NCBI GenBank assembly: GCA_029204225.1
Contig: CM055101.1
Coordinates: 57,184,806 to 57,248,805 of the forward strand
DNA: 64,000 nucleotides
DNA from: Diphasiastrum complanatum
Taxonomy: Eukaryota; Streptophyta; Lycopodiopsida; Lycopodiales; Lycopodiaceae
Direction of reading: 5' to 3'
The notes under the pieces are model-generated. The model was not told the DNA's origin, searched no databases, and worked only from the letters and a program-made list of their open reading frames with translations. Positions 1 to 64,000 of this stretch are shown in pieces; position 1 is the first letter of the stretch, and each line of letters begins with the position of its first letter. A program made the translations under genes and the position numbers.

Positions 1-29
1 TTGTAAAACTTTTCCCACACAACAGATTT

Positions 30-264
30 TCAACCTGTCTGATGCTGCCCTAGCCTTTCCGATGCCTCCGGGACTGTGTCTTCATTCCCCACTAATAACT
101 GTGAGCTCCAAAACCTGCAAAATACATCAAGAAGAATTTCTTCCAGCCGTTTTTGTCTCTCCAAGCTTTCACCTCCTGTGAAGGACTTTCTCACTTCGTT
201 GCGGAGCCTGTGACAAGCTGTATCCACTGATCAAGCACGCAGGACTATCGTAGATCTGATACCA
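30..264 (-). mobile_element. Copia leader with small ORF and PBS (copy A)
   Basis: Read on the minus strand, the complement of positions 253-264 gives a copia primer-binding site (TGGTATCAGATC). It differs from the usual TGGTATCAGAGC by one base. A presumed LTR starts at 265 with TG on the plus strand. Downstream on the minus strand is a 65-codon ORF (227-30) with no recognised domain. It sits where the untranslated leader of the element should be, so its coding status is doubtful. The outer end of the LTR was not found. The equivalent in copy B has a perfect primer site. Confidence 0.6.
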
Positions 265-491
265 TGTCAATAATCAGATATGCAATATCAAGCATTCACC
301 ATAAACAATCACCAAGTAGGGAGACGGAAAAAGAACACGCAATATCACTCTATCACACTAACTTCATACTGAATATAAAGTGTACATATAAACCCTGAAC
401 CTTGATAGAGAGAGAAAACCTACGAATAGACTAATAGACTAGCCTACGGCTAATCATAACTCGTAACAGCTGTCAACATTAGTGTACATCG

Positions 492-1255
492 TAAACAATA
501 ACAATGAAGTTTATCATTGATTTCTAACAGAAAGTATATGCCCAAATGATTTCAAAAAGGATATTGGTTTGAGAGCATTGCATCGCCTCTTTGACGCGAA
601 TAAAATACTAATAGTCGTCATGGGGAGCTATTTGGGTGAGGTGTCACACTCCATTGGGTGTGAGGAGGCAATGTGCGTGACAACACAACCTAATCACAAA
701 TGCACACATTGTTTAAATGAGATATGATATGTAGATGCAGATTCTAGAATGTGCCCTTCAAGACTTGAAAAAATCTTTCCGCTTCATAGGTTTTCAGAAC
801 ATAAGCAATAGGTTTTTAAAAATAGCATTTGGAGTGCTATTTGGAGAGTAATGTAGCCTGCATTGCATATAATTAGGTGCCAACAAATTTGGAAAACCTA
901 ATCAACATATTTTAAGACAGAATTTTCTAGAGCAATATCTGCGAGTAGACAACAAAACACACACGTCCACAGAACTAACAAGGCACACTAGACATCTACA
1001 ATCTCAGAGATAATACACCTGATGGTAAAAAAGAAACCAAAATCATCACTCGCATTTATCATAAAAACCTTTGATAGGCTAAGTTATATATTACTACTAG
1101 TAGCAAAAACTTGATACAGAGTCATTCAAGGGCTTCATAATGGACATAGTTTCATTCTTAGTGCTTGGAAAGCGAATCAGTAAAATTGAGCTACACGTAT
1201 GTTGTTCAAACATCTGAAGTTCTCTTTTATTTGGCATGCAATATGTTGTTGCAAT
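492..1255. other. Non-coding, nothing recognised (and 24250-25013)
   Basis: The stretch is AT-rich without a convincing reading frame. Its right end is the 3' flank of the minus-strand sHSP gene. It may include the outer part of the LTR that begins at 265, but no terminus could be fixed. The matching stretch in copy B behaves the same way. Confidence 0.5.
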
Positions 1256-1934
1256 TTAGCTGGAGATTTCGATGGGCTTCTCTTCGTGCTTAGGTTTCTC
1301 GATTTTGGGAACAGTGACGGTGAGGACGCCATCCTCAACCTTCGCCTTCACTTCCTCCACTTTCGCATTCTCTGGTAAGCGAATGCGTCGCAGGAAACTG
1401 CCCTGCCGACGCTCCACCCGATGCCATTTGTCCGTCTTCTCCACCTCCTCTTTCTTGCGTTCCCCGCTTATCTGTAACGTACGTCCATCTTCCACCTGAA
1501 CCTTTATTTCTTCCTTTTTCAACCCTGAGATTGAGAATAGCAACAAATCAAGACACAGTCAAAAGATTTAGAATACAGATCCGATGAATCAGAGAAAGAG
1601 AACAACAATAAGTACAATAAAGAGAGCCCGAGCATGAAGATTTTCTGGCTTGCAGATTACTGAGGAAGATTATTCGAAATTGTGAGCATAAAGTCTTAGA
1701 GACATATGCTGAGATCAGGAACAATGAATTACCTGGTAGATCGGCTTTGAAAATATGAGCATCCGGGGTTTCGAGCCAGTCTACTCGAGTACTGGCAATG
1801 GCACTCACATCCTGGGCGAACTGTCGAGAAGGTGCATTGTCCCACAGAGGAAATCTGTCAAAAGGCTCCAAAAATCTATCCAGGGGATCAAAAACACTTT
1901 GATCTCGGCCAAAGAAGAATGGGGTCAAAGCCAT
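1256..1934 (-). CDS. Class I small heat-shock protein, two exons (HSP copy 1)
   Basis: This is a cytosolic class I sHSP (Hsp20 family), an ATP-independent chaperone that holds unfolding proteins in large oligomers. Exon 1 is 1934-1733 and exon 2 is 1524-1256. The 208-bp intron (1732-1525) has GT-AG borders and a phase that restores the alpha-crystallin domain across Leu-Pro-Gly/Leu-Lys-Lys. The product is 156 aa, a normal class I length. The N-terminal arm starts [11 protein letters not shown] and contains FDPLDRF. The alpha-crystallin domain runs from about residue 48 to 140 and includes [24 protein letters not shown] and the GVLTVTVPK motif. The C-terminus ends in an I-x-I motif (PIEISS). 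An HSE and TATA box lie upstream. The reading frame is intact and probably functional. An intron is unusual for class I genes of flowering plants. Confidence 0.93.
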
Positions 1935-2130
1935 ATCCAGCTAAAAGAGGTAAAATAACTTCCTTCTCAGAAATGAATTGCTGTCTGCGATTGCTAAGAT
2001 TGTCTCAATGGCGAGAGGTGATGAATTGAGAATCCCCAATGTCGAGATTATATCAATTACTATGACCGCGTAGTTGTAGATAACTCGTCACGAACTCACT
2101 GACATTATGCAAGATATGGAAGGATGAGGA

Positions 2131-2216
2131 AAATATATATACAGAGGATGTATTGTCGTAAAGTGCGAGAGGAGAGGAGAGGAGAGAGTAGAAGGGTTGG
2201 AAGAAAGCTCTTGAAA
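2131..2216 (-). promoter_or_regulatory. HSP copy 1 promoter: TATA box and HSE
   Basis: On the minus strand a TATA-like element (TATATATATTT, complement of about 2131-2141) lies roughly 195 bp before the ATG. About 65 bp further upstream is TTCAAGAGCTTTC (complement of 2204-2216). This is a heat-shock element of alternating 5-bp units (nTTCn-nGAnn-nTTCn). The spacing and order fit a heat-inducible sHSP promoter and imply a leader of about 165 nt. Confidence 0.65.
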
Positions 2217-2280
2217 AGTAGAGAGAAGAGATGAATGTAGAGGAGTCGAAGACTCTCGAGTCATGAAACGGGACGTTCAT

Positions 2281-3506
2281 GAAGGCCGTTTAGGGTCCCC
2301 CTTTGGCAGGTGAGATGAGATAAGGAAGCCAACGTGGGTCCAAGGCTCTCTCTGTCACATTCGTGAGTGATAAGAGGAAGGGCACTATGTGAGATAGATG
2401 CAAACATGTTCCTAGGGTCCATATCTCACAATAAGCCTATGCACCGTCCATGTATGACATTAGCCTTGTGACATTGGGGAGGCAATGATCTTCGTGTGGC
2501 GGCAAATGGGATAAGTTTGTTTTTAATATGATGAGTGTGGTGTTCATACATTTGTTAAAATGAGTGAATCTCTCTCTCTCTCTCTCTCAAATCCTCCTCT
2601 TGCCTCCTCTTCTCTCTCTTTAACAAATCCTCCTCTCTAGAAGATTCCAAGAATAATTTATATTCTCAACTATTCTAAATCATTCTCTCTAGATTTTTCC
2701 GGAATCTAGACGAGCCCCTCTAGTTTTCAAAATAGAAAACCGCCAATTGTAGGCCATTAGAATTTTAGGGCACATGTGGCCCACTAGAAAAGCAAGAATT
2801 ATTTTTTCTCCACAACATCATACATTCTCTCTCATATGTCCTCTTTTTTCAAGAAGAGGGAGGAAGTAAATCATGCAAGGCTGGAAAAAAACACAATTTG
2901 TCAAAATGAAAAGCTAGAGAACCAAAAATGGTTCCCCCTCGTAGTTATGGACAAAACTTGTCACGTAAGTGATGGATACAACATAACTATCCGTGTGGGT
3001 TTCTCTACTAGGGCTCTCCATACACATAATTTAGGTTGTATCCAAGAGATCATATACATAATTGCAAAGGGGTTTAGGGTTTAGGCAACTCTCCAATCTA
3101 GTGTATTCATGTCATATAGGTTATCTTTCAATGTAGCATACCATATTTATATGGGCACATGTATACCAAGATTGTTAGCAAAAAAGGTGCCATTCTTGGT
3201 GATGTAAATTGTGATTTAAATTTGTGAAATCAAATATGAAAAAAGTTTAAGCATGGTTGGAACTTAAGGCTATCTCCCTCCCTCACAAGACAATAGGTTC
3301 CCACACTAACAAGTTCAACCAAGAATTGGACCAATCATAAAGCCTCAAAAATCAAATTTTAAAAGACATTTTACAAGTCTGATTTTGTAAAGATGGAAAA
3401 GTTTGGAAGTCTGTCAATGGATGATGGAAGTGGAGCAATCAAAGTATGAACCATTGGAGGTGGTTTATAGAAGACAACTATGATGATTTTTGGGGCACAA
3501 CTTGTA
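2281..3506. other. Non-coding flank with short (CT)n (and 26039-27261)
   Basis: This is the upstream flank of the sHSP gene. It contains a short (CT)n run near 2570-2589 and AT-rich sequence without a credible gene. An 82-codon open stretch at 2836-3084 shows no domain and is broken in copy B by a one-base difference in a T-run near 26600, so it is probably not coding. Confidence 0.6.
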
Positions 3507-4990
3507 GCCACTGTTGGAAATTAAGCCCACAGTTGCCTCCTTGGAATCATAACTTAAACAGCCAATTTATTTCAAGGACGCTTACAACGGACTTCCGGCT
3601 GATCTCCAACAAAGGGTAACCAATCCCATCATAATTTTAAGTTCAGATGTTAAGTTTAATAACTTGAAGTCATTGAAGACTTGGCGATCTTCAAGGACTT
3701 CCACATCACTTGCATTTAGAACAAGTCTGCAGATTTACATTATTTTTGAACAGTCTGCAAAAATACACTAAGTGTAGCAGTTCGCATTTTTCGCACTTTT
3801 CGAAAACTGCGACACTTACCTTCGACTTCTTCCATTCAATTATTTTTTAAGAAGTCAACTTGTTCGCAGTTCAACACCTTCGTCCCTTTTTCGCATTTTC
3901 TCGAAAAATGCGAAGAGAGAGAAAATTCTAGAAGGTCCTCTATTTTTAAGGGTTAAACTGCTAAAGACACCTTTGCCAACTTTTAAGGGCACCTTCAACT
4001 TGTTTCAAAGGGCACCTTCGGCTTTCCCAAAAAGAGCGAGAGAGTTGAACTGTTAAAGAGATCTTCGCCTTTTTAAGGGCACCTTAAAATTTGTTTAAAG
4101 GCACCTTCGGCTTTTTCGCAGAAACTTCGAAAGGAGAGAAAAATGCTGAAGGTTATCTGTTTTGAACGAGAAACGTTCCCATCCACTTCCCGTAATTTGT
4201 GAAGTGAGAGAAAACCACTTCACGTATAATGCGAAGTGAGAGATTTTGCGACGTCCTCGTCCGCGTCAACGATACTGATTTGTTGACCGTATATATACTA
4301 TGTATAGTTGTCACAAAAGCCATATACTTTCAAGTACAATGACTTTCCTGATTAGGTGACAAACATTCAATGTAATTAATACACGGATGAAATCTATAAA
4401 TAGATAATCCAAGCACAGATTAGTGGTTGCTCCGTCGTCAGAAATATTATTCGAGCCTCCCAGTTACGCTGTCAATTTTTTGTTATAATTGTTGTTTGTA
4501 TTGTGCTTCAGTGTAATATAGTAGCAACAACTTTTCTATCTGTGTATAAGGTAGATGAATGCTTGTTGTGATTGAATGCACTCTATCGCTGTTTGATCGC
4601 GCTTGTTTACTCACTCTGATCAGAACACAGATGTCTACGACTCCTCAGACGATGGCTGTCTTTGACGCCTGAGGAACTTGCAATATCATACTGCTCTGCC
4701 ATTTATTTCAGAATTATACTTCACATTGAATCTGATTTTTAGTTTAAATACCACACACAAACCATTTCTAATCTCTTCGGTGGACTGTACTTTTGTTTTT
4801 GAGAGTATGAATTAATTTTTAAGATCTTGTTGGACAATTAGAACACTTAAAGCTGTGATTACATTTAGCATAAGCTGTCTATTAGACTGTTTTTGCATTT
4901 AGCGCCTGACTAGAACAGGAGAGCTATTCCGCAATATTTCTGCTCTCTTTTCCGTCCGCATTCTTCCATCTTCCTTGCCCCATCAGCCAC
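3507..4990 (+). mobile_element. Solo LTR with 5-bp TSD (copy A)
   Basis: A 1474-bp LTR runs from 3512 (TGTTGGAAATTAAG) to 4985 (...CCCCATCA). It is flanked by identical 5-bp repeats GCCAC at 3507-3511 and 4986-4990, the expected target-site duplication. There is no internal coding region, so this is a solo LTR left by LTR-LTR recombination. A good TATA box (CTATAAATAG, about 4393-4402) places U3 to the left and gives plus orientation. Within U3 a ~90-bp unit is tandemly duplicated (about 3951-4135). It carries repeated AAGGGCACCTT motifs, and TTCGCA motifs recur around it. Confidence 0.88.
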
Positions 4991-6020
4991 AATAGGGAAC
5001 TATGGGTATCTAAAAATGTATGGGAAGGTGTTTTTTGAAATCTTGTGTGATTGGAAAGTTGTCATTAATAGCATATTTGAGGGCAAGGGGGCAAGTTTCT
5101 CCATGCACTAAAGCATGAGAAATTCCCAATTGAATTGGACTACTTTCCACTAGCGGCCATGGCTTGGGAGAAGAAAAATAAGAGAAAAAAAAATCCATGA
5201 GGGAGGACACACTTTCCCTAGGCCCTACATAGCCAAAAACTCCCCGAATTCTCCCGCAACACCTTTCCTTGAAAGGCAGCCTTCGAAATGCTCAAACTGA
5301 AGTATTTGAAGGTAAAATTTATGTTTTCTTGGAGGTTTCCTTGATCATGAAATTTTAAATGGATTTGAAGGACAAGGAGCCTGTTAACTTCATAAAAGAA
5401 TTTCAAGTTGAAGGCTATGAAGCAGGCAATAGGTAAAATTCATTTACAAGAACAGTTATTTCACTTCGAAGGAATAGTCTAAAATTGACTACTTAAGACA
5501 TTTTTGGCTCCCTACCCACTATTTGGGCCATCCAGATTCGACCCAAATACAAGGCGGTAAAGCTTTTACTTGCAAAGTATGGTATGTTGGGAGCGAGAGT
5601 TCACCCCAAAGTAGAAAATCAACATTTATTAAACCTAGTTTAACCATTTCATTGCATAGGAAGCTGGCGACATGTTGATCCCAATAATTTGTGATCATGA
5701 AATGTTTAGCCGAACTATGTCAAACTTGGAGGAAGGTAATTTGGTGTAGGTTGGCATTTTTTCAAATGAGCAATAGCATTGTGTTCGACAACCATGGTGG
5801 AATTCAATGCCAAAGCTATGATAAGAGAGCACAATGATCGCTTATTTTTATCAATCTATTGGTTGAAGATAATGTGATTACTCACATCAGCGATGTTGTG
5901 ATGTCTCGATAATCTTGGGACACTCCAAAAGAATAACTTAAGATGCCAAATCCTATGTTTCTTTGAACCAAGTTGAACAATGTGTGAAAAATACGCAAAA
6001 TCTAGCTTGATCTTTTGCAA
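4991..6020. other. Non-coding stretch (and 28731-29760)
   Basis: Short open frames at 5010-5210 and 5218-5406 (minus) have no recognisable domain and no supporting signals. Both are preserved in copy B, as expected for a recent duplication rather than as evidence of selection. I see nothing else here. Confidence 0.5.
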
Positions 6021-6029
6021 TATCATGTA

Positions 6030-6444
6030 CATAGTGAAATATCACATGTGTGGAGCATGTTCCCACGTGTGGAGGGTATCCATAATATGTTTAGTTCATT
6101 TATAAAGAGTTTGAATAGTCAATAGGCCTTAATCTTAAATTTGGAGGGTACTTTGACTTTTCTACCCCATGCACACATGTTACTAGGTGATTAGGCCAAT
6201 TTTGGTGTGTGATGTAGCTTGAGGTAGGTTAGGCTTCATACCCATGACATGATAGTAGAGGGCTAGTGACACTTTCCTATGTGTTGTCATAAAGTCATGT
6301 GACCAATGAAAAGTGAAAGATCCATGAAATCGGTCCAATCACAATCAAGGGTCCTTATGTCACTAAACCAATCAAATTAGGAGGAGATATACAAGGGGTC
6401 CAATCAAAATGATGTTGACTACACCTCTTTGACCTTGGATTTCT

Positions 6445-6528
<84 letters not shown>

Positions 6529-6720
6529 TTAGTACACTAAGTTTTTTGGAGAGATTGTGAGATTCTATACACACTTTTGGCTACTTTCTCTCTCTACCCG
6601 AGAGCTCATGCATATATTTTCTCTCTATATGAGAGCAAGCCTTTTCTATACTTAGAGAGAGAGACTTAGAAAAAACTAGTAGGTACATTCATGAAAAATA
6701 TATATACACCCCGAAGGGGA
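6030..6720 (+). mobile_element. Divergent copia LTR relative containing (GA)n (and ~29790-30510)
   Basis: The stretch around 6584-6650 (CTCTCTACCCGAGAGCTCATGCA followed by CTCTCTATATGAGAG) matches, in reverse, a part of the LTR of the complete copia element at 56112-62345. CACGTGTGG motifs nearby also resemble that LTR. I read it as an old plus-oriented LTR of a related family, enlarged by a microsatellite. The ends could not be determined. Confidence 0.45.
6449..6525. repeat. (GA)n microsatellite, copy A
   Basis: An uninterrupted GA dinucleotide tract of about 77 bp. The orthologous tract in copy B (30188-30314) is about 127 bp. This length change accounts for the main shift in offset between the two segmental copies. 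Confidence 0.98.
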
Positions 6721-6960
6721 AGTTTAAGCAAATGTAAGCTCAAACAAGAGCGAAGCTTGCACTTAAACTAAGATTAATCTAGATATTGGCATTAAAAATA
6801 AAGGTGCAAAAACTATGATGATGTCAACGGGAGTCTCTCAATTGACTGCAACAGATCAGAAAAGTGAAGAGGTGGTGAATTGGCTAATGAAGGGAGATGA
6901 GACGTAGCAGACCCAGCCACCGTCACCCGTTGCTGGATTGATAGGGCCTGAGCACGTTGT

Positions 6961-7011
6961 CATTAGAGAAACTTAGAGGCCAAAGAGGGCCTTTGAAAAA
7001 GATGTTTTTTT
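6961..7011 (+). repeat. Left arm of ~50-bp inverted repeat around composite element
   Basis: These bases are repeated in inverted orientation at 11989-12039 with about 3 mismatches in 50. The two arms enclose the HU fragment and gene X (about 5 kb). The right arm is continuous with a copia gag remnant, so the arms may be gag-derived and not true transposon termini. Copy B has the pair at about 30750-30800 and 35789-35839. No flanking target duplication was seen. Confidence 0.7.
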
Positions 7012-7182
7012 ATTTTTTTCTGGTTCCAAGCGCAAGATAGTCAACGGAACTTAGACAGGGGAAAAGGCGCGCTTGAAATCAATATCCAGATAAAAATAAA
7101 AAATTTGTGTCAAAATCCATGCCAAAAATGACCTATTTATAAAAAACATTTGCACATGTGGAAGAGTTTCAAAATGACATGC

Positions 7183-8991
7183 TTTTTGGCCCAATTTTCT
7201 GAGGATACCTATCTTTTGGCAATGCATGGTAAGCATGTCACCATCATGCCAACAAATTTTCGTCATTCTCATAAGACTTCGGGATCGTTATTATGGTCTG
7301 CATGTGGATAACGCGAGCACCTCAAGAGACTTGCCTCTAAATGAAACAAACTTGCTGACTACTTCTAGGAGGAAAAAGAAGTAGCCTGAAACCAAAAAAG
7401 CTGGATTTCGAAGGCCAGGTGTTTCTCTTCTTCCTTGAGTTATCCCTGCCAAGAGACCTCGCATGAGCTCTGAATCAGATGCTGGAGAATTTGATTCAGA
7501 CCGAGAATCACTCTCTCCTCCTCGTGTTATTCGTCCAGCTCCTCAGAAGGTTTCTTCACCTAAAGTGATGAGTACCCAAGAGGAGCTCGACAAAATAATC
7601 GAGAAATCTGTAAATATTGTATCTACTTCTCTTTCTACTCCTGTACATAATCTTTTTGTCAGAATTCCATACGATCCTGCTCAAAAAAAATTTATTCTGA
7701 CCATTATAACCAGTACGAGGCTTACTTAGCTAATAAAATTGATCTTCTCGGCAATTATTTTGATTTCTTTCTTCCAGATTCACATAGAAGCTTTAGATTA
7801 GGTCCCAAATTTTGTGCCGAGCTTAAAGATAAAACACCAGAGACTACAGATGTAATAGTAGAAGCCGAAGGATGCTTTTTGTAGGATAGTATTAGTTCCG
7901 ATTCTCATGGTGTAGTTTTTGTTGTTAGTCCATCTTTTATGGGAGCGATGAAGGCAAAATAAGCCAATTTTATATCTCATCGAATGCAATCCAGTGTCAA
8001 AATTTTATTTGATTCCATATGAGAATAAGTAAGGATTGCTCGTTGAATTGTTGCTTTAATTTGGATTGTTGCAGCCGACATTGCTTTATTAAGTAAGGAT
8101 TTATTGATATTTGTATTTTGATTGTTGCAGTCGGCATTGGAGCCTGAACATTCTTTCTGTAAAGATAAATAAGGAGGGAGCATCAAATTTTCTATGTGTA
8201 AAAGTAAACTCAGTTGTAATACACATAGAGAATTTGATTTTCTACTTCATGATGTCGTGCGGAAAATACCGACAAAGGCGACTTCAATTGGAGAGATAAC
8301 CATAAAATCTCTCAAGGTATATTCTATTTATCTCTGATATGCATGTATTTTTTTTTAGTTTAAATCTATCATCATAGCATAAATAGATTTTTTATCATAA
8401 TATTACTAATTTTTGTTCAATATATGCAGTGTGTACAGCAAATGGACGCTGTCAGTTGTGCATAGTTCGTCCGGTATAATACAAAGTTTTTTTTTGAGTG
8501 GTATAATTTACAAGTGGATTTAGATATTGAAAAGATAATATTCTGTTCATTTGTAATTTTTTTCATTCTGATTCATATTTTTTTCCTATCATTGTTTGCA
8601 ATTTGCTGTATCACATGTTTTGTGATGACAATTCACTCTTGAGTTATATACTACTGACGATGTATATAGATTTTGGCAAGAATTGATCGGAACCTATGTA
8701 CAGAATGGTGTAAGCATTGCACCTGAAATCAAGGGCCCTCAAAAGCAAGCTGCTCCTACCTTAATAGCCTCTCAATTTTCTCAGGATGCAGATATTATTA
8801 TACATGATAAAAAAAGAATAGAAGTCCTTCCCAATACAGAGGAAGGCGATATTATAGCAGAGAGGCTTCTTGTCTTAAAAGGCCTAGAAGTCCTTCCCGA
8901 AATAGAGGAAGACGAGATTATAGAAGAAGAAACTGTTCCCTTATTAGTTCTTAATAGTGATACTAAATATATAGAAAAATTTACTGAATAG
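7183..8991 (+). pseudogene. HU pseudogene E1, copy A: H3 C-terminus, linker, Ulp1-like peptidase
   Basis: Decayed copy of the composite gene. 7183-7311 matches the histone H3 C-terminal half (FLAQFSEDT..., HGKHVTIMP). The H3 N-terminus is lost by a deletion that joins promoter sequence to alpha-2. A linker follows (about 7330-7680): basic, then Ser/Asp/Glu-rich (SSESDAGEFDSDRES). The Ulp1/C48-like domain comes next, with segments LLGNYFDFFLPD and VVFVVSP. After a GT-AG intron (GTAAGG at about 8029; acceptor at 8130) comes the catalytic-His motif RHWSL (His 8135-8137). After a second intron (about 8317-8429) comes CVQQMDAVSCA with the putative catalytic Cys at 8457-8459. An acidic tail follows (8683-8991). 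Defects include TAG at 7882, an 11-bp deletion near 7952, a TAA near 7948 and TAG at 8463. It cannot make the full protein. Confidence 0.72.
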
Positions 8992-9290
8992 TAATCCATT
9001 TCTAAATAGAGATACAAAAAAAAAAAGATACAATCATTTTACAGGTAAACAACCCGTTTATGGAGTTTTTATTGATATCAATATAGATTCTTACAATCAG
9101 GTTGTGTCCATAATAGTATAATATTGGAATACAATTTTCTATATTGATAAAAAGACATGATGATTGGAATGTATTTGTTGATAATGAATATCAGTGTTCT
9201 TCCATAAATGTGATCGTTTCGTCAATATCTCTGCATTTGATCTCGATCTCATGTCTTTTACGTACCTGCATAAAACTACTACAAACTGAG

Positions 9291-11560
9291 TTACAATAGA
9301 TATAGAGATTGTATTAGAAAGTTTTGATTGAAACTATTCATAAAGAATCGAGTGTTTATAGTTACTTGCGAGTTTACCATTGAAAACGAATCTGAAGTAT
9401 GAAAATACATCATTTTGTAGGAGCTATAGTTCCTGCCTGATGTAATTTGGCACCAATCTTCTTCCACCTCAACGCATGTCAAAATGACATCATTGTATAT
9501 AATTTCATATTTTTTGGTTTTGAATATCCACTGGCTTCCAAGCCTTGATCGAGTGGCACCCATTTACCTTTATTTTTTTTTTCCAACTTTGATAATGGAA
9601 GCATAAGCTCAACATTTGTTTTTCAATTTGATAACGGAAGCAAATGGAAGACATTTTAATTCTGCATTCTATTTCTCCATCTAATCTTTTGTCCCATCCT
9701 TCATCCATAAGTTCAGATAATAATCTATCTGATAGGTTTTTGCATACAAACATTGTTGAGATTTTGTGTACATTGACACTTGAAAAGAAATCCACAAATA
9801 TATTCAAGAAAATAAACCAACCAATTTGACTGTTTTTGGTCCCGTGCTTATCTTTAATGAATTGTTTACATCATCATATATCTTGCAACAAAATGATTCT
9901 GAAACTGCAACATCTGGTGCAATCCATTCATCACTTTCAAGACTAGGTAATGGAATTGGGACTATTTGTCCAAAATTTTCTTTTGTATAAGGAATGTACA
10001 TTGATTCATAAAAAAAGATCCCACTATCAACTAGATCTTTTGTAGTTCTACCTCGATATTGCAGCTGTCCAATATCAGTGTGAATAACGTCTAACACTCC
10101 TGCTAGAGATCCACTAGGCTCCCATTCATTTATGTTGGATGGATATAAATCTACAAGAAGATAATGATTAGATTGGCAAGTTTGTTGGATTTATTTCCTT
10201 TACTCTCCTAAATCCCATTTTATCTGCCTCCATTCATGCTGCATGTTTACTCGCGTTGTTGCGAAGTCTACATATTAACATGCAAATTTTCACAGGCGAA
10301 GAAAAGACGAAAGAATCGCGGCACTATGTTTTTAGACGTGTTCTGGTGACAACCAACGTTCACCTCAGCAAAGGCTGACGTCGCACCCTTTTCAAGCTCA
10401 CCCCATGCAGCTGTGCTAACAGACTGGACAATGATTGCAGCCACCCACGATCTCCTACAGACAACACAGCTACCCTGTACTTTCTTCATCTGCACACCTG
10501 TAACAATATGTATATATACTGAATACCATTTGCGTATTCAATTTGATGATTGAAGATCAGAAGAGGAGAGTGTATGTAAATTAGCATCAGAAGCTTATAA
10601 GAGATATAGACGAAGTAGTTGTGCATTGATTCTTTATTGTTAGTATTAATGTTTCATTCCTTCACATATCGAAATAAGCTTCGTAGAGCATGCGATTTCG
10701 TTTGCTATTGTCTTGTGCTCTACCACATTCTTGACATGTATACTTGATATACTTAATCTGATAACAATGTTCAGATTTGTGTTAATATTGATATGCTTAC
10801 TATTCATTTTGTCTGACTTTTCTGATAGCTCATTTTGGTAATTTTGCTCATTTCTGATTGCACATTCACGACTAATTATCAGGCGAGCCCAGTCTAGCTC
10901 TTCGCAAATCATTTGCGACACATAATCTGTCTTGTTGTTCACGGTAACTTATTCTTCTCGTGCTTCATTCATTAATCTTTGGCTGCGTAATCAAGAATGA
11001 CCGTGATTTCCATCACTAACGTTCTGTTCGTTCTGATAGCTGTAGTCATGCTTACGGAGAGAGTCGTATAACTTGTTCCGCTGTGCGCGAACACTTTCTA
11101 TTCGTGTTTCATTTCTCGTTCGTGTTCGTCTTCCCTTTTGAGCTAATTTTCATTTCTCACACACGACACCCTCTTTTTTCTCTCTCTCTTAAATAAGTTT
11201 ACTATTAGATATTTAAGAATGACAAAAATCTAAATATCAAAAATATCAATACTCATAGTGAACCTGATGGTTAAATCCTTGCACATTTATCTCTGAATGC
11301 ATATATACATGTTGGACTAGAATTTCAGAAATAGATTTTCCAACTGATGATGTTCTGAAATCCAAAATTTTGGCCTTCCAATAAGATCGAAATGATAGTT
11401 TTGACCTTTTGCTTTTTCGAAATGCTCCTCTTGATGCTGGATGCATCAAAACCCAAGAGTTTTTTGAATATTTTCTTGGCACCCATAATTCATTATCATC
11501 TGTCTTGTTGAATAGAAGCACAGAGTCGATTGAGGAGCATGGCTTTCTTGATGGCGCCAT
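9291..11560 (-). pseudogene. Gene X of the composite element, unknown function (copy A)
   Basis: A series of minus-strand open segments runs convergent to HU. The first starts at ATG 11560 (MAPSRKPCSSID...), is about 105 codons long and is rich in Arg, Lys and Ser. Later segments lie at about 10942-10646 (charged), 10495-10268 (contains CVVCRRSW), 10097-9804 (contains GQIVPIPLPSLESDEW) and 9807-9505. They are separated by AT-rich stretches that could be introns. Evidence that this is a real gene: the first, third and fourth segments are recognisable in the diverged inverted copy C, where GQIVPIPLPS is kept. I recognise no family. It might encode a mobility function, but nothing shows this. 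Confidence 0.45.
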
Positions 11561-11988
11561 TCGTAATGTGCATGCAAAAATCTGAAACAATGAGCTATGA
11601 ATCTAAAAATTTGCGTAGACAAAAAGCCATGAATCTGAGAAAATGTGTTGGCTTAAATTTGAAACACTGATCTATTTGGCGCCACGAATTAACTCTGGTT
11701 AACCCTATTAATTATGATTTGACAATGCATATACATTAATGGTACATCGATTTTCTCATCTCAACCATCTGTCATATTCATTTTCAATATTTTTGGGTCT
11801 CTTCGGGTAGTGATGAGCTGGAAGGGCAGACCTCATCAATCAATAGCATTTTCACTTGTTGCCCGATGAAACAACAATATATTTTAAAAGTTTTTATTTT
11901 ATTTATGTTTGGAAAATTCTACATTACGTAGAACCCCGATTTCAACGTTTCAATTGTTCCACATGACAACGAAAATAAAATAAAAAAT

Positions 11989-12039
11989 GAAAAAACATCT
12001 TTTTCAAAGGCCCTCTTCGGGCCCTAAGTTTCTCTAATG
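11989..12039 (-). repeat. Right arm of ~50-bp inverted repeat
   Basis: Reverse complement of 6961-7011 (see there). It joins the copia gag scrap at 12024-12227 on its right. The same junction exists in copy B (35789-35839) and, in the opposite orientation, near 48040-48090 in copy C. Confidence 0.7.
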
Positions 12040-12227
12040 CTAATTTTTATCATGTGTTGAGCCCTTTTGGCCCTCTTGTCATACCTTATTTGATCTTGTT
12101 GTGTTGCTGGCCTCTCCTCCAAACCTACAACAATATCCAAAACATCATTCATCTCAAGAAGTGATTTCATCCTCACTTTCCACAATGAATAGTTAGCTGA
12201 GGTAAGCCTATCATTGGCTTCCAACAT
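12024..12227 (-). pseudogene. Copia gag N-terminal remnant (copy A)
   Basis: About 67 codons resemble the start of copia Gag (Retrotran_gag/UBN2 type), with NYSLWKVRMKSLL and LDIVVGLEE. The gag of the complete copia at 60906 has the matching NYSIWKMRMESIL and MDIVLGLEE. The frame ends at a stop within the inverted-repeat arm. A primer site (complement of 12837-12848) and an LTR (12849-13497) lie upstream, and gene X lies downstream in the same orientation. Confidence 0.8.
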
Positions 12228-12836
12228 GACTCAACTTGATGTAGTGATGTAGCAATGACCTGATCCTCTCTTTCAACCTGTTTCAATGCACAAAGGACTC
12301 CTCTAAACAACAACAAATGTGTTCAAAAGGAAATCACAAACATATAAAGCTTCTCAATTCTCTTGTAGCACTTATACCAAGCAAATCAACACATAGAATA
12401 GTGAAATCTTGATCAACCTATGATCTATCCTCAATCTAATGACTCTTGCCACATCCTAAGATTGAAACACACTCAAATGAAGCTCAGTAACCTCACAATG
12501 TAGAGATCCAACAAAATTAGAGTTTTGACAAAATCAGAAAAAAAATTGATTATTTCAAAATCTACATGCAATTGTAAAACTTGATATGCAATCTTGTAGC
12601 CACCACTTAGGCTTTTCCAATGCTCTAAAAATTGGCCAGATTCAACAAGTAATGTGGCGGAAATCGGAATTGATTAAGAATATAACCCTATTTAGCATTT
12701 TGATCTAGAAAAGATCCAATCTACATATGCAAGGAACTCGATTTTGGGGTAGAATCCAATCTAGCATGCTCTAGTATTGATATCTTCTCCAAATCATTGA
12801 TAGTTGTGAATGCTTCCTTCATAATTTGAAACACAA

Positions 12837-13497
12837 GCTCTGATACCATGTGAGGAATTCCAGATGATTAAGATCCAAAATGTTCCTTTGATCTTTGAGT
12901 AGAAAGACAAGCAAATCACCAATCTTGCCAATGTTGGATAAACACTATGAATGAGATGCAAACTCTAATACCTCTTGATCAAACATCAATCAAAACATAA
13001 AATAATGTTGATGTCTATACAAAAACAGTAAGCTACTGTATTTCACACGTGTGGATCTGAAAATAGCAATTAATGAACATTCTACACATAGAATTGCAAG
13101 ATATCACAAGTATAGTGCACCAATGGATAGTAGAACTCAAGAGAACCATGTATAAGCATGAATGAGATAAGAGAGAGAGAATGTCCTCTCTTCCCATGAG
13201 TTACATCCTTTTATAACAGGTCCAAACCTGAATTCAAACTTTGGTTTTCCTCCATAATGAAAATCATACTATTTTTGTAACTAGATTCAATGTATCTACT
13301 ACTCAAATTGAATCCCTCCAAAACTCATGTTCTATAATTTTCCACACTTTTTACAAGTGTTTATTCAACTGCTTTTAGACTAGTATAACTTTAAAAAGTC
13401 AAACTCTAAGTCTAATATGAAAATTGACCTCAATTGTGTACTTGGCAATTTATCAAACTATAATCAATCTTGACTAAACTAGTTGAAATTTCTCACA
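12837..13497 (-). mobile_element. Copia PBS and 5' LTR (copy A)
   Basis: The complement of 12837-12848 is a perfect TGGTATCAGAGC primer site. The LTR begins directly beside it at 12849 (TGTGAGGAATTCC on the plus strand) and most likely ends at 13497 (...TTTCTCACA), about 649 bp. The end resembles that of the complete copia LTR (...ATTCTTCACA), and the interior shares a TTTCACACGTGTGGA motif. No matching 3' LTR is present, so the element is truncated and continues into gene X. Confidence 0.7.
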
Positions 13498-13699
13498 TGT
13501 CATACATGCAAATCGAAAGGATAGTGTTCAATGCTAAGGAAATCTCTTTTGAGTTATCCTCAAAAAACTTGCATTTTATAAAGCTTTTCAATTGTTTAAA
13601 GTGTTCTACTCATAAAAAGGTTCATTTACTTGTCTAAAAAATGAGTATTTAAAGATACCGGTTTAAGAAAACTTGCCACGGTTTTAGAAGTGGAAGGGC

Positions 13700-14105
13700 C
13701 AGCTTTCGAATCGTCAAAAATATTTAACAAAAGAAAAAAAACAAATGCAGACTAAAAATCAACAAATCTATATTTTTTATTGTGAATTGGGCACTCATCT
13801 ACAGACTTGAAATCATTATGTAACTTGGTGAACATTCTGTCAAGCTTAGCTTTATAGCTATGCTTGTCAAGTGCCACCAGGTCCTGATATTGAATCATGT
13901 CCTTATTCTAAAATCTAAATAAGAGAGTACTGATCAGAGGCTTAAATCTGAGATAAATCTCAAAAAATGCTTCCACACCAGGATCCTCAATAATAGAAGG
14001 AATAAATAAAAAAAAAAAGAAAAGAAAGGATTTGAAATACTCTAAATTATCACTAATACCAAATTCATGAAAAACAGAATGCAAACTAGAAGCGAAATTA
14101 GACAT
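13700..14105 (-). pseudogene. Gene Y of the composite element, truncated (copy A)
   Basis: Divergent partner of HU. It starts at ATG 14105 (MSNFASS) and reads through GVEAFFEIYLRFK to a stop. The same frame then continues as DLVALDKHSYKAKLDRMF and SVDECPIHNKKYRFVDF. The copy is cut near 13690, where copy C continues for another ~500 bp encoding an acidic C-terminus. The protein is unrecognised, with no clear signal peptide or catalytic motif. Its leader is the left hairpin-repeat block and its TATA box is near 14474-14482. Confidence 0.5.
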
Positions 14106-14159
14106 TCTGAGCAAAAAATACAAATGTGAAATTTCCAATATTGCACTCAAGCGCAAAAT

Positions 14160-14445
14160 GTAGGTCAGAGAAGAATCTCAAGGCAATGTGCGCTCCGGTC
14201 ATCCACTTCCTAAGATCTACATAAAATCTTACAAATGAAAGGGAATTGGGAGCATAAAGAGATATAAGAACCTAAGGTATCGGATCCGAGCACGTGTACA
14301 AAGATCAGAAAAAAAAAAGATGTAAGACGCGCTTGAATGCGATACCAGACTATGCAGTATTGGTTCTAGGCGCAAGATAGTCAACGGAACGTAGACAGTG
14401 GAATGGGCGCACTTGAAATTGATATCCGGATAAGAAATCAAAAAT
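14160..14445 (-). repeat. Hairpin-repeat leader of gene Y (copy A; copy B ~37957-38242)
   Basis: Degenerate ~80-bp units in Y's transcribed direction carry arms of the type ATATCGATTTCAAGCGC and GCGCCTRGAACCRATA. These can pair as imperfect stem-loops. About three units lie between the Y TATA box and its ATG, so they would form the mRNA leader. The module also occurs, in the other orientation, in the HU leader and upstream of a copia gag. Confidence 0.6.
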
Positions 14446-14469
14446 TTGCGTGAAAATCCACGTCATAAA

Positions 14470-14757
14470 TGACCTATTTATAAAAAAAATTTGCATGTGT
14501 GGAAGAGTTTCAAAAGGACACGTGTTGTCACATGATTGGTCATTAATATTCCGTCGTATAGACAATGATTGATCTGACGACTATCACGTGCCAAATGACA
14601 CATGTCAAAATCTGATTCGTGCACGTGTCCCGACCCATGTGGCCTCATAATCGAGTCATAATTATCAGTACGAACAATCAATGTGGACCAGTTAGATGCC
14701 GACACGTGTCATCATCCATTTTTTGCACACATGTGAAAATCTCCTGTATATACACCC
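14470..14757. promoter_or_regulatory. Bidirectional G-box promoter between Y and HU (copy A)
   Basis: Two outward-facing TATA boxes bound the region: TTTATAAATAGG on the minus strand (about 14473-14484) for Y, and TGTATATACACCC (about 14745-14757) for HU. Between them are four perfect CACGTG G-boxes (14519, 14585, 14622, 14703), several in the extended form GACACGTGTC, plus degenerate CATGTG/CACATG relics. G-boxes bind plant bZIP and bHLH factors (established knowledge). What regulates this promoter is unknown. Confidence 0.75.
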
Positions 14758-14779
14758 TTGGAATTTTTATTTTTTTCGT

Positions 14780-14985
14780 AGAATTTTTGGTTTTCGCTCC
14801 CAATATTGCTCTCAAGCGCGCTCTCTCTTCGCAAAATACTCCACCTTCTCACCGTGCGCTCGAGACTGATACTGTTGTGATTCCAATATCACTTTCAAGT
14901 GCAATTCTCATATTCTCTATCTATCTTGTGCTCGAAACCGATATTCAGTTCTGGTATCGATCTCAAGCGTCTTTTGATCGCAAAT
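14780..14985 (+). repeat. Hairpin-repeat leader of HU (copy A; copy B ~38577-38782)
   Basis: Two to two-and-a-half units of about 80 bp. Each has a left arm CCAATATYRCTYTCAAGCGC-like and a right arm GCGCTCGARACYGATAYT-like, separated by about 40 bases, so each unit can fold back. They lie between the HU TATA box and the H3 ATG at 15056 and would form a ~270-nt leader. Confidence 0.65.
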
Positions 14986-15055
14986 TCTTTTGTTTTCATT
15001 CCCTGCGCATGGATTCAAACTTTTTTTTTCTAGTTTATTTATTTTTATTCTAAGA

Positions 15056-15435
15056 ATGATGGCTAGGACCAAATCTACTGCCCGTGTCATAACCATTGTA
15101 CAGCCATCCCATGCCTGTGTTCCCTCTGGTACTGGCCGTAGACGTGGTAGAAAGTAGGTCTGGCTGAGGGAGATAAGAGATCAACTGAACTGTTGATCCC
15201 TAGGGCTCCTTTCAGCCGATATATCAAGAATGTCACTCTGTCACTTGGACTAGATGTTCGTTTTGCCGTGACAGCCATGCAGGCCTTACAAGGTGCTATA
15301 GAAGACTTTTTGGCCCAGTTTTTTGAGGATACCTGTCTTTTGGGAATGCATGGTAAGCGTGTCACCATCATGCCAACAGATTCCCATCATTCTCAGAAGA
15401 CTTTGGGATCGTTATTCTGGTCTACATGTGGATAA
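15056..15435 (+). pseudogene. Divergent histone H3 (first part of HU), element E2, copy A
   Basis: Starts ATG-ATG at 15056/15059 and reads MARTKSTAR, against canonical H3 MARTKQTAR, keeping Thr3/Lys4. The rest of the tail is unlike H3. It then reads LREIR (alpha-N), and after a frameshift near 15188 LLIPRAPFSRY (alpha-1), LDVRF, ALQGAIEDFL (alpha-2), FEDTCLLGMHGKRVTIMP (loop 2 and alpha-3). From PF to ALQ the length equals canonical H3, with no extended loop 1 of the CenH3 type. Defects are TAG at 15155, TGA near 15189, a frameshift, and a second shift at the end of alpha-3, beyond which another frame resembles the H3 end (ILRRLWDRY) and runs on into the HU linker. Core-histone identity is clear. 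Whether it was once a fused H3-protease or a separate H3 is open. Confidence 0.85.
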
Positions 15436-16325
15436 CGCCAACACCTCTAGAGACTTGCCTCTGAATAGATCAAATTTGTCGACCACCTCTAGGAGGACAA
15501 AGAGACAGCCTGAAACCAAGAAAGTTGGATCTCGAAAGCCAGTTGTTTCTCTTCCTCCTTGAGTTATCCCTATGAAGAGACCTCGCATGAGGTTTGAATC
15601 AGATGTTGGAGAATCTGATTTAGACCAAGAATCTCTCTCTCCTCCTCATGTTATTCGTCCAGCTCCTCAGAAGGTTTCTTCACCAAAAGTGATGATTACC
15701 CAAGAGGAGCTCGACAAAATAACCGAGAAATCTGTAAATATTATATCTATTTCTCTTTCTGCTCCTGTATATAATCTTGTTGTCAAATTTCCATACGATC
15801 CCGCTCAAGTTTTTTTTTTATTTTGACCATTATAATCAGTACGAGGCCCACTTAGCTAATAAAATTGATCTTCTTGGCAATTATTTTGATTTCTTTCTTC
15901 CAGATTCACATAGAAGCTTTAGATTAGGCCCCAAATTTTGTGCCGAGCTTAAAGATAAAACACCAGAGATTACAGATGTAATAGTAAAAGCCGAAGGATG
16001 CTTTTTGTAGGATAGTATTAGTTCTGATTCTCATGGTGTAGTTTTTGTTGTTAGTCCATTTTTTATGGGAGCAATGAAGACAAAAGAAGCCAATTTTGAT
16101 AAGGCTGTATATCTCATCGAATGCAATCCAGTGGCAAAATATTTGATTCCATATGAGAATAAGTGAGTATTGCTCGTTTGTTTTTGTTGCTTTAATTTGG
16201 ATTGTTGCAGTCGGCATTGCTTTAATAAGTACGGATTTATTGATACTTGTATTTTGATTGTTGCAGTCGTCATTGGAGCCTGAACATTCTTTCTGTAAAG
16301 ATTCTATGTGTAAAAGTAAACTCAG
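15436..16325 (+). pseudogene. HU linker and truncated Ulp1-like domain, element E2, copy A
   Basis: Continues from the H3 part: a basic linker (TSRRTKRQPETKKVGSRK), a TGA, then MKRPRM and an acidic/Ser-Pro segment (about 15572-15800). A T-run frameshift follows, then the C48-like N-terminal half (LLGNYFDFFLPD; CAELKDKTPE; VVFVVSPFFMGAMKTKEANF). The intron donor here is GTGAGT. The His exon is present, but the copy ends near 16310-16325 inside a small foldback sequence, so the Cys exon is missing. Unlike E1 it has GAA where E1 has a TAA stop (MGAMKTKEANF). It does have TAG after GCFL. Confidence 0.7.
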
Positions 16326-16329
16326 TTGT

Positions 16330-16683
16330 ACTACCATCGAAACCATAAACAACATCCACAAGTAACAGTATCCACATAAAGCAAAGAGCTCACAAACCAA
16401 AAGCATCTTTATTACAAAGAGAAACTGTTCATATACAAGCGAAGGTCCCCTTTAGCATGGGGACGCCATGTGGCATAGACCTAATAAATGCATGAAATTC
16501 ACTATTGGTGTCTACGTGGCATTTTAGCCTATATATAGGTAAACTCCCCTTATTGACCCGAGACAAGCCCCCGGGATGGCTTTTCAACTAAAGCCTACCA
16601 AACTGAATCAGTACATAACAACTGTTAACTACACTAAAAGTCCAATCACAGTTGAGCTTACTAACTCTAACTCCCTCTCTCAA
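16330..16683 (-). mobile_element. LTR-like segment with polypurine tract (and ~40127-40480)
   Basis: After the truncated HU comes a stretch with a TATATATAGG motif. It ends beside a polypurine tract on the minus strand (TTGAGAGAGGGAG, complement of 16671-16683), followed by TTAGAGTTAG. This resembles a 3' LTR border of a minus-strand LTR retrotransposon. The outer end is not identified, so the call is tentative. Confidence 0.4.
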
Positions 16684-19355
16684 GCTCAAGTATGATTTAA
16701 GTATCAAACTAACTGTACACTTATTACAGTATCACATTTGAAGCTTTCATAAATAAATTAAATCAAATCTAAGCTCAAATGTGATAAGAGTATTCGAATA
16801 AAAATGTGTAGCCATGTCCTGGAGTGTCCATATTGATCATATGCAATTTTCTTGCTACCTGTACTCGACTCACACTCAAGTACACAGTCAAAGCACTTGA
16901 CTTCACAAAGTATCAACCAAACACCATGCTCTCAACAAGAGTCTGCCACACTCTTAACTTGACTTATTCACCATCCAACTTGAAACACAAGTGGACCACG
17001 TGAGACACAAGACTCACACTGAGGAAACCTCACTGCCATCATGAGATTGTCATCCTCCACCTTACTAGGCTGACATCCTATCAAACGCTGACAAGACAAC
17101 CTCATAACGCTGATAACAATGAGCGACTATGGCTCAACTTGAGGAAATCTTACTTTCACTAAGATTATACCCTCACTAGAAAATCAACTAGTAGATATGT
17201 CAACAAGTCACTGAGCATCAAATGAGTACTTTGCTTTTCTTTTCAGTAGTAACCAATTAAACTCCAACTTAGATCTACGTCTAGTCACAAAAGGCTCAGA
17301 GTCTAATGACAAAGTCACATGCAAGCAATCACATTCATGCAACCAACGCGAATGACAAACATATCAGCTGATGATCACTACTTGTTGAAGAAGATATCCT
17401 CCTGTACCATACAACTTTTTCATAGGTAGATCCACTACTACAATACCCATGCATCCATAGCTCCATGCACCTGCCCTGAGATGTATTTGAATGCACCATG
17501 TACCTCCCAGAAATACATCCATGTCCAAGTGTCCCATCCAAAACCATCCATTCCACTTTGCCTTGCCTTGCCAAGCTACATTCATCCTTCATGCACCAAG
17601 CATACATGTCCTCCAAAGACTTTGATTAATCTCGTACATCTCATGAGCTTTCTCCTATAGGTTACATGCTTTGACAAGCATTCACAAAGAATATGGATCA
17701 TATATCAACTTGCACTCTTCACAAAAGAACAAGCTAGCAAGCTTTGACCTATAAGTCAAGTGGTCTCTCTTTCCATAGAATCCAAGTCACCATCAGGGCA
17801 TTCTGATCATGGATTACTAAGTTCCATAGCACCACACATATCCTGCTTGTTGCTTCTTGTTACCAATTTTCCACTTTGGCTTATCCAGCTGACTTTACCA
17901 TTGACATCCTTCACCTTGTGACCGCCATCATTGCATTGTCGCCAATAACAAGCCAGTGTAAATGTCTCTCCAATTGTGACATTTCTTTGCAAAAACATGT
18001 GAAGCAACCACAACCACCGAATCTGACAATGCCATTGTTGATTCTCACCTTGAGATGCCGCTCCAAGTGTCCCTGACCTTGGTAGGTTCTAACTTCCAAA
18101 AAGTTGAACTAGAAACCTCATGCCATTTTACCATATTCACTAGCATAACTTGGCATAATTCCCGGATCTCATCTATAATTGGTTTCCCTCTCTCAATTCT
18201 TGCCAATCAAGAGTTCCACGATGCCTCATTGCAACTTGATCGCATTTACTAGCTTTCTCCAATGCAATATTTCGCCCTTTCCGCTCTCCCTCACAATATC
18301 CTGTGCTTATGCTCGTCAAAACCGCTTGAGAACCGCTTTAGAGCTCCTTGGCTATAGGCACACGCCTTTTTCCTAGCCTGCTCCGTAGACTTTTAGCAAA
18401 AGATTGGGCTTGATTTAGCACATAGGTCCAATTTGAATTTCAGGGTGAAGATTTTTAATGAAATATGAGCCTCATTTGCCCTTTAAATCTCTTCATGGCC
18501 CCTTCAAAGTTCATCTAATGGCTATTTAGGATCTTGTGGCCCACATTGCTCATGATCTTCACCGTGGATTCACCTCTTCATTGATCGGACGACTATCAGA
18601 GATCTAGAGCGCTGATCTTGAGCCCTGGGTCCGCGGGTCCCTTCAATACACTATGGGCCTCATTCCTGTGGGACGCGCAATACCTCTTGGGTCTCCTCTC
18701 TCCTTCTCTGTTCTCTTTGAAGCTTTCAAAGCTCCCTCAGCTATGGTTGTCTGCTTGCTGGAATCCAATCCATACGCTTCCCTCCTCCACGGCCAGTCAT
18801 GGCCTCTTGGCTGCTAGATCGTCCTCCTATTGCATACAATTTTGGATTTTTACAGCTCCCAAATTGATATTCAATAGCCCGAGATCCGTGGGTTCTTCCC
18901 ATAATACCCTAGCTGCATTGTTCCATCACAACTTCATAGATTGAATACTCTTGGATGGGAGCATGGCTGACCACGGCCACCTAGCCTCCTATTAGCAGTA
19001 TTAGGGCACCCAGTTGTAAGTTTTTATAGAAGATCCATCATTTTTATGATGGCTTCATGGCTGAGCCTGGCTTCTTATGATGGCTTCATAGTTGAGCCTG
19101 GCTTCTTGTAGTCATCATCCTTGTACCAGGGTGCCCTACTGTACTTCTTATAGATCCAAAAACACCATCCTATAGAGAAAAATCCAAGCTTTTTGCTCTG
19201 TAAACTCCGGTCTGCAAGGACTAGAATTTGTTGCATATATTTGGAACTCCCTTCCATTCAATTATTGAGAATTGAACCTCCACAGCTACCCCGGTTGTCC
19301 AGCAACCTATCCCAATTCTTGTTTGCAACAAATGGCTCCACAATTCACTTAGAAT
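16684..19355. other. Unresolved repeat-like stretch (and 40481-43152)
   Basis: No recognisable protein. The short open frames on both strands (for example 17335-17616 minus and 18618-18944 plus) have no domain. Composition is less AT-rich near 18600-18960. A 30-bp unit (ATGATGGCTTCAT.G.TGAGCC) is tandemly repeated around 19046-19100. It may be the interior of a decayed LTR element. Confidence 0.4.
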
Positions 19356-19979
19356 AAACACACTCCACCTACCACCATTTGACTTTTGACTAATTATAAA
19401 TACTTAGAAACTTAAGTTTAACTTAACTTTGGTCTTCTAATATTATTTTTATTTTTAATTACATGGCCCAAAGTCTAATTTATTCAAAAATGATTATTTA
19501 CAAGTGCTCATTAGGCCATGGGCTTACGCATGCAGGATGCCATGACCCTCGCAACTATTTCTAATTTTTTTTCGACTATTTTATTTATTTACACGGGAAT
19601 ACTCCCAACAGGGCCTCCGACTTAAAGTAGTGTCGATTTCTTGGTACTATGGAGTTTAGTAGAGTGCCCGTTTTGCTCGTTGTTGTTGGATAATATAGTT
19701 GATAACTTCATCCATGAAGATCAGTCTTTTTATACTTTTCTTGTCCTTGGCGGTTAAGAATGACTTGTGGACGTCCGTGAGCCAAAATTAGTCCGTCCAC
19801 ACTTGAAATCTGGTTGTCCATGGATTGCCTAGTACACTCGAGCCATTGGCAGTTGGTCTTCAACTTTTTTCGAAGCTAGGGTTGTATTAGGATCAAAACA
19901 TAGGGGGGCGGTGAAACATCATCCCATTTCGTGTAGTGATGTCCACGACAGCTGGGTGATGATCATTACGACTCATCTA
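19356..19979. other. AT-rich stretch at the end of copy A
   Basis: Sequence after the segmental duplication border. It has no gene. ACACGGGAATACTCCCAACA near 19590-19610 looks like an LTR end next to the plus-strand copia remnant, but this could not be confirmed. Confidence 0.4.
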
Positions 19980-21092
19980 GAATTGACTCTTTTGAGAGTC
20001 ATTGCTATGTTGTTTCAGGAAGACACGCGAAGGAACGAAGCCTTGAGTTCCTCAGCTGATTCTCACGTCTTGTACACCAACAAGAGCACGACAAAGCAGA
20101 AGAAGAAGAAAGGTCCGAAACAATCAAAGCCAGACCAAAAACCAGCTCAGCACAAGTAGCAGTCAAATTCGCAGACAAAGAAGAAGTTGTTTTGCAGATA
20201 CTGCAAATGAAACAACCACAAAATACAAGATTGTCGCATACTTCAAGCAAAGAACAACAACAAAGGGTAGTCAAATCAAGTGGCAAATGCAGCTACAAAA
20301 GCTCCACAGCCCATTCAAGAAGCGGATCATGATGCCTTCATGACCAACCATCAAGGAGCATCTGGCGACAGCTCTTGATTCTTGGATTCCGGAGCCACTC
20401 GCCTCATTGGCTATTTCAAGTCCTATACACCTTAAAGTACCCAAAAATTCGTTCACCTTGGCGACAATAGCACACAAGCTATTAAAGGTGAAGGCACTAT
20501 AAGATTATGCTTTGCAAATGATCAATCTAAGCTACTCTCTAAAGTCCTTTATGTACCAAATTTATCTACGAATCTACTCTCTGTAAGTAGAATCATAGAT
20601 CTAGGACACAGAGTAGAATTCGAATGTGATCAGTGTAAAGTAGTTGATAGGACAAGCAAGATCCTAGCACTCAGAAAGAGCCATGGATACTTGTATAAAT
20701 TGAGTCATTGCTTTTCTGCCTCTAGTCAGGCTCTCAGTACTTCAATTCATTCAAATAAAGGTTTACTTTGGCATTATAGACTTGGTCATTTAAATTATGC
20801 TATTGTACAACGAATGTCTAGACAATCTATTGTTCTTGATATCGACCATCCTCGCAAAAAAGTCGAGCTACCTGTCTGTCAAGACTGTCTAGTTGGTAAA
20901 AAGACAAGAAAGCCATTTAAGTCAAGTCATCAACATGTTGCTAGAGGATTGCTAGATGTTGTACGTTCAGATATTTGTGGCCCGATGAAAAATCCTTCGC
21001 TGAAGGCTGCCAAGTATTTTATAACCTTTATTGACGAATTCTCCAGAAGGACTGTAGTGTATTTCATAAAGAAGAAATCAGAAGCCTTCACT
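19980..21092 (+). mobile_element. Ty1/copia gag-protease-integrase remnant, plus strand
   Basis: Translating across stops and shifts gives, in order: a basic Gag tail; a CCHC zinc knuckle at about 20193-20235 (C-x2-C-x4-H-x4-C, with TGA in place of one residue); the protease motif LDSGATR (about 20380-20400); KVLYVPNLSTNLLSV; the GAG-pre-integrase motif LWHYRLGHLNYA (about 20765); and the integrase start DICGPM...ITFIDEFSRR (about 20965-21050). It stops abruptly near 21090, where a minus-strand copia begins. Degenerate and inactive. Confidence 0.88.
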
Positions 21093-21873
21093 GGTACCAC
21101 TCTAACTCCTTTAACAGATAGCAATTTGCCATCGGCTTGTCCAACTTTATCACCTTGAGTTCTGAAAACCACTCTTTCCTTGAAGTCATGTGCTTGGATG
21201 CACCACTATCAATGTACCAGGTATCGTTGGTTTCATCACTTGTCATTAATGCTGCAATGAATAATTTTGAGCTCTCACTTGTATCATCTTCATATTGGTC
21301 ATCATCGTATTGATGTTGATCAGTATAATTGTTTTCATGATAATAATCATCAATTTGATGTTGATCAGCATAATTTCCCACTTGCCCTTTGTCTTTTCTT
21401 TGTTCCATCTCCTTCTGTTTCTTGAAGCATTCACGCTCCTAGTAGCCAGGTTTGTTGCAATACCTACAATTTCCAAGTTTATTTTGTCTTGAATAGCCGC
21501 GTCCTTGACCTCGACCTTGATTCCAATTGTCTCGATTCGAACTATCATTGACTTGCTCATGAAATTGTTGAAATGATCTCCGACTTGAGTTTCCTCCTCT
21601 CGATTGATACTTTCCACGGCCAAACCCCTTGTCCTCTAACTGTAAGAGCTTGATCATAGCTCCTGTTACAATGATTCAAGTTCTCTTGATGTTGCTCTTC
21701 TTGCAAAAACAATTCACCTAGTTCTTCATAGATTGAAAGATTTTCTCTTGTGGCTATACTCGTCACAAACATATGATGTGACTCACTCAGACTATTTTAA
21801 ATTTCTAAACTGCATAGTTGTCGGCACCTTCCAATTTGCTTGACTCATTAAGGACACTCTTGCTTAGAGTTGC
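21088..21873 (-). mobile_element. Copia gag-protease remnant, minus strand (second gag copy)
   Basis: Contains a Gag start (MATLSKSVLNE, near 21873), a zinc knuckle (CRYCNKPGY, near 21445), a Gln/Asp/Tyr-rich linker, and the protease motif DSGASKHMTS (about 21190). It joins head-to-head with the plus-strand copia at about 21090. The middle of Gag is deleted near 21790-21820. It is a second copy of the gag region found at 22362-23125. Confidence 0.85.
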
Positions 21874-21943
21874 CATTACTAGATAGATGAGTCTGGCTCA
21901 CAAAATTCATCACACCATAGAACTGTAAATTTTTGGTTGGACA

Positions 21944-22196
21944 CCTGATATCGGTACGATGCGCGGGTGCACGACTACTCGCGATTCTCTTTCGCTCGCG
22001 TGCGTGGATCCGATATTGGTACAAATATGCGATATCGGTATGATGTGCAGATGGACGACTGCCTTGGATTTTCTTTACCTCTGGCGCGTCGATCCAATAT
22101 TGGTATTGATATGTGATATCAGTATGACGTGTGAATGTATGACTGCTCTTAGTTTTCTTTACTTCTAGCGCGTTGATCCGATATTGGTACGGACAA
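21944..22196 (-). repeat. Hairpin-repeat array in copia leader, block 1
   Basis: Three tandem units of about 80 bp. In the direction of gag each has a left arm CCAATATCGGATCCACGC-like and a right arm GCGCATCGTACCGATATC-like, separated by about 40 bases. The architecture and core motifs match the leader repeats of the H3/Ulp1 element. Confidence 0.75.
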
Positions 22197-22361
22197 AATG
22201 AAAAGTAGAGAGAATATAAGAACTTTCAAAGAGAATATTCTAGATTCTCCACTTCGGCACGGCGGCTACACCGCCTCCTCTTTGCAAAGATTTCGAAATG
22301 TGTGATCATTCAAAAGACAGAGATAAAAAAGTATGAAGTTTTCTAACTCTGAATGACAGTA

Positions 22362-23125
22362 CTAGACACTATCTAGTGTGATTTGTGGTACTCCAAACAG
22401 ACAAATGAGAGATTTTTCTTGAAATTGTTGGAATGATCCACGATTTGAGTTTCCACCTCTTGATTGGTGTCTTCCATGACCAAATCTACCACCACGTCCC
22501 TTGACTGCAAGAGCTTGATCACATCCCCTGTTGTGATGACTCAAGTTCTCTTGACGTTGTTCTTCCTGCAAAAGCAATCCACCTAACTCTTCATTGGTTG
22601 GAAGATTTTCCCGTGTGGCTATACTTGTCACAAACATCTAATGTGACTCACTCAAACTATTCAATGTCAACTGCATGATCTCACGATCCTGTACTCGCTC
22701 TCCAACTGTTGCTAATTGGTCACGAATCTCTTTGATTTTCAGTAGGTGATCAACAACAGTTGCACCATCATCCATCCGCAATGTGTGCAGCTTCGTCTTC
22801 AGGAATAACACTCGAGATGTGTTTGTGGTCTCAAACAATGCCTTCAACGTATCCTATGCTTCTTTTGGTCCTTCTGAATCCGAAATGTAGGGAATAATTG
22901 CATCTCTAACTGATAAGTTGATGACATTCTGTGCTTTCTGTTTTCTCCTGTCAAATGCCCATTGATCTTCTTCAATCAATGGCCTTGTCTCTTCACTATC
23001 ACGATCTCCCATAGCCTCTTTTTCCATCAAAATGTTCTTCAGTTTGAATTCCAAACTGCATAGTTTCCAGCTCCTTCCAATTTGCTTAACTCATTAAGGA
23101 CACTCTCGCTTAGAGTTGCCATTAC
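22362..23125 (-). mobile_element. Copia gag remnant, minus strand (first gag copy)
   Basis: Gag starts near 23125 (MATLSESVLNELSKLEGAGNYAV), shifts frame at about 23055, and continues through QNVINLSVRDAI, FETTNTSRVLFLKTKLHTL and MQLTLNSLSESH to FVTSIATRENLPTNEELGGL. It then breaks into a copy of the leader sequence. Leader and gag are repeated in tandem: 22362-23720 parallels roughly 21557-22410. Confidence 0.85.
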
Positions 23126-23231
23126 TGGATAGACAAGTCCGAATCACAAAAATGGCTCAGTCTGAGTACACAACTTAGTCTCCAAATTTTATCACGCCAC
23201 AGAACTGTATAATAATTTTTTTTCGGTTGTA

Positions 23232-23482
23232 CACCTGATATCGGAATGGAACGCAGAAGTACGACTGCTCAGTATCCTCTTTAACTTGTGCGTGTGGATC
23301 CGATATTGGAGCAAGCGATATCGGACTGGAGCGCAGATGTACAACTGCTAAGAATTCTCTTTTAGCTCGTGCGCTTGGATTCAATATCGGTACGGACATG
23401 CGATATCAGACTGAAGCGCAGATGTACGACTGCTCGGGTTTCCCTTCAGCTAGCGCGCTTGGATCCGATATTAGTACGAATA
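23232..23482 (-). repeat. Hairpin-repeat array in copia leader, block 2
   Basis: Three more units of the ~80-bp module, upstream of the gag start at 23125 and downstream of the primer site at 24011-24022, so within the element's leader. They are related to block 1 but have diverged in the loop and arm positions. Confidence 0.75.
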
Positions 23483-23787
23483 TAAAAAAGAGAGAATATA
23501 AGAGCTTTCAGAGGGAATATTCCAGTTTTCCTACTTCGGCGCGGCGGCTACGCCTCCTCCTCTTTGCTTAGATTTCAAAACGAGTGATCGTTCAAACAGA
23601 CAGATATCACTAATGTGAAAGTTATGAAGCCTCAAGGCTCTAAATGGCAGTACTAGACACTATCTGGTATGATTTGCAGTACCCCAAACAAACAAATGAG
23701 AGATTTCTTGGCACAACTCTCTGAGAAATGATACTTTTCACAAAGACTAAAAAACATATTGTAAAACTTTTCCCACACAACAGATTT

Positions 23788-24022
23788 TCAACCTGTCTGA
23801 TGCTGCCCTAGCCTTTCCGATGCCTCCGGGACTGTGTCTTCATTCCCCACTAATAACTGTGAGCTCCAAAACCTGCAAAATACATCAAGAAGAATTTCTT
23901 CCAGCCGTTTTTGTCTCTCCAAGCTTTCACCTCCTGTGAAGGACTTTCTCACTTCGTTGCGGAGCCTGTGACAAGCTGTATCCACTGATCAAGCACGCAG
24001 GACTATCGTAGCTCTGATACCA
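23788..24022 (-). mobile_element. Copia leader with small ORF and intact PBS (copy B)
   Basis: Same structure as at 30-264. The primer-binding site (complement of 24011-24022) reads TGGTATCAGAGC, a perfect match to the plant copia consensus. The presumed 5' LTR starts at 24023 and extends rightward. On the minus strand the leader continues through the 65-codon ORF (23985-23788), then a block of ~80-bp hairpin repeats (23482-23232), and reaches a copia gag start near 23125. So 21090 to at least 24022 is the 5' half of one minus-strand copia element. Confidence 0.65.
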
Positions 24023-25013
24023 TGTCAATAATCAGATATGCAATATCAAGCATTCACCATAAACAATCACCAAGTAGGGAGACGGAAAAAGAACACGCAA
24101 TATCACTCTATCACACTAACTTCATACTGAATATAAAGTGTACATATAAACCCTGAACCTTGATAGAGAGAGAAAACCTACGAATAGACTAATAGACTAG
24201 CCTACGGCTAATCATAACTGGTAACAGCTGTCAACATTAGTGTACATCGTAAACAATAACAATGAAGTTTATCATTGATTTCTAACAGAAAGTATATGCC
24301 CAAATGATTTCAAAAAGGATATTGGTTTGAGAGCATTGCATCGTCTCTTTGACGCGAATAAAATACTAATAGTCGTCATGGGGAGCTATTTGGGTGAGGT
24401 GTCACACTCCATTGGGTGTGAGGAGGCAATGTGCGTGACAACACAACCTAATCACAAATGCACACATTGTTTAAATGAGATATGATATGTAGATGCAGAT
24501 TCTAGAATGTGCCCTTCAAGACTTGAAAAAATCTTTCCACTTCATAGGTTTTCAGAACATAAGCAATAGGTTTTTAAAAATAGCATTTGGAGTGCTATTT
24601 GGAGAGTAATGTAGCCTGCATTGCATATAATTAGGTGCCAACAAATTTGGAAAACCTAATCAACATATTTTAAGACAGAATTTTCTAGAGCAATATCTGC
24701 GAGTAGACAACAAAACACACACGTCCACAGAACTAACAAGGCACACTAGACATCTACAATCTCAGAGATAATACACCTGATGGTAAAAAAGAAACCAAAA
24801 TCATCACTCGCATTTATCATAAAAACCTTTGATAGGCTAAGTTATATATTACTACTAGTAGCAAAAACTTGATACAGAGTCATTCAAGGGCTTCATAATG
24901 GACATAGTTTCATTCTTAGTGCTTGGAAAGCGAATCAGTAAAATTGAGCTACACGTATGTTGTTCAAACATCTGAAGTTCTCTTTTATTTGTCATGCAGT
25001 ATGTTGTTGCAAT

Positions 25014-25692
25014 TTAGCTGGAGATTTCGATGGGCTTCTCTTCGTGCTTAGGTTTCTCGATTTTGGGAACAGTGACGGTGAGGACGCCATCCTCAACCTT
25101 CGCCTTCACTTCCTCCACTTTCGCATTCTCTGGTAAGCAAATGCGTCGCAGGAAACTGCCCTGCCTACGCTCCACCCGATGCCATTTGTCCGTCTTCTCC
25201 ACCTCCTCTTTCTTGCGTTCCCCGCTTATCTGTAACGTACGTCCATCTTCCACCTGAACCTTTATTTCTTCCTTTTTCAACCCTGAGATTGAGAATAGCA
25301 ACAAATCAAGACACAGTCAAAAGATTTAGAATACAGATCCGATGAATCAGAGAAAGAGAACAACAATAAGTACAATAAAGAGAGCCCGAGCATGAAGATT
25401 TTCTGGCTTGCAGATTACTGAGGAAGATTATTCGAAATTGTGAGCATAAAGTCTTAGAGACATATGCTGAGATCAGGAACAATGAATTACCTGGTAGATC
25501 GGCTTTGAAAATATGAGCATCCGGGGTTTCGAGCCAGTCTACTCGAGTACTGGCAATGGCACTCACATCCTGGGCGAACTGTCGAGAAGGTGCATTGTCC
25601 CACAGAGGAAATCTGTCAAAAGGCTCTAGAATTCTATCCAAGGGATCAAAAATACTTTGATCTCGGCCAAAGAAGAATGGGGTCAAAGCCAT
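25014..25692 (-). CDS. Class I small heat-shock protein, two exons (HSP copy 2)
   Basis: Exon 1 is 25692-25491, the intron is 25490-25283 (208 bp, GT-AG) and exon 2 is 25282-25014, giving 156 aa. It differs from copy 1 at Val to Ile (DQSIFDP), Phe to Ile (DRILEPF) and Arg to Cys in [10 protein letters not shown]. The last is a CGC to TGC change at a position that is Arg in both other copies. By alignment with alpha-B-crystallin it corresponds to Arg123, while the Arg120-equivalent (FLR) is kept. The frame is otherwise intact and the promoter is preserved. The Cys could alter dimer or oligomer behaviour, but this is inference. Confidence 0.92.
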
Positions 25693-25888
25693 ATCCAGCT
25701 AAAAGAGGTAAAATAACTTCCTTCTCAGAAATGAATTGCTGTCTGCGATTGCTAAGATTGTCTCAATGGCGAGAGGTGATGAATTGAGAATCCCCAATGT
25801 CGAGATTATATCAATTACTATGACCGCGTAGTTGTAGATAACTCGTCACGAACTCACTGACATTATGCAAGATATGGAAGGATGAGGA

Positions 25889-25974
25889 AAATATATATAC
25901 AGAGGATGTATTGTCGTAAAGTGCGAGAGGAGAGGAGAGGAGAGAGTAGAAGGGTTGGAAGAAAGCTCTTGAAA
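25889..25974 (-). promoter_or_regulatory. HSP copy 2 promoter: TATA box and HSE
   Basis: Same elements as at 2131-2216: TATATATATTT on the minus strand (about 25889-25899) and TTCAAGAGCTTTC (about 25962-25974). Confidence 0.65.
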
Positions 25975-27261
25975 AGTAGAGAGAAGAGATGAATGTAGAG
26001 GAGTCGAAGACTCTCGAGTCATGAAACGGGACGTTCATGAAGGCCGTTTAGGGTCCCCCTTTGGCAGGTGAGATGAGATAAGGAAGCCAACGTGGGTCCA
26101 AGGCTCTCTCTGTCACATTCGTGAGTGATAAGAGGAAGGGCACTATGTGAGATAGATGCAAACATGTTCCTAGGGTCCATATCTCACAATAAGCCTATGC
26201 ACCGTCCATGTATGACATTAGCCTTGTGACATTGGGGAGGCAATGATCTTCGTGTGGCGGCAAATGGGATAAGTTTGTTTTTAATATGATGAGTGTGGTG
26301 TTCATACATTTGTTAAAATGAGTGAATCTCTCTCTCTCTCTCTCTCAAATCCTCCTCTTGCCTCCTCTTCTCTCTCTTTAACAAATCCTCCTCTCTAGAA
26401 GATTCCAAGAATAATTTATATTCTCAACTATTCTAAATCATTCTCTCTAGATTTTTCCGGAATCTAGACGAGCCCCTCTAGTTTTCAAAATAGAAAACCG
26501 CCAATTGTAGGCCATTAGAATTTTAGGGCACATGTGGCCCACTAGAAAAGCAAGAATTATTTTTTCTCCACAACATCATACATTCTCTCTCATATGTCCT
26601 CTTTTTCAAGAAGAGGGAGGAAGTAAATCATGCAAGGCTGGAAAAAAACACAATTTGTCAAAATGAAAAGCTAGAGAACCAAAAATGGTTCCCCCTCGTA
26701 GTTATGGACAAAACTTGTCACGTAAGTGATGGATACAACATAACTATCCGTGTGGGTTTCTCTACTAGGGCTCTCCATACACATAATTTAGGTTGTATCC
26801 AAGAGATCATATACATAGTTGCAAAGGGGTTTAGGGTTTAGGCAACTATCCAATCTAGTGTATTCATGTCATATAGGTTATCTTTCAATGTAGCATACCA
26901 TATTTATATGGGCACATGTATACCAAGATCGTTAGCAAAAAAGGTGCCATTCTTGGTGATGTAAATTGTGATTTAAATTTGTGAAATCAAATATGAAAAA
27001 AGTTTAAGCATGGTTGGAACTTAAGGCTATCTCCCTCCCTCACGACAATAGGTTCCCACACTAACAAGTTCAACCAAGAATTGGACCAATCATAAAGCCT
27101 CAAAAATCAAATTTTAAAAGACATTTTACAAGTCTGATTTTGTAAAGATGGAAAAGTTTGGAAGTCTGTCAATGGATGATGGAAGTGGAGCAATCAAAGT
27201 ATGAACCATTGGAGGTGGTTTATAGAAGACAACTATGATGATTTTTGGGGCACAACTTGTA

Positions 27262-28730
27262 GCCACTGTTGGAAATTAAGCCCACAGTTGCCTCCTTGGA
27301 ATCATAACTTAAACAGCCAATTTATTTCAAGGACGCTTACAACGGACTTCCGGCTGATCTCCAACAAAGGGTAACCAATCCCATCATAATTTTAAGTTCA
27401 GATGTTAAGTTTAATAACTTGAAGTCATTGAAGACTTGGCGATCTTCAAGGACTTCCACATAACTTGCATTTAGAACAAGTCTGCAGATTTACATTATTT
27501 TTGAACAGTCTGCAAAAATACACTAAGTGTAGCAGTTCGCATTTTTCGCACTTTTCGAAAACTGCGACACTTACCTTCGACTCTTCCATTCAATTATTTT
27601 TTAAGAAGTCAACTTGTTCGCAGTTCAACATCTTCGTCCCTTTTTCGCATTTTCTCGAAAAATGCGAAGAGAGAGAAAATTCCAGAAGGTCCTTAAACTG
27701 CTAAAGACACCTTTGCCAACTTTTAAGGGCACCTTCAACTTGTTTTAAAGGGCACCTTCAGCTTTCCCAAAAAGAGCGAGAGAGTTGAACTGTTAAAGAG
27801 ATCTTCGCCTTTTTAAGGGCACCTTAAAATTTGTTTAAAGGCACCTTCGGCTTTTTCGCAGAAACTCCGAAAGGAGAGAAAAATGCTGAAGGTTATCTGT
27901 TTTGAACGAGAAACGTTCCCATCCACTTCCCGTAATTTGTGAAGTGAGAGAAAACCACTTCACGTAAAATGCGAAGTGAGAGATTTTGCGACGTCCTCGT
28001 CCGCGTCAACGATACTGATTTGTTGACCGTATATATACTATGTATAGTTGTCACAAAAGCCATATACTTTCAAGTACAACGACTTTCCTGATTAGGTGAC
28101 AAACATTCAATGTAATTAATACACGGATGAAATCTATAAATAGATAATCCAAGCACAGATTAGTGGTTGCTCCGTCGTCAGAAATATTATTCGAGCCTCC
28201 CAGTTACGCTGTCAATTTTTTGTTATAATTGTTGTTTGTATTGTGCTTCAGTGTAATATAGTAGCAACAACTTTTCTATCTGTGTATAACGTAGATGAAT
28301 GCTTGTTGTGATTGAATGCACTCTATCGCTATTTGATCGCGCTTGTTTACTCACTCTGATCAGAACGCAGATGTCTACGACTCCTCAGACGATGGCTGTC
28401 TTTGACGCCTGAGGAACTTGCAATATCATACTGCTCTTCCATTTATTTCAGAATTATACTTCACATTGAATCTGATTTTTAGTTTAAATACCACACACAA
28501 ACCATTTCTAATCTCTTCGGTGGACTGTACTTTCATTTTTGAGAGTATGAATTAATTTTTAAGATCTTGTTGGACAATTAGAACACTTAAAGTTGTGATT
28601 ACATTTAGCATAAGCTGTCTATTAGACTGTTTTTGCATTTAGCACCTGACTAGAACATGAGAGCTATTCCGCAATATTTCTGCTCTCTTTTCCGTCCGCA
28701 TTCTTCCATCTTCCTTGCCCCATCAGCCAC
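27262..28730 (+). mobile_element. Solo LTR with 5-bp TSD (copy B)
   Basis: Counterpart of the LTR at 3512-4985, here at 27267-28725 (1459 bp), with the same GCCAC duplications at 27262-27266 and 28726-28730. A small net deletion near 27690 shortens it. The insertion and its collapse to a solo LTR therefore both predate the segmental duplication. Confidence 0.88.
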
Positions 28731-30183
28731 AATAGGGAACTATGGGTATCTAAAAATGTATGGGAAGGTGTTTTTTGAAATCTTGTGTGATTGGAAAGTT
28801 GTCATTAATAGCATATTTGAGGGCAAGGGGGCAAGTTTCTCCATGCACTAAAGCATGAGAAATTCCCAATTGAATTGGACTACTTTCCACTAGCGGCCAT
28901 GGCTTGGGAGAAGAAAAATAAGAGAAAAAAAAATCCATGAGGGAGGACACACTTTCCCTAGGCCCTACATAGCCAAAAACTCCCCGAATTCTCCCGCAAC
29001 AACTTTCCTTGAAAGGCAGCCTTCGAAATGCTCAAACTGAAGTATTTGAAGGTAAAATTTATGTTTTCTTGGAGGTTTCCTTGATCATGAAATTTTAAAT
29101 GGATTTGAAGGACAAGGAGCCTGTTAACTTCATAAAAGAATTTCAAGTTGAAGGCTATGAAGCAGGCAATAGGTAAAATTCATTTACAAGAACAGTTATT
29201 TCACTTCGAAGGAATAGTCTAAAATTGACTACTTAAGACATTTTTGGCTCCCTACCCACTATTTGGGCCATCCAGATTCGACCCAAATACAAGGCGGTAA
29301 AGCTTTTACTTGCAAAGTATGGTATGTTGGGAGCGAGAGTTCACCCCAAAGTAGAAAATCAACATTTATTAAACCTAGTTTAACCATTTCATTGCCTAGG
29401 AAGCTGGCGACATGTTGATCCCAAGAATTTGTGATCATGAAATGTTTAGCCGAACTATGTCAAACTTGGAGGAAGGTGATTTGGTGTAGGTTGGCATTTT
29501 TTCAAATGAGCAATAGCATTGTGTTCGACAACCATGGTGGAATTCAATGCCAAAGCTATGATAAGAGAGCACAATGATCGCTTATTTTTATCAATCTATT
29601 GGTTGAAAATAATGTGATTACTCACATCAGCGATGTTGTGATGTCTCGATAAGTTTGGGACACTCCAAAAGAATAACTTAAGATGCCAAATCCTATGTTT
29701 CTTTGAACCAAGTTGAACAATGTGTGAAAAATACGCAAAATCTAGCTTGATCTTTTGCAATATCATGTACATAGTGAAATCTCACATGTGTGGAGCATGT
29801 TCCCACGTGTGGAGGGTATCCATAATATGTTTAGTTCATTTATAAAGAGTTTGAATAGTCAATAGGCCTTAATCTTAAATTTGGAGGTTACTTTGACTTT
29901 TCTACCCCATGCACACATGTTACTAGGTGATTAGGCCAATTTTGGTGTGTGATGTAGCTTGAGGTAGGTTAGGCTTCATACCCATGACATGATAGTAGAG
30001 GGCTAGTGACACTTTCCTATGTGTTGTCATAAAGTCATGTGACCAATGAAAAGTGAAAGATCCATGAAATCGGTCCAATCACAATCAAGGGTCTTATGTC
30101 ACTAAACCAATCAAATTAGGAGGAGATATACAAGGGGTCCAATCAAAATGATGTTGACTACACCTCTTTGACCTTGGATTTCT

Positions 30184-30317
<134 letters not shown>

Positions 30318-30972
30318 TTAGTACACTAAGTTTTTTGGAGAGATTGTGAGATTCTATACACACTTTTGGTTACTTTCTCTCTCTACCCGAGAGCTCATGC
30401 ATATATTTTCTCTCTATATGAGAGCAAGCCTTTTCTATACTTAGAGAGAGAGACCTAGAAAAAACTAGTAGGTACATTCATGAAAAATATATATACACCC
30501 CGAAGGGGAAGTTTAAGCAAATGTAAGCTCAAACAAGAGCGAAGCTTGCACTTAAACTAAGATTAATCTAGATACTGGCATTAAAAATAAAGGTGCAAAA
30601 ACTATGATGATGTCAACGGGAGTCTCCCAATTGACTGCAACAGATCAGAAAAGTGAAGAGGTGGTGAATTGGCTAATGAAGGGAGATGAGACGTAGCAGA
30701 CCCAGCCACCGTCACCCGTTGCTGGATTGATAGGGCCTGAGCACGTTGTCATTAGAGAAACTTAGAGGCCAAAGAGGGCCTTTGAAAAAGATGTTTTTTT
30801 TATTTTTTTCTGGTTCCAAGCGCAAGATAGTCAACGGAACTTAGACAGTGGAAAAGGTGCGCTTGAAATCAATATCCAGATAAAAATAAAAAATTTGTGT
30901 CAAAATCCATGCCAAAAATGACCTATTTATAAAAAACATTTGCACATGTGGAAGAGTTTCAAAATGACATGC

Positions 30973-32792
30973 TTTTTGGCCCAGTTTTCTGAGGATACCT
31001 ATCTTTTGGCAATGCATGGTAAGCATGTCACCATCATGCCAACAAATTTTCGTCATTCTCATAAGACTTCGGGATCGTTATTATGGTCTGCATGTGGATA
31101 ACGCGAGCACCTCAAGAGACTTGCCTCTAAATGAAACAAACATGCTGACTACTTCTAGGAGGAAAAAGAAGTAGCCTGAAACCAAAAAAGCTGGATTTTG
31201 AAGGCCAGGTGTTTCTGTTCTTCCTTGAGTTATCCCTGCCAAGAGACCTCGCATGAGCTCTGAATCAGATGCTGGAGAATTTGATTCAGACCGAGAATCA
31301 CTCTCTCCTCCTCGTGTTATTCGTCCAGCTCCTCAAAAGGTTTCTTCACCTAAAGTGATGAGTACCCAAGAGGAGCTCGACAAAATAATCGAGAAATCTG
31401 TAAATATTGTATCTACTTCTCTTTCTACTCCTGTACATAATCTTTTTGTCAGAATTCCATACGATCCTGCTCAAATTTTTTTTATTCTGACCATTATAAC
31501 CAGTACGAGGCTTACTTAGCTAATAAAATTGATCTTCTCGGCAATTATTTTGATTTCTTTCTTCCAGATTCACATAGAAGCTTTAGATTAGGTCCCAAAT
31601 TTTGTGCCGAGCTTAAAGATAAAACACCAGAGACTACAGATGTAATAGTAGAAGCCGAAGGATGCTTTTTGCAGGATAGTATTAGTTCCGATTCTCATGG
31701 TGTAGTTTTTGTTGTTAGTCCATTTTTTATGGGAGCGATGAAGGCAAAATAAGCCAATTTTGAGAAGGCTGTATATCTCATCGAATGCAATCCAGTGTCA
31801 AAATTTTATTTGATTCCATATGAGAATAAGTAAGGATTGCTCGTTGAATTGTTGCTTTAATTTGGATTGTTGCAGCTGACATTGCTTTATTAAGTAAGGA
31901 TTTATTGATATTTGTATTTTGATTGTTGTAGTCGGCATTGGAGCCTGAACATTCTTTCTGTAAAGATAAATAAGGAGGGAGCATCAAATTTTCTATGTGT
32001 AAAAGTAAACTCAGTTGTAATACACATAGAGAATTTGATTTTCTACTTCATGATGTCGTGCGGAAAATACCGACAAAGGCGACTTCAATTGGAGAGATAA
32101 CCATAAAATCTCTCAAGGTATATTCTATTTATCTCTGATATGCATGTATTTTTTTTTAGTTTAAATCTATCATCATAGCATAAATAAATTTTTTATCATA
32201 ATATTACTAATTTTTGTTCAATATATGCAGTGTGTACAACAAATGGACGCTGTCAGTTGTGCATAGTTCGTTCGGTATAATACAAAGTTTTTTTTTGAGT
32301 GGTATAATTTACAAGTGGATTTAGATATTGAAAAGATAATATTCTGTTCATTTGTAATTTTTTTCATTCTGATTCATATTTTTTTCCTATCATTGTTTGC
32401 AATTTGCTGTATCACATGTTTTGTGATGACAATTCACTCTTGAGTTGTATACTACTGACGATGTATATAGATTTTGGCAAGAATTGATCGGAACCTATGT
32501 ACAGAATGGTGTAAGCATTGCACTTGAAATCAAGGGCCCTCAAAAGCAAGCTGCTCCTACCTTAATAGCCTCTCAATTTTCTCAGGATGCAGATATTATT
32601 ATACATGATAAAAAAAGAATAGAAGTCCTTCCCAATACAGAGGAAGGCGATATTATAGCAGAGAGGCTTCTTGTCTTAAAAGGCCTAGAAGTCCTTCCCG
32701 AAATAGAGGAAGACGAGATTATAGAAGAAGAAACTGTTCCCTTATTAGTTCTTAATAGTGATACTAAATATATAGAAAAATTTACTGAATAG
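30973..32792 (+). pseudogene. HU pseudogene E1, copy B
   Basis: Counterpart of 7183-8991. It is better preserved: the codon at 31672 is CAG (Gln), and the 11 bp missing in copy A are present, so the segment AVYLIECNPV leading to the His motif can be read. It still has a TAA after MGAMKAK, a T-run frameshift near 31478 and the TAG two codons after the putative catalytic Cys. The acidic tail (about 32445-32792) is open and rich in Glu, Ile and Asp, with a duplicated RIEVLPNTEE / LEVLPEIEE motif. The divergent promoter and H3 N-terminus are deleted here as in copy A. Confidence 0.72.
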
Positions 32793-33091
32793 TAATCCAT
32801 TTCTAAATAGAGATACAAAAAAAAAAAGATACAATCATTTTACAGGTAAACAACCCGTTTATGGAGTTTTTATTGATATCAATATAGATTCTTACAATCA
32901 GGTTGTGTCCATAATAGTATAATATTGGAATACAATTTTCTATATTGATAAAAAGACATGATGATTGGAATGTATTTGTTGATAATGAATATCAGTGTTC
33001 TTCCATAAATGTGATCGTTTCGTCAATATCTCTGCATTTGATCTCGATCTCATGTCTTTTACGTACCTGCATAAAACTAATACAAACTGAG

Positions 33092-35360
33092 TTACAATAG
33101 ATATAGAGATTGTATTAGAAAGTTTTGATTGAAACTATTCATAAAGAATCGAGTGTTTATAGTTACTTGCGAGTTTACCATTGAAAACGAATCTGAAGTA
33201 TGAAAGTACATCATTTTGTAGGAGCTATAGTTCCTGCCTGATGTAATTTGGCACCAATCTTCTTCCACCTCAACGCATGTCAAAATGACATCATTGTATA
33301 TAATTTCATATTTTTTGGTTTTGAATATCCACTGGCTTCCAAGCCTTGATCGAGTGCCACCCATTTACCTTTATTTTTTTTTCCAACTTTGATAATGGAA
33401 GCATAAGCTCAACATTTGTTTTTCAATTTGATAACGGAAGCAAATGGAAGACATTTTAATTCTGCATTCTATTTCTCCATCTAATCTTTTGTCGCATCCT
33501 TCATCCATAAGTTCAGATAATAATCTATCTGATAGGTTTTTGCATACAAACATTGTTGAGATTTTGTGTACATTGACACTTGAAAAGAAATCCACAAATA
33601 TATTCAAGAAAATAAACCAACCAATTTGACTGTTTTTGGTCCCGTGCTTATCTTTAATGAATTGTTTACATCATCATATATCTTGCAACAAAATGATTCT
33701 GAAACTGCAACATCTGGTGCAATCCATTCATCACTTTCAAGACTAGGTAATGGAATTGGGACTATTTGTCCAAAATTTTCTTTTGTATAAGGAATGTACA
33801 TTGATTCATAAAAAAAGATCCCACTGTCAACTAGATCTTTTGTAGTTCTACCTCGATATTGCAGCTGTCCAATATCAGTGTGAATAACGTCTAACACACC
33901 TGCTAGAGATCCACTAGGCTCCCATTCATTTATGTTGGATGGATATAAATCTACAAGAAGATAATGATCAGATTGGCAAGTTTGTTGGATTTATTTCCTT
34001 TACTCTCCTAAATCCCATTTTATCTGCCTCCATTCATGCTGCATGTTTACTCGCGTTGTTGCGAAGTCTACATATTAACATGCAAATTTTCACAGGCGAA
34101 GAAAAGACGAAAGAATCGCGGCACTATGTTTTTAGACGTGTTCTGGTGACAACCAACGTTCACCTCAGCAAAGGCTGACGTCGCACCCTTTTCAATCTCA
34201 CCCCATGCAGCTGTGCTAACAGACTGGACAATGATTGCAGCCACCCACGATCTCCTACAGACAACACAGCCACCCTGTACTTTCTTCATCTGCACACCTG
34301 TAACAATATGTATATATACTGAATACCATTTGCGTATTCAATTTGATGATTGAAGATCAGAAGAGGAGAGTGTATGTAAATTAGCATCAGAAGCTTATAA
34401 GAGATATAGACAAAGTAGTTGTGCATTGATTCTTTATTGTTAGTATTAATGTTTCATTCCTTCACATATCGAAATAAGCTTCGTAGAGCATGCGATTTCG
34501 TTTGCTATTGTCTTGTGCTCTACCACATTCTTGACATGTATACTTGATATACTTAATCTGATAACAATGTTCAGATTTGTGTTAATATTGATATGCTTAC
34601 TATTCATTTTGTCTGACTTTTCTGATAGCTCATTTTGGTAATTTTGCTCATTTCTGATTGCACATTCACAACTAATTATCAGTCGAGCCCAGTCTAGCTC
34701 TTCGCGAATCATTTGCGACACATAATCTGTCTTGTTGTTCACGGTAAATTATTCTTCTCGTGCTTCATTCATTAATGTTTGGCTGCGTAATCAAGAATGA
34801 CCGTGATTTCCATCACTAACGTTCTGTTCGTTCTGATAGCTGTAGTCATGCTTACGAAGAGAGTCGTATAACTTGTTCCGCTGTGCACGAACACTTTCTA
34901 TTCGTGTTTCATTTCTCGTTCGTGTTCGTCTTCCCTTTTGAGCTAATTTTCATTTCTCACACACGACACCCTCTTTTTTCTCTCTCTCTTAAATAAGTTT
35001 ACTATTAGATATTTATGAATGACAAAAATCTAAATATCAAAAATATCAATACTCATAGTGAACCTGATGGTTGAATCCTTGCACATTTATCTCTGAATGC
35101 ATATATACATGTTGGACTAGAATTTCAGAAATAGATTTTCCAACTGATGATGTTCTGAAATCCAAAATTTTGGCCTTCCAATAAGATCGAAATGATAGTT
35201 TTGACCTTTTGCTTTTTCGAAATGCTCCTCTTGATGCTGGATGCATCAAAACCCAAGAGTTTTTTGAATATTTTCTTGGCACCCATAATTCATTATCATC
35301 TGTCTTGTTGAATAGAAGCACAGAGTCGATTGAGGAGCATGGCTTTCTTGATGGCGCCAT
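33092..35360 (-). pseudogene. Gene X, copy B
   Basis: Near-identical counterpart of 9291-11560 with the same segment order (first ATG at about 35360; GQIVPIPLPS segment at 33897-33604). Differences are single substitutions, for example Trp to Cys in the LSELMDEG segment near 33500 and Leu to Ile near 34190. No function recognised. Confidence 0.45.
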
Positions 35361-35823
35361 TCGTAATGTGCATGCAAAAATCTGAAACAATGAGCTATGA
35401 ATCTAAAAATTTGCGTAGACAAAAAGCCATGAATCTGAGAAAATGTGTTGGCTTAAATTTGAAACACTGATCTATTTGGCGCCACGAATTAACTCTGGTT
35501 AACCCTATTAATTATGATTTGACAATGCATATACATTAATGGTACATCGATTTTCTCATCTCAACCATCTGTCATATTCATTTTCAATATTTTTGGGTCT
35601 CTTCGGGTAGTGATGAGCTGGAAGGGCAGACCTCATCAATCAATAGCATTTTCACTTGTTGCCCGATGAAACAACAATATATTTTAAAAGTTTTTATTTT
35701 ATTTATGTTTGGAAAATTCTACATTACGTAGAACCCCGATTTCAACGTTTCAATTGTTCCACATGACAACGAAAATAAAATAAAAAATGAAAAAACATCT
35801 TTTTCAAAGGCCCTCTTCGGGCC

Positions 35824-36027
35824 CTAAGTTTCTCTAATGCTAATTTTTATCATGTGTTGAGCCCTTTTGGCCCTCTTGTCATACCTTATTTGATCTTGTT
35901 GTGTTGCTGGCCTCTCCTCCAAACCTACAACAATATCCAAAACATCATTCATCTCAAGAAGTGATTTCATCCTCACTTTCCACAATGAATAGTTAGCTGA
36001 GGTAAGCCTATCATTGGCTTCCAACAT
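35824..36027 (-). pseudogene. Copia gag N-terminal remnant (copy B)
   Basis: Identical in translation to the remnant at 12024-12227, with the same PBS and LTR upstream (36637-36648 and 36649-37297). Confidence 0.8.
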
Positions 36028-36636
36028 GACTCAACTTGATGTAGTGATGTAGCAATGACCTGATCCTCTCTTTCAACCTGTTTCAATGCACAAAGGACTC
36101 CTCTAAACAACAACAAATGTGTTCAAAAGGAAATCACAAACATATAAAGCTTCTCAATTCTCTTGTAGCACTTATACCAAGCAAATCAACACATAGAATA
36201 GTGAAATCTTGATCAACCTATGATCTATCCTCAATCTAATGACTCTTGCCACATCCTAAGATTGAAACACACTCAAATGAAGCTCAGTAACCTCACAATG
36301 TAGAGATCCAACAAAATTAGAGTTTTGACAAAATCAGAAAAAAAATTGATTATTTCAAAATCTACATGCAATTGTAAAACTTGATATGCAATCTTGTAGC
36401 CACCACTTAGGCTTTTCCAATGCTCTAAAAATTGGCCAGATTCAACAAGTAATGTGGCGGAAATCGGAATTGATTAAGAATATAACCCTATTTAGCATTT
36501 TGATCTAGAAAAGATCCAATCTACATATGCAAGGAACTCGATTTTGGGGTAGAATCCAATCTAGCATGCTCTAGTATTGATATCTTCTCCAAATCATTGA
36601 TAGTTGTGAATGCTTCCTTCATAATTTGAAACACAA

Positions 36637-37297
36637 GCTCTGATACCATGTGAGGAATTCCAGATGATTAAGATCCAAAATGTTCCTTTGATCTTTGAGT
36701 AGAAAGACAAGCAAATCACCAATTTTGCCAATGTTGGATAAACACTATGAATGAGATGCAAACTCTAATACCTCTTGATCAAACATCAATCAAAACATAA
36801 AATAATGTTGATGTCTATACAAAAACAGTAAGCTACTGTATTTCACACGTGTGGATCTGAAAATAGCAATTAATGAACATTCTACACATAGAATTGCAAG
36901 ATATCACAAGTATAGTGCACCAATGGATAGTAGAACTCAAGAGAACCATGTATAAGCATGAATGAGATAAGAGAGAGAGAATGTCCTCTCTTCCCATGAG
37001 TTACATCCTTTTATAACAGGTCCAAACCTGAATTCAAACTTTGGTTTTCCTCCATAATGAAAATCATACTATTTTTGTAACTAGATTCAATGTATCTACT
37101 ACTCAAATTGAATCCCTCCAAAACTCATGTTCTATAATTTTCCACACTTTTTACAAGTGTTTATTCAACTGCTTTTAGACTAGTATAACTTTAAAAAGTC
37201 AAACTCTAAGTCTAATATGAAAATTGACCTCAATTGTGTACTTGGCAATTTATCAAACTATAATCAATCTTGACTAAACTAGTTGAAATTTCTCACA
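36637..37297 (-). mobile_element. Copia PBS and 5' LTR (copy B)
   Basis: Counterpart of 12837-13497 with an intact primer site (36637-36648) and the LTR at 36649-37297. Differs from copy A by isolated substitutions. Confidence 0.7.
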
Positions 37298-37496
37298 TGT
37301 CATACATGCAAATCGAAAGGATAGTGTTCAATGCTAAGGAAATCTCTTTTGAGTTATCCTCAAAAAACTTGCATTTTATAAAGCTTTTCAATTGTTTAAA
37401 GTGTTCTACTCATAAAAAGGTTCATTTACTTGTCTAAAAAATGAGTATTTAAAAATACCGGTTTAAGAAAACTTGCCACGGTTTTAGAAGTGGAAG

Positions 37497-37902
37497 GGCC
37501 AGCTTTCGAATCGTCAAAAATATTTAACAAAAGAAAAAAAACAAATGCAGACTAAAAATCAACAAATCTATATTTTTTATTGTGAATTGGGCACTCATCT
37601 ACAGACTTGAAATCATTATGTAACTTGAACATTCTGTCAAGCTTAGCTTTATAGCTATGCTTGTCAAGTGCCACCAGGTCCTGATATTGAATCATGTCCT
37701 TATTCTAAAATCTAAATAAGAGAGTACTGATCAGAGACTTAAATCTGAGATAAATCTCAAAAAATGCTTCCACACCAGGATCCTCAATAACAGAAGGAAT
37801 AAATAAAAAAAAAGAGAAAAGAAAGGATTTGAAATACTCTAAATTATCACTAATACCAAATTCATGAAAAACAGAAAGCAAGCTAGAATCGAAATTAGAC
37901 AT
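37497..37902 (-). pseudogene. Gene Y, truncated (copy B)
   Basis: Counterpart of 13700-14105 with the ATG at 37902. It reads MSNFDSS (Asp as in copy C, where copy A has Ala), so it is slightly closer to the ancestral sequence. Same internal stop and same 3' truncation. Confidence 0.5.
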
Positions 37903-38266
37903 TCTGAGCAAAAAATACAAATGTGAAATTTCCAATATTGCACTCAAGCGCAAAATGTAGGTCAGAGAAGAATCTCAAGGCAATGTGCGCTCCGGTCATC
38001 CACTTCCTAAGATCTACATAAAATCTTACAAATGAAAGGGAATTGGGAGCATAAAGAGATATAAGAACCTAGGGTATCGGATCCGAGCACGTGTACAAAG
38101 ATCAGAAAAAAAAAAGATGTAAGACGCGCTTGAATGCGATACCAGACTATGCAGTATTGGTTCTAGGCGCAAGATAGTCAACGGAACGTAGACAGTGGAA
38201 TGGGCGCACTTGAAATTGATATCCGGATAAGAAATCAAAAATTTGCGTGAAAATCCACGTCAGAAA

Positions 38267-38554
38267 TGACCTATTTATAAAAAAAATTTGCACGTGTGGA
38301 AGAGTTTCAAAAGGACACGTGTTGTCACATGATTGGTCATTAATATTCCGTCGTATAGACAATGATTGATCTGACGACTATCACGTGCCAAATGACACAT
38401 GTCAAAATCTGATTCGTGCACGTGTCCCGACCCATGTGGCCTCATAATCGAGTCATTATTATCAGTACGAACAATCAATGTGGACCAGTTAGATGCCGAC
38501 ACGTGTCATCATCCATTTTTTGCACACATGTGAAAATCTCCTGTATATACACCC
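38267..38554. promoter_or_regulatory. Bidirectional G-box promoter (copy B)
   Basis: Counterpart of 14470-14757 with five intact CACGTG boxes (38291, 38316, 38382, 38419, 38500). The extra one at 38291 is CATGTG in copy A. Both TATA boxes are retained. Confidence 0.75.
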
Positions 38555-38852
38555 TTGGAATTTTTATTTTTTTCGTAGAATTTTTGGTTTTCGCTCCCAA
38601 TATTGCTCTCAAGCGCGCTCTCTCTTCGCAAAATACTCCACCTTCTCACCGTGCGCTCGAGACTGATACTGTTGTGATTCCAATATCACTTTCAAGTGCA
38701 ATTCTCATATTCTCTATCTATCTTGTGCTCGAAACCGATATTCAGTTCTGGTATCGATCTCAAGCGTCTTTTGATCGCAAATTCTTTTGTTTTCATTCCC
38801 TGTGCATGGATTCAAACTTTTTTTTTCTAGTTTATTTATTTTTATTCTAAGA

Positions 38853-39232
38853 ATGATGGCTAGGACCAAATCTACTGCCCGTGTCATAACCATTGTACAG
38901 CCATCCCATGCCTGTGTTCCCTCTGGTACTGGCCGTAGACGTGGTAGAAAGTAGGTCTGGCTGAGGGAGATAAGAGATCAACTGAACTGTTGATCCCTAG
39001 GGCTCCTTTCAGCCGATCTATCAAGAATGTCACTCTGTCACTTGGGCTAGATCTTCGTTTTGCCGTGACAGCCATGCAGGCCTTACAAGGTGCTATAGAA
39101 GACTTTTTGGCCCAATTTTTTGAGGATACCTGTCTTTTGGGAATGCATGGTAAGCGTGTCACCATCATGCCAACAGATTCCCATCATTCTCAGAAGACTT
39201 TGGGATCGTTATTCTGGTCTACATGTGGATAA
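38853..39232 (+). pseudogene. Divergent histone H3 (first part of HU), element E2, copy B
   Basis: Counterpart of 15056-15435 with the same tail, stops and frameshifts. Amino-acid differences from copy A include Tyr to Ser after FSR and Val to Leu before RF; the resulting LDLRF is closer to canonical H3 (TDLRF). Confidence 0.85.
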
Positions 39233-40122
39233 CGCCAACACCTCTAGAGACTTGCCTCTGAATAGAACAAACTTGTCGACCACCTCTAGGAGGACAAAGA
39301 GACAGCCTGAAACCAAGAAGGTTGGATCTCGAAAGCCAGTTGTTTCTCTTCCTCCTTGAGTTATCCCTATGAAGAGACCTCGCATGAGGTTTGAATCAGA
39401 TGTTGGAGAATCTGATTTAGACCAAGAATCTCTCTCTCCTCCTCATGTTATTCGTCCAGCTCCTCAGAAGGTTTCTTCACCAAAAGTGATGATTACCCAA
39501 GAGGAGCTCGACAAAATAACCGAGAAATCTGTAAATATTATATCTATTTCTCTTTCTGCTCCTGTATATAATCTTGTTGTCAAATTTCCATACGATCCCG
39601 CTCAAGTTTTTTTTTTATTTTGACCATTATAATCAGTACGAGGCCCACTTAGCTAATAAAATTGATCTTCTTGGCAATTATTTTGATTTCTTTCTTCCAG
39701 ATTCACATAGAAGCTTTAGATTAGGCCCCAAATTTTGTGCCGAGCTTAAAGATAAAACACCAGAGATTACAGATGTAATAGTAAAAGCCGAAGGATGCTT
39801 TTTGTAGGATAGTATTAGTTCTGATTCTCATGGTGTAGTTTTTGTTGTTAGTCCATTTTTTATGGGAGCAATGAAGACAAAAGAAGCCAATTTTGATAAG
39901 GCTGTATATCTCATCGAATGCAATCCAGTGGCAAAATATTTGATTCCATATGAGAATAAGTGAGGATTGCTCGTTTGTTTTTGTTGCTTTAATTTGGATT
40001 GTTGCAGTCGGCATTGCTTTAATAAGTACGGATTTATTGATATTTGTATTTTGATTGTTGTAGTCGTCATTGGAGCCTGAACATTCTTTCTGTAAAGATT
40101 CTATGTGTAAAAGTAAACTCAG
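39233..40122 (+). pseudogene. HU linker and truncated Ulp1-like domain, element E2, copy B
   Basis: Counterpart of 15436-16325. The donor reads GTGAGG and the second acceptor is TTGTAG instead of TTGCAG. It is truncated at the same point, so the truncation predates the segmental duplication. Confidence 0.7.
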
Positions 40123-43100
40123 TTGTACTACCATCGAAACCATAAACAACATCCACAAGTAACAGCATCCACATAAAGCAAAGAGCTCACAAAGCAAAAG
40201 CATCTTTAATACAAAGAGAAACTGTTCATATACAAGCGAAGGTCCCCTTTAGCATGGGGACGCCATGTGGCATAGACCTAATAAATGCATGAAATTCACT
40301 ATTGGTGTCTACGTGGCATTTTAGCCTATATATAGGTAAACTCCCCTTATTGACCCGAGACAAGCCCCCGGGCTGGCTTTTCAACTAAAGCCTACCAAAC
40401 TGAATCAGTACATAACAACTGTTAACTACACTAAAAGTCCAATCACAGTTGAGCTTACTAACTCTAACTCCCTCTCTCAAGCTCAAGTATGATTTAAGTA
40501 TCAAACTAACTGTACACTTATTACAGTATCACATTTGAAGCTTTCATAAATAAATTAAATCAAATCTAAGCTCAAATGTGATAAGAGTATTCGAATAAAA
40601 ATGTGTAGCCATGTCCTGGAGTGTCCATATTGATCATATGCAATTTTCTTGCTACCTGTACTCGACTCACACTCAAGTACACAGTCAAAGCACTTGACTT
40701 CACAAAGTATCAACCAAACACCATGCTCTCAACAAGAGTCTGCCACACTCTTAACTTGACTTATTCACCATCCAACTTGAAACACAAGTGGACCACGTGA
40801 GACACAAGACTCACACTGAGGAAACCTCACTGCCATCATGAGATTGTCATCCTCCACCTTACTAGGCTGACATCCTATCAAACGCTGACAAGACAACCTC
40901 ATAACGCTGATAACAATGAGCGACTATGGCTCAACTTGAGAAAATCTTACTTTCACTAAGATTATACCCTCACTAGAAAATCAACTAGTAGATATGTCAA
41001 CAAGTCACTGAGCATCAAATGAGTACTTTGCTTTTTTTTTCAGTAGTAACCAATTAAACTCCAACTTAGATCTACGTCTAGTCACAAAAGGCTCAGAGTC
41101 TAATGACAAAGTCACATGCAAGCAATCACATTCATGCAACCAACGCGAATGACAAACATATCAGCTGATGATCACTACTTGTTGAAGAAGATATCCTCCT
41201 GTACCATACACCTTTTTCATAGGTAGATCCACTACTACAATACCCATGCATCCATAGCTCCATGCACCTGCCCTGAGATATATTCGAATGCACCATGTAC
41301 CTCCCAGAGATACATCCATGTCCAAGTGTCCCATCCAAAACCATCCATTCCACTTTGCCTTGCCTTGCCAAGCTACATTCATCCTTCATGCACCAAGCAT
41401 ACATGTCCTCCAAAGACTTTGATTAATCTCGTACATCTCATGAGCTTTCTCCTATAGGTTACATGCTTTGATTAGCATTCACAAAGAATATGGATCATAT
41501 ATCAACTTGTACTCTTCACAAAAGAACAAGCTAGCAAGCTTTGACCTATAAGTCAAGTGGTCTCTCTTTCCATAGAATCCAAGTCACCATCAAGGCATTC
41601 TGATCATGAATTACTAAGTTCCATAGCACCACACATATCCTGCTTGTTGCTTCTTGTTACCAATTTTCCACTTTGGCTTATCCAGCTGACTTTACCATTG
41701 ACATCCTTCACCTTGTGACCGCCATCATTGCATTGTCGCCAATAATAAGCCAGTGTAAATGTCTCTCCAATTGTGACATTTCTTTGCAAAAGCATGTGAA
41801 GCAACCACAACCACCGAATCTGACAATGCCATTGTTGATTCTCACCTTGAGATGCCGCTCCAAGTGTCCCTGACCTTGGTAGGTTCTAACTTCCAAAAAG
41901 TTGAACTAGAAACCTCATGCCATTTTACCATATTCACTAGCATAACTTGGCATAATTCCCGGATCTCACCTATAATTGGTTTCCCTCTCTCAATTCTTGC
42001 CAATCAAGAGTTCCACGATGCCTCATTGCAACTTGATCGCATTTACTAGCTTTCTCCAATGCAATATTTCGCCCTTTCCGCTCTCCCTCACAATATCCTG
42101 TGCTTATGCTCGTCAAAACCGCTTGAGAACCGCTTTAGAGCTCCTTGGCTATAGGCACACGCCTTTTTCCTAGCCTGCTCCGTAGACTTTTAGCAAAAGA
42201 TTGGGCTTAATTTAGCACATAGGTCCAATTTGAATTTCAGGGTGAAGATTTTTAATGAAATATGAGCCTCATTTGCCCTTTAAATCTCTTCATGGCCCCT
42301 TCAAAGTTCATCTAATGGCTATATAGGATCTTGTGGCCCACATTGCTCATGATCATCACCGTGGATTCACCTCTTCATTGATCGGACGACTATCAGAGAT
42401 CTAGAGCACTGATCTTGAGCCCTGGGTCCGCGGGTCCCTTCAATACACTATGGGCCTCATTCCTGTGGGACGCGCAATACCTCTTGGGTCTCCTCTCTCC
42501 TTCTCTGTTCTCTTTGAAGCTTTCAAAGCTCCCTCAGCTATGGTTGTCTGCTTGCTGGAATCCAATCCATACGCTTCCCTCCTCCACGGCCAGTCATGGC
42601 CTCTTGGCTGCTAGATCGTCCTCCTATTGCATCCAATTTTGGATTTTTACAGCTCCCAAATTGATATTCAATAGCGCGAGATCCGTGGGTTCTTCCCATA
42701 ATACCCTAGCTGCATTGTTCCATCACAACTTCATAGATTGAATACTCTTGGATGGGAGCATGGCTGACCACGGCCACCTAGCCTCCTATTAGCAGTATTA
42801 GGGCACCCAGTTGTAAGTTTTTATAGAAGATCCATCATTTTTATGATGGCTTCATGGCTGAGCCTGGCTTCTTATGATGGCTTCATAGTTGAGCCTGGCT
42901 TCTTGTAGTCATCATCCTTGTACCAGGGTGCCCTACTGTACTTCTTATAGATCCAAAAACACCATCCTATAGAGAAAAATCCAAGCTTTTTGCTCTGTAA
43001 ACTCCGGTCTGCAAGGACTAGACTTTGTTGCATATATTTGGAACTCCCTTCCATTCAATTATTGAGAATCGAACCTCCACAGCTACCCCGGTTGTCCAGC

Positions 43101-43410
43101 AACCTATCCCAATTCTTGTTTGCAACAAATGGCTCCACAATTCACTAAGAATTGCCTCCGTTATGAGCACTTTTCCGTCAGCTGCCTCATAGCCTTGCTA
43201 TGAAATTTTCTTTTACTTTGATTCTATGAATTGGCTTTGTAGGTAGGTCGTCAAAAAATGGAAATTAATTTGTTGGAGTTATAATTGTGATTGTTTTTTC
43301 ATAACAACTCTTTTTGCCTAATGTTTAGTTCATTCAAAGGGCACAGTAAAAAAATCAAAAAGTTGATATTCCAATAGACTCATAATTTTATAAGCTCTAT
43401 TTTTTTGTAG

Positions 43411-44065
43411 AAACTTAGTTTGGAAATTGAAGCTGACAATCATAGATATAAATTATTATCTAGCTTCAAGAGCCAAGTTGGAGACTTAGAAAGTCACAGT
43501 ACCATAGTGATACAAGATTATGAAGAATTTCATGATTTTCATGTTTTGGATTTAGCACATATGGATATGATTTTAGGCTATGAATGGTTATTTAGGAAAT
43601 CTCCTTATATTGATTTCAGAAAACATGTGCTCTCACAAAGAGGGGGATAGAGTATTTACACTTTTTGGTAACAAATACATACATCCATTTGGAATGGTTT
43701 ATGTAAAGGAAAATTCTGACATTTCACAATATGATGTTTATTCTTTGTTTGTCATGTCCATTTTGGATATTTTCTTATATGTATCTAAATAATTGTAAAA
43801 AATTTAAGTTCCTACTTCAATGAATCTAGATATGGAACAAACAGAAATAAATGCAATCATAAATGAATTTCAAGATTTATTTCGAACAGAAGTACCTCAT
43901 GGTTTATCATCTTCTAGGTCAATAGACCACATGATAAAGTTGATTTCAGGTGAGTAACCTATCTTTAGACAACCATATTAGTTTTCTTAGATAGAGGAGA
44001 TATAGATTACTAATCAAATAAAAAATCATCTTAAAATGGGACACATACAACCTGATAAGTTGTTA
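43411..44065 (+). mobile_element. Ty3/gypsy protease-reverse transcriptase scrap
   Basis: The frame at 43420-43650 ends with MDMILGYEWL....YIDFRKHVL, the pattern of the gypsy retropepsin C-terminus (MDVILGMDWL...ID). A later frame (about 43820-44060) reads INEFQDLFRTEVPHGL and RSIDHMIKLISG, then the broken remainder of the RT entry motif. This is the usual gypsy order (protease, spacer, start of RT). It is cut by stops and lost after about 44065. It lies just right of the segmental duplication border. Confidence 0.8.
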
Positions 44066-44069
44066 TGCT

Positions 44070-44950
44070 TGTTGTTTTTATTAAAGGAAAAGAAGATAGA
44101 AGCTCTTGAATGTGTGTTGAGTACAAGGGATCGAATAAGGCATTTTGAAAAAATCATTGGCCATGGCTTTCCATTATACCTAACGTATTGCTACAAAATT
44201 TCTTTTATATGAAATGGCACAATTATGTTTGTTTAAAGATAGACATGATTGAATGAACTAGATGTGTAAGATGCATTTACTACAAACAAAAAACAACAAA
44301 ACACATTCGTAATGTATTATTTACTATGAACAATAATAAACATGAATTTATTACACTTCATTAAAAACAATAAAAAATACATATTATTTTAGAACAATTT
44401 TGGGGGACATGCTTGTGAAATATAAATGAAGAAGGTAATTGTTGTAAAATGGGAGAAGAGAGGAGAGGCTAATAGAAGGGCCTCTTCACATGAGGTGCTT
44501 GGCCCCGTAAATGATGAAAACAGTGGGACGGCGGGCCTCTGCCAGGACCGGGTGAGGATTTGGGTGAGGATTGATCTTTGCATGCTGGAATCAGTCATCC
44601 CACGATCCTACTTTGCTAGGTGCAGATTTGTTGCAGCCAGGAGTAGATTTGTTGTTGCCAAGTGCTCATTTACTGCTGATTTGTTGCAGTCATGAGCGTA
44701 GCATTGGTGGCAGGCCAACCCGGGGAGCCCGAAAACCCTCCCTGAGGAGGTGCGTGGCCATATCGACCCAGCGGCTGATTTTGTCAAGAAGGCCGAAAAT
44801 CGTTGGCATCAAGAACTGCCGGGTTTTGCACATGCAAAGAAGCCCTAATGCTGGAAGAAACCTCTCAAAAGGTAGAGAAAGGCCCATAATTACTTATGCC
44901 AGTATTGCTGTAAAGGGGTGAAGAGAGAAAAAAATAAAAGCCCGGGATGG
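44070..44950. other. Unrecognised stretch upstream of HSP copy 3
   Basis: Two overlapping open frames (44426-44695 and 44571-44921, plus) are GC-richer than the surroundings but show no domain and overlap out of frame. Nothing else recognised. Confidence 0.4.
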
Positions 44951-44952
44951 AA

Positions 44953-45068
44953 GAAAGCTCTAGAAACTTAGAGAAAGAGGAATGTACAAGATTTTTCTAG
45001 ACCGTTCTTCGACCTCCCTTTCTACTCTCCCCTCGCACCTCACGAACATACATTTTTCTCTATATATT
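44953..45068 (+). promoter_or_regulatory. HSP copy 3 promoter: two HSEs and TATA box
   Basis: GAAAGCTCTAGAA (about 44953-44966) matches the HSE position of the other two copies. A second HSE-like run, TTCTAGACCGTTC (44995-45008), lies closer in. The TATA box CTATATATTTC is at about 45060-45068, about 225 bp before the ATG. Confidence 0.68.
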
Positions 45069-45291
45069 TCACAAGCCTTTCTGGTTTTCCTCATTCTTCC
45101 ATAGCTTGCACGATATCAGTGACTTCGTTACCAGCTATCTACAGCTACGCGGTTATAGTAATCGATATAATCTCTACATCGCGGATTCTCAATTGTTCGA
45201 TCAACTCGCGATCGACGGACAATCTTGGAAACCGCAAAGTACGGCAATTCATTTCTGAGAAGGAAGCTCGTTTTTTCGTTTTTAACTGGAT

Positions 45292-45960
45292 ATGGCTTTG
45301 ACACCATTCTTCTTTGGTGGAGATCAAAGTATTTTTGATCCCTTGGATAGATTTTTTGAGCCTTCAGCTGACAGAATTCCTCTGTGGGACAATGCACCTT
45401 CTCGACGGTTCGCACAGGATGTGAGCGCCATTGCTAGTACTCGAGTTGATTGGGTCGAAACCCCGGAGGCTCACATTTTCAAGGCCGATCTACCAGGTGA
45501 TTCATTGTTCCTGATCTTAGCATACATCTCAAGGCTTTGTGCACACAATTTCGAATAATGTTCCTCAACCTGGCTTGTTGCCAGAAAATCTTCATACCCG
45601 TGCTCTCCTTATAGTAGTTCTTGTTCGTTTTCTCTGATTCATCTGATCTGTATTCTAAATCTATTGAATATGTCTTTGTTTTGGATTTCAGGGTTGAAAA
45701 AGGAAGAAGTAAAGGTTCAGGTGGAAGATGGACGCACGTTACAGATAAGCGGAGAACGCAAGAAAGAGGAGGTGGAGAAGACGGACAAGTGGCATCGGGT
45801 GGAGCGTACACAGGGCAGTTTCTTGCGACGCTTCCGGTTACCAGAGAATGCGAAATTGGAGGAAGTGAAGGCCAAGGTTGAGGACGGCGTCCTCACCGTC
45901 ACAGTTCCTAAAATTGAGAAACCCAAGTCCGAAGTGAAGGCCATAGAAATTTCTGGCTAA
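45292..45960 (+). CDS. Class I small heat-shock protein, two exons (HSP copy 3)
   Basis: Oriented opposite to copies 1 and 2. Exon 1 is 45292-45496, the intron is 45497-45691 (195 bp, GT-AG) and exon 2 is 45692-45960, giving 157 aa. The extra residue lies in the N-terminal arm ([11 protein letters not shown] against [10 protein letters not shown]). The alpha-crystallin domain holds [19 protein letters not shown] and GVLTVTVPK. The C-terminus is KAIEISG, the textbook class I ending. The intron position is identical to that of copies 1 and 2, so the three share an intron-containing ancestor. The frame is intact and the HSE-bearing promoter is good, so it is probably functional. Confidence 0.94.
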
Positions 45961-46972
45961 AGTGCAACAGCATAGCACATGCGAGATAATAGGGCTCATG
46001 AGATTTTCGAACAACATACGTCTAGCTCAATTTTCACGATTTGCTTTCTAATAAGACGCTATGTCCGGAATGAAACCTTGAATGTAGGCGGACGCAAGAA
46101 ACGCTTTGTATCATCAAGTTTTGCTATTAGTAATATATAAGTTTGCCTCACGAAGGCGTTTTTAATTATCTGCGTGTTGACTTTGATTTTTTTTTGGTCT
46201 GACTCTCTCAGATGAGCCTCAGATGATTTTCTGTTGAGATTGTGAATACCCAGTGTATATTGTTAGTTTTGTGTATGGGTATTTTCTGTTATCTACAGGC
46301 ACAGATCACAGATGCCTTGGCCAGATATTACCAACAATACCAAGCTAAGTACATGTTTCATCAGCGGTACCAATGGCAGCTGAACATTCCGCAGTTTCCA
46401 AATCTTGAGTTTTAGAGCTAGAATTTTATGCTACTCGTTTTCACATTGGAACCAAATCCGTCCTGGTTTTCACAAGTTTACTAGTATTGATGTCTCTAAA
46501 AGAATAAATAAATCCGTCCGGTGCTACGCTCTTCCTTCCTAGTAATGTTGTAACTCAGCGTATGAAATGTAACACATTATTTTGTGGTGTTGTTCATATA
46601 AAACAAACTCGGTGAATGTCATGAATCTCAGCTTATATTGCTTATGTATTCCAGAGCAATATACTTTTTGCTGAACGTCTTTGAATTGGGTGTGATCGAA
46701 TAACAGACAAGGAGCTACTGTCTTATCTTTCACGTCATCCAAAAAATATATAGAGAAATGTGGAGAGAGGTGCATAGTGCATACTAAAGGAGAGTGACAG
46801 CGTACACAGTATACACTAGTATGCAGTAAGCACCCTGACACTGCACAACGTTTTTGCAACCCTGACGCTGCACAACTAATTTGCAAACACGTTTTCGCAA
46901 ATACATGTAAAAGAATACTAGTTACTCTGCAGCACGTGGCGCTTGCAAAACTTAAGCTATTTAATCTGCGCA
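45961..46972. other. 3' flank of HSP copy 3, nothing recognised
   Basis: AT-rich. A 144-codon open frame on the minus strand (46973-46539), rich in Cys and His, has no recognised domain and looks fortuitous. Confidence 0.4.
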
Positions 46973-47849
46973 ATTCTAGCTACAATAAGCTTAAGATTAT
47001 TTTTATTTGTAAAATCTGATTTGCTTAGCTTTTATAAATCTGCCTATAAAATGTAAGTTTTTTGAAGATAACTGAAAAACATTTCCTTAGCATTGAACAT
47101 TATACTTTCTATTATTTTATGTTTTGATTGATGTTTGATCAAGAGCTATTAGAGTTTGCATCTCATTCATAGTGTTTATCCAACATTGGCAAGATTGGTA
47201 ATTTGCTTGTCTTTCTAACCAAAGATGAAAGGTATCAGAGCTTGTGTTTCAAATTATGAGGGAAGCATTCACATATATCAATGATTTGGAGAAGATATCA
47301 ATACTAGAACATGCTAGATTGGATTCTACACCAAAATCGAGTTTATTGCATATGTAGATTGGATCTTTTCTGGATCAAAACCCTAAATAGGGTTATATTC
47401 TTGATCAATTCCGATTTCCGACACATTACTTGTTGGATTTGGCCGATTTTTAGAACATTGAAAAAGTCAAAGTGGTGGCTACAAGATTGCATATCAAGTT
47501 TTACAATTGCATGTAGATTTTGAAATGATCAATTTTTTGTGATTTTGTCAAAACTCTAATTTTGTTGGATCTCTAGATTGTGAGGTTACTGAACTTCATT
47601 TGAGTGTGTTTCAATCTTAGGAAGTGGCAAGGGTTATTAAATTGAGGATAGATCATAGGTTGATCAAGATTTCACTATTCTATGTGTTGATTTGCTTGGT
47701 ATAAGTGCTAGAAGAGAATTGAGAAGCTTCATATGTTTGTGATTTTCCTTTGAACACATTTGTTGCTGTTTAGAGGAGTCCTTTGTGCATTGAAACAGGT
47801 TGAAAGAGAGGATCAGGTCATTGCTACATCACTACATCAAGTTGAGTCA

Positions 47850-48052
47850 TGTTGGAAGTCAATGGTAGGCTTACCTCAACTAATTATTCATTGTGAAAAG
47901 TGAGGATAAAATCACTTTTTGAGATGAATGATGTTTTGGATATTCTTGTAGGTTTGGAGGAGAGGCCAACAACAGAACAAGATCAAACAAGGTATGACAA
48001 GAGGGCCAAAAGGGCTCTACACATGATAAAAATGAACATTAGAGAAACTTAG
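47850..48052 (+). pseudogene. Copia gag remnant in copy C
   Basis: Inverted counterpart of the gag scrap at 12024-12227, with a degraded primer site upstream (AGGTATCAGAGC at about 47230-47242) and a shortened LTR remnant before it. It contains an internal stop. It precedes gene X in the same orientation, as in copies A and B. Confidence 0.75.
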
Positions 48053-48830
48053 AGCCCGAAAATGGCCTTTGAAAAGGATGTTTTTTTATTTCATTTTTTA
48101 TTTTCGTTGTCATGTGGACCAATTGAAACGTTGAAATCGGGGTTCTATGTAACGTAGAATTTTTCAAATATAACTAAAATATATTTTTAAAATATATTGT
48201 TGTTTCATCGGGCAGCATGTGGAAATGCTATTGGTTGATGAGGTCTGCCCTTCCAGCTCATCACTACCTGAAGAGACCCAAAAATATTGAAAATGAATAT
48301 GACAGATGGTTGAGATGAGAAAATCGATGTACCATTGATGTATATGCATTGTCAAATCATGGTTAACAGGGTTAACCAGAGTTAATTCGTGGCGCCACAT
48401 AGATCAGTATTTCAAATTTACGCCAACACATTTTCTCAGATTCATGGCTTTTTGTCTACGCAAATTTTCAGATTCATAGTTCATTGTTTCAGATTTTTGC
48501 ATGTACATTACGAATGGCGCCATCAAGGAAGCCGTGCTCCTCAATCGACTTTGTGCTTCTATTTAACGAGACAGATGATAATGGATTATGGGTGCCAAGA
48601 AAATATTCAAAAAGCTCTTCGGTTTTGATGCATCCAGCATCAAGAGGAGCATTTCAAAAAAGCAAAAGGTCAAAACTATCATTTGGATCTTTTTGGAAGG
48701 CCAGAATTTTGGAGTTCACAACATCATCAAGAGGAAAATCTATTTTTGAAATTCTAGTCCAACATGTATGTATGCATTCAAAGATAAATGTGCATGGATT
48801 CAATCGTCAGGGTCACAAAAAAAACAATTA

Positions 48831-50930
48831 TGACTTAGGATTTGCTTTGCACAAGAACACAGATCATGCTACACAGTAACACAGACAGAAAACACTCTCC
48901 ACAGCAAGCTCACATAGCAACGGTATTTCTCAAAATGAAATTACACTGTACATATAGTTGTTCACTCAGGCAATCCATGCATGACCCAAGTTGTCGTTGG
49001 CGGGACGCGTGTCCCGTCGACTTGCCTCGTGGCGAGGCCAACTGTTCCTTATCCATTGATAGGACCCACAGTACAGTAACACAGTGATTCTACTTTAATT
49101 CTAACTCTCTCCCTTAAAGTAGAGTCTACTTTTTATACAATCATATACATACTTTTAAAGTGAACAAACTTTAAGTACAGAAAGCTTTGATCTAAACTTA
49201 TCAAACTTTTCTCCAGCAAGTGGCTTAGTGAAAATATCAGCTAGTTGTTCTTTTGTGCTACAATGAACAACATGAATTTCACGACTCAGCAGTCTCTCAC
49301 GTATAATGTGATACTGAATCTCAATGTGCTTATTTCTCGCATGGAACACTTGATTCTTGGCTAGTTGAATGCCACTCTGATTGTCGCTATGTAAAGTCGT
49401 GAGATTTTTCTGCTTCATGCCACCTTCTTCCAAGATTGTCTCAACCATAAAGATTCTTGTGCTACACTACACATTGCCTTATACTCTGCTTCTGTGGTGG
49501 AAAGAACAATTGTATTTTGCTTCTTACTAGACCAGGAAAAGCAACTACCACAAAACTAGAATACATACTCTGTGGTAGATCTACGATTATCATAGTCACC
49601 TCCCCAATCCGCATCCACATAGCCACACAACTTAGGTAAGCCATTATGCTTCCTTTAAATCAAGCCATACTCTGAAGTGCCTTTCACATAACGCAAAATG
49701 CATTTAGCTGTCTTCCAATGCATTTCCGTAGGTGCTGCCATAAACTGACTTACAATGCCAACAACATAGCATATATCTGGTCTAGTTGTGGTAAGGTAAA
49801 TCAAGCTCCCTACTAACTGTCTATACAGCGTGGCATCAAATGATTGTGACTCATCAAGCTTAGAAAGCTTTTTACCTGGTTCAATAGGAGTATTTACTGG
49901 TTTGCAATTCTGCAACCTAAACCTGTGCAGCAACTCTTTGACATACTTCACCTGTGTTAAACCCACTTCGTGTCCTTTTTGCCACACCTCTACTCCAAGG
50001 CAGTAATGCATCAGGCTGAGATCTGTCATCTCGAATTGTTCCATGAGGTCTTTCTTGATCATGTCTATCATCTCTTGATTATTTCCCGTAATAATCAAGT
50101 CATCAACATAAAGAGCAATCAAAGCAACCGTACCATCAAAGCATAAGACATATAGATTTGGATCAGAATGTGTTCTCACCATCCCCTTTGAATGAAAGTA
50201 GGCATCAATCCTGCTATACCACGCATGTGGTGCTTGTTTAAGACCATAAAGCGCTTTCTTCAAGCGACACACTTTATTTTCTTGTCCCTTTGCTACAAAG
50301 CGTAGATCTAGCACTTTCTACAATCGTACAATTCTTGCGCTTAGCTATACTGCTAGAACTTTGATGTTTCAATCCGTTCGTCAAATGGTATCCGATTGAA
50401 TGCACACTGACTGCAAACACCAAATAGCCTGCTTCAGAATTTCAAACTTCCATTTGCTGAGGTTCTGTTTCAGCCGACAACCCTTGTCTCTGCATCCTCA
50501 CACAGTCTCAAGCTCACCAAGCTTTTGTGTGCTAAACTCTCTGCATCAGTGTTTCTCCTTCCATTCAACCCACCGTAAACTCTGAACTCTCAGAAGACAC
50601 TTCTCCCGAAGATCTCTTCAACTACGATTTTGTACTGTGTACACTCCCTGTACGGCTCTGATACCAACTTAGAATTTGCTTTGTAGAGGAACACAAATCA
50701 TGCTATACAGTAACACAGACAGAAAACACTCTCCACAGCAAGCTCACATAGCAACTGTATTTCTCAAAATGAAATTACACTATACATATAGTTGTTCACT
50801 CAGGAAACCCATGCTGTCATTGGCGGGATGCGTGTCCCGTCTAGTTGCCTCGTGGCGACACCAACTGATCCTTATCCACTGATAGGACCCACAGTACAGT
50901 AACTCATTGATTCTACTTTAATTCTAACTC
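48831..50930 (-). mobile_element. Internally deleted Ty1/copia element with two LTRs
   Basis: LTR-like direct repeats of about 265-275 bp lie at 48833-49107 and 50667-50930. A perfect primer site (complement of 50655-50666) adjoins the right one, and a purine-rich tract (AAGGGAGAGAG, complement of about 49107-49117) adjoins the left one. The flanks match the two halves of gene X, which shows that it is an insertion. The target duplication is blurred (ATG on both sides). Only the end of Pol remains; gag, protease and integrase are missing. Confidence 0.82.
49155..50314 (-). pseudogene. Copia reverse transcriptase-RNase H fragment
   Basis: Open from 50314 to 49655. It includes KALYGLKQAPHAWYSRID, the RT catalytic motif ALYVDDLIITG, and the conserved GSLIYLTTTRPDICY and AAPTEMHWKTAKCILRYVKGT. 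The RNase H start is frameshifted (49654-49449). Its C-terminal half is readable at 49448-49155 with HSDNQSGIQLAKN, HARNKHIEIQYHIIRE and LADIFTKPL. It is part of the insertion at 48831-50930 and is non-functional. Confidence 0.92.
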
Positions 50931-52240
50931 CATGAGTATTGATATTTTTTATATTTAGATTTTTGTCATTCATAAATATCTAATAGTAAACTTATTGGAG
51001 CTAGACTGGGCTCGACTGATAATTAGTCGTGAATGACTCGCAAAAGACATGACTAAATATTAGTCGTCTATTACCAAAATGAGCAATCAGAAAAGTCAGA
51101 CAGAATAAATAGTAAGCATGTCAATAATAACACAGATCTGAACGCAGAACAAAGAGCTGTTATTAGATTAAGTATATCAAGTATACATGTCAAGAATCTG
51201 GTAGAGCACAAGACAATAGCGGGCAAAACCGCGTGCTCTACAAAGCTTATTTCAATTTGTGACGGAATGAAATCTTAATATTGACAATAAAGAATCAATG
51301 CACAACTACTTCGTCTATATCTCTTATAAGCTTCTGATGCTAATCTACATACACTCTCCTCTTCTGATCTTCAATCGTCAAACTGAATACGCAAATGGTA
51401 TTCAGTATATATACATACTGTTATAGGTGTGCAGATGAAGAAAGTACAGGGTGGATGTGTTGTCTGTAGGAGATCGTGGGCGGCTGCAATCGTTGTCCAG
51501 TTTGTTAGCGCAACTGCATGGGGTGAGCGTGAAAAGGGTGCGACGTTAGCCTGTGCTGAGGTGAACGTTGGTTGTCACTAGAACACGTATAATAACACAG
51601 TGTCGCGATTCTTCCGTTTTTTTTGCGCCTGTGAGAATTTGCATACTAATATGTAGACTGCGCGACAACGCGAGTAGATATGCAACATGAATGGAGGCAG
51701 ATTAAAATGGGATTTAGGAGAGTAGAGGAAATAAATCCAACAAACTTGCCAATCTGATCATTATCTTCTTGTATATTTATATCCATCCAACATAAATGAA
51801 TGGGAGCCCAGTGGATCTCTAGCAGGTGTGTTAGATGTTATTCACACTGATATTGGACAGCTGCAATATCGAAGTAGAACTGCAAAAGATCTAGCTGATA
51901 GTGGGATCCTTTTTTTATGAATCAATGTACATTCCTGATACAAAAGGAGATTTTGGACAAATAGTCCCAATTCCATTACCTAGTTTTGAAAGTGATGAAT
52001 GCATTACACCAGATGCTGCAGTTTCAGAATCATTTTGTTGCAAGATATATAATGATGTAAACAGTTCATTAAAGATAAGCACGGAATAAAAAACAGTCAG
52101 ATTGAGTTGGTTTATTTTCTTGAATATAAACTGATTGTAAGAATCTATATTGATATCAATAAAAACTCCATAAATGGGTTGTTTACCTGTAAAATGATTG
52201 TATTTTTTTTTTTTTTGTATCTCTATTTACAAATGGATCT

Positions 52241-54262
52241 CTATTCAGTGAATTTTTCTATATTTTCAGTATCACTATTAAGAACTGATAAGGGAACAGT
52301 TTCCTCTTTTATAATCTCGCCTTCCTCTATTTCGAGAAGGACTTCTATGTCTTTTAAGACAAGATGCCTCTCTACTATAATATTGCCTTCCTCTGTATTG
52401 GGAAGGACTTCTATTCATTTTTTAACATATATAATAATATCTGCATCCTGCGCAACCTGAGAGGCTTTTAAGGCAGGAGCAGCTTGCTTTTGAGGGCCCT
52501 TGATTTTAGGTGCAATGCTTATACATAGGTTTTGATCAATTATTGCCAAAATCTATATACATTGACAATAGTATAGGGCTCAAGAGTGAATTGTCATCAC
52601 AAAACACGTGAATAAGCAAATTGCAAACAATGATAGTAAAGAAATATGAATCAGAATGAAAGGAATTACAAATGAACAAAATATTACATTTTTAATATCT
52701 ACATCCACTTTTAAATTATACCACTCAAAAAAAACTTTGTATTATACATGACAAACTATGCACAACTGAAAGCGTCCATTTGTTGTACACACTGCATAAT
52801 TGAACAAAAACTAGTAATATTATGACAAAAAATTATGCTATGATGATAGATTTAAACTAAAAAAAAAATACATGCATATTAGAGATAAATAGAATATACC
52901 TTGAGAGATTTTATGGTTATCTCTCCAATTGAGGTTGCCGTTGTTGGTATTTTTCGAACGACATCATGAAGTAGAAAATCAAATTCTCTATGTGTATTAC
53001 AACTGAGTAAACTTTTACACATAGAAAATTTGATACTCCCTCCTTATTTATCTTTACAGAATGAATGTTCAGGCTCCAATGCCAACTGCAACAATCAAAA
53101 CACAAATATCGATAAATCCATACTTATTGAAGCAATGCCGACTGCAACAATCCAATTTAAAGCAAAAAAAACAAATGAGCCATCCTTACTTATTCTCATA
53201 TGGAATCAGATAAAATTTTTCCATTGGATTGCATTCGGTGAGATATACAGCCTTATCAAAATTGGCTTCTTTTGCCTTCATCGCTCTCATAAAAAATGGA
53301 CTAACAACAGAAACTACACCATGAGAATCAGAACTAATACTATCTTGCAAAAAGCATCATTCTGCTTCTACTATTACATTTGTAATCTCTGGTGTTTTAT
53401 CTTTAAGCTCAGCACAAAATTTGGGATCTAATCTATAGCTTCTATGTGAATCTGGAAGAAAGAAATCAAAATAATTGCTGAGAAGTTCAATTTATTAGCT
53501 AACTAAGCCTCGTACTGATTATAATGGTCAGAATACAAAAAACTTGAGCAGGATCGTATGGAATTCTAACGAAAATATTATGTACATGAGCAGAAAGAGA
53601 AGTAGATAGAATATTTACAGATTTCTCAGTTATTTTGTCGAGCTCCTCTTGGGTAATCATCACTTTTGGTGAAGAAACCTTCTGAGGAGTTGGACGAATC
53701 ACACAAGGAGGAGAGGGTGATTCTCGGTTTGAATCAGATTCTCCAACATGTGATTCAGAGCTCATGTGAGGTCTCTTGGCAGAGATAACTCAAGGAAGAA
53801 AAAAAACGGCTGGCCTTCGAAATCCAGCTTTTTTGGTTTCAGGCTACCTCTTTTTCCTCCTAGAGGTAGTCAACAAGTTTGTTCTATTCAGAGGCAAGTC
53901 TTTGGAGGTGCTGGTGTTATCCACATGCATACCATAATAACGATCCCGAAGTCTTCTGAGAATGACGGAAATCTGTTGGCATGATGGTGACACGCTTACC
54001 ATGCCTTGCCAAAAGACAAGTATCCTCAAAAAACTGGGCCAAAAAGTCTTCTATAGCACCCTGTAAGGCCTGCATGGTTGAGATCGATACCAGAACTGAA
54101 TATTGGTTTCGAGCGCAAGATAGATAGAGAATATGTGCAGAAAAGAGAATTGCGCTCGAAAGCGATATTGGAATCACAGCAGTATTGGTCTCGGGCGCAC
54201 GGTGGTGAGGTGAAATATTTTGCCAAAAGAGAGCACGCTTGAGAGCGATATTGGGAGCGAAA
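52241..54262 (-). pseudogene. HU pseudogene, copy C: leader, H3 C-terminus, linker, Ulp1-like peptidase, tail
   Basis: On the minus strand: hairpin-repeat leader (54262 to about 54080), then a junction straight into H3 alpha-2 (MQALQGAIEDFLAQFFEDT, from 54075), through RHGKRVTIMP to 53917. An alternative frame through the H3 end reads VILRRLRDRYYG, like canonical H3 ARRIRGERA. The linker is at about 53900-53520 (SSESHVGESDSNRES) and the Ulp1-like domain follows. The intron and His exon are present, and the Cys exon near 52790-52750 reads CVQQMDAFSCA followed by TAG. The acidic tail (about 52460-52241) is broken. It is the most diverged copy yet keeps the same motif order. Confidence 0.72.
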
Positions 54263-54297
54263 ACCAAAAATTCTGCAAAAAAAATGAAAGTTGCAAG

Positions 54298-54580
54298 GGT
54301 GTATGTATAGGAAATTTTTGCACATGTGAAAAAAAGGGATGATGACATGTGTCAGCATCTAACTGGTCCACGTGGATTGTTCGTACTGATAATGATGACT
54401 CAATTATGAGGCCACGTGGGTCGGGACACGTGCACGAATCAGATTTTGACACGTGTCATTCTGCACGTGATAGATGTCAAATCAATCATTGTCTGTACCG
54501 CGAAATATTAATGACCAATCATACGGAGACACGTGTCCTTTTGAAACTCTTCTACACGTGCAAAGTTTTTTTATAAATAG
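54298..54580. promoter_or_regulatory. Bidirectional promoter with seven G-boxes (copy C)
   Basis: Seven perfect CACGTG boxes lie within 192 bp (54369, 54413, 54427, 54450, 54464, 54530, 54555). They sit between an HU TATA-like box on the minus strand (about 54298-54312) and a Y TATA box on the plus strand (TTTATAAATAGG, about 54571-54582). Copies A and B keep only four and five, so copy C best shows the original design. Confidence 0.8.
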
Positions 54581-54599
54581 GTCATTTTTGACGTGGATT

Positions 54600-54860
54600 T
54601 TGACATAAATTTTGGATTTTTTATCCGGATATCGATTTCAAGCGCGCCTTTTCCACTGCCTACGTTCTGTTGACTATCTTGCGCCTGGAACCGATACCGC
54701 ATAGTCCAATATCGCATTCAAGCGCGTCTTACATCTTTTTTTTTTTTCTGATCTTTGTACGTGCGCTCAATACCCTATGTTCTTATATCTCTTTCGAGTG
54801 CACATTGCCTTGAGATTCTTGTCTGACCTACATTTTGTGCCTGAGAGCAATATTGGAAAT
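54600..54860 (+). repeat. Hairpin-repeat leader of gene Y (copy C)
   Basis: Three ~80-bp units. Left arms include GATATCGATTTCAAGCGC and CCAATATCGCATTCAAGCGC. Right arms include GCGCCTGGAACCGATACC and GTGCCTGAGAGCAATATTGG. They mirror the units on the HU side (about 54068-54262), so the promoter is flanked by inverted blocks of the same repeat. Confidence 0.7.
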
Positions 54861-54885
54861 TTCACATTTGTTCTTTTTGTTCCAA

Positions 54886-55684
54886 ATGTCTAATTTCGAT
54901 TCTAGTTATGGTTTTCAAGAATTTGGTATTAGTATTAATTTTTTGAGTATTTCAAATCCCTTCTTTCTCCTTTTCTTTTTATTCTTCCTTCTATTACTGA
55001 AGGTCCCGGTGTGGAAGCATTTTCTGAGATTTATCTCAGATTTAAGTCTCTGATCAATACTCCTTATTCAAATCTTGGAATAAGGACATGATTCATTATC
55101 AGGACCTGGTGGCACTTGACAAGCATAGCTATAAAGCTAAGCTTGACAGAATGTTCACCAAGTCACATAATGAATTCAAGTCTGTAGATGAGTGCCCAAT
55201 TCACGATATAAAATATAGATTTGTTGATTTTCAGAGATGCATTTGATTTTTTTTCTTTTGTTAAATATTTCTAATGATTCGGAAGCTGAGCCTTCCACTT
55301 CTAAAGTTGCTTCTTCCAGTGGTACAAAGTTCAAAAAGTCGAAGATTGTAGATATAGATACTTTTTTTTATTGATAAGAGCGTTAGTTTAGATGACTGTA
55401 CAAATTTTGATCCTACACAAAACAGTGCATCGTTTATTGGCCCTAGAACTCCCAACACCCTTTCTCCTTCTGATAAATGTCTTATCACATTCTCTACTTA
55501 TAATATAGATAATAATGCATTTTTGACATTATCAGATATATCAGATCTTTTTTATTTCACTGAAGCTGAGACTCTTTTCATTTTGAGCAAAGAGCTTGAT
55601 AAATTTTCAGATATAATTGATTTTGATGCCGATGATCTTCTCCCTGGTGTTGACGATGTACATAATGATGAGCTTTACTCATGA
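54886..55684 (+). pseudogene. Gene Y with acidic C-terminus (copy C)
   Basis: ATG at 54886 (MSNFDSSYGFQEFG). Frames are broken, but segments correspond to copies A/B (GPGVEAFSEIYLRF; DLVALDKHSYKAKLDRMF; SVDECPIHD). The C-terminal part exists only here: about 55265-55684, Ser/Thr-rich then strongly acidic (DIIDFDADDLLPGVDDVHND), ending at TGA 55682-55684. The original length would be near 250-270 aa. No known family. Acidic tails occur in histone chaperones and activators, but composition alone proves nothing. Confidence 0.5.
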
Positions 55685-56111
55685 AAAGATTCTAGCTACA
55701 ATAAGGTTCTAATTATTTTTATTTGTAAAATCTGATTGGCTTAGCTTCTATAAATCTGCCTATTGGCATTGCAACAGGTGAAATCACATGGATGCTTATG
55801 TGGCCATTGTGTCATGTTGCTTGAATCATGGAGTCGTAGGGAAAACCGAGACAAGTTTTCTTAAACCGATATCTTTAAAGACTCATTTTTTATACAAGCA
55901 AATAAACCTTTTTATGAGCAGAAGACTTTATTAAATGTAGGTTTTTTGAGGATAACTCAAAACAAAATAAGCTCACCAACTTGACAACATGCAATACCAA
56001 TGACATTATATGGTCCAATCTTTTCTACTACGTATTGCTTATAGCGATAGGATAAACCATAACCTTACCATATCAAGGCCTATGCCATTATGATTAGTAT
56101 ATATTGTATTG

Positions 56112-56848
56112 TTTTGAATTTCACACGTGTGGATTGTCCACTACATGTACTTGTGATCTCCTAAGGTGTGTAGATGCACCAAGATCAAGACTAGATTAAG
56201 ATTCAAGATCAATCTTAGATCCTATGGCAAAAACACACTACTACATGCATTCAATCACTTCCAACTCTCACTCACACGTGTGGGAAGTATTCAAAAAATA
56301 GTCTAAGTAAAAACAAGCTGCTCTCCTCGGGTAAAGAGAGAAAATGCATCATGAGCTCTCGGGTAGAGAGAGAAAGCTAGAAATCCAATAACTCACAAAA
56401 TCCATGAAATCACCAAATCAATTAGATTCAAAATGAGGAGTACAATGATACTAGTAGGTCCATGAGCTAGAACTATGCTTAACTATGATTGGACCATATT
56501 TTCTCACCTCTTGATCCTATTGGATCATTGATCCATGCACCTCTTAATTCTATTGGACTGTATTCAAGCACACCTCAATTTCCTATTGGACCTCACAAGG
56601 TTCCACCTCTAAATCCTATTGGACCTCTTGGAATTCATCAAACAAAAACTTTACACTTGTCTACACTCTAATTGGCACGTGTTTAGCCTCTTACGCTATT
56701 TTGGCTCAATAGTGGCATTACAAGTGGAAATGCATAATTTGCCATCTATGCCAAATTTATTCCTATCAACATCCTACACCTAGATGCTTGATGTAAAAAA
56801 CATAAGACCCCTATATCTAACATAGATAATCTTTTTCAATTCTTCACA
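56112..56848 (-). repeat. 3' LTR of the complete copia element
   Basis: 737 bp. It contains CACACGTGTGG motifs at one end and several spaced copies of CCTATTGGACC, which create a fortuitous small open frame (56489-56671). Differs from the 5' LTR at about 8 bases. Confidence 0.96.
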
Positions 56849-56866
56849 CTCCTCCTAAAAAATTAT

Positions 56867-59800
56867 CTATGAAGATTTGAGCATTGATCTTGATATAACT
56901 CCAAGATTAGATCTATGCTTGATGAATGCACTTTTGCTCAAAGGCTTGGTGAGTAGATCGGCAATACAAGAGGACGAGTTGACATGCTCCAAATAGATTT
57001 CTCCTCCAATAAGCTTTTCTCTCACAAAATGGTGTGCCACTTCTATGTGCTTGCTTCTTGCATGAAATATGAGATTATTGGCAAGAGCTTGGGCCAAGAT
57101 GTTATCACAGTTGATCATTGGTAGATCATCCTCCTTGATGCACTTTAGCTCCATTAATAACCTCTTGATCCAAAGCACTTCTTTGGTAGTTGTAGTGAGT
57201 GCTTTGTACTCGGCCTCACATGAAGAGAGAGATATAGTATCTTGCTTTTTGGAAAGCCAAGATATTAGATTGCCTCCAAGAAAGATAGTGTATGCACTAA
57301 TAGACTTTCGATCCATCTTGTCACTTGCAAAGTCCGAATCCGAGTAGCCAATAATGGATAGATCTTCACTTTTATAGAGTAGACCATAATCACAAGATGA
57401 AGATACATATCTTAGAGTCCTCTTGGCCATCTTCCAATGATGGATCTTAGGATCTTGCATAAATTGACTCAATTTGTGCACACAAAAACTAAGATCGGGC
57501 CTAGTAATGGTAAGGCCAAATCAAGGAGCCTACAAGACTCCTAAAAAGTGTGATGTCCTCAAAGGATCTTTCATCACCTTTATTAGGATCTTTTACAATT
57601 TGCTCCATTGGAGTATCTATGCTCTTAGAATTTTCCATATGGAATTTTTTCAACATAGAGTGAGCATATCTAGATTGGCATATAAAGACATGATTTTCAT
57701 AAAAATCAATTTCTAGGCCTAGGATGTAATGCATCTCTCCTAGATCTTGCATTTTAAACTCACATCCAAGTGCTAGCTTGGTTTCATCAACTAACTTGAT
57801 ACAACTTCCACAAAGAATAATGTCATCAACATAAATTAGAAGAATGACAATATTGCTATCAACAAACTTTAGATACATGGAAGGATCATAGTCACTAAGA
57901 GTAAATCCTAGTGAGATAAGAAAAGAGTTAAGTCTTGAATACCATGATCTTGGTGCTTGCTTGAGTCCATAAAGACTTTTGAAGAGCAAGCACACTTTGG
58001 ACTCATCCTTGAGGCTGTTCCATATAGATCTCCTCCTCAAGATAACCATTTAGAAAAGCATTGGATACATCTAATTGGAACACCTTCCACTTGAAAAAAC
58101 AAGCAAGAGAAATAAGAATTCTTATTGTCACCATCTTTGCAACGGGTGCAAAGGTCTCCTCATAATCAAGACCATGGATTTGAGCAAATCCTTTGGCACA
58201 TAATATTGCTTTATGCTTGTTGATGGTGCCATCATGATTGAACTTGATCCGAAATACCCACTTGCAACCAATCACATGCTTGTTGGATGGAGGATCCACA
58301 AGCTCCCAAGTATTGTTGGTGATCAATGCATCATACTCTTGCTTCATGGCATCATACCACTCCTTGGTATTGAGTGCCTCTTGTACATTCTTTGGCTCTT
58401 CATGAGAGACATAAAAAACATAATTAGTGAAATCAAGATCCACTTGTTTGCCTTTGTCAACATATGAGAGCCTCTTAGGCTCGGATCTATCTCTCATGGA
58501 TCTTCTTGGTGAAAAAATCCCAGGAGAGTCTTCTTCAAATCTCGACCCCATCACATCATGATTGTCTTCAAAATCAATAATTGATGATGCATCCATAGAT
58601 TTCTTGATCTCGGCCTCTTCAAATGATGAGTGTTGATCTTCATGAAAGATAACATCTCTACTTTCAATAACTTGAGAAGTAGAGAGTATAATGACTCTAT
58701 AGGCCTTCTTGGTGGATGAGTATCCAACCATTATCCCTTTGCATGCACTAGGATCTTCCTTTTTCCTTGTTTCCAAGGGAATATGGACAAAGCATAAGCA
58801 TCCAAAAACTCTAAGGTGATCAACCTTAGGCTTCTTCAAAAATAAGATTTCATATGGTGAATTTCCTCCAAGAGCTATATGTGGGAGCCTATTGCAAAGA
58901 TAATTTGCACAATTAATGGCTTCTCCCCAAAAATCTTTGGGCAAAGATGCCTCAATTCTCATAGATTTTGCACATTCACATAGAGATCTATTCTTTCTCT
59001 CGGCCACTCCATTTTGAGATGGAGAGTAGGCACAAGAGAAGTCTCTTTTAATGCCTTCAGGCTCACAAAAATCTTGAAATTTATTGGAGATATATTCAAC
59101 ACCTCCATCACTTCTAAGAGCTTAAATCTTGAATGAGAATTGCTTCTCTACATAAGCTACATAAGCTTTGAAAATAAGGAAATGATCAAAAACCATAGAT
59201 TTAGAAGCAAGAAGATATATCCAAGTGAATCTTGTGTAATCATCAATGAAAGTAACAAAACAAGTGGCTCCTTCCTTGCTTGTAGTTGATGAGAAATGCA
59301 CATCCGAGTGGATTAGCTCCAAAGGATGCTTGCTTTTGATAGAATATATTGTAAATGGCTTTTTGTGAGATTTAGCAATAGCACAAGCCTCACAAGGCTT
59401 GATCTTCTTGGAGAGTGACTTTGGCAAGCCAATAGCTTTGGCTTCTTTGATCATAGAGAGCATGGATTTGTAGTTGGGATGTCCCAACCTCCTATGCCAT
59501 AATTCCTCCATAGAGAGCTTGTTCACAAGAGCAACATTACAAGCATTCACATACTCATTTGGATCTAGTTTATAGATGCCACCAAATCTAGATCCTAATG
59601 CAAGTATCTCATCATTCTTCTTGATAGTGCAAGTATCAACATTGAATTTTACATCAAGGCCATTATCAAGCAATTGGCCAACACTAATAAGATTCTTGGT
59701 AAGCTTAGGTACATAAAGAACTCTAGAGAGAGAAAGAACTTTAGAGGATGCAAGCTTCAAGGGAATGTTCCCTATGCCTTCAATAGGACATTCAAAATCA

Positions 59801-60906
59801 TTTGCAGTGTATATTGATTTCTTGACTCCATCATAAGGTGCAATAGAAGAGAAAGAGTCCTTGGAGCTAGACATATGTGAAGAGGCTCCACTATCAATAT
59901 ACCATAGGCCGTCCTTCTTGAAAGGAGTAGATGAGAAACTAGAGACCATAAGAGATCCCTCTCCTTCACTTGAAATAGTGTCTTCCTTCTCATTGGTAAT
60001 ATTGGCTTGCTTGAGTTGATTCTTCTTTTTGAAGCAATTGGTGGCATAATGACCTTTCTTGCCACAATAAAAGCACTTGATCTTCTTCTTCTTGAGCTTG
60101 GATGATGAAGCATTAGAGGAATCATCTTCCTCCTCATCTTTGTCTTTGGATTTGACTTTGTCCTTGCTTGAGGATTGTTGATGTTGGTTCTTGCTCCTCC
60201 CTTTGTGCTTATCCTTGGCAAAGAGAGCTTTGCCATCATTATGAGTGAGAGAAAGCTTGTCCATCCTCAAGAGCTTGTACTCATGTCTTGCTTCTTCTGA
60301 AATTAGCACACTTTGGAGAGCCTCCAAACTTGGTAGCTCCTCCTTAATGGCATAGGATTGGACAAGGTTATCAAATTCACTTCTCAAGCCATTGAGAATG
60401 ACTTGAACTAGCTCATTTTGATTGATGGAATCACCAATGCAAGCAAGCTCTCTATGAATATCTTTTACTCTCAAAACATAACTAGATGCACTCTCATCAC
60501 TCTTTTGGCTACTTTGAAAGATTTGATTCCTAAGAGTGAGAAGCCTAGAGGAATTCTTAGCCTCATAGATAGTCTTGAGACAATCCCAAGCTTCTTTGGC
60601 TGTTGTACAAGTACCTATCTCCCTCAATATCTCATTAGAGACATTCATCTTAATGTAGTGGAGAGCCATCCTAGTTCTCTTTTTGTATTTTTGAACCTCT
60701 TGAAGAAGTTGTGGTTCTTCTTCAAGGCCAAGAACTATGTCCATCACGTCTTGAAGGATCAAGATGGACTCCATCCTCATTTTCCAAATTGAATAGTTTG
60801 AAGTGGTCAATCTTTCACTTGGTTCCAACAAGGATGAACCCATTGAAGACATTTGAAGTGAAGAAAACTCAAATGATGAACAATAAATGTTGCTACACAC
60901 TTTCAA
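56867..60906 (-). pseudogene. Copia gag-pol polyprotein, one stop and two frameshifts
   Basis: The first frame (60906-59122, 594 codons) holds Gag (NYSIWKMRMESIL near residue 40), a CCHC zinc knuckle (CFYCGKKGHYATNC, about 278-291), protease (WYIDSGASSHM, about 335-345), GAG-pre-integrase (LWHRRLGHPNYKSM, about 470) and the integrase start (FIDDYTRFTW). A TAA at 59122-59124 interrupts integrase. The same frame resumes with LRSDGGVEYIS and AERKNRSLCECAKSM, and runs to 58003 including the RT start (FQLDVSNAFLNGYLEEEIYM). A frameshift near 58020 leads to the frame with KSLYGLKQAPRSWYSRL and YVDDIIL. A second near 57525 leads to RNase H (YSDSDFASD; SWLSKKQDTISLSSCEAEY). The domain order is that of Ty1/copia. 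Confidence 0.96.
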
Positions 60907-61608
60907 TAGGATCCAATAATTGAGTACTATCTCCTCCTATGAAAGATCTTGCAACTATTTGTGAATTGATTTTCACTAGCTACTCAAATCTCTCTAAAAC
61001 AAGATCTATTTCACATCAATTGATGGAGTATAGGCAAAGTTAGGATCTAACACTCTTAGCACATGTGAAATATACTAAGAAATCAAATTTGACTCAAATA
61101 CAATGATATTGCATGAAACAAAATGGCTAAGATCTCAAAACAGTGCCTAGATCACATATAGATGAGATTGGCAAGCATACAACTGTGATTTTGGATCAAC
61201 CAAGCAATCTGTTGACCAAACCAAATGTGTCCATCCAGGTCTAGGTGCCCTACCTAACCCTCTTCAAAAGCTTATAACTATTGATTAGCTCAACCAAATG
61301 GAATTAACTGATTGCAACAGAAACTAGACAAAAATAGCTTCAAAACAAGCTATCAAGCAAGATAAATGGATCAAACATGAGAGAGAACTTCCAAACTGAA
61401 ATTGGATGTTCCTCACATGTGTCTGAGCACCTGATTTCGTACAGTACCAGGTCAGACCCAATCAATGTCCTTTTGATCTCTTTTGATCCAAGATTGAACA
61501 AGATAGCTAGGAAAATGGGCCTTGACAACTTCTAGCTCAAGATTGATGAACATTTTTTCACTTAGATGGATCAAAATGCATGGTAACCTTAGGTAGGCTC
61601 TGATACCA

Positions 61609-62345
61609 TGTTGAATTTCACACGTGTGGACTGTCCACTACATGTACTTGTGATCTCCTAAGGTGTGTAGATGCACCAAGATCAAGACTAGATTAAGATT
61701 CAAGATCAATCTTAGATCCTATGGCAAAAACACACTACTACATGCATTCAATCACTTCCAACTCTCACTCACACGTGTGGGAAGTATTCAAAAAATAGTC
61801 TAAGTAAAAACAAGCTGCTCTCCTCGGGTAAAGAGAGAAAATGCATCATGAGCTCTCGGGTAGAGAGAGAAAGCTAGAAATCCAATAACTCACAAAATCC
61901 ATGAAATCACCAAATCAATTAGATTCAAAATGAGGAGTACAATAATACTAGTAGGTCCATGAGCTAGCACTATGCTTAACTATGATTGGACCATATTTTG
62001 TCACCTCTTGATCCTATTGGATCATTGATCCATGCACCTCTTAATTCTATTGGACTGTATTCAAGCACACCTCAATTTCCTATTGGACCTCACAAGGTTC
62101 CACCTCTAAATCCTATTGGACCTCTTGGAATTCATCAAACAAAAACTTTACACTTGTCTACACTCTAATTGGCACGTGTTTAGCCTCTTACTCTATTTTG
62201 GCTCAATAGCGGCATTACAAGTGGAAATGCATAATTTGCCATCTATGCCAAATTTATTCCTATCAACATCCTACACCTAGATGCTTGATGTAAAAAACAT
62301 AAGAACCCTATATCTAACATAGATAATCTTTTTCAATTCTTCACA
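61609..62345 (-). repeat. 5' LTR of the complete copia element
   Basis: 737 bp, starting directly beside the primer site. It keeps both terminal dinucleotides and drives minus-strand transcription of gag-pol. Confidence 0.96.
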
Positions 62346-62903
62346 TATTGGTCCTTATCTTTATATTCAATCATTTATTAAGTATTGAAATCTAGCTATA
62401 ATAAATAGATTGCATATAGCAAACTAGGAGTAGCTTGGATCTAAATGTACATAAGTACAAGGGCAAATCCATGCCATACAAATACTTTTACTTCTTGTAT
62501 GAAGAACAGGTGATGTATAGTTTTCGTAATTTTTCAGCATATCCATACTTTCCAAGGGCACACAAGCTATCCTCCTATTTTATGAAACTTAAAACCTAAT
62601 CGTATCTTATTAACAAGTTAAACAATGCATGTGTGCATATACCCTAATGGTGGTCATGAAACAATATGCCACCCTTATATAAGCAATACCCTTTGCTCTA
62701 CGTAAGAGACAAGGCTAGGTGGAGACATCAATTCGATAACTTGTGAAGAGAGCAACAATTCTTGTCCGTAGGATGACACTGGATCAATCTTGACCATCAA
62801 AATTACATCATGTGAAATCTGGGGGGTTTTTTCCATAATACCAATATTAGGTACGAGACTTACAGATAAATGAAAAAGTCACCCAACACTGTATGTATTC
62901 AAA

Positions 62904-63123
<220 letters not shown>

Positions 63124-63149
63124 ATTGTTTGTTGGGTATTCATTATTAG

Positions 63150-63400
63150 CATCTTTCTACGACTATTTCTCAAGATGACGGAAGAGACATCAGTCACTGA
63201 TCATCTGAACGATTTCAAACAGCTGCTCAACTAGCTAGCTACAGTGGGTTTGCCATTATTGGACAGAAACACCAACATGTCTCTCCTATCCAGTCGTCCT
63301 CCTTCTTACGACAATCTATTATTGCTTTTGAGCAATACTCTTGAGCTGTCTCTATAGAAGCTGATAGCAAGTTTATTAAAGGAAGAAGTAAGAAGGAAGC
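63150..63400 (+). pseudogene. Copia gag scrap (UBN2-type)
   Basis: Translating across stops gives SVTDHLNDFKQLLN, LATVGLPLLDRNTNMSLLSS and PPSYDNLLLLLSN, the typical pattern of the middle of copia Gag. No flanking LTR was found. Confidence 0.7.
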
Positions 63401-63891
63401 TTACCCAGACAACTATGTCACACTCGCATCCCCACCCGTACTTAGTTTGCAAGTTCAAAAGAAGCAAACAAACTCGCAACTTTGACATTTTTGCACCCTC
63501 ATACAAGGATTGGATGCCAAGCCACACATCATCTCTTCTTCCCTTGTCAATGTGGCCTCGGGTGGGTTTGTGAAGAATGCATCCATCATGTCATCCATGT
63601 CCCCCTCATGATCATGCGATGTGAATGGCACATCCTCATGTGTTGTGTCTTCTCGTGACATTTCTTCGTGCAAGTCCACGGGTGGTGTATGCGAGCAAAG
63701 TGGTGGCTCTCGTGCGCTTGCACATCTGAATCTTGTGGATCGCATGGCAATATCTGGTTGAATTCTTCGATAGTCATGTGAGTGTAAGTCATCATCCTAC
63801 ACAATACAAGTGCAACAACAATAAAAAATAACTGAATATTCCTCCAATCAAAAAGGGCGCCAAACAACATACATGAAAAAGGAGCATGCAA
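63370..63891 (-). pseudogene. CACTA (En/Spm) TNP2-like transposase N-terminal scrap
   Basis: On the minus strand an acidic segment (HDHEGDMDDMMDAFFTNPPEA, about 63630-63570) leads to EEEMMCGLASNP. After a frameshift near 63505 comes LYEGAKMSKLRVCLLLLNLQ, then TKYGWGC. This matches the TNP2 pattern (NPLYEGC..SKL..LLLLNLQ.K.GWS). It overlaps the end of the copia gag scrap by a few bases and runs toward the window end. No CACTA termini were seen. Confidence 0.6.
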
Positions 63892-64000
63892 TCATTTATT
63901 TAATTTTAGCAATACAAAGAGGTTTTCAAAGTATAACTCAGCGAAGAACCGACCTCTGTCCGCACAAATAATGAATCCCTCTCAATCTGACCATACATGC

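Follow-up and report, generated by a model that had tools for sequence, protein, structure and literature searches.

Several plant transposons that encode an Ulp1 (C48) domain have been described. In the excerpts of the literature on which this comparison draws, Vandal elements carry VANC-type genes with an Ulp1 domain (PMC13317346), and Kaonashi (KIU)/VANC-type genes with this domain in Vandal/MULE elements hypomethylate related elements and act in anti-silencing (PMC13317346, PMC6117577; VANC: PMC5735166, PMC10398659). The same excerpts call the precise function of the Ulp1 domain in transposons unknown (PMC13317346), regard transposon ULPs as unlikely to act on SUMO (PMC6117577) and describe captured host fragments as frequent in plant transposable elements (PMC13317346). 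In Arabidopsis, the excerpts tie MOM1 and PIAL2, a SUMO-ligase-like protein, to silencing; given this link, a SUMO protease would be a plausible counter-weapon. LTR retrotransposon integrases with a chromodomain are a further case of a mobile element that uses a chromatin module.

Here we describe a transposon-like family of Diphasiastrum complanatum in which a histone H3 fold is fused to a C48-like domain. The window, i.e. the whole stretch of 64,000 nucleotides that was analysed, corresponds to C10:57184806-57248805 of the 1.74 Gb host genome and has a plant-like GC content of 0.379. The element resembles the Kaonashi genes as a plant transposon encoding an Ulp1/C48 domain, but it differs from Kaonashi/Vandal by the partner of this domain (here an H3 fold), by inverted ends starting CATTAGAG and by other ORF pieces of which none tested reaches the cut-off of a Pfam family. 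With the chromodomain integrases it has in common that a mobile element borrowed a chromatin module; whereas the chromodomain reads histone marks, the H3-C48 module is a histone itself. Transposons with an Ulp1 domain are thus already known, but no fusion to H3 was met in the protein database, within the query lengths given below, or in the open-licence PMC papers searched. For a histone-transposon fusion, the excerpts of that literature yielded no paper, or seemingly unrelated ones. The protein database (5.8 billion proteins), searched with the reading of window copy B2, gave 37 proteins which were H3-type relatives only, with no fusion among lengths of 0.55 to 1.75 times that of the decayed 384-aa query.

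Copies of the Fused Gene in the Window

An earlier note on this DNA had described H3 joined to a linker and a C48-like domain at 54262-52241. This was confirmed for the minus-strand copy C, in which the H3 end, the ILRRLRDRY joint, the linker, the FF block, HWSL and CVQQMDAFSCA are all present. Together with A1, A2, B1 and B2 on the plus strand, the window contains five H3-plus-peptidase copies (Table 1), all of which were found by tblastn with a canonical H3 query (best E 6e-17, weakest 5e-4). The statement that H3, linker and C48-like domain follow each other in every copy held for the linker and the N-terminal half of C48, but not for the Cys motif: A2 and B2 stop after the His exon, and the Cys exon is absent. 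Likewise, the H3 fold is present in copy C, but only its second half; A1, B1 and C are all without the first half of H3, and near-complete H3 is found in A2 (15059 on) and B2 (38856 on). The His motif had been given as RHWSL; HWSL is indeed there, but copy C reads WHWSL. Its FF block reads VVSVVSPFF.

Positions 1-19355 of the window are repeated at 23759-43152 with 98.9% identity, so that A and B represent one duplication. An inverted third set of matches, with identities mostly of 86-91%, occupies 55305-47111. Two lesions are common to all five copies, namely the frameshift after IMP and the TGA in the linker, and a TAG in the Cys exon is common to all three that have this exon (A1, B1 and C). 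The five copies look like descendants of one already damaged copy; they are decayed and dead. Because of the shared lesions and the A/B duplication, the window copies are not independent of each other and amount to little more than one observation; independent evidence for the fusion is provided by copies elsewhere in the host genome.

Further sequences were observed in the window. A copia-like element at 56114-62345 (minus strand), upstream of copy C, has 735-bp LTRs that are 99.0% identical and large pol ORFs, as in a young insertion. An LTR-type insertion at 48833-50930, with 275-bp ends of 88.7% identity and a copia RT fragment, splits the D region of copy C. Pieces resembling Hsp20 (small heat-shock protein, named by eye) at 1548-1940, 25306-25698 and 45559-45960 were duplicated along with the transposon copies. 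Arrays of an 80-84-bp tandem repeat with a GATATCGG core occupy 21803-23706 and appear by eye similar to repeats upstream of the H3 gene (54100-54900).

Table 1. Positions in the window of the H3-C48 copies and of associated parts of the element
Feature	Position	Strand	Basis or equivalents
Inverted terminal end CATTAGAGAAACTTAGAG.., left of A1	6961..6999	+	B equivalent 30750-30788
Inverted terminal end, right of A1	12001..12039	-	B: 35801-35839; C: 48037-48075 on +
Opposite-strand ORF pieces (D gene, MAPSRKPCSSID.. and others)	9804..11602	-	ORFs; homologous region in L034
Copy A1: H3 end, linker, C48 N-half (small deletion), His exon, Cys exon, tail	7183..8991	+	tblastn, alignment
Copy A2: near-complete H3 (MARTKSTAR.., E 1e-16), linker, C48 N-half, His-exon start; Cys exon lost	15059..16334	+	tblastn, alignment
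Copy B1: duplicate of A1 without A1's small deletion	30973..32792	+	tblastn, alignment
Copy B2: duplicate of A2; H3 tblastn E 6e-17, Pfam Histone E 7.3e-21	38856..40131	+	tblastn, Pfam
Copy C: H3 fold, second half (helix 2 to helix 3), then frameshift after IMP into ILRRLRDRY frame	53944..54081	-	tblastn 23/46 identical (50%), E 1e-8
Copy C: basic linker (RRKKR), TGA, acidic/serine linker (SSES..GESDS) up to C48 block	53530..53943	-	three-frame reading, alignment
Copy C: C48-like N-half (DHYNQYE..VVSPFF..LIPYEN), exon 1 end, then donor GTAAGG	53190..53529	-	frame reading
Copy C: exon 2, catalytic His motif (WHWSLN..), one small frameshift, then donor GTATATTC	52900..53085	-	boundaries from L034 gene model
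Copy C: exon 3, Gln-Cys motif CVQQMDAFSCA, TAG after SCA	52688..52791	-	frame reading
Copy C: exon 4 (FTLEPYT..VYRFWQ) and acidic tail ..EKFTE stop; acceptor AA	52241..52590	-	frame reading
Copy C: divergent gene (U gene) pieces, upstream of H3	54796..55691	+	homologous to L034 29-1637

The H3-C48 Reading Frame in the Host Genome

Searching the host genome with the 114-aa C48 exon piece (150 of 4267 candidates scored) gave 150 matches, hence at least 150 places, and the H3 piece (78 aa) was likewise found at no fewer than 150 places (150 matches in 150 scored of 5646 candidates). A local segmental cluster around the window, C10:56.85-57.62 Mb, accounts for 17 of the 150 listed C48-exon matches. 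When the query was the C48 exon alone, an H3 match lay upstream on the same strand in 26 of 30 fetched loci; outside the C10 cluster this was the case in 11 of 15. Two loci (L026, L027) have kept only the ends of H3 and two (L031, L032) have no H3. At 19 places picked from both the H3 and the C48 lists, the spacing of H3 and C48 is near-constant.

A 372-aa exon was then used as query. The best 110 of 10452 candidates were scored and gave 112 matches, a set that favours places scoring highest with the fused query. With stops read through, and requiring that H3 starts at or before residue 37 and C48 ends at or beyond residue 316, H3, linker and the N-terminal half of C48 lie in one frame in 108 of these 112 matches; the remaining four rows are two places, each split in two. 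Ten of the 108 are stop-free, five of which cover residues 1-372. These five full-length places probably represent four loci, since there are near-identical pairs: C577 is a near-identical duplicate contig (99.7%) of a C8 place, and C10:22783764, which was dropped from the 35-copy set described below, is near-identical to C117. Natural stop-free frames of 427 aa (L034) and 394 aa (L035) run from MAR.KSTA.. via H3 and the linker to the N-terminal half of C48. The alternative ILRRL.DRY frame, which the earlier note had taken as the trace of one original fusion, proved to be the original frame: less decayed copies read ...IMPKDFxIL(R/K)RL.DR.. unshifted into the linker.

The DNA argues against separate H3 and C48 transcripts, given the single frame in nearly all matches and the upstream H3 in most loci. 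As the start of the C48 domain lies within the H3 exon, any protein carrying the complete peptidase would also have to include H3, unless translation starts internally. On this evidence the H3-C48 fusion is well supported; it is real and no accident of this locus.

In a gene model derived from DNA only, exon 1 of L034 spans 1727-2841, and the three introns after it measure 123, 114 and 97 bases, have GT-AG ends and are in phases 2, 0 and 0. Exon 2 carries RHWSLKILFVKINKEGVSNFLCVKLNSAANTHREFDSLLHDVV.. (His motif), exon 3 CVQQNDAFSCA.FVLYNTKLFFEWYN.. (Gln-Cys motif) and exon 4 FTLEPYTPDDVYRF.. (end of the domain). GT-AG introns, across which the earlier note had joined the His and Cys exons, are seen in L034, but both copy C and L004 (the locus of B1) have AA at the third acceptor. 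A separate EFD exon at exon 2 was considered and rejected; L034 shows one exon there.

The Histone Part

Pfam Histone matched the best window copy B2 (38856-39205, across the frameshift) with E 7.3e-21, and PF00125 matched the 372-aa exon with E 2.9e-23 over profile positions 7-116 of 122. The exon also passed the CENP-T histone-fold model (29.1 vs 28.1 bits cut-off), but H3 fits far better. Compared with the PDB, the best 60 of the 179 matches of the B2 reading are all H3. Identity of the H3 core is 55% at best (L021). K4 is kept in 33 of 34 copies. At position 9 none of 35 copies has K; Ala is found in 32 and Val in 3. The tail is about 33 residues long, and in L034 it contains no lysine from K4 to its end. 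Canonical H3 and CENH3 thus have the histone fold and the MARTK start in common with the transposon protein, which differs from them by its short tail, the lack of K9 and the continuation into linker and protease.

An origin from CENH3, an idea that came from LLIP and the start of the tail, was rejected on bit scores. L034 scored 85.5 bits to canonical H3 vs 62-70 to a set of three CENH3/CENP-A-type proteins and two grass proteins that are CENH3-like by eye (pairwise scores: Arabidopsis CENH3 68.6, P0031 63.5, P0033 62.4, P0025 70.1, P0027 68.9).

The Peptidase-Like Part

The profile Peptidase_C48 (PF02902, gathering cut-off 20.7 bits) was run on 11 readings, namely L034 and ten chosen from 34, including window copy C. 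This check, which had been suggested earlier, gave no match in the window-copy readings but succeeded in 8 of the 11 spliced copies (8 of 10 outside the window), five at E 1e-3 or better and three at 0.015-0.1. The match always covers the His-to-Cys segment, and PF02902 is the only family reported in those eight copies. Four are above the cut-off (L034 spliced, E 1.3e-4 and 22.3 bits; L028 22.7; L021 21.5; L025 21.1 bits) and four below it (L029 19.8, L035 15.6, L033 13.9, L038 12.9 bits); L034 when trimmed, with W replacing the stop, scored 19.7 bits, which is below the cut-off. Spliced readings of L015, L019 and copy C had no PF02902 match. Pfam and PDB sequence searches found no C48 in the window pieces and readings, and among PDB sequences L034 matched no C48 structure. 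A protein database search with a three-row C48 alignment gave no hit among 6331 candidates, and when the genome was scanned exon by exon with PF02902, 150 of 520 candidates being scored, three places were listed, none of them among those listed for this family.

The family was also compared as a 28-row profile, using hhalign, with 20 plant Ulp sequences (chosen from 74) plus SENP1/2. The score of 28.8 was reached by none of 300 column shuffles. With only the plant sequences as partner, the observed score was reached by 3 of 300 shuffles, and against SENP1/2 alone the comparison was not significant (P 0.15). Earlier hhalign runs with window rows were weak, with shuffles reaching the score in 6/200 (SENP1/2), 9/200 (all) and 68/200 (plant set). 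In the hhalign alignment of the family, His, (Asn/Asp)-Ser and Gln-Cys lie in colinear order.

Residues were counted in 35 de-duplicated copies, one of which is window copy B2, with catalytic residues assigned by motif position. The catalytic His is present in 33/33 copies and the neighbouring Trp in 31/33, the second Gln (Gln438, oxyanion hole) in 33/33 and the Cys in 29/32. The catalytic Asp position is occupied by Asn in 30 of 33, Ile in two and Asp in one (L015); L020, outside this set, also has Asp. The domain has motifs of the same order and kind as the Ulp1/SENP SUMO proteases (PF02902, MEROPS C48), namely the FF block, HWSL, Gln-Gln...Cys and the FT.... end (by eye against SENP2), together with a weak profile match, but differs from them by Asn in place of Asp, high divergence and the fusion to H3. 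These comparisons support a divergent C48 domain (Ulp1-type fold) as the second part of the predicted protein.

Decay and Selection

A set of 35 copies was obtained from 64 aligned ones by dropping all but two C10-cluster copies, those with more than 500 gap letters and near-identical ones. The search for an intact copy proposed in the earlier note yielded the ten matches with a stop-free one-frame exon 1, but each of the 35 copies has at least one lesion, be it a stop, a partial-gap codon or a changed splice site. Changes of CAG to TAG (33), CGA to TGA (17) and TGG to TAG/TGA (10) make up 60 of 105 stops, a pattern that would be expected if methylated CHG and CG sites had been deaminated. In dispersed copies, stops recur at the same codons, again CAG, CGA and TGG (codons 15, 33, 57, 81, 162, 195, 320 and 446 of the L034-based alignment). 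As methylated CHG/CG sites seem to decay repeatedly, stops in common say little about common descent.

Given this sign of methylation decay, only transversions were used to assess selection, as the ratio of second-position to fourfold changes in the 35 copies. This ratio was 0.25 for the H3 core (95% CI 0.10-0.66), 0.27 for the part of C48 that lies in exon 1 (0.12-0.70), 0.47 for the linker (0.28-0.86) and 0.44 for the whole gene (0.31-0.64). By the same measure no selection signal was detected in exons 2 and 3 (0.77, CI 0.42-1.65) or in the H3 tail (0.92, CI 0.31-3.17); since the tail shows no selection, the loss of K9 may be drift. Codon-position tests were mixed in strength. On 14 copies they gave p values of 5e-4 for the C48 part, 0.11 for the H3 core, 0.16 for the linker and 0.34 for the tail; on 35 copies the values were 0.053, 0.037, 0.52 and 0.56, respectively, with 0.46 for exon 2 and 0.14 for exon 3. 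NG86 medians in pairs of 19 copies were 0.52 (H3), 0.58 (linker) and 0.33 (C48). Past purifying selection on the H3 core and the first half of C48 is thus indicated, and constraint on the fused gene is well supported.

The Carrying Element

Five terminal-end matches were found in the window vs 0 expected; they lie on both sides of A1 and of B1 and at the right end of C. The same tip occurs with different flanks at L034, L044, L067 and the pair L055/L059, which share a flank, and also at C1. In the C577 copy the ends are 9920 bases apart (element of about 9.9 kb) and the left end is an imperfect repeat. Between these ends lie, in order, plus-strand ORF pieces, a divergent gene, the H3-C48 gene and an opposite-strand gene. 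A NVSHGANSKYPCLYCM-type motif occurs in the upstream pieces on the plus strand (L036 2137-5302, L032 50-1528), which are perhaps the transposase. In L032 the upstream plus-strand piece is joined directly to the C48 exon, an arrangement read as a probable internal deletion of one element. Those of the other ORF pieces that were tested, all unspliced and including D pieces, the L034 U-gene ORF and upstream pieces, gave no Pfam family above cut-off, and thus neither MULE transposase nor VANC-type domains. A target-site duplication is visible neither at C577 nor at window copy A, and for the C1 copy the left end was not found. Copia-like sequence was observed on the right flanks of C577, C1:40426550 (by eye) and window A, and several copies seem to lie inside copia elements. 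The H3-C48 gene sits in an abundant TIR DNA-transposon-like family.

Discussion

In our preferred reading, to which we give a probability of about 0.5, the gene encodes a transposon-borne, chromatin-targeted Ulp1-type isopeptidase that would help the element to escape silencing; deSUMOylation, nucleosome entry and anti-silencing are put forward here as hypotheses. The fusion protein would enter or bind chromatin via its H3 fold, or pair with H4 through H3 chaperones, and the H3 would bring the isopeptidase onto the element's own chromatin. There it would take SUMO or a related modifier off silencing factors, allowing the element to be expressed. Without K9, the transposon H3 would in addition be unable to carry the silencing mark. 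A bolder version, in which a selfish element loads its own K9-less H3 with a built-in SUMO isopeptidase on its copies and erases SUMO-dependent silencing from within the nucleosome, is considered unlikely.

In other systems, Ulp1-like folds cleave further modifiers as well as polyproteins, and the element contains several other unplaced ORFs. The peptidase might accordingly serve the life cycle of the element, in protein maturation or in RUB/ubiquitin removal, with H3 serving only for import into the nucleus or for chromatin-guided insertion. As an import signal, however, a complete histone core under selection would be costly, and we regard this explanation as doubtful.

A different distribution of roles would make H3 the active part: a K9-less H3 would replace host H3 and block the H3K9me2/CHG-methylation loop, and the C48 domain would be dead or a SUMO reader. 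The prevalent Asn at the catalytic position and the missing K9 in all 35 copies speak for it, as does selection on the H3 core, which equals in strength that on the exon 1 part of C48, with none seen on exons 2 and 3. On the other hand, His, Gln and Cys are nearly always kept, which would be needless in a dead enzyme, papain uses Asn as its third catalytic residue, and the H3 tail is without selection of its own. This explanation seems improbable.

It is very unlikely that the C48 likeness is a convergent motif match and that the second domain has another fold. Such a match would agree with the lack of Pfam C48 or PDB matches for the window pieces, of a PDB C48 match for L034 and of significance with SENP1/2 alone, but not with PF02902 as the sole family in the eight matching copies, the 0/300 shuffles and the colinear hhalign alignment. 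Least credible, and already strained, is a functionless capture in which H3 and peptidase fragments were amplified passively: the frequency of captured host fragments in plant elements (in the excerpts of PMC13317346) and at least one lesion in every copy of the 35 checked would suit it, but a one-frame fusion in 108 of the 112 matches (from the best 110 of 10452 candidates) and constraint on the H3 core, the linker and the C48 part of exon 1 are unlike passive cargo.

For the chromatin-targeted isopeptidase, the weld to a histone points the Ulp1 domain at chromatin and offers a testable mechanism, i.e. to bind H4, enter chromatin and cut SUMO. If this is true, a core histone would have been recruited by a transposon into the arms race over silencing, and the combination of H3 and Ulp1 domain would offer for study a natural deSUMOylase targeted to chromatin. 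Even with a dead protease, an amplified H3 that never has K9 would be a natural experiment on H3K9-based silencing.
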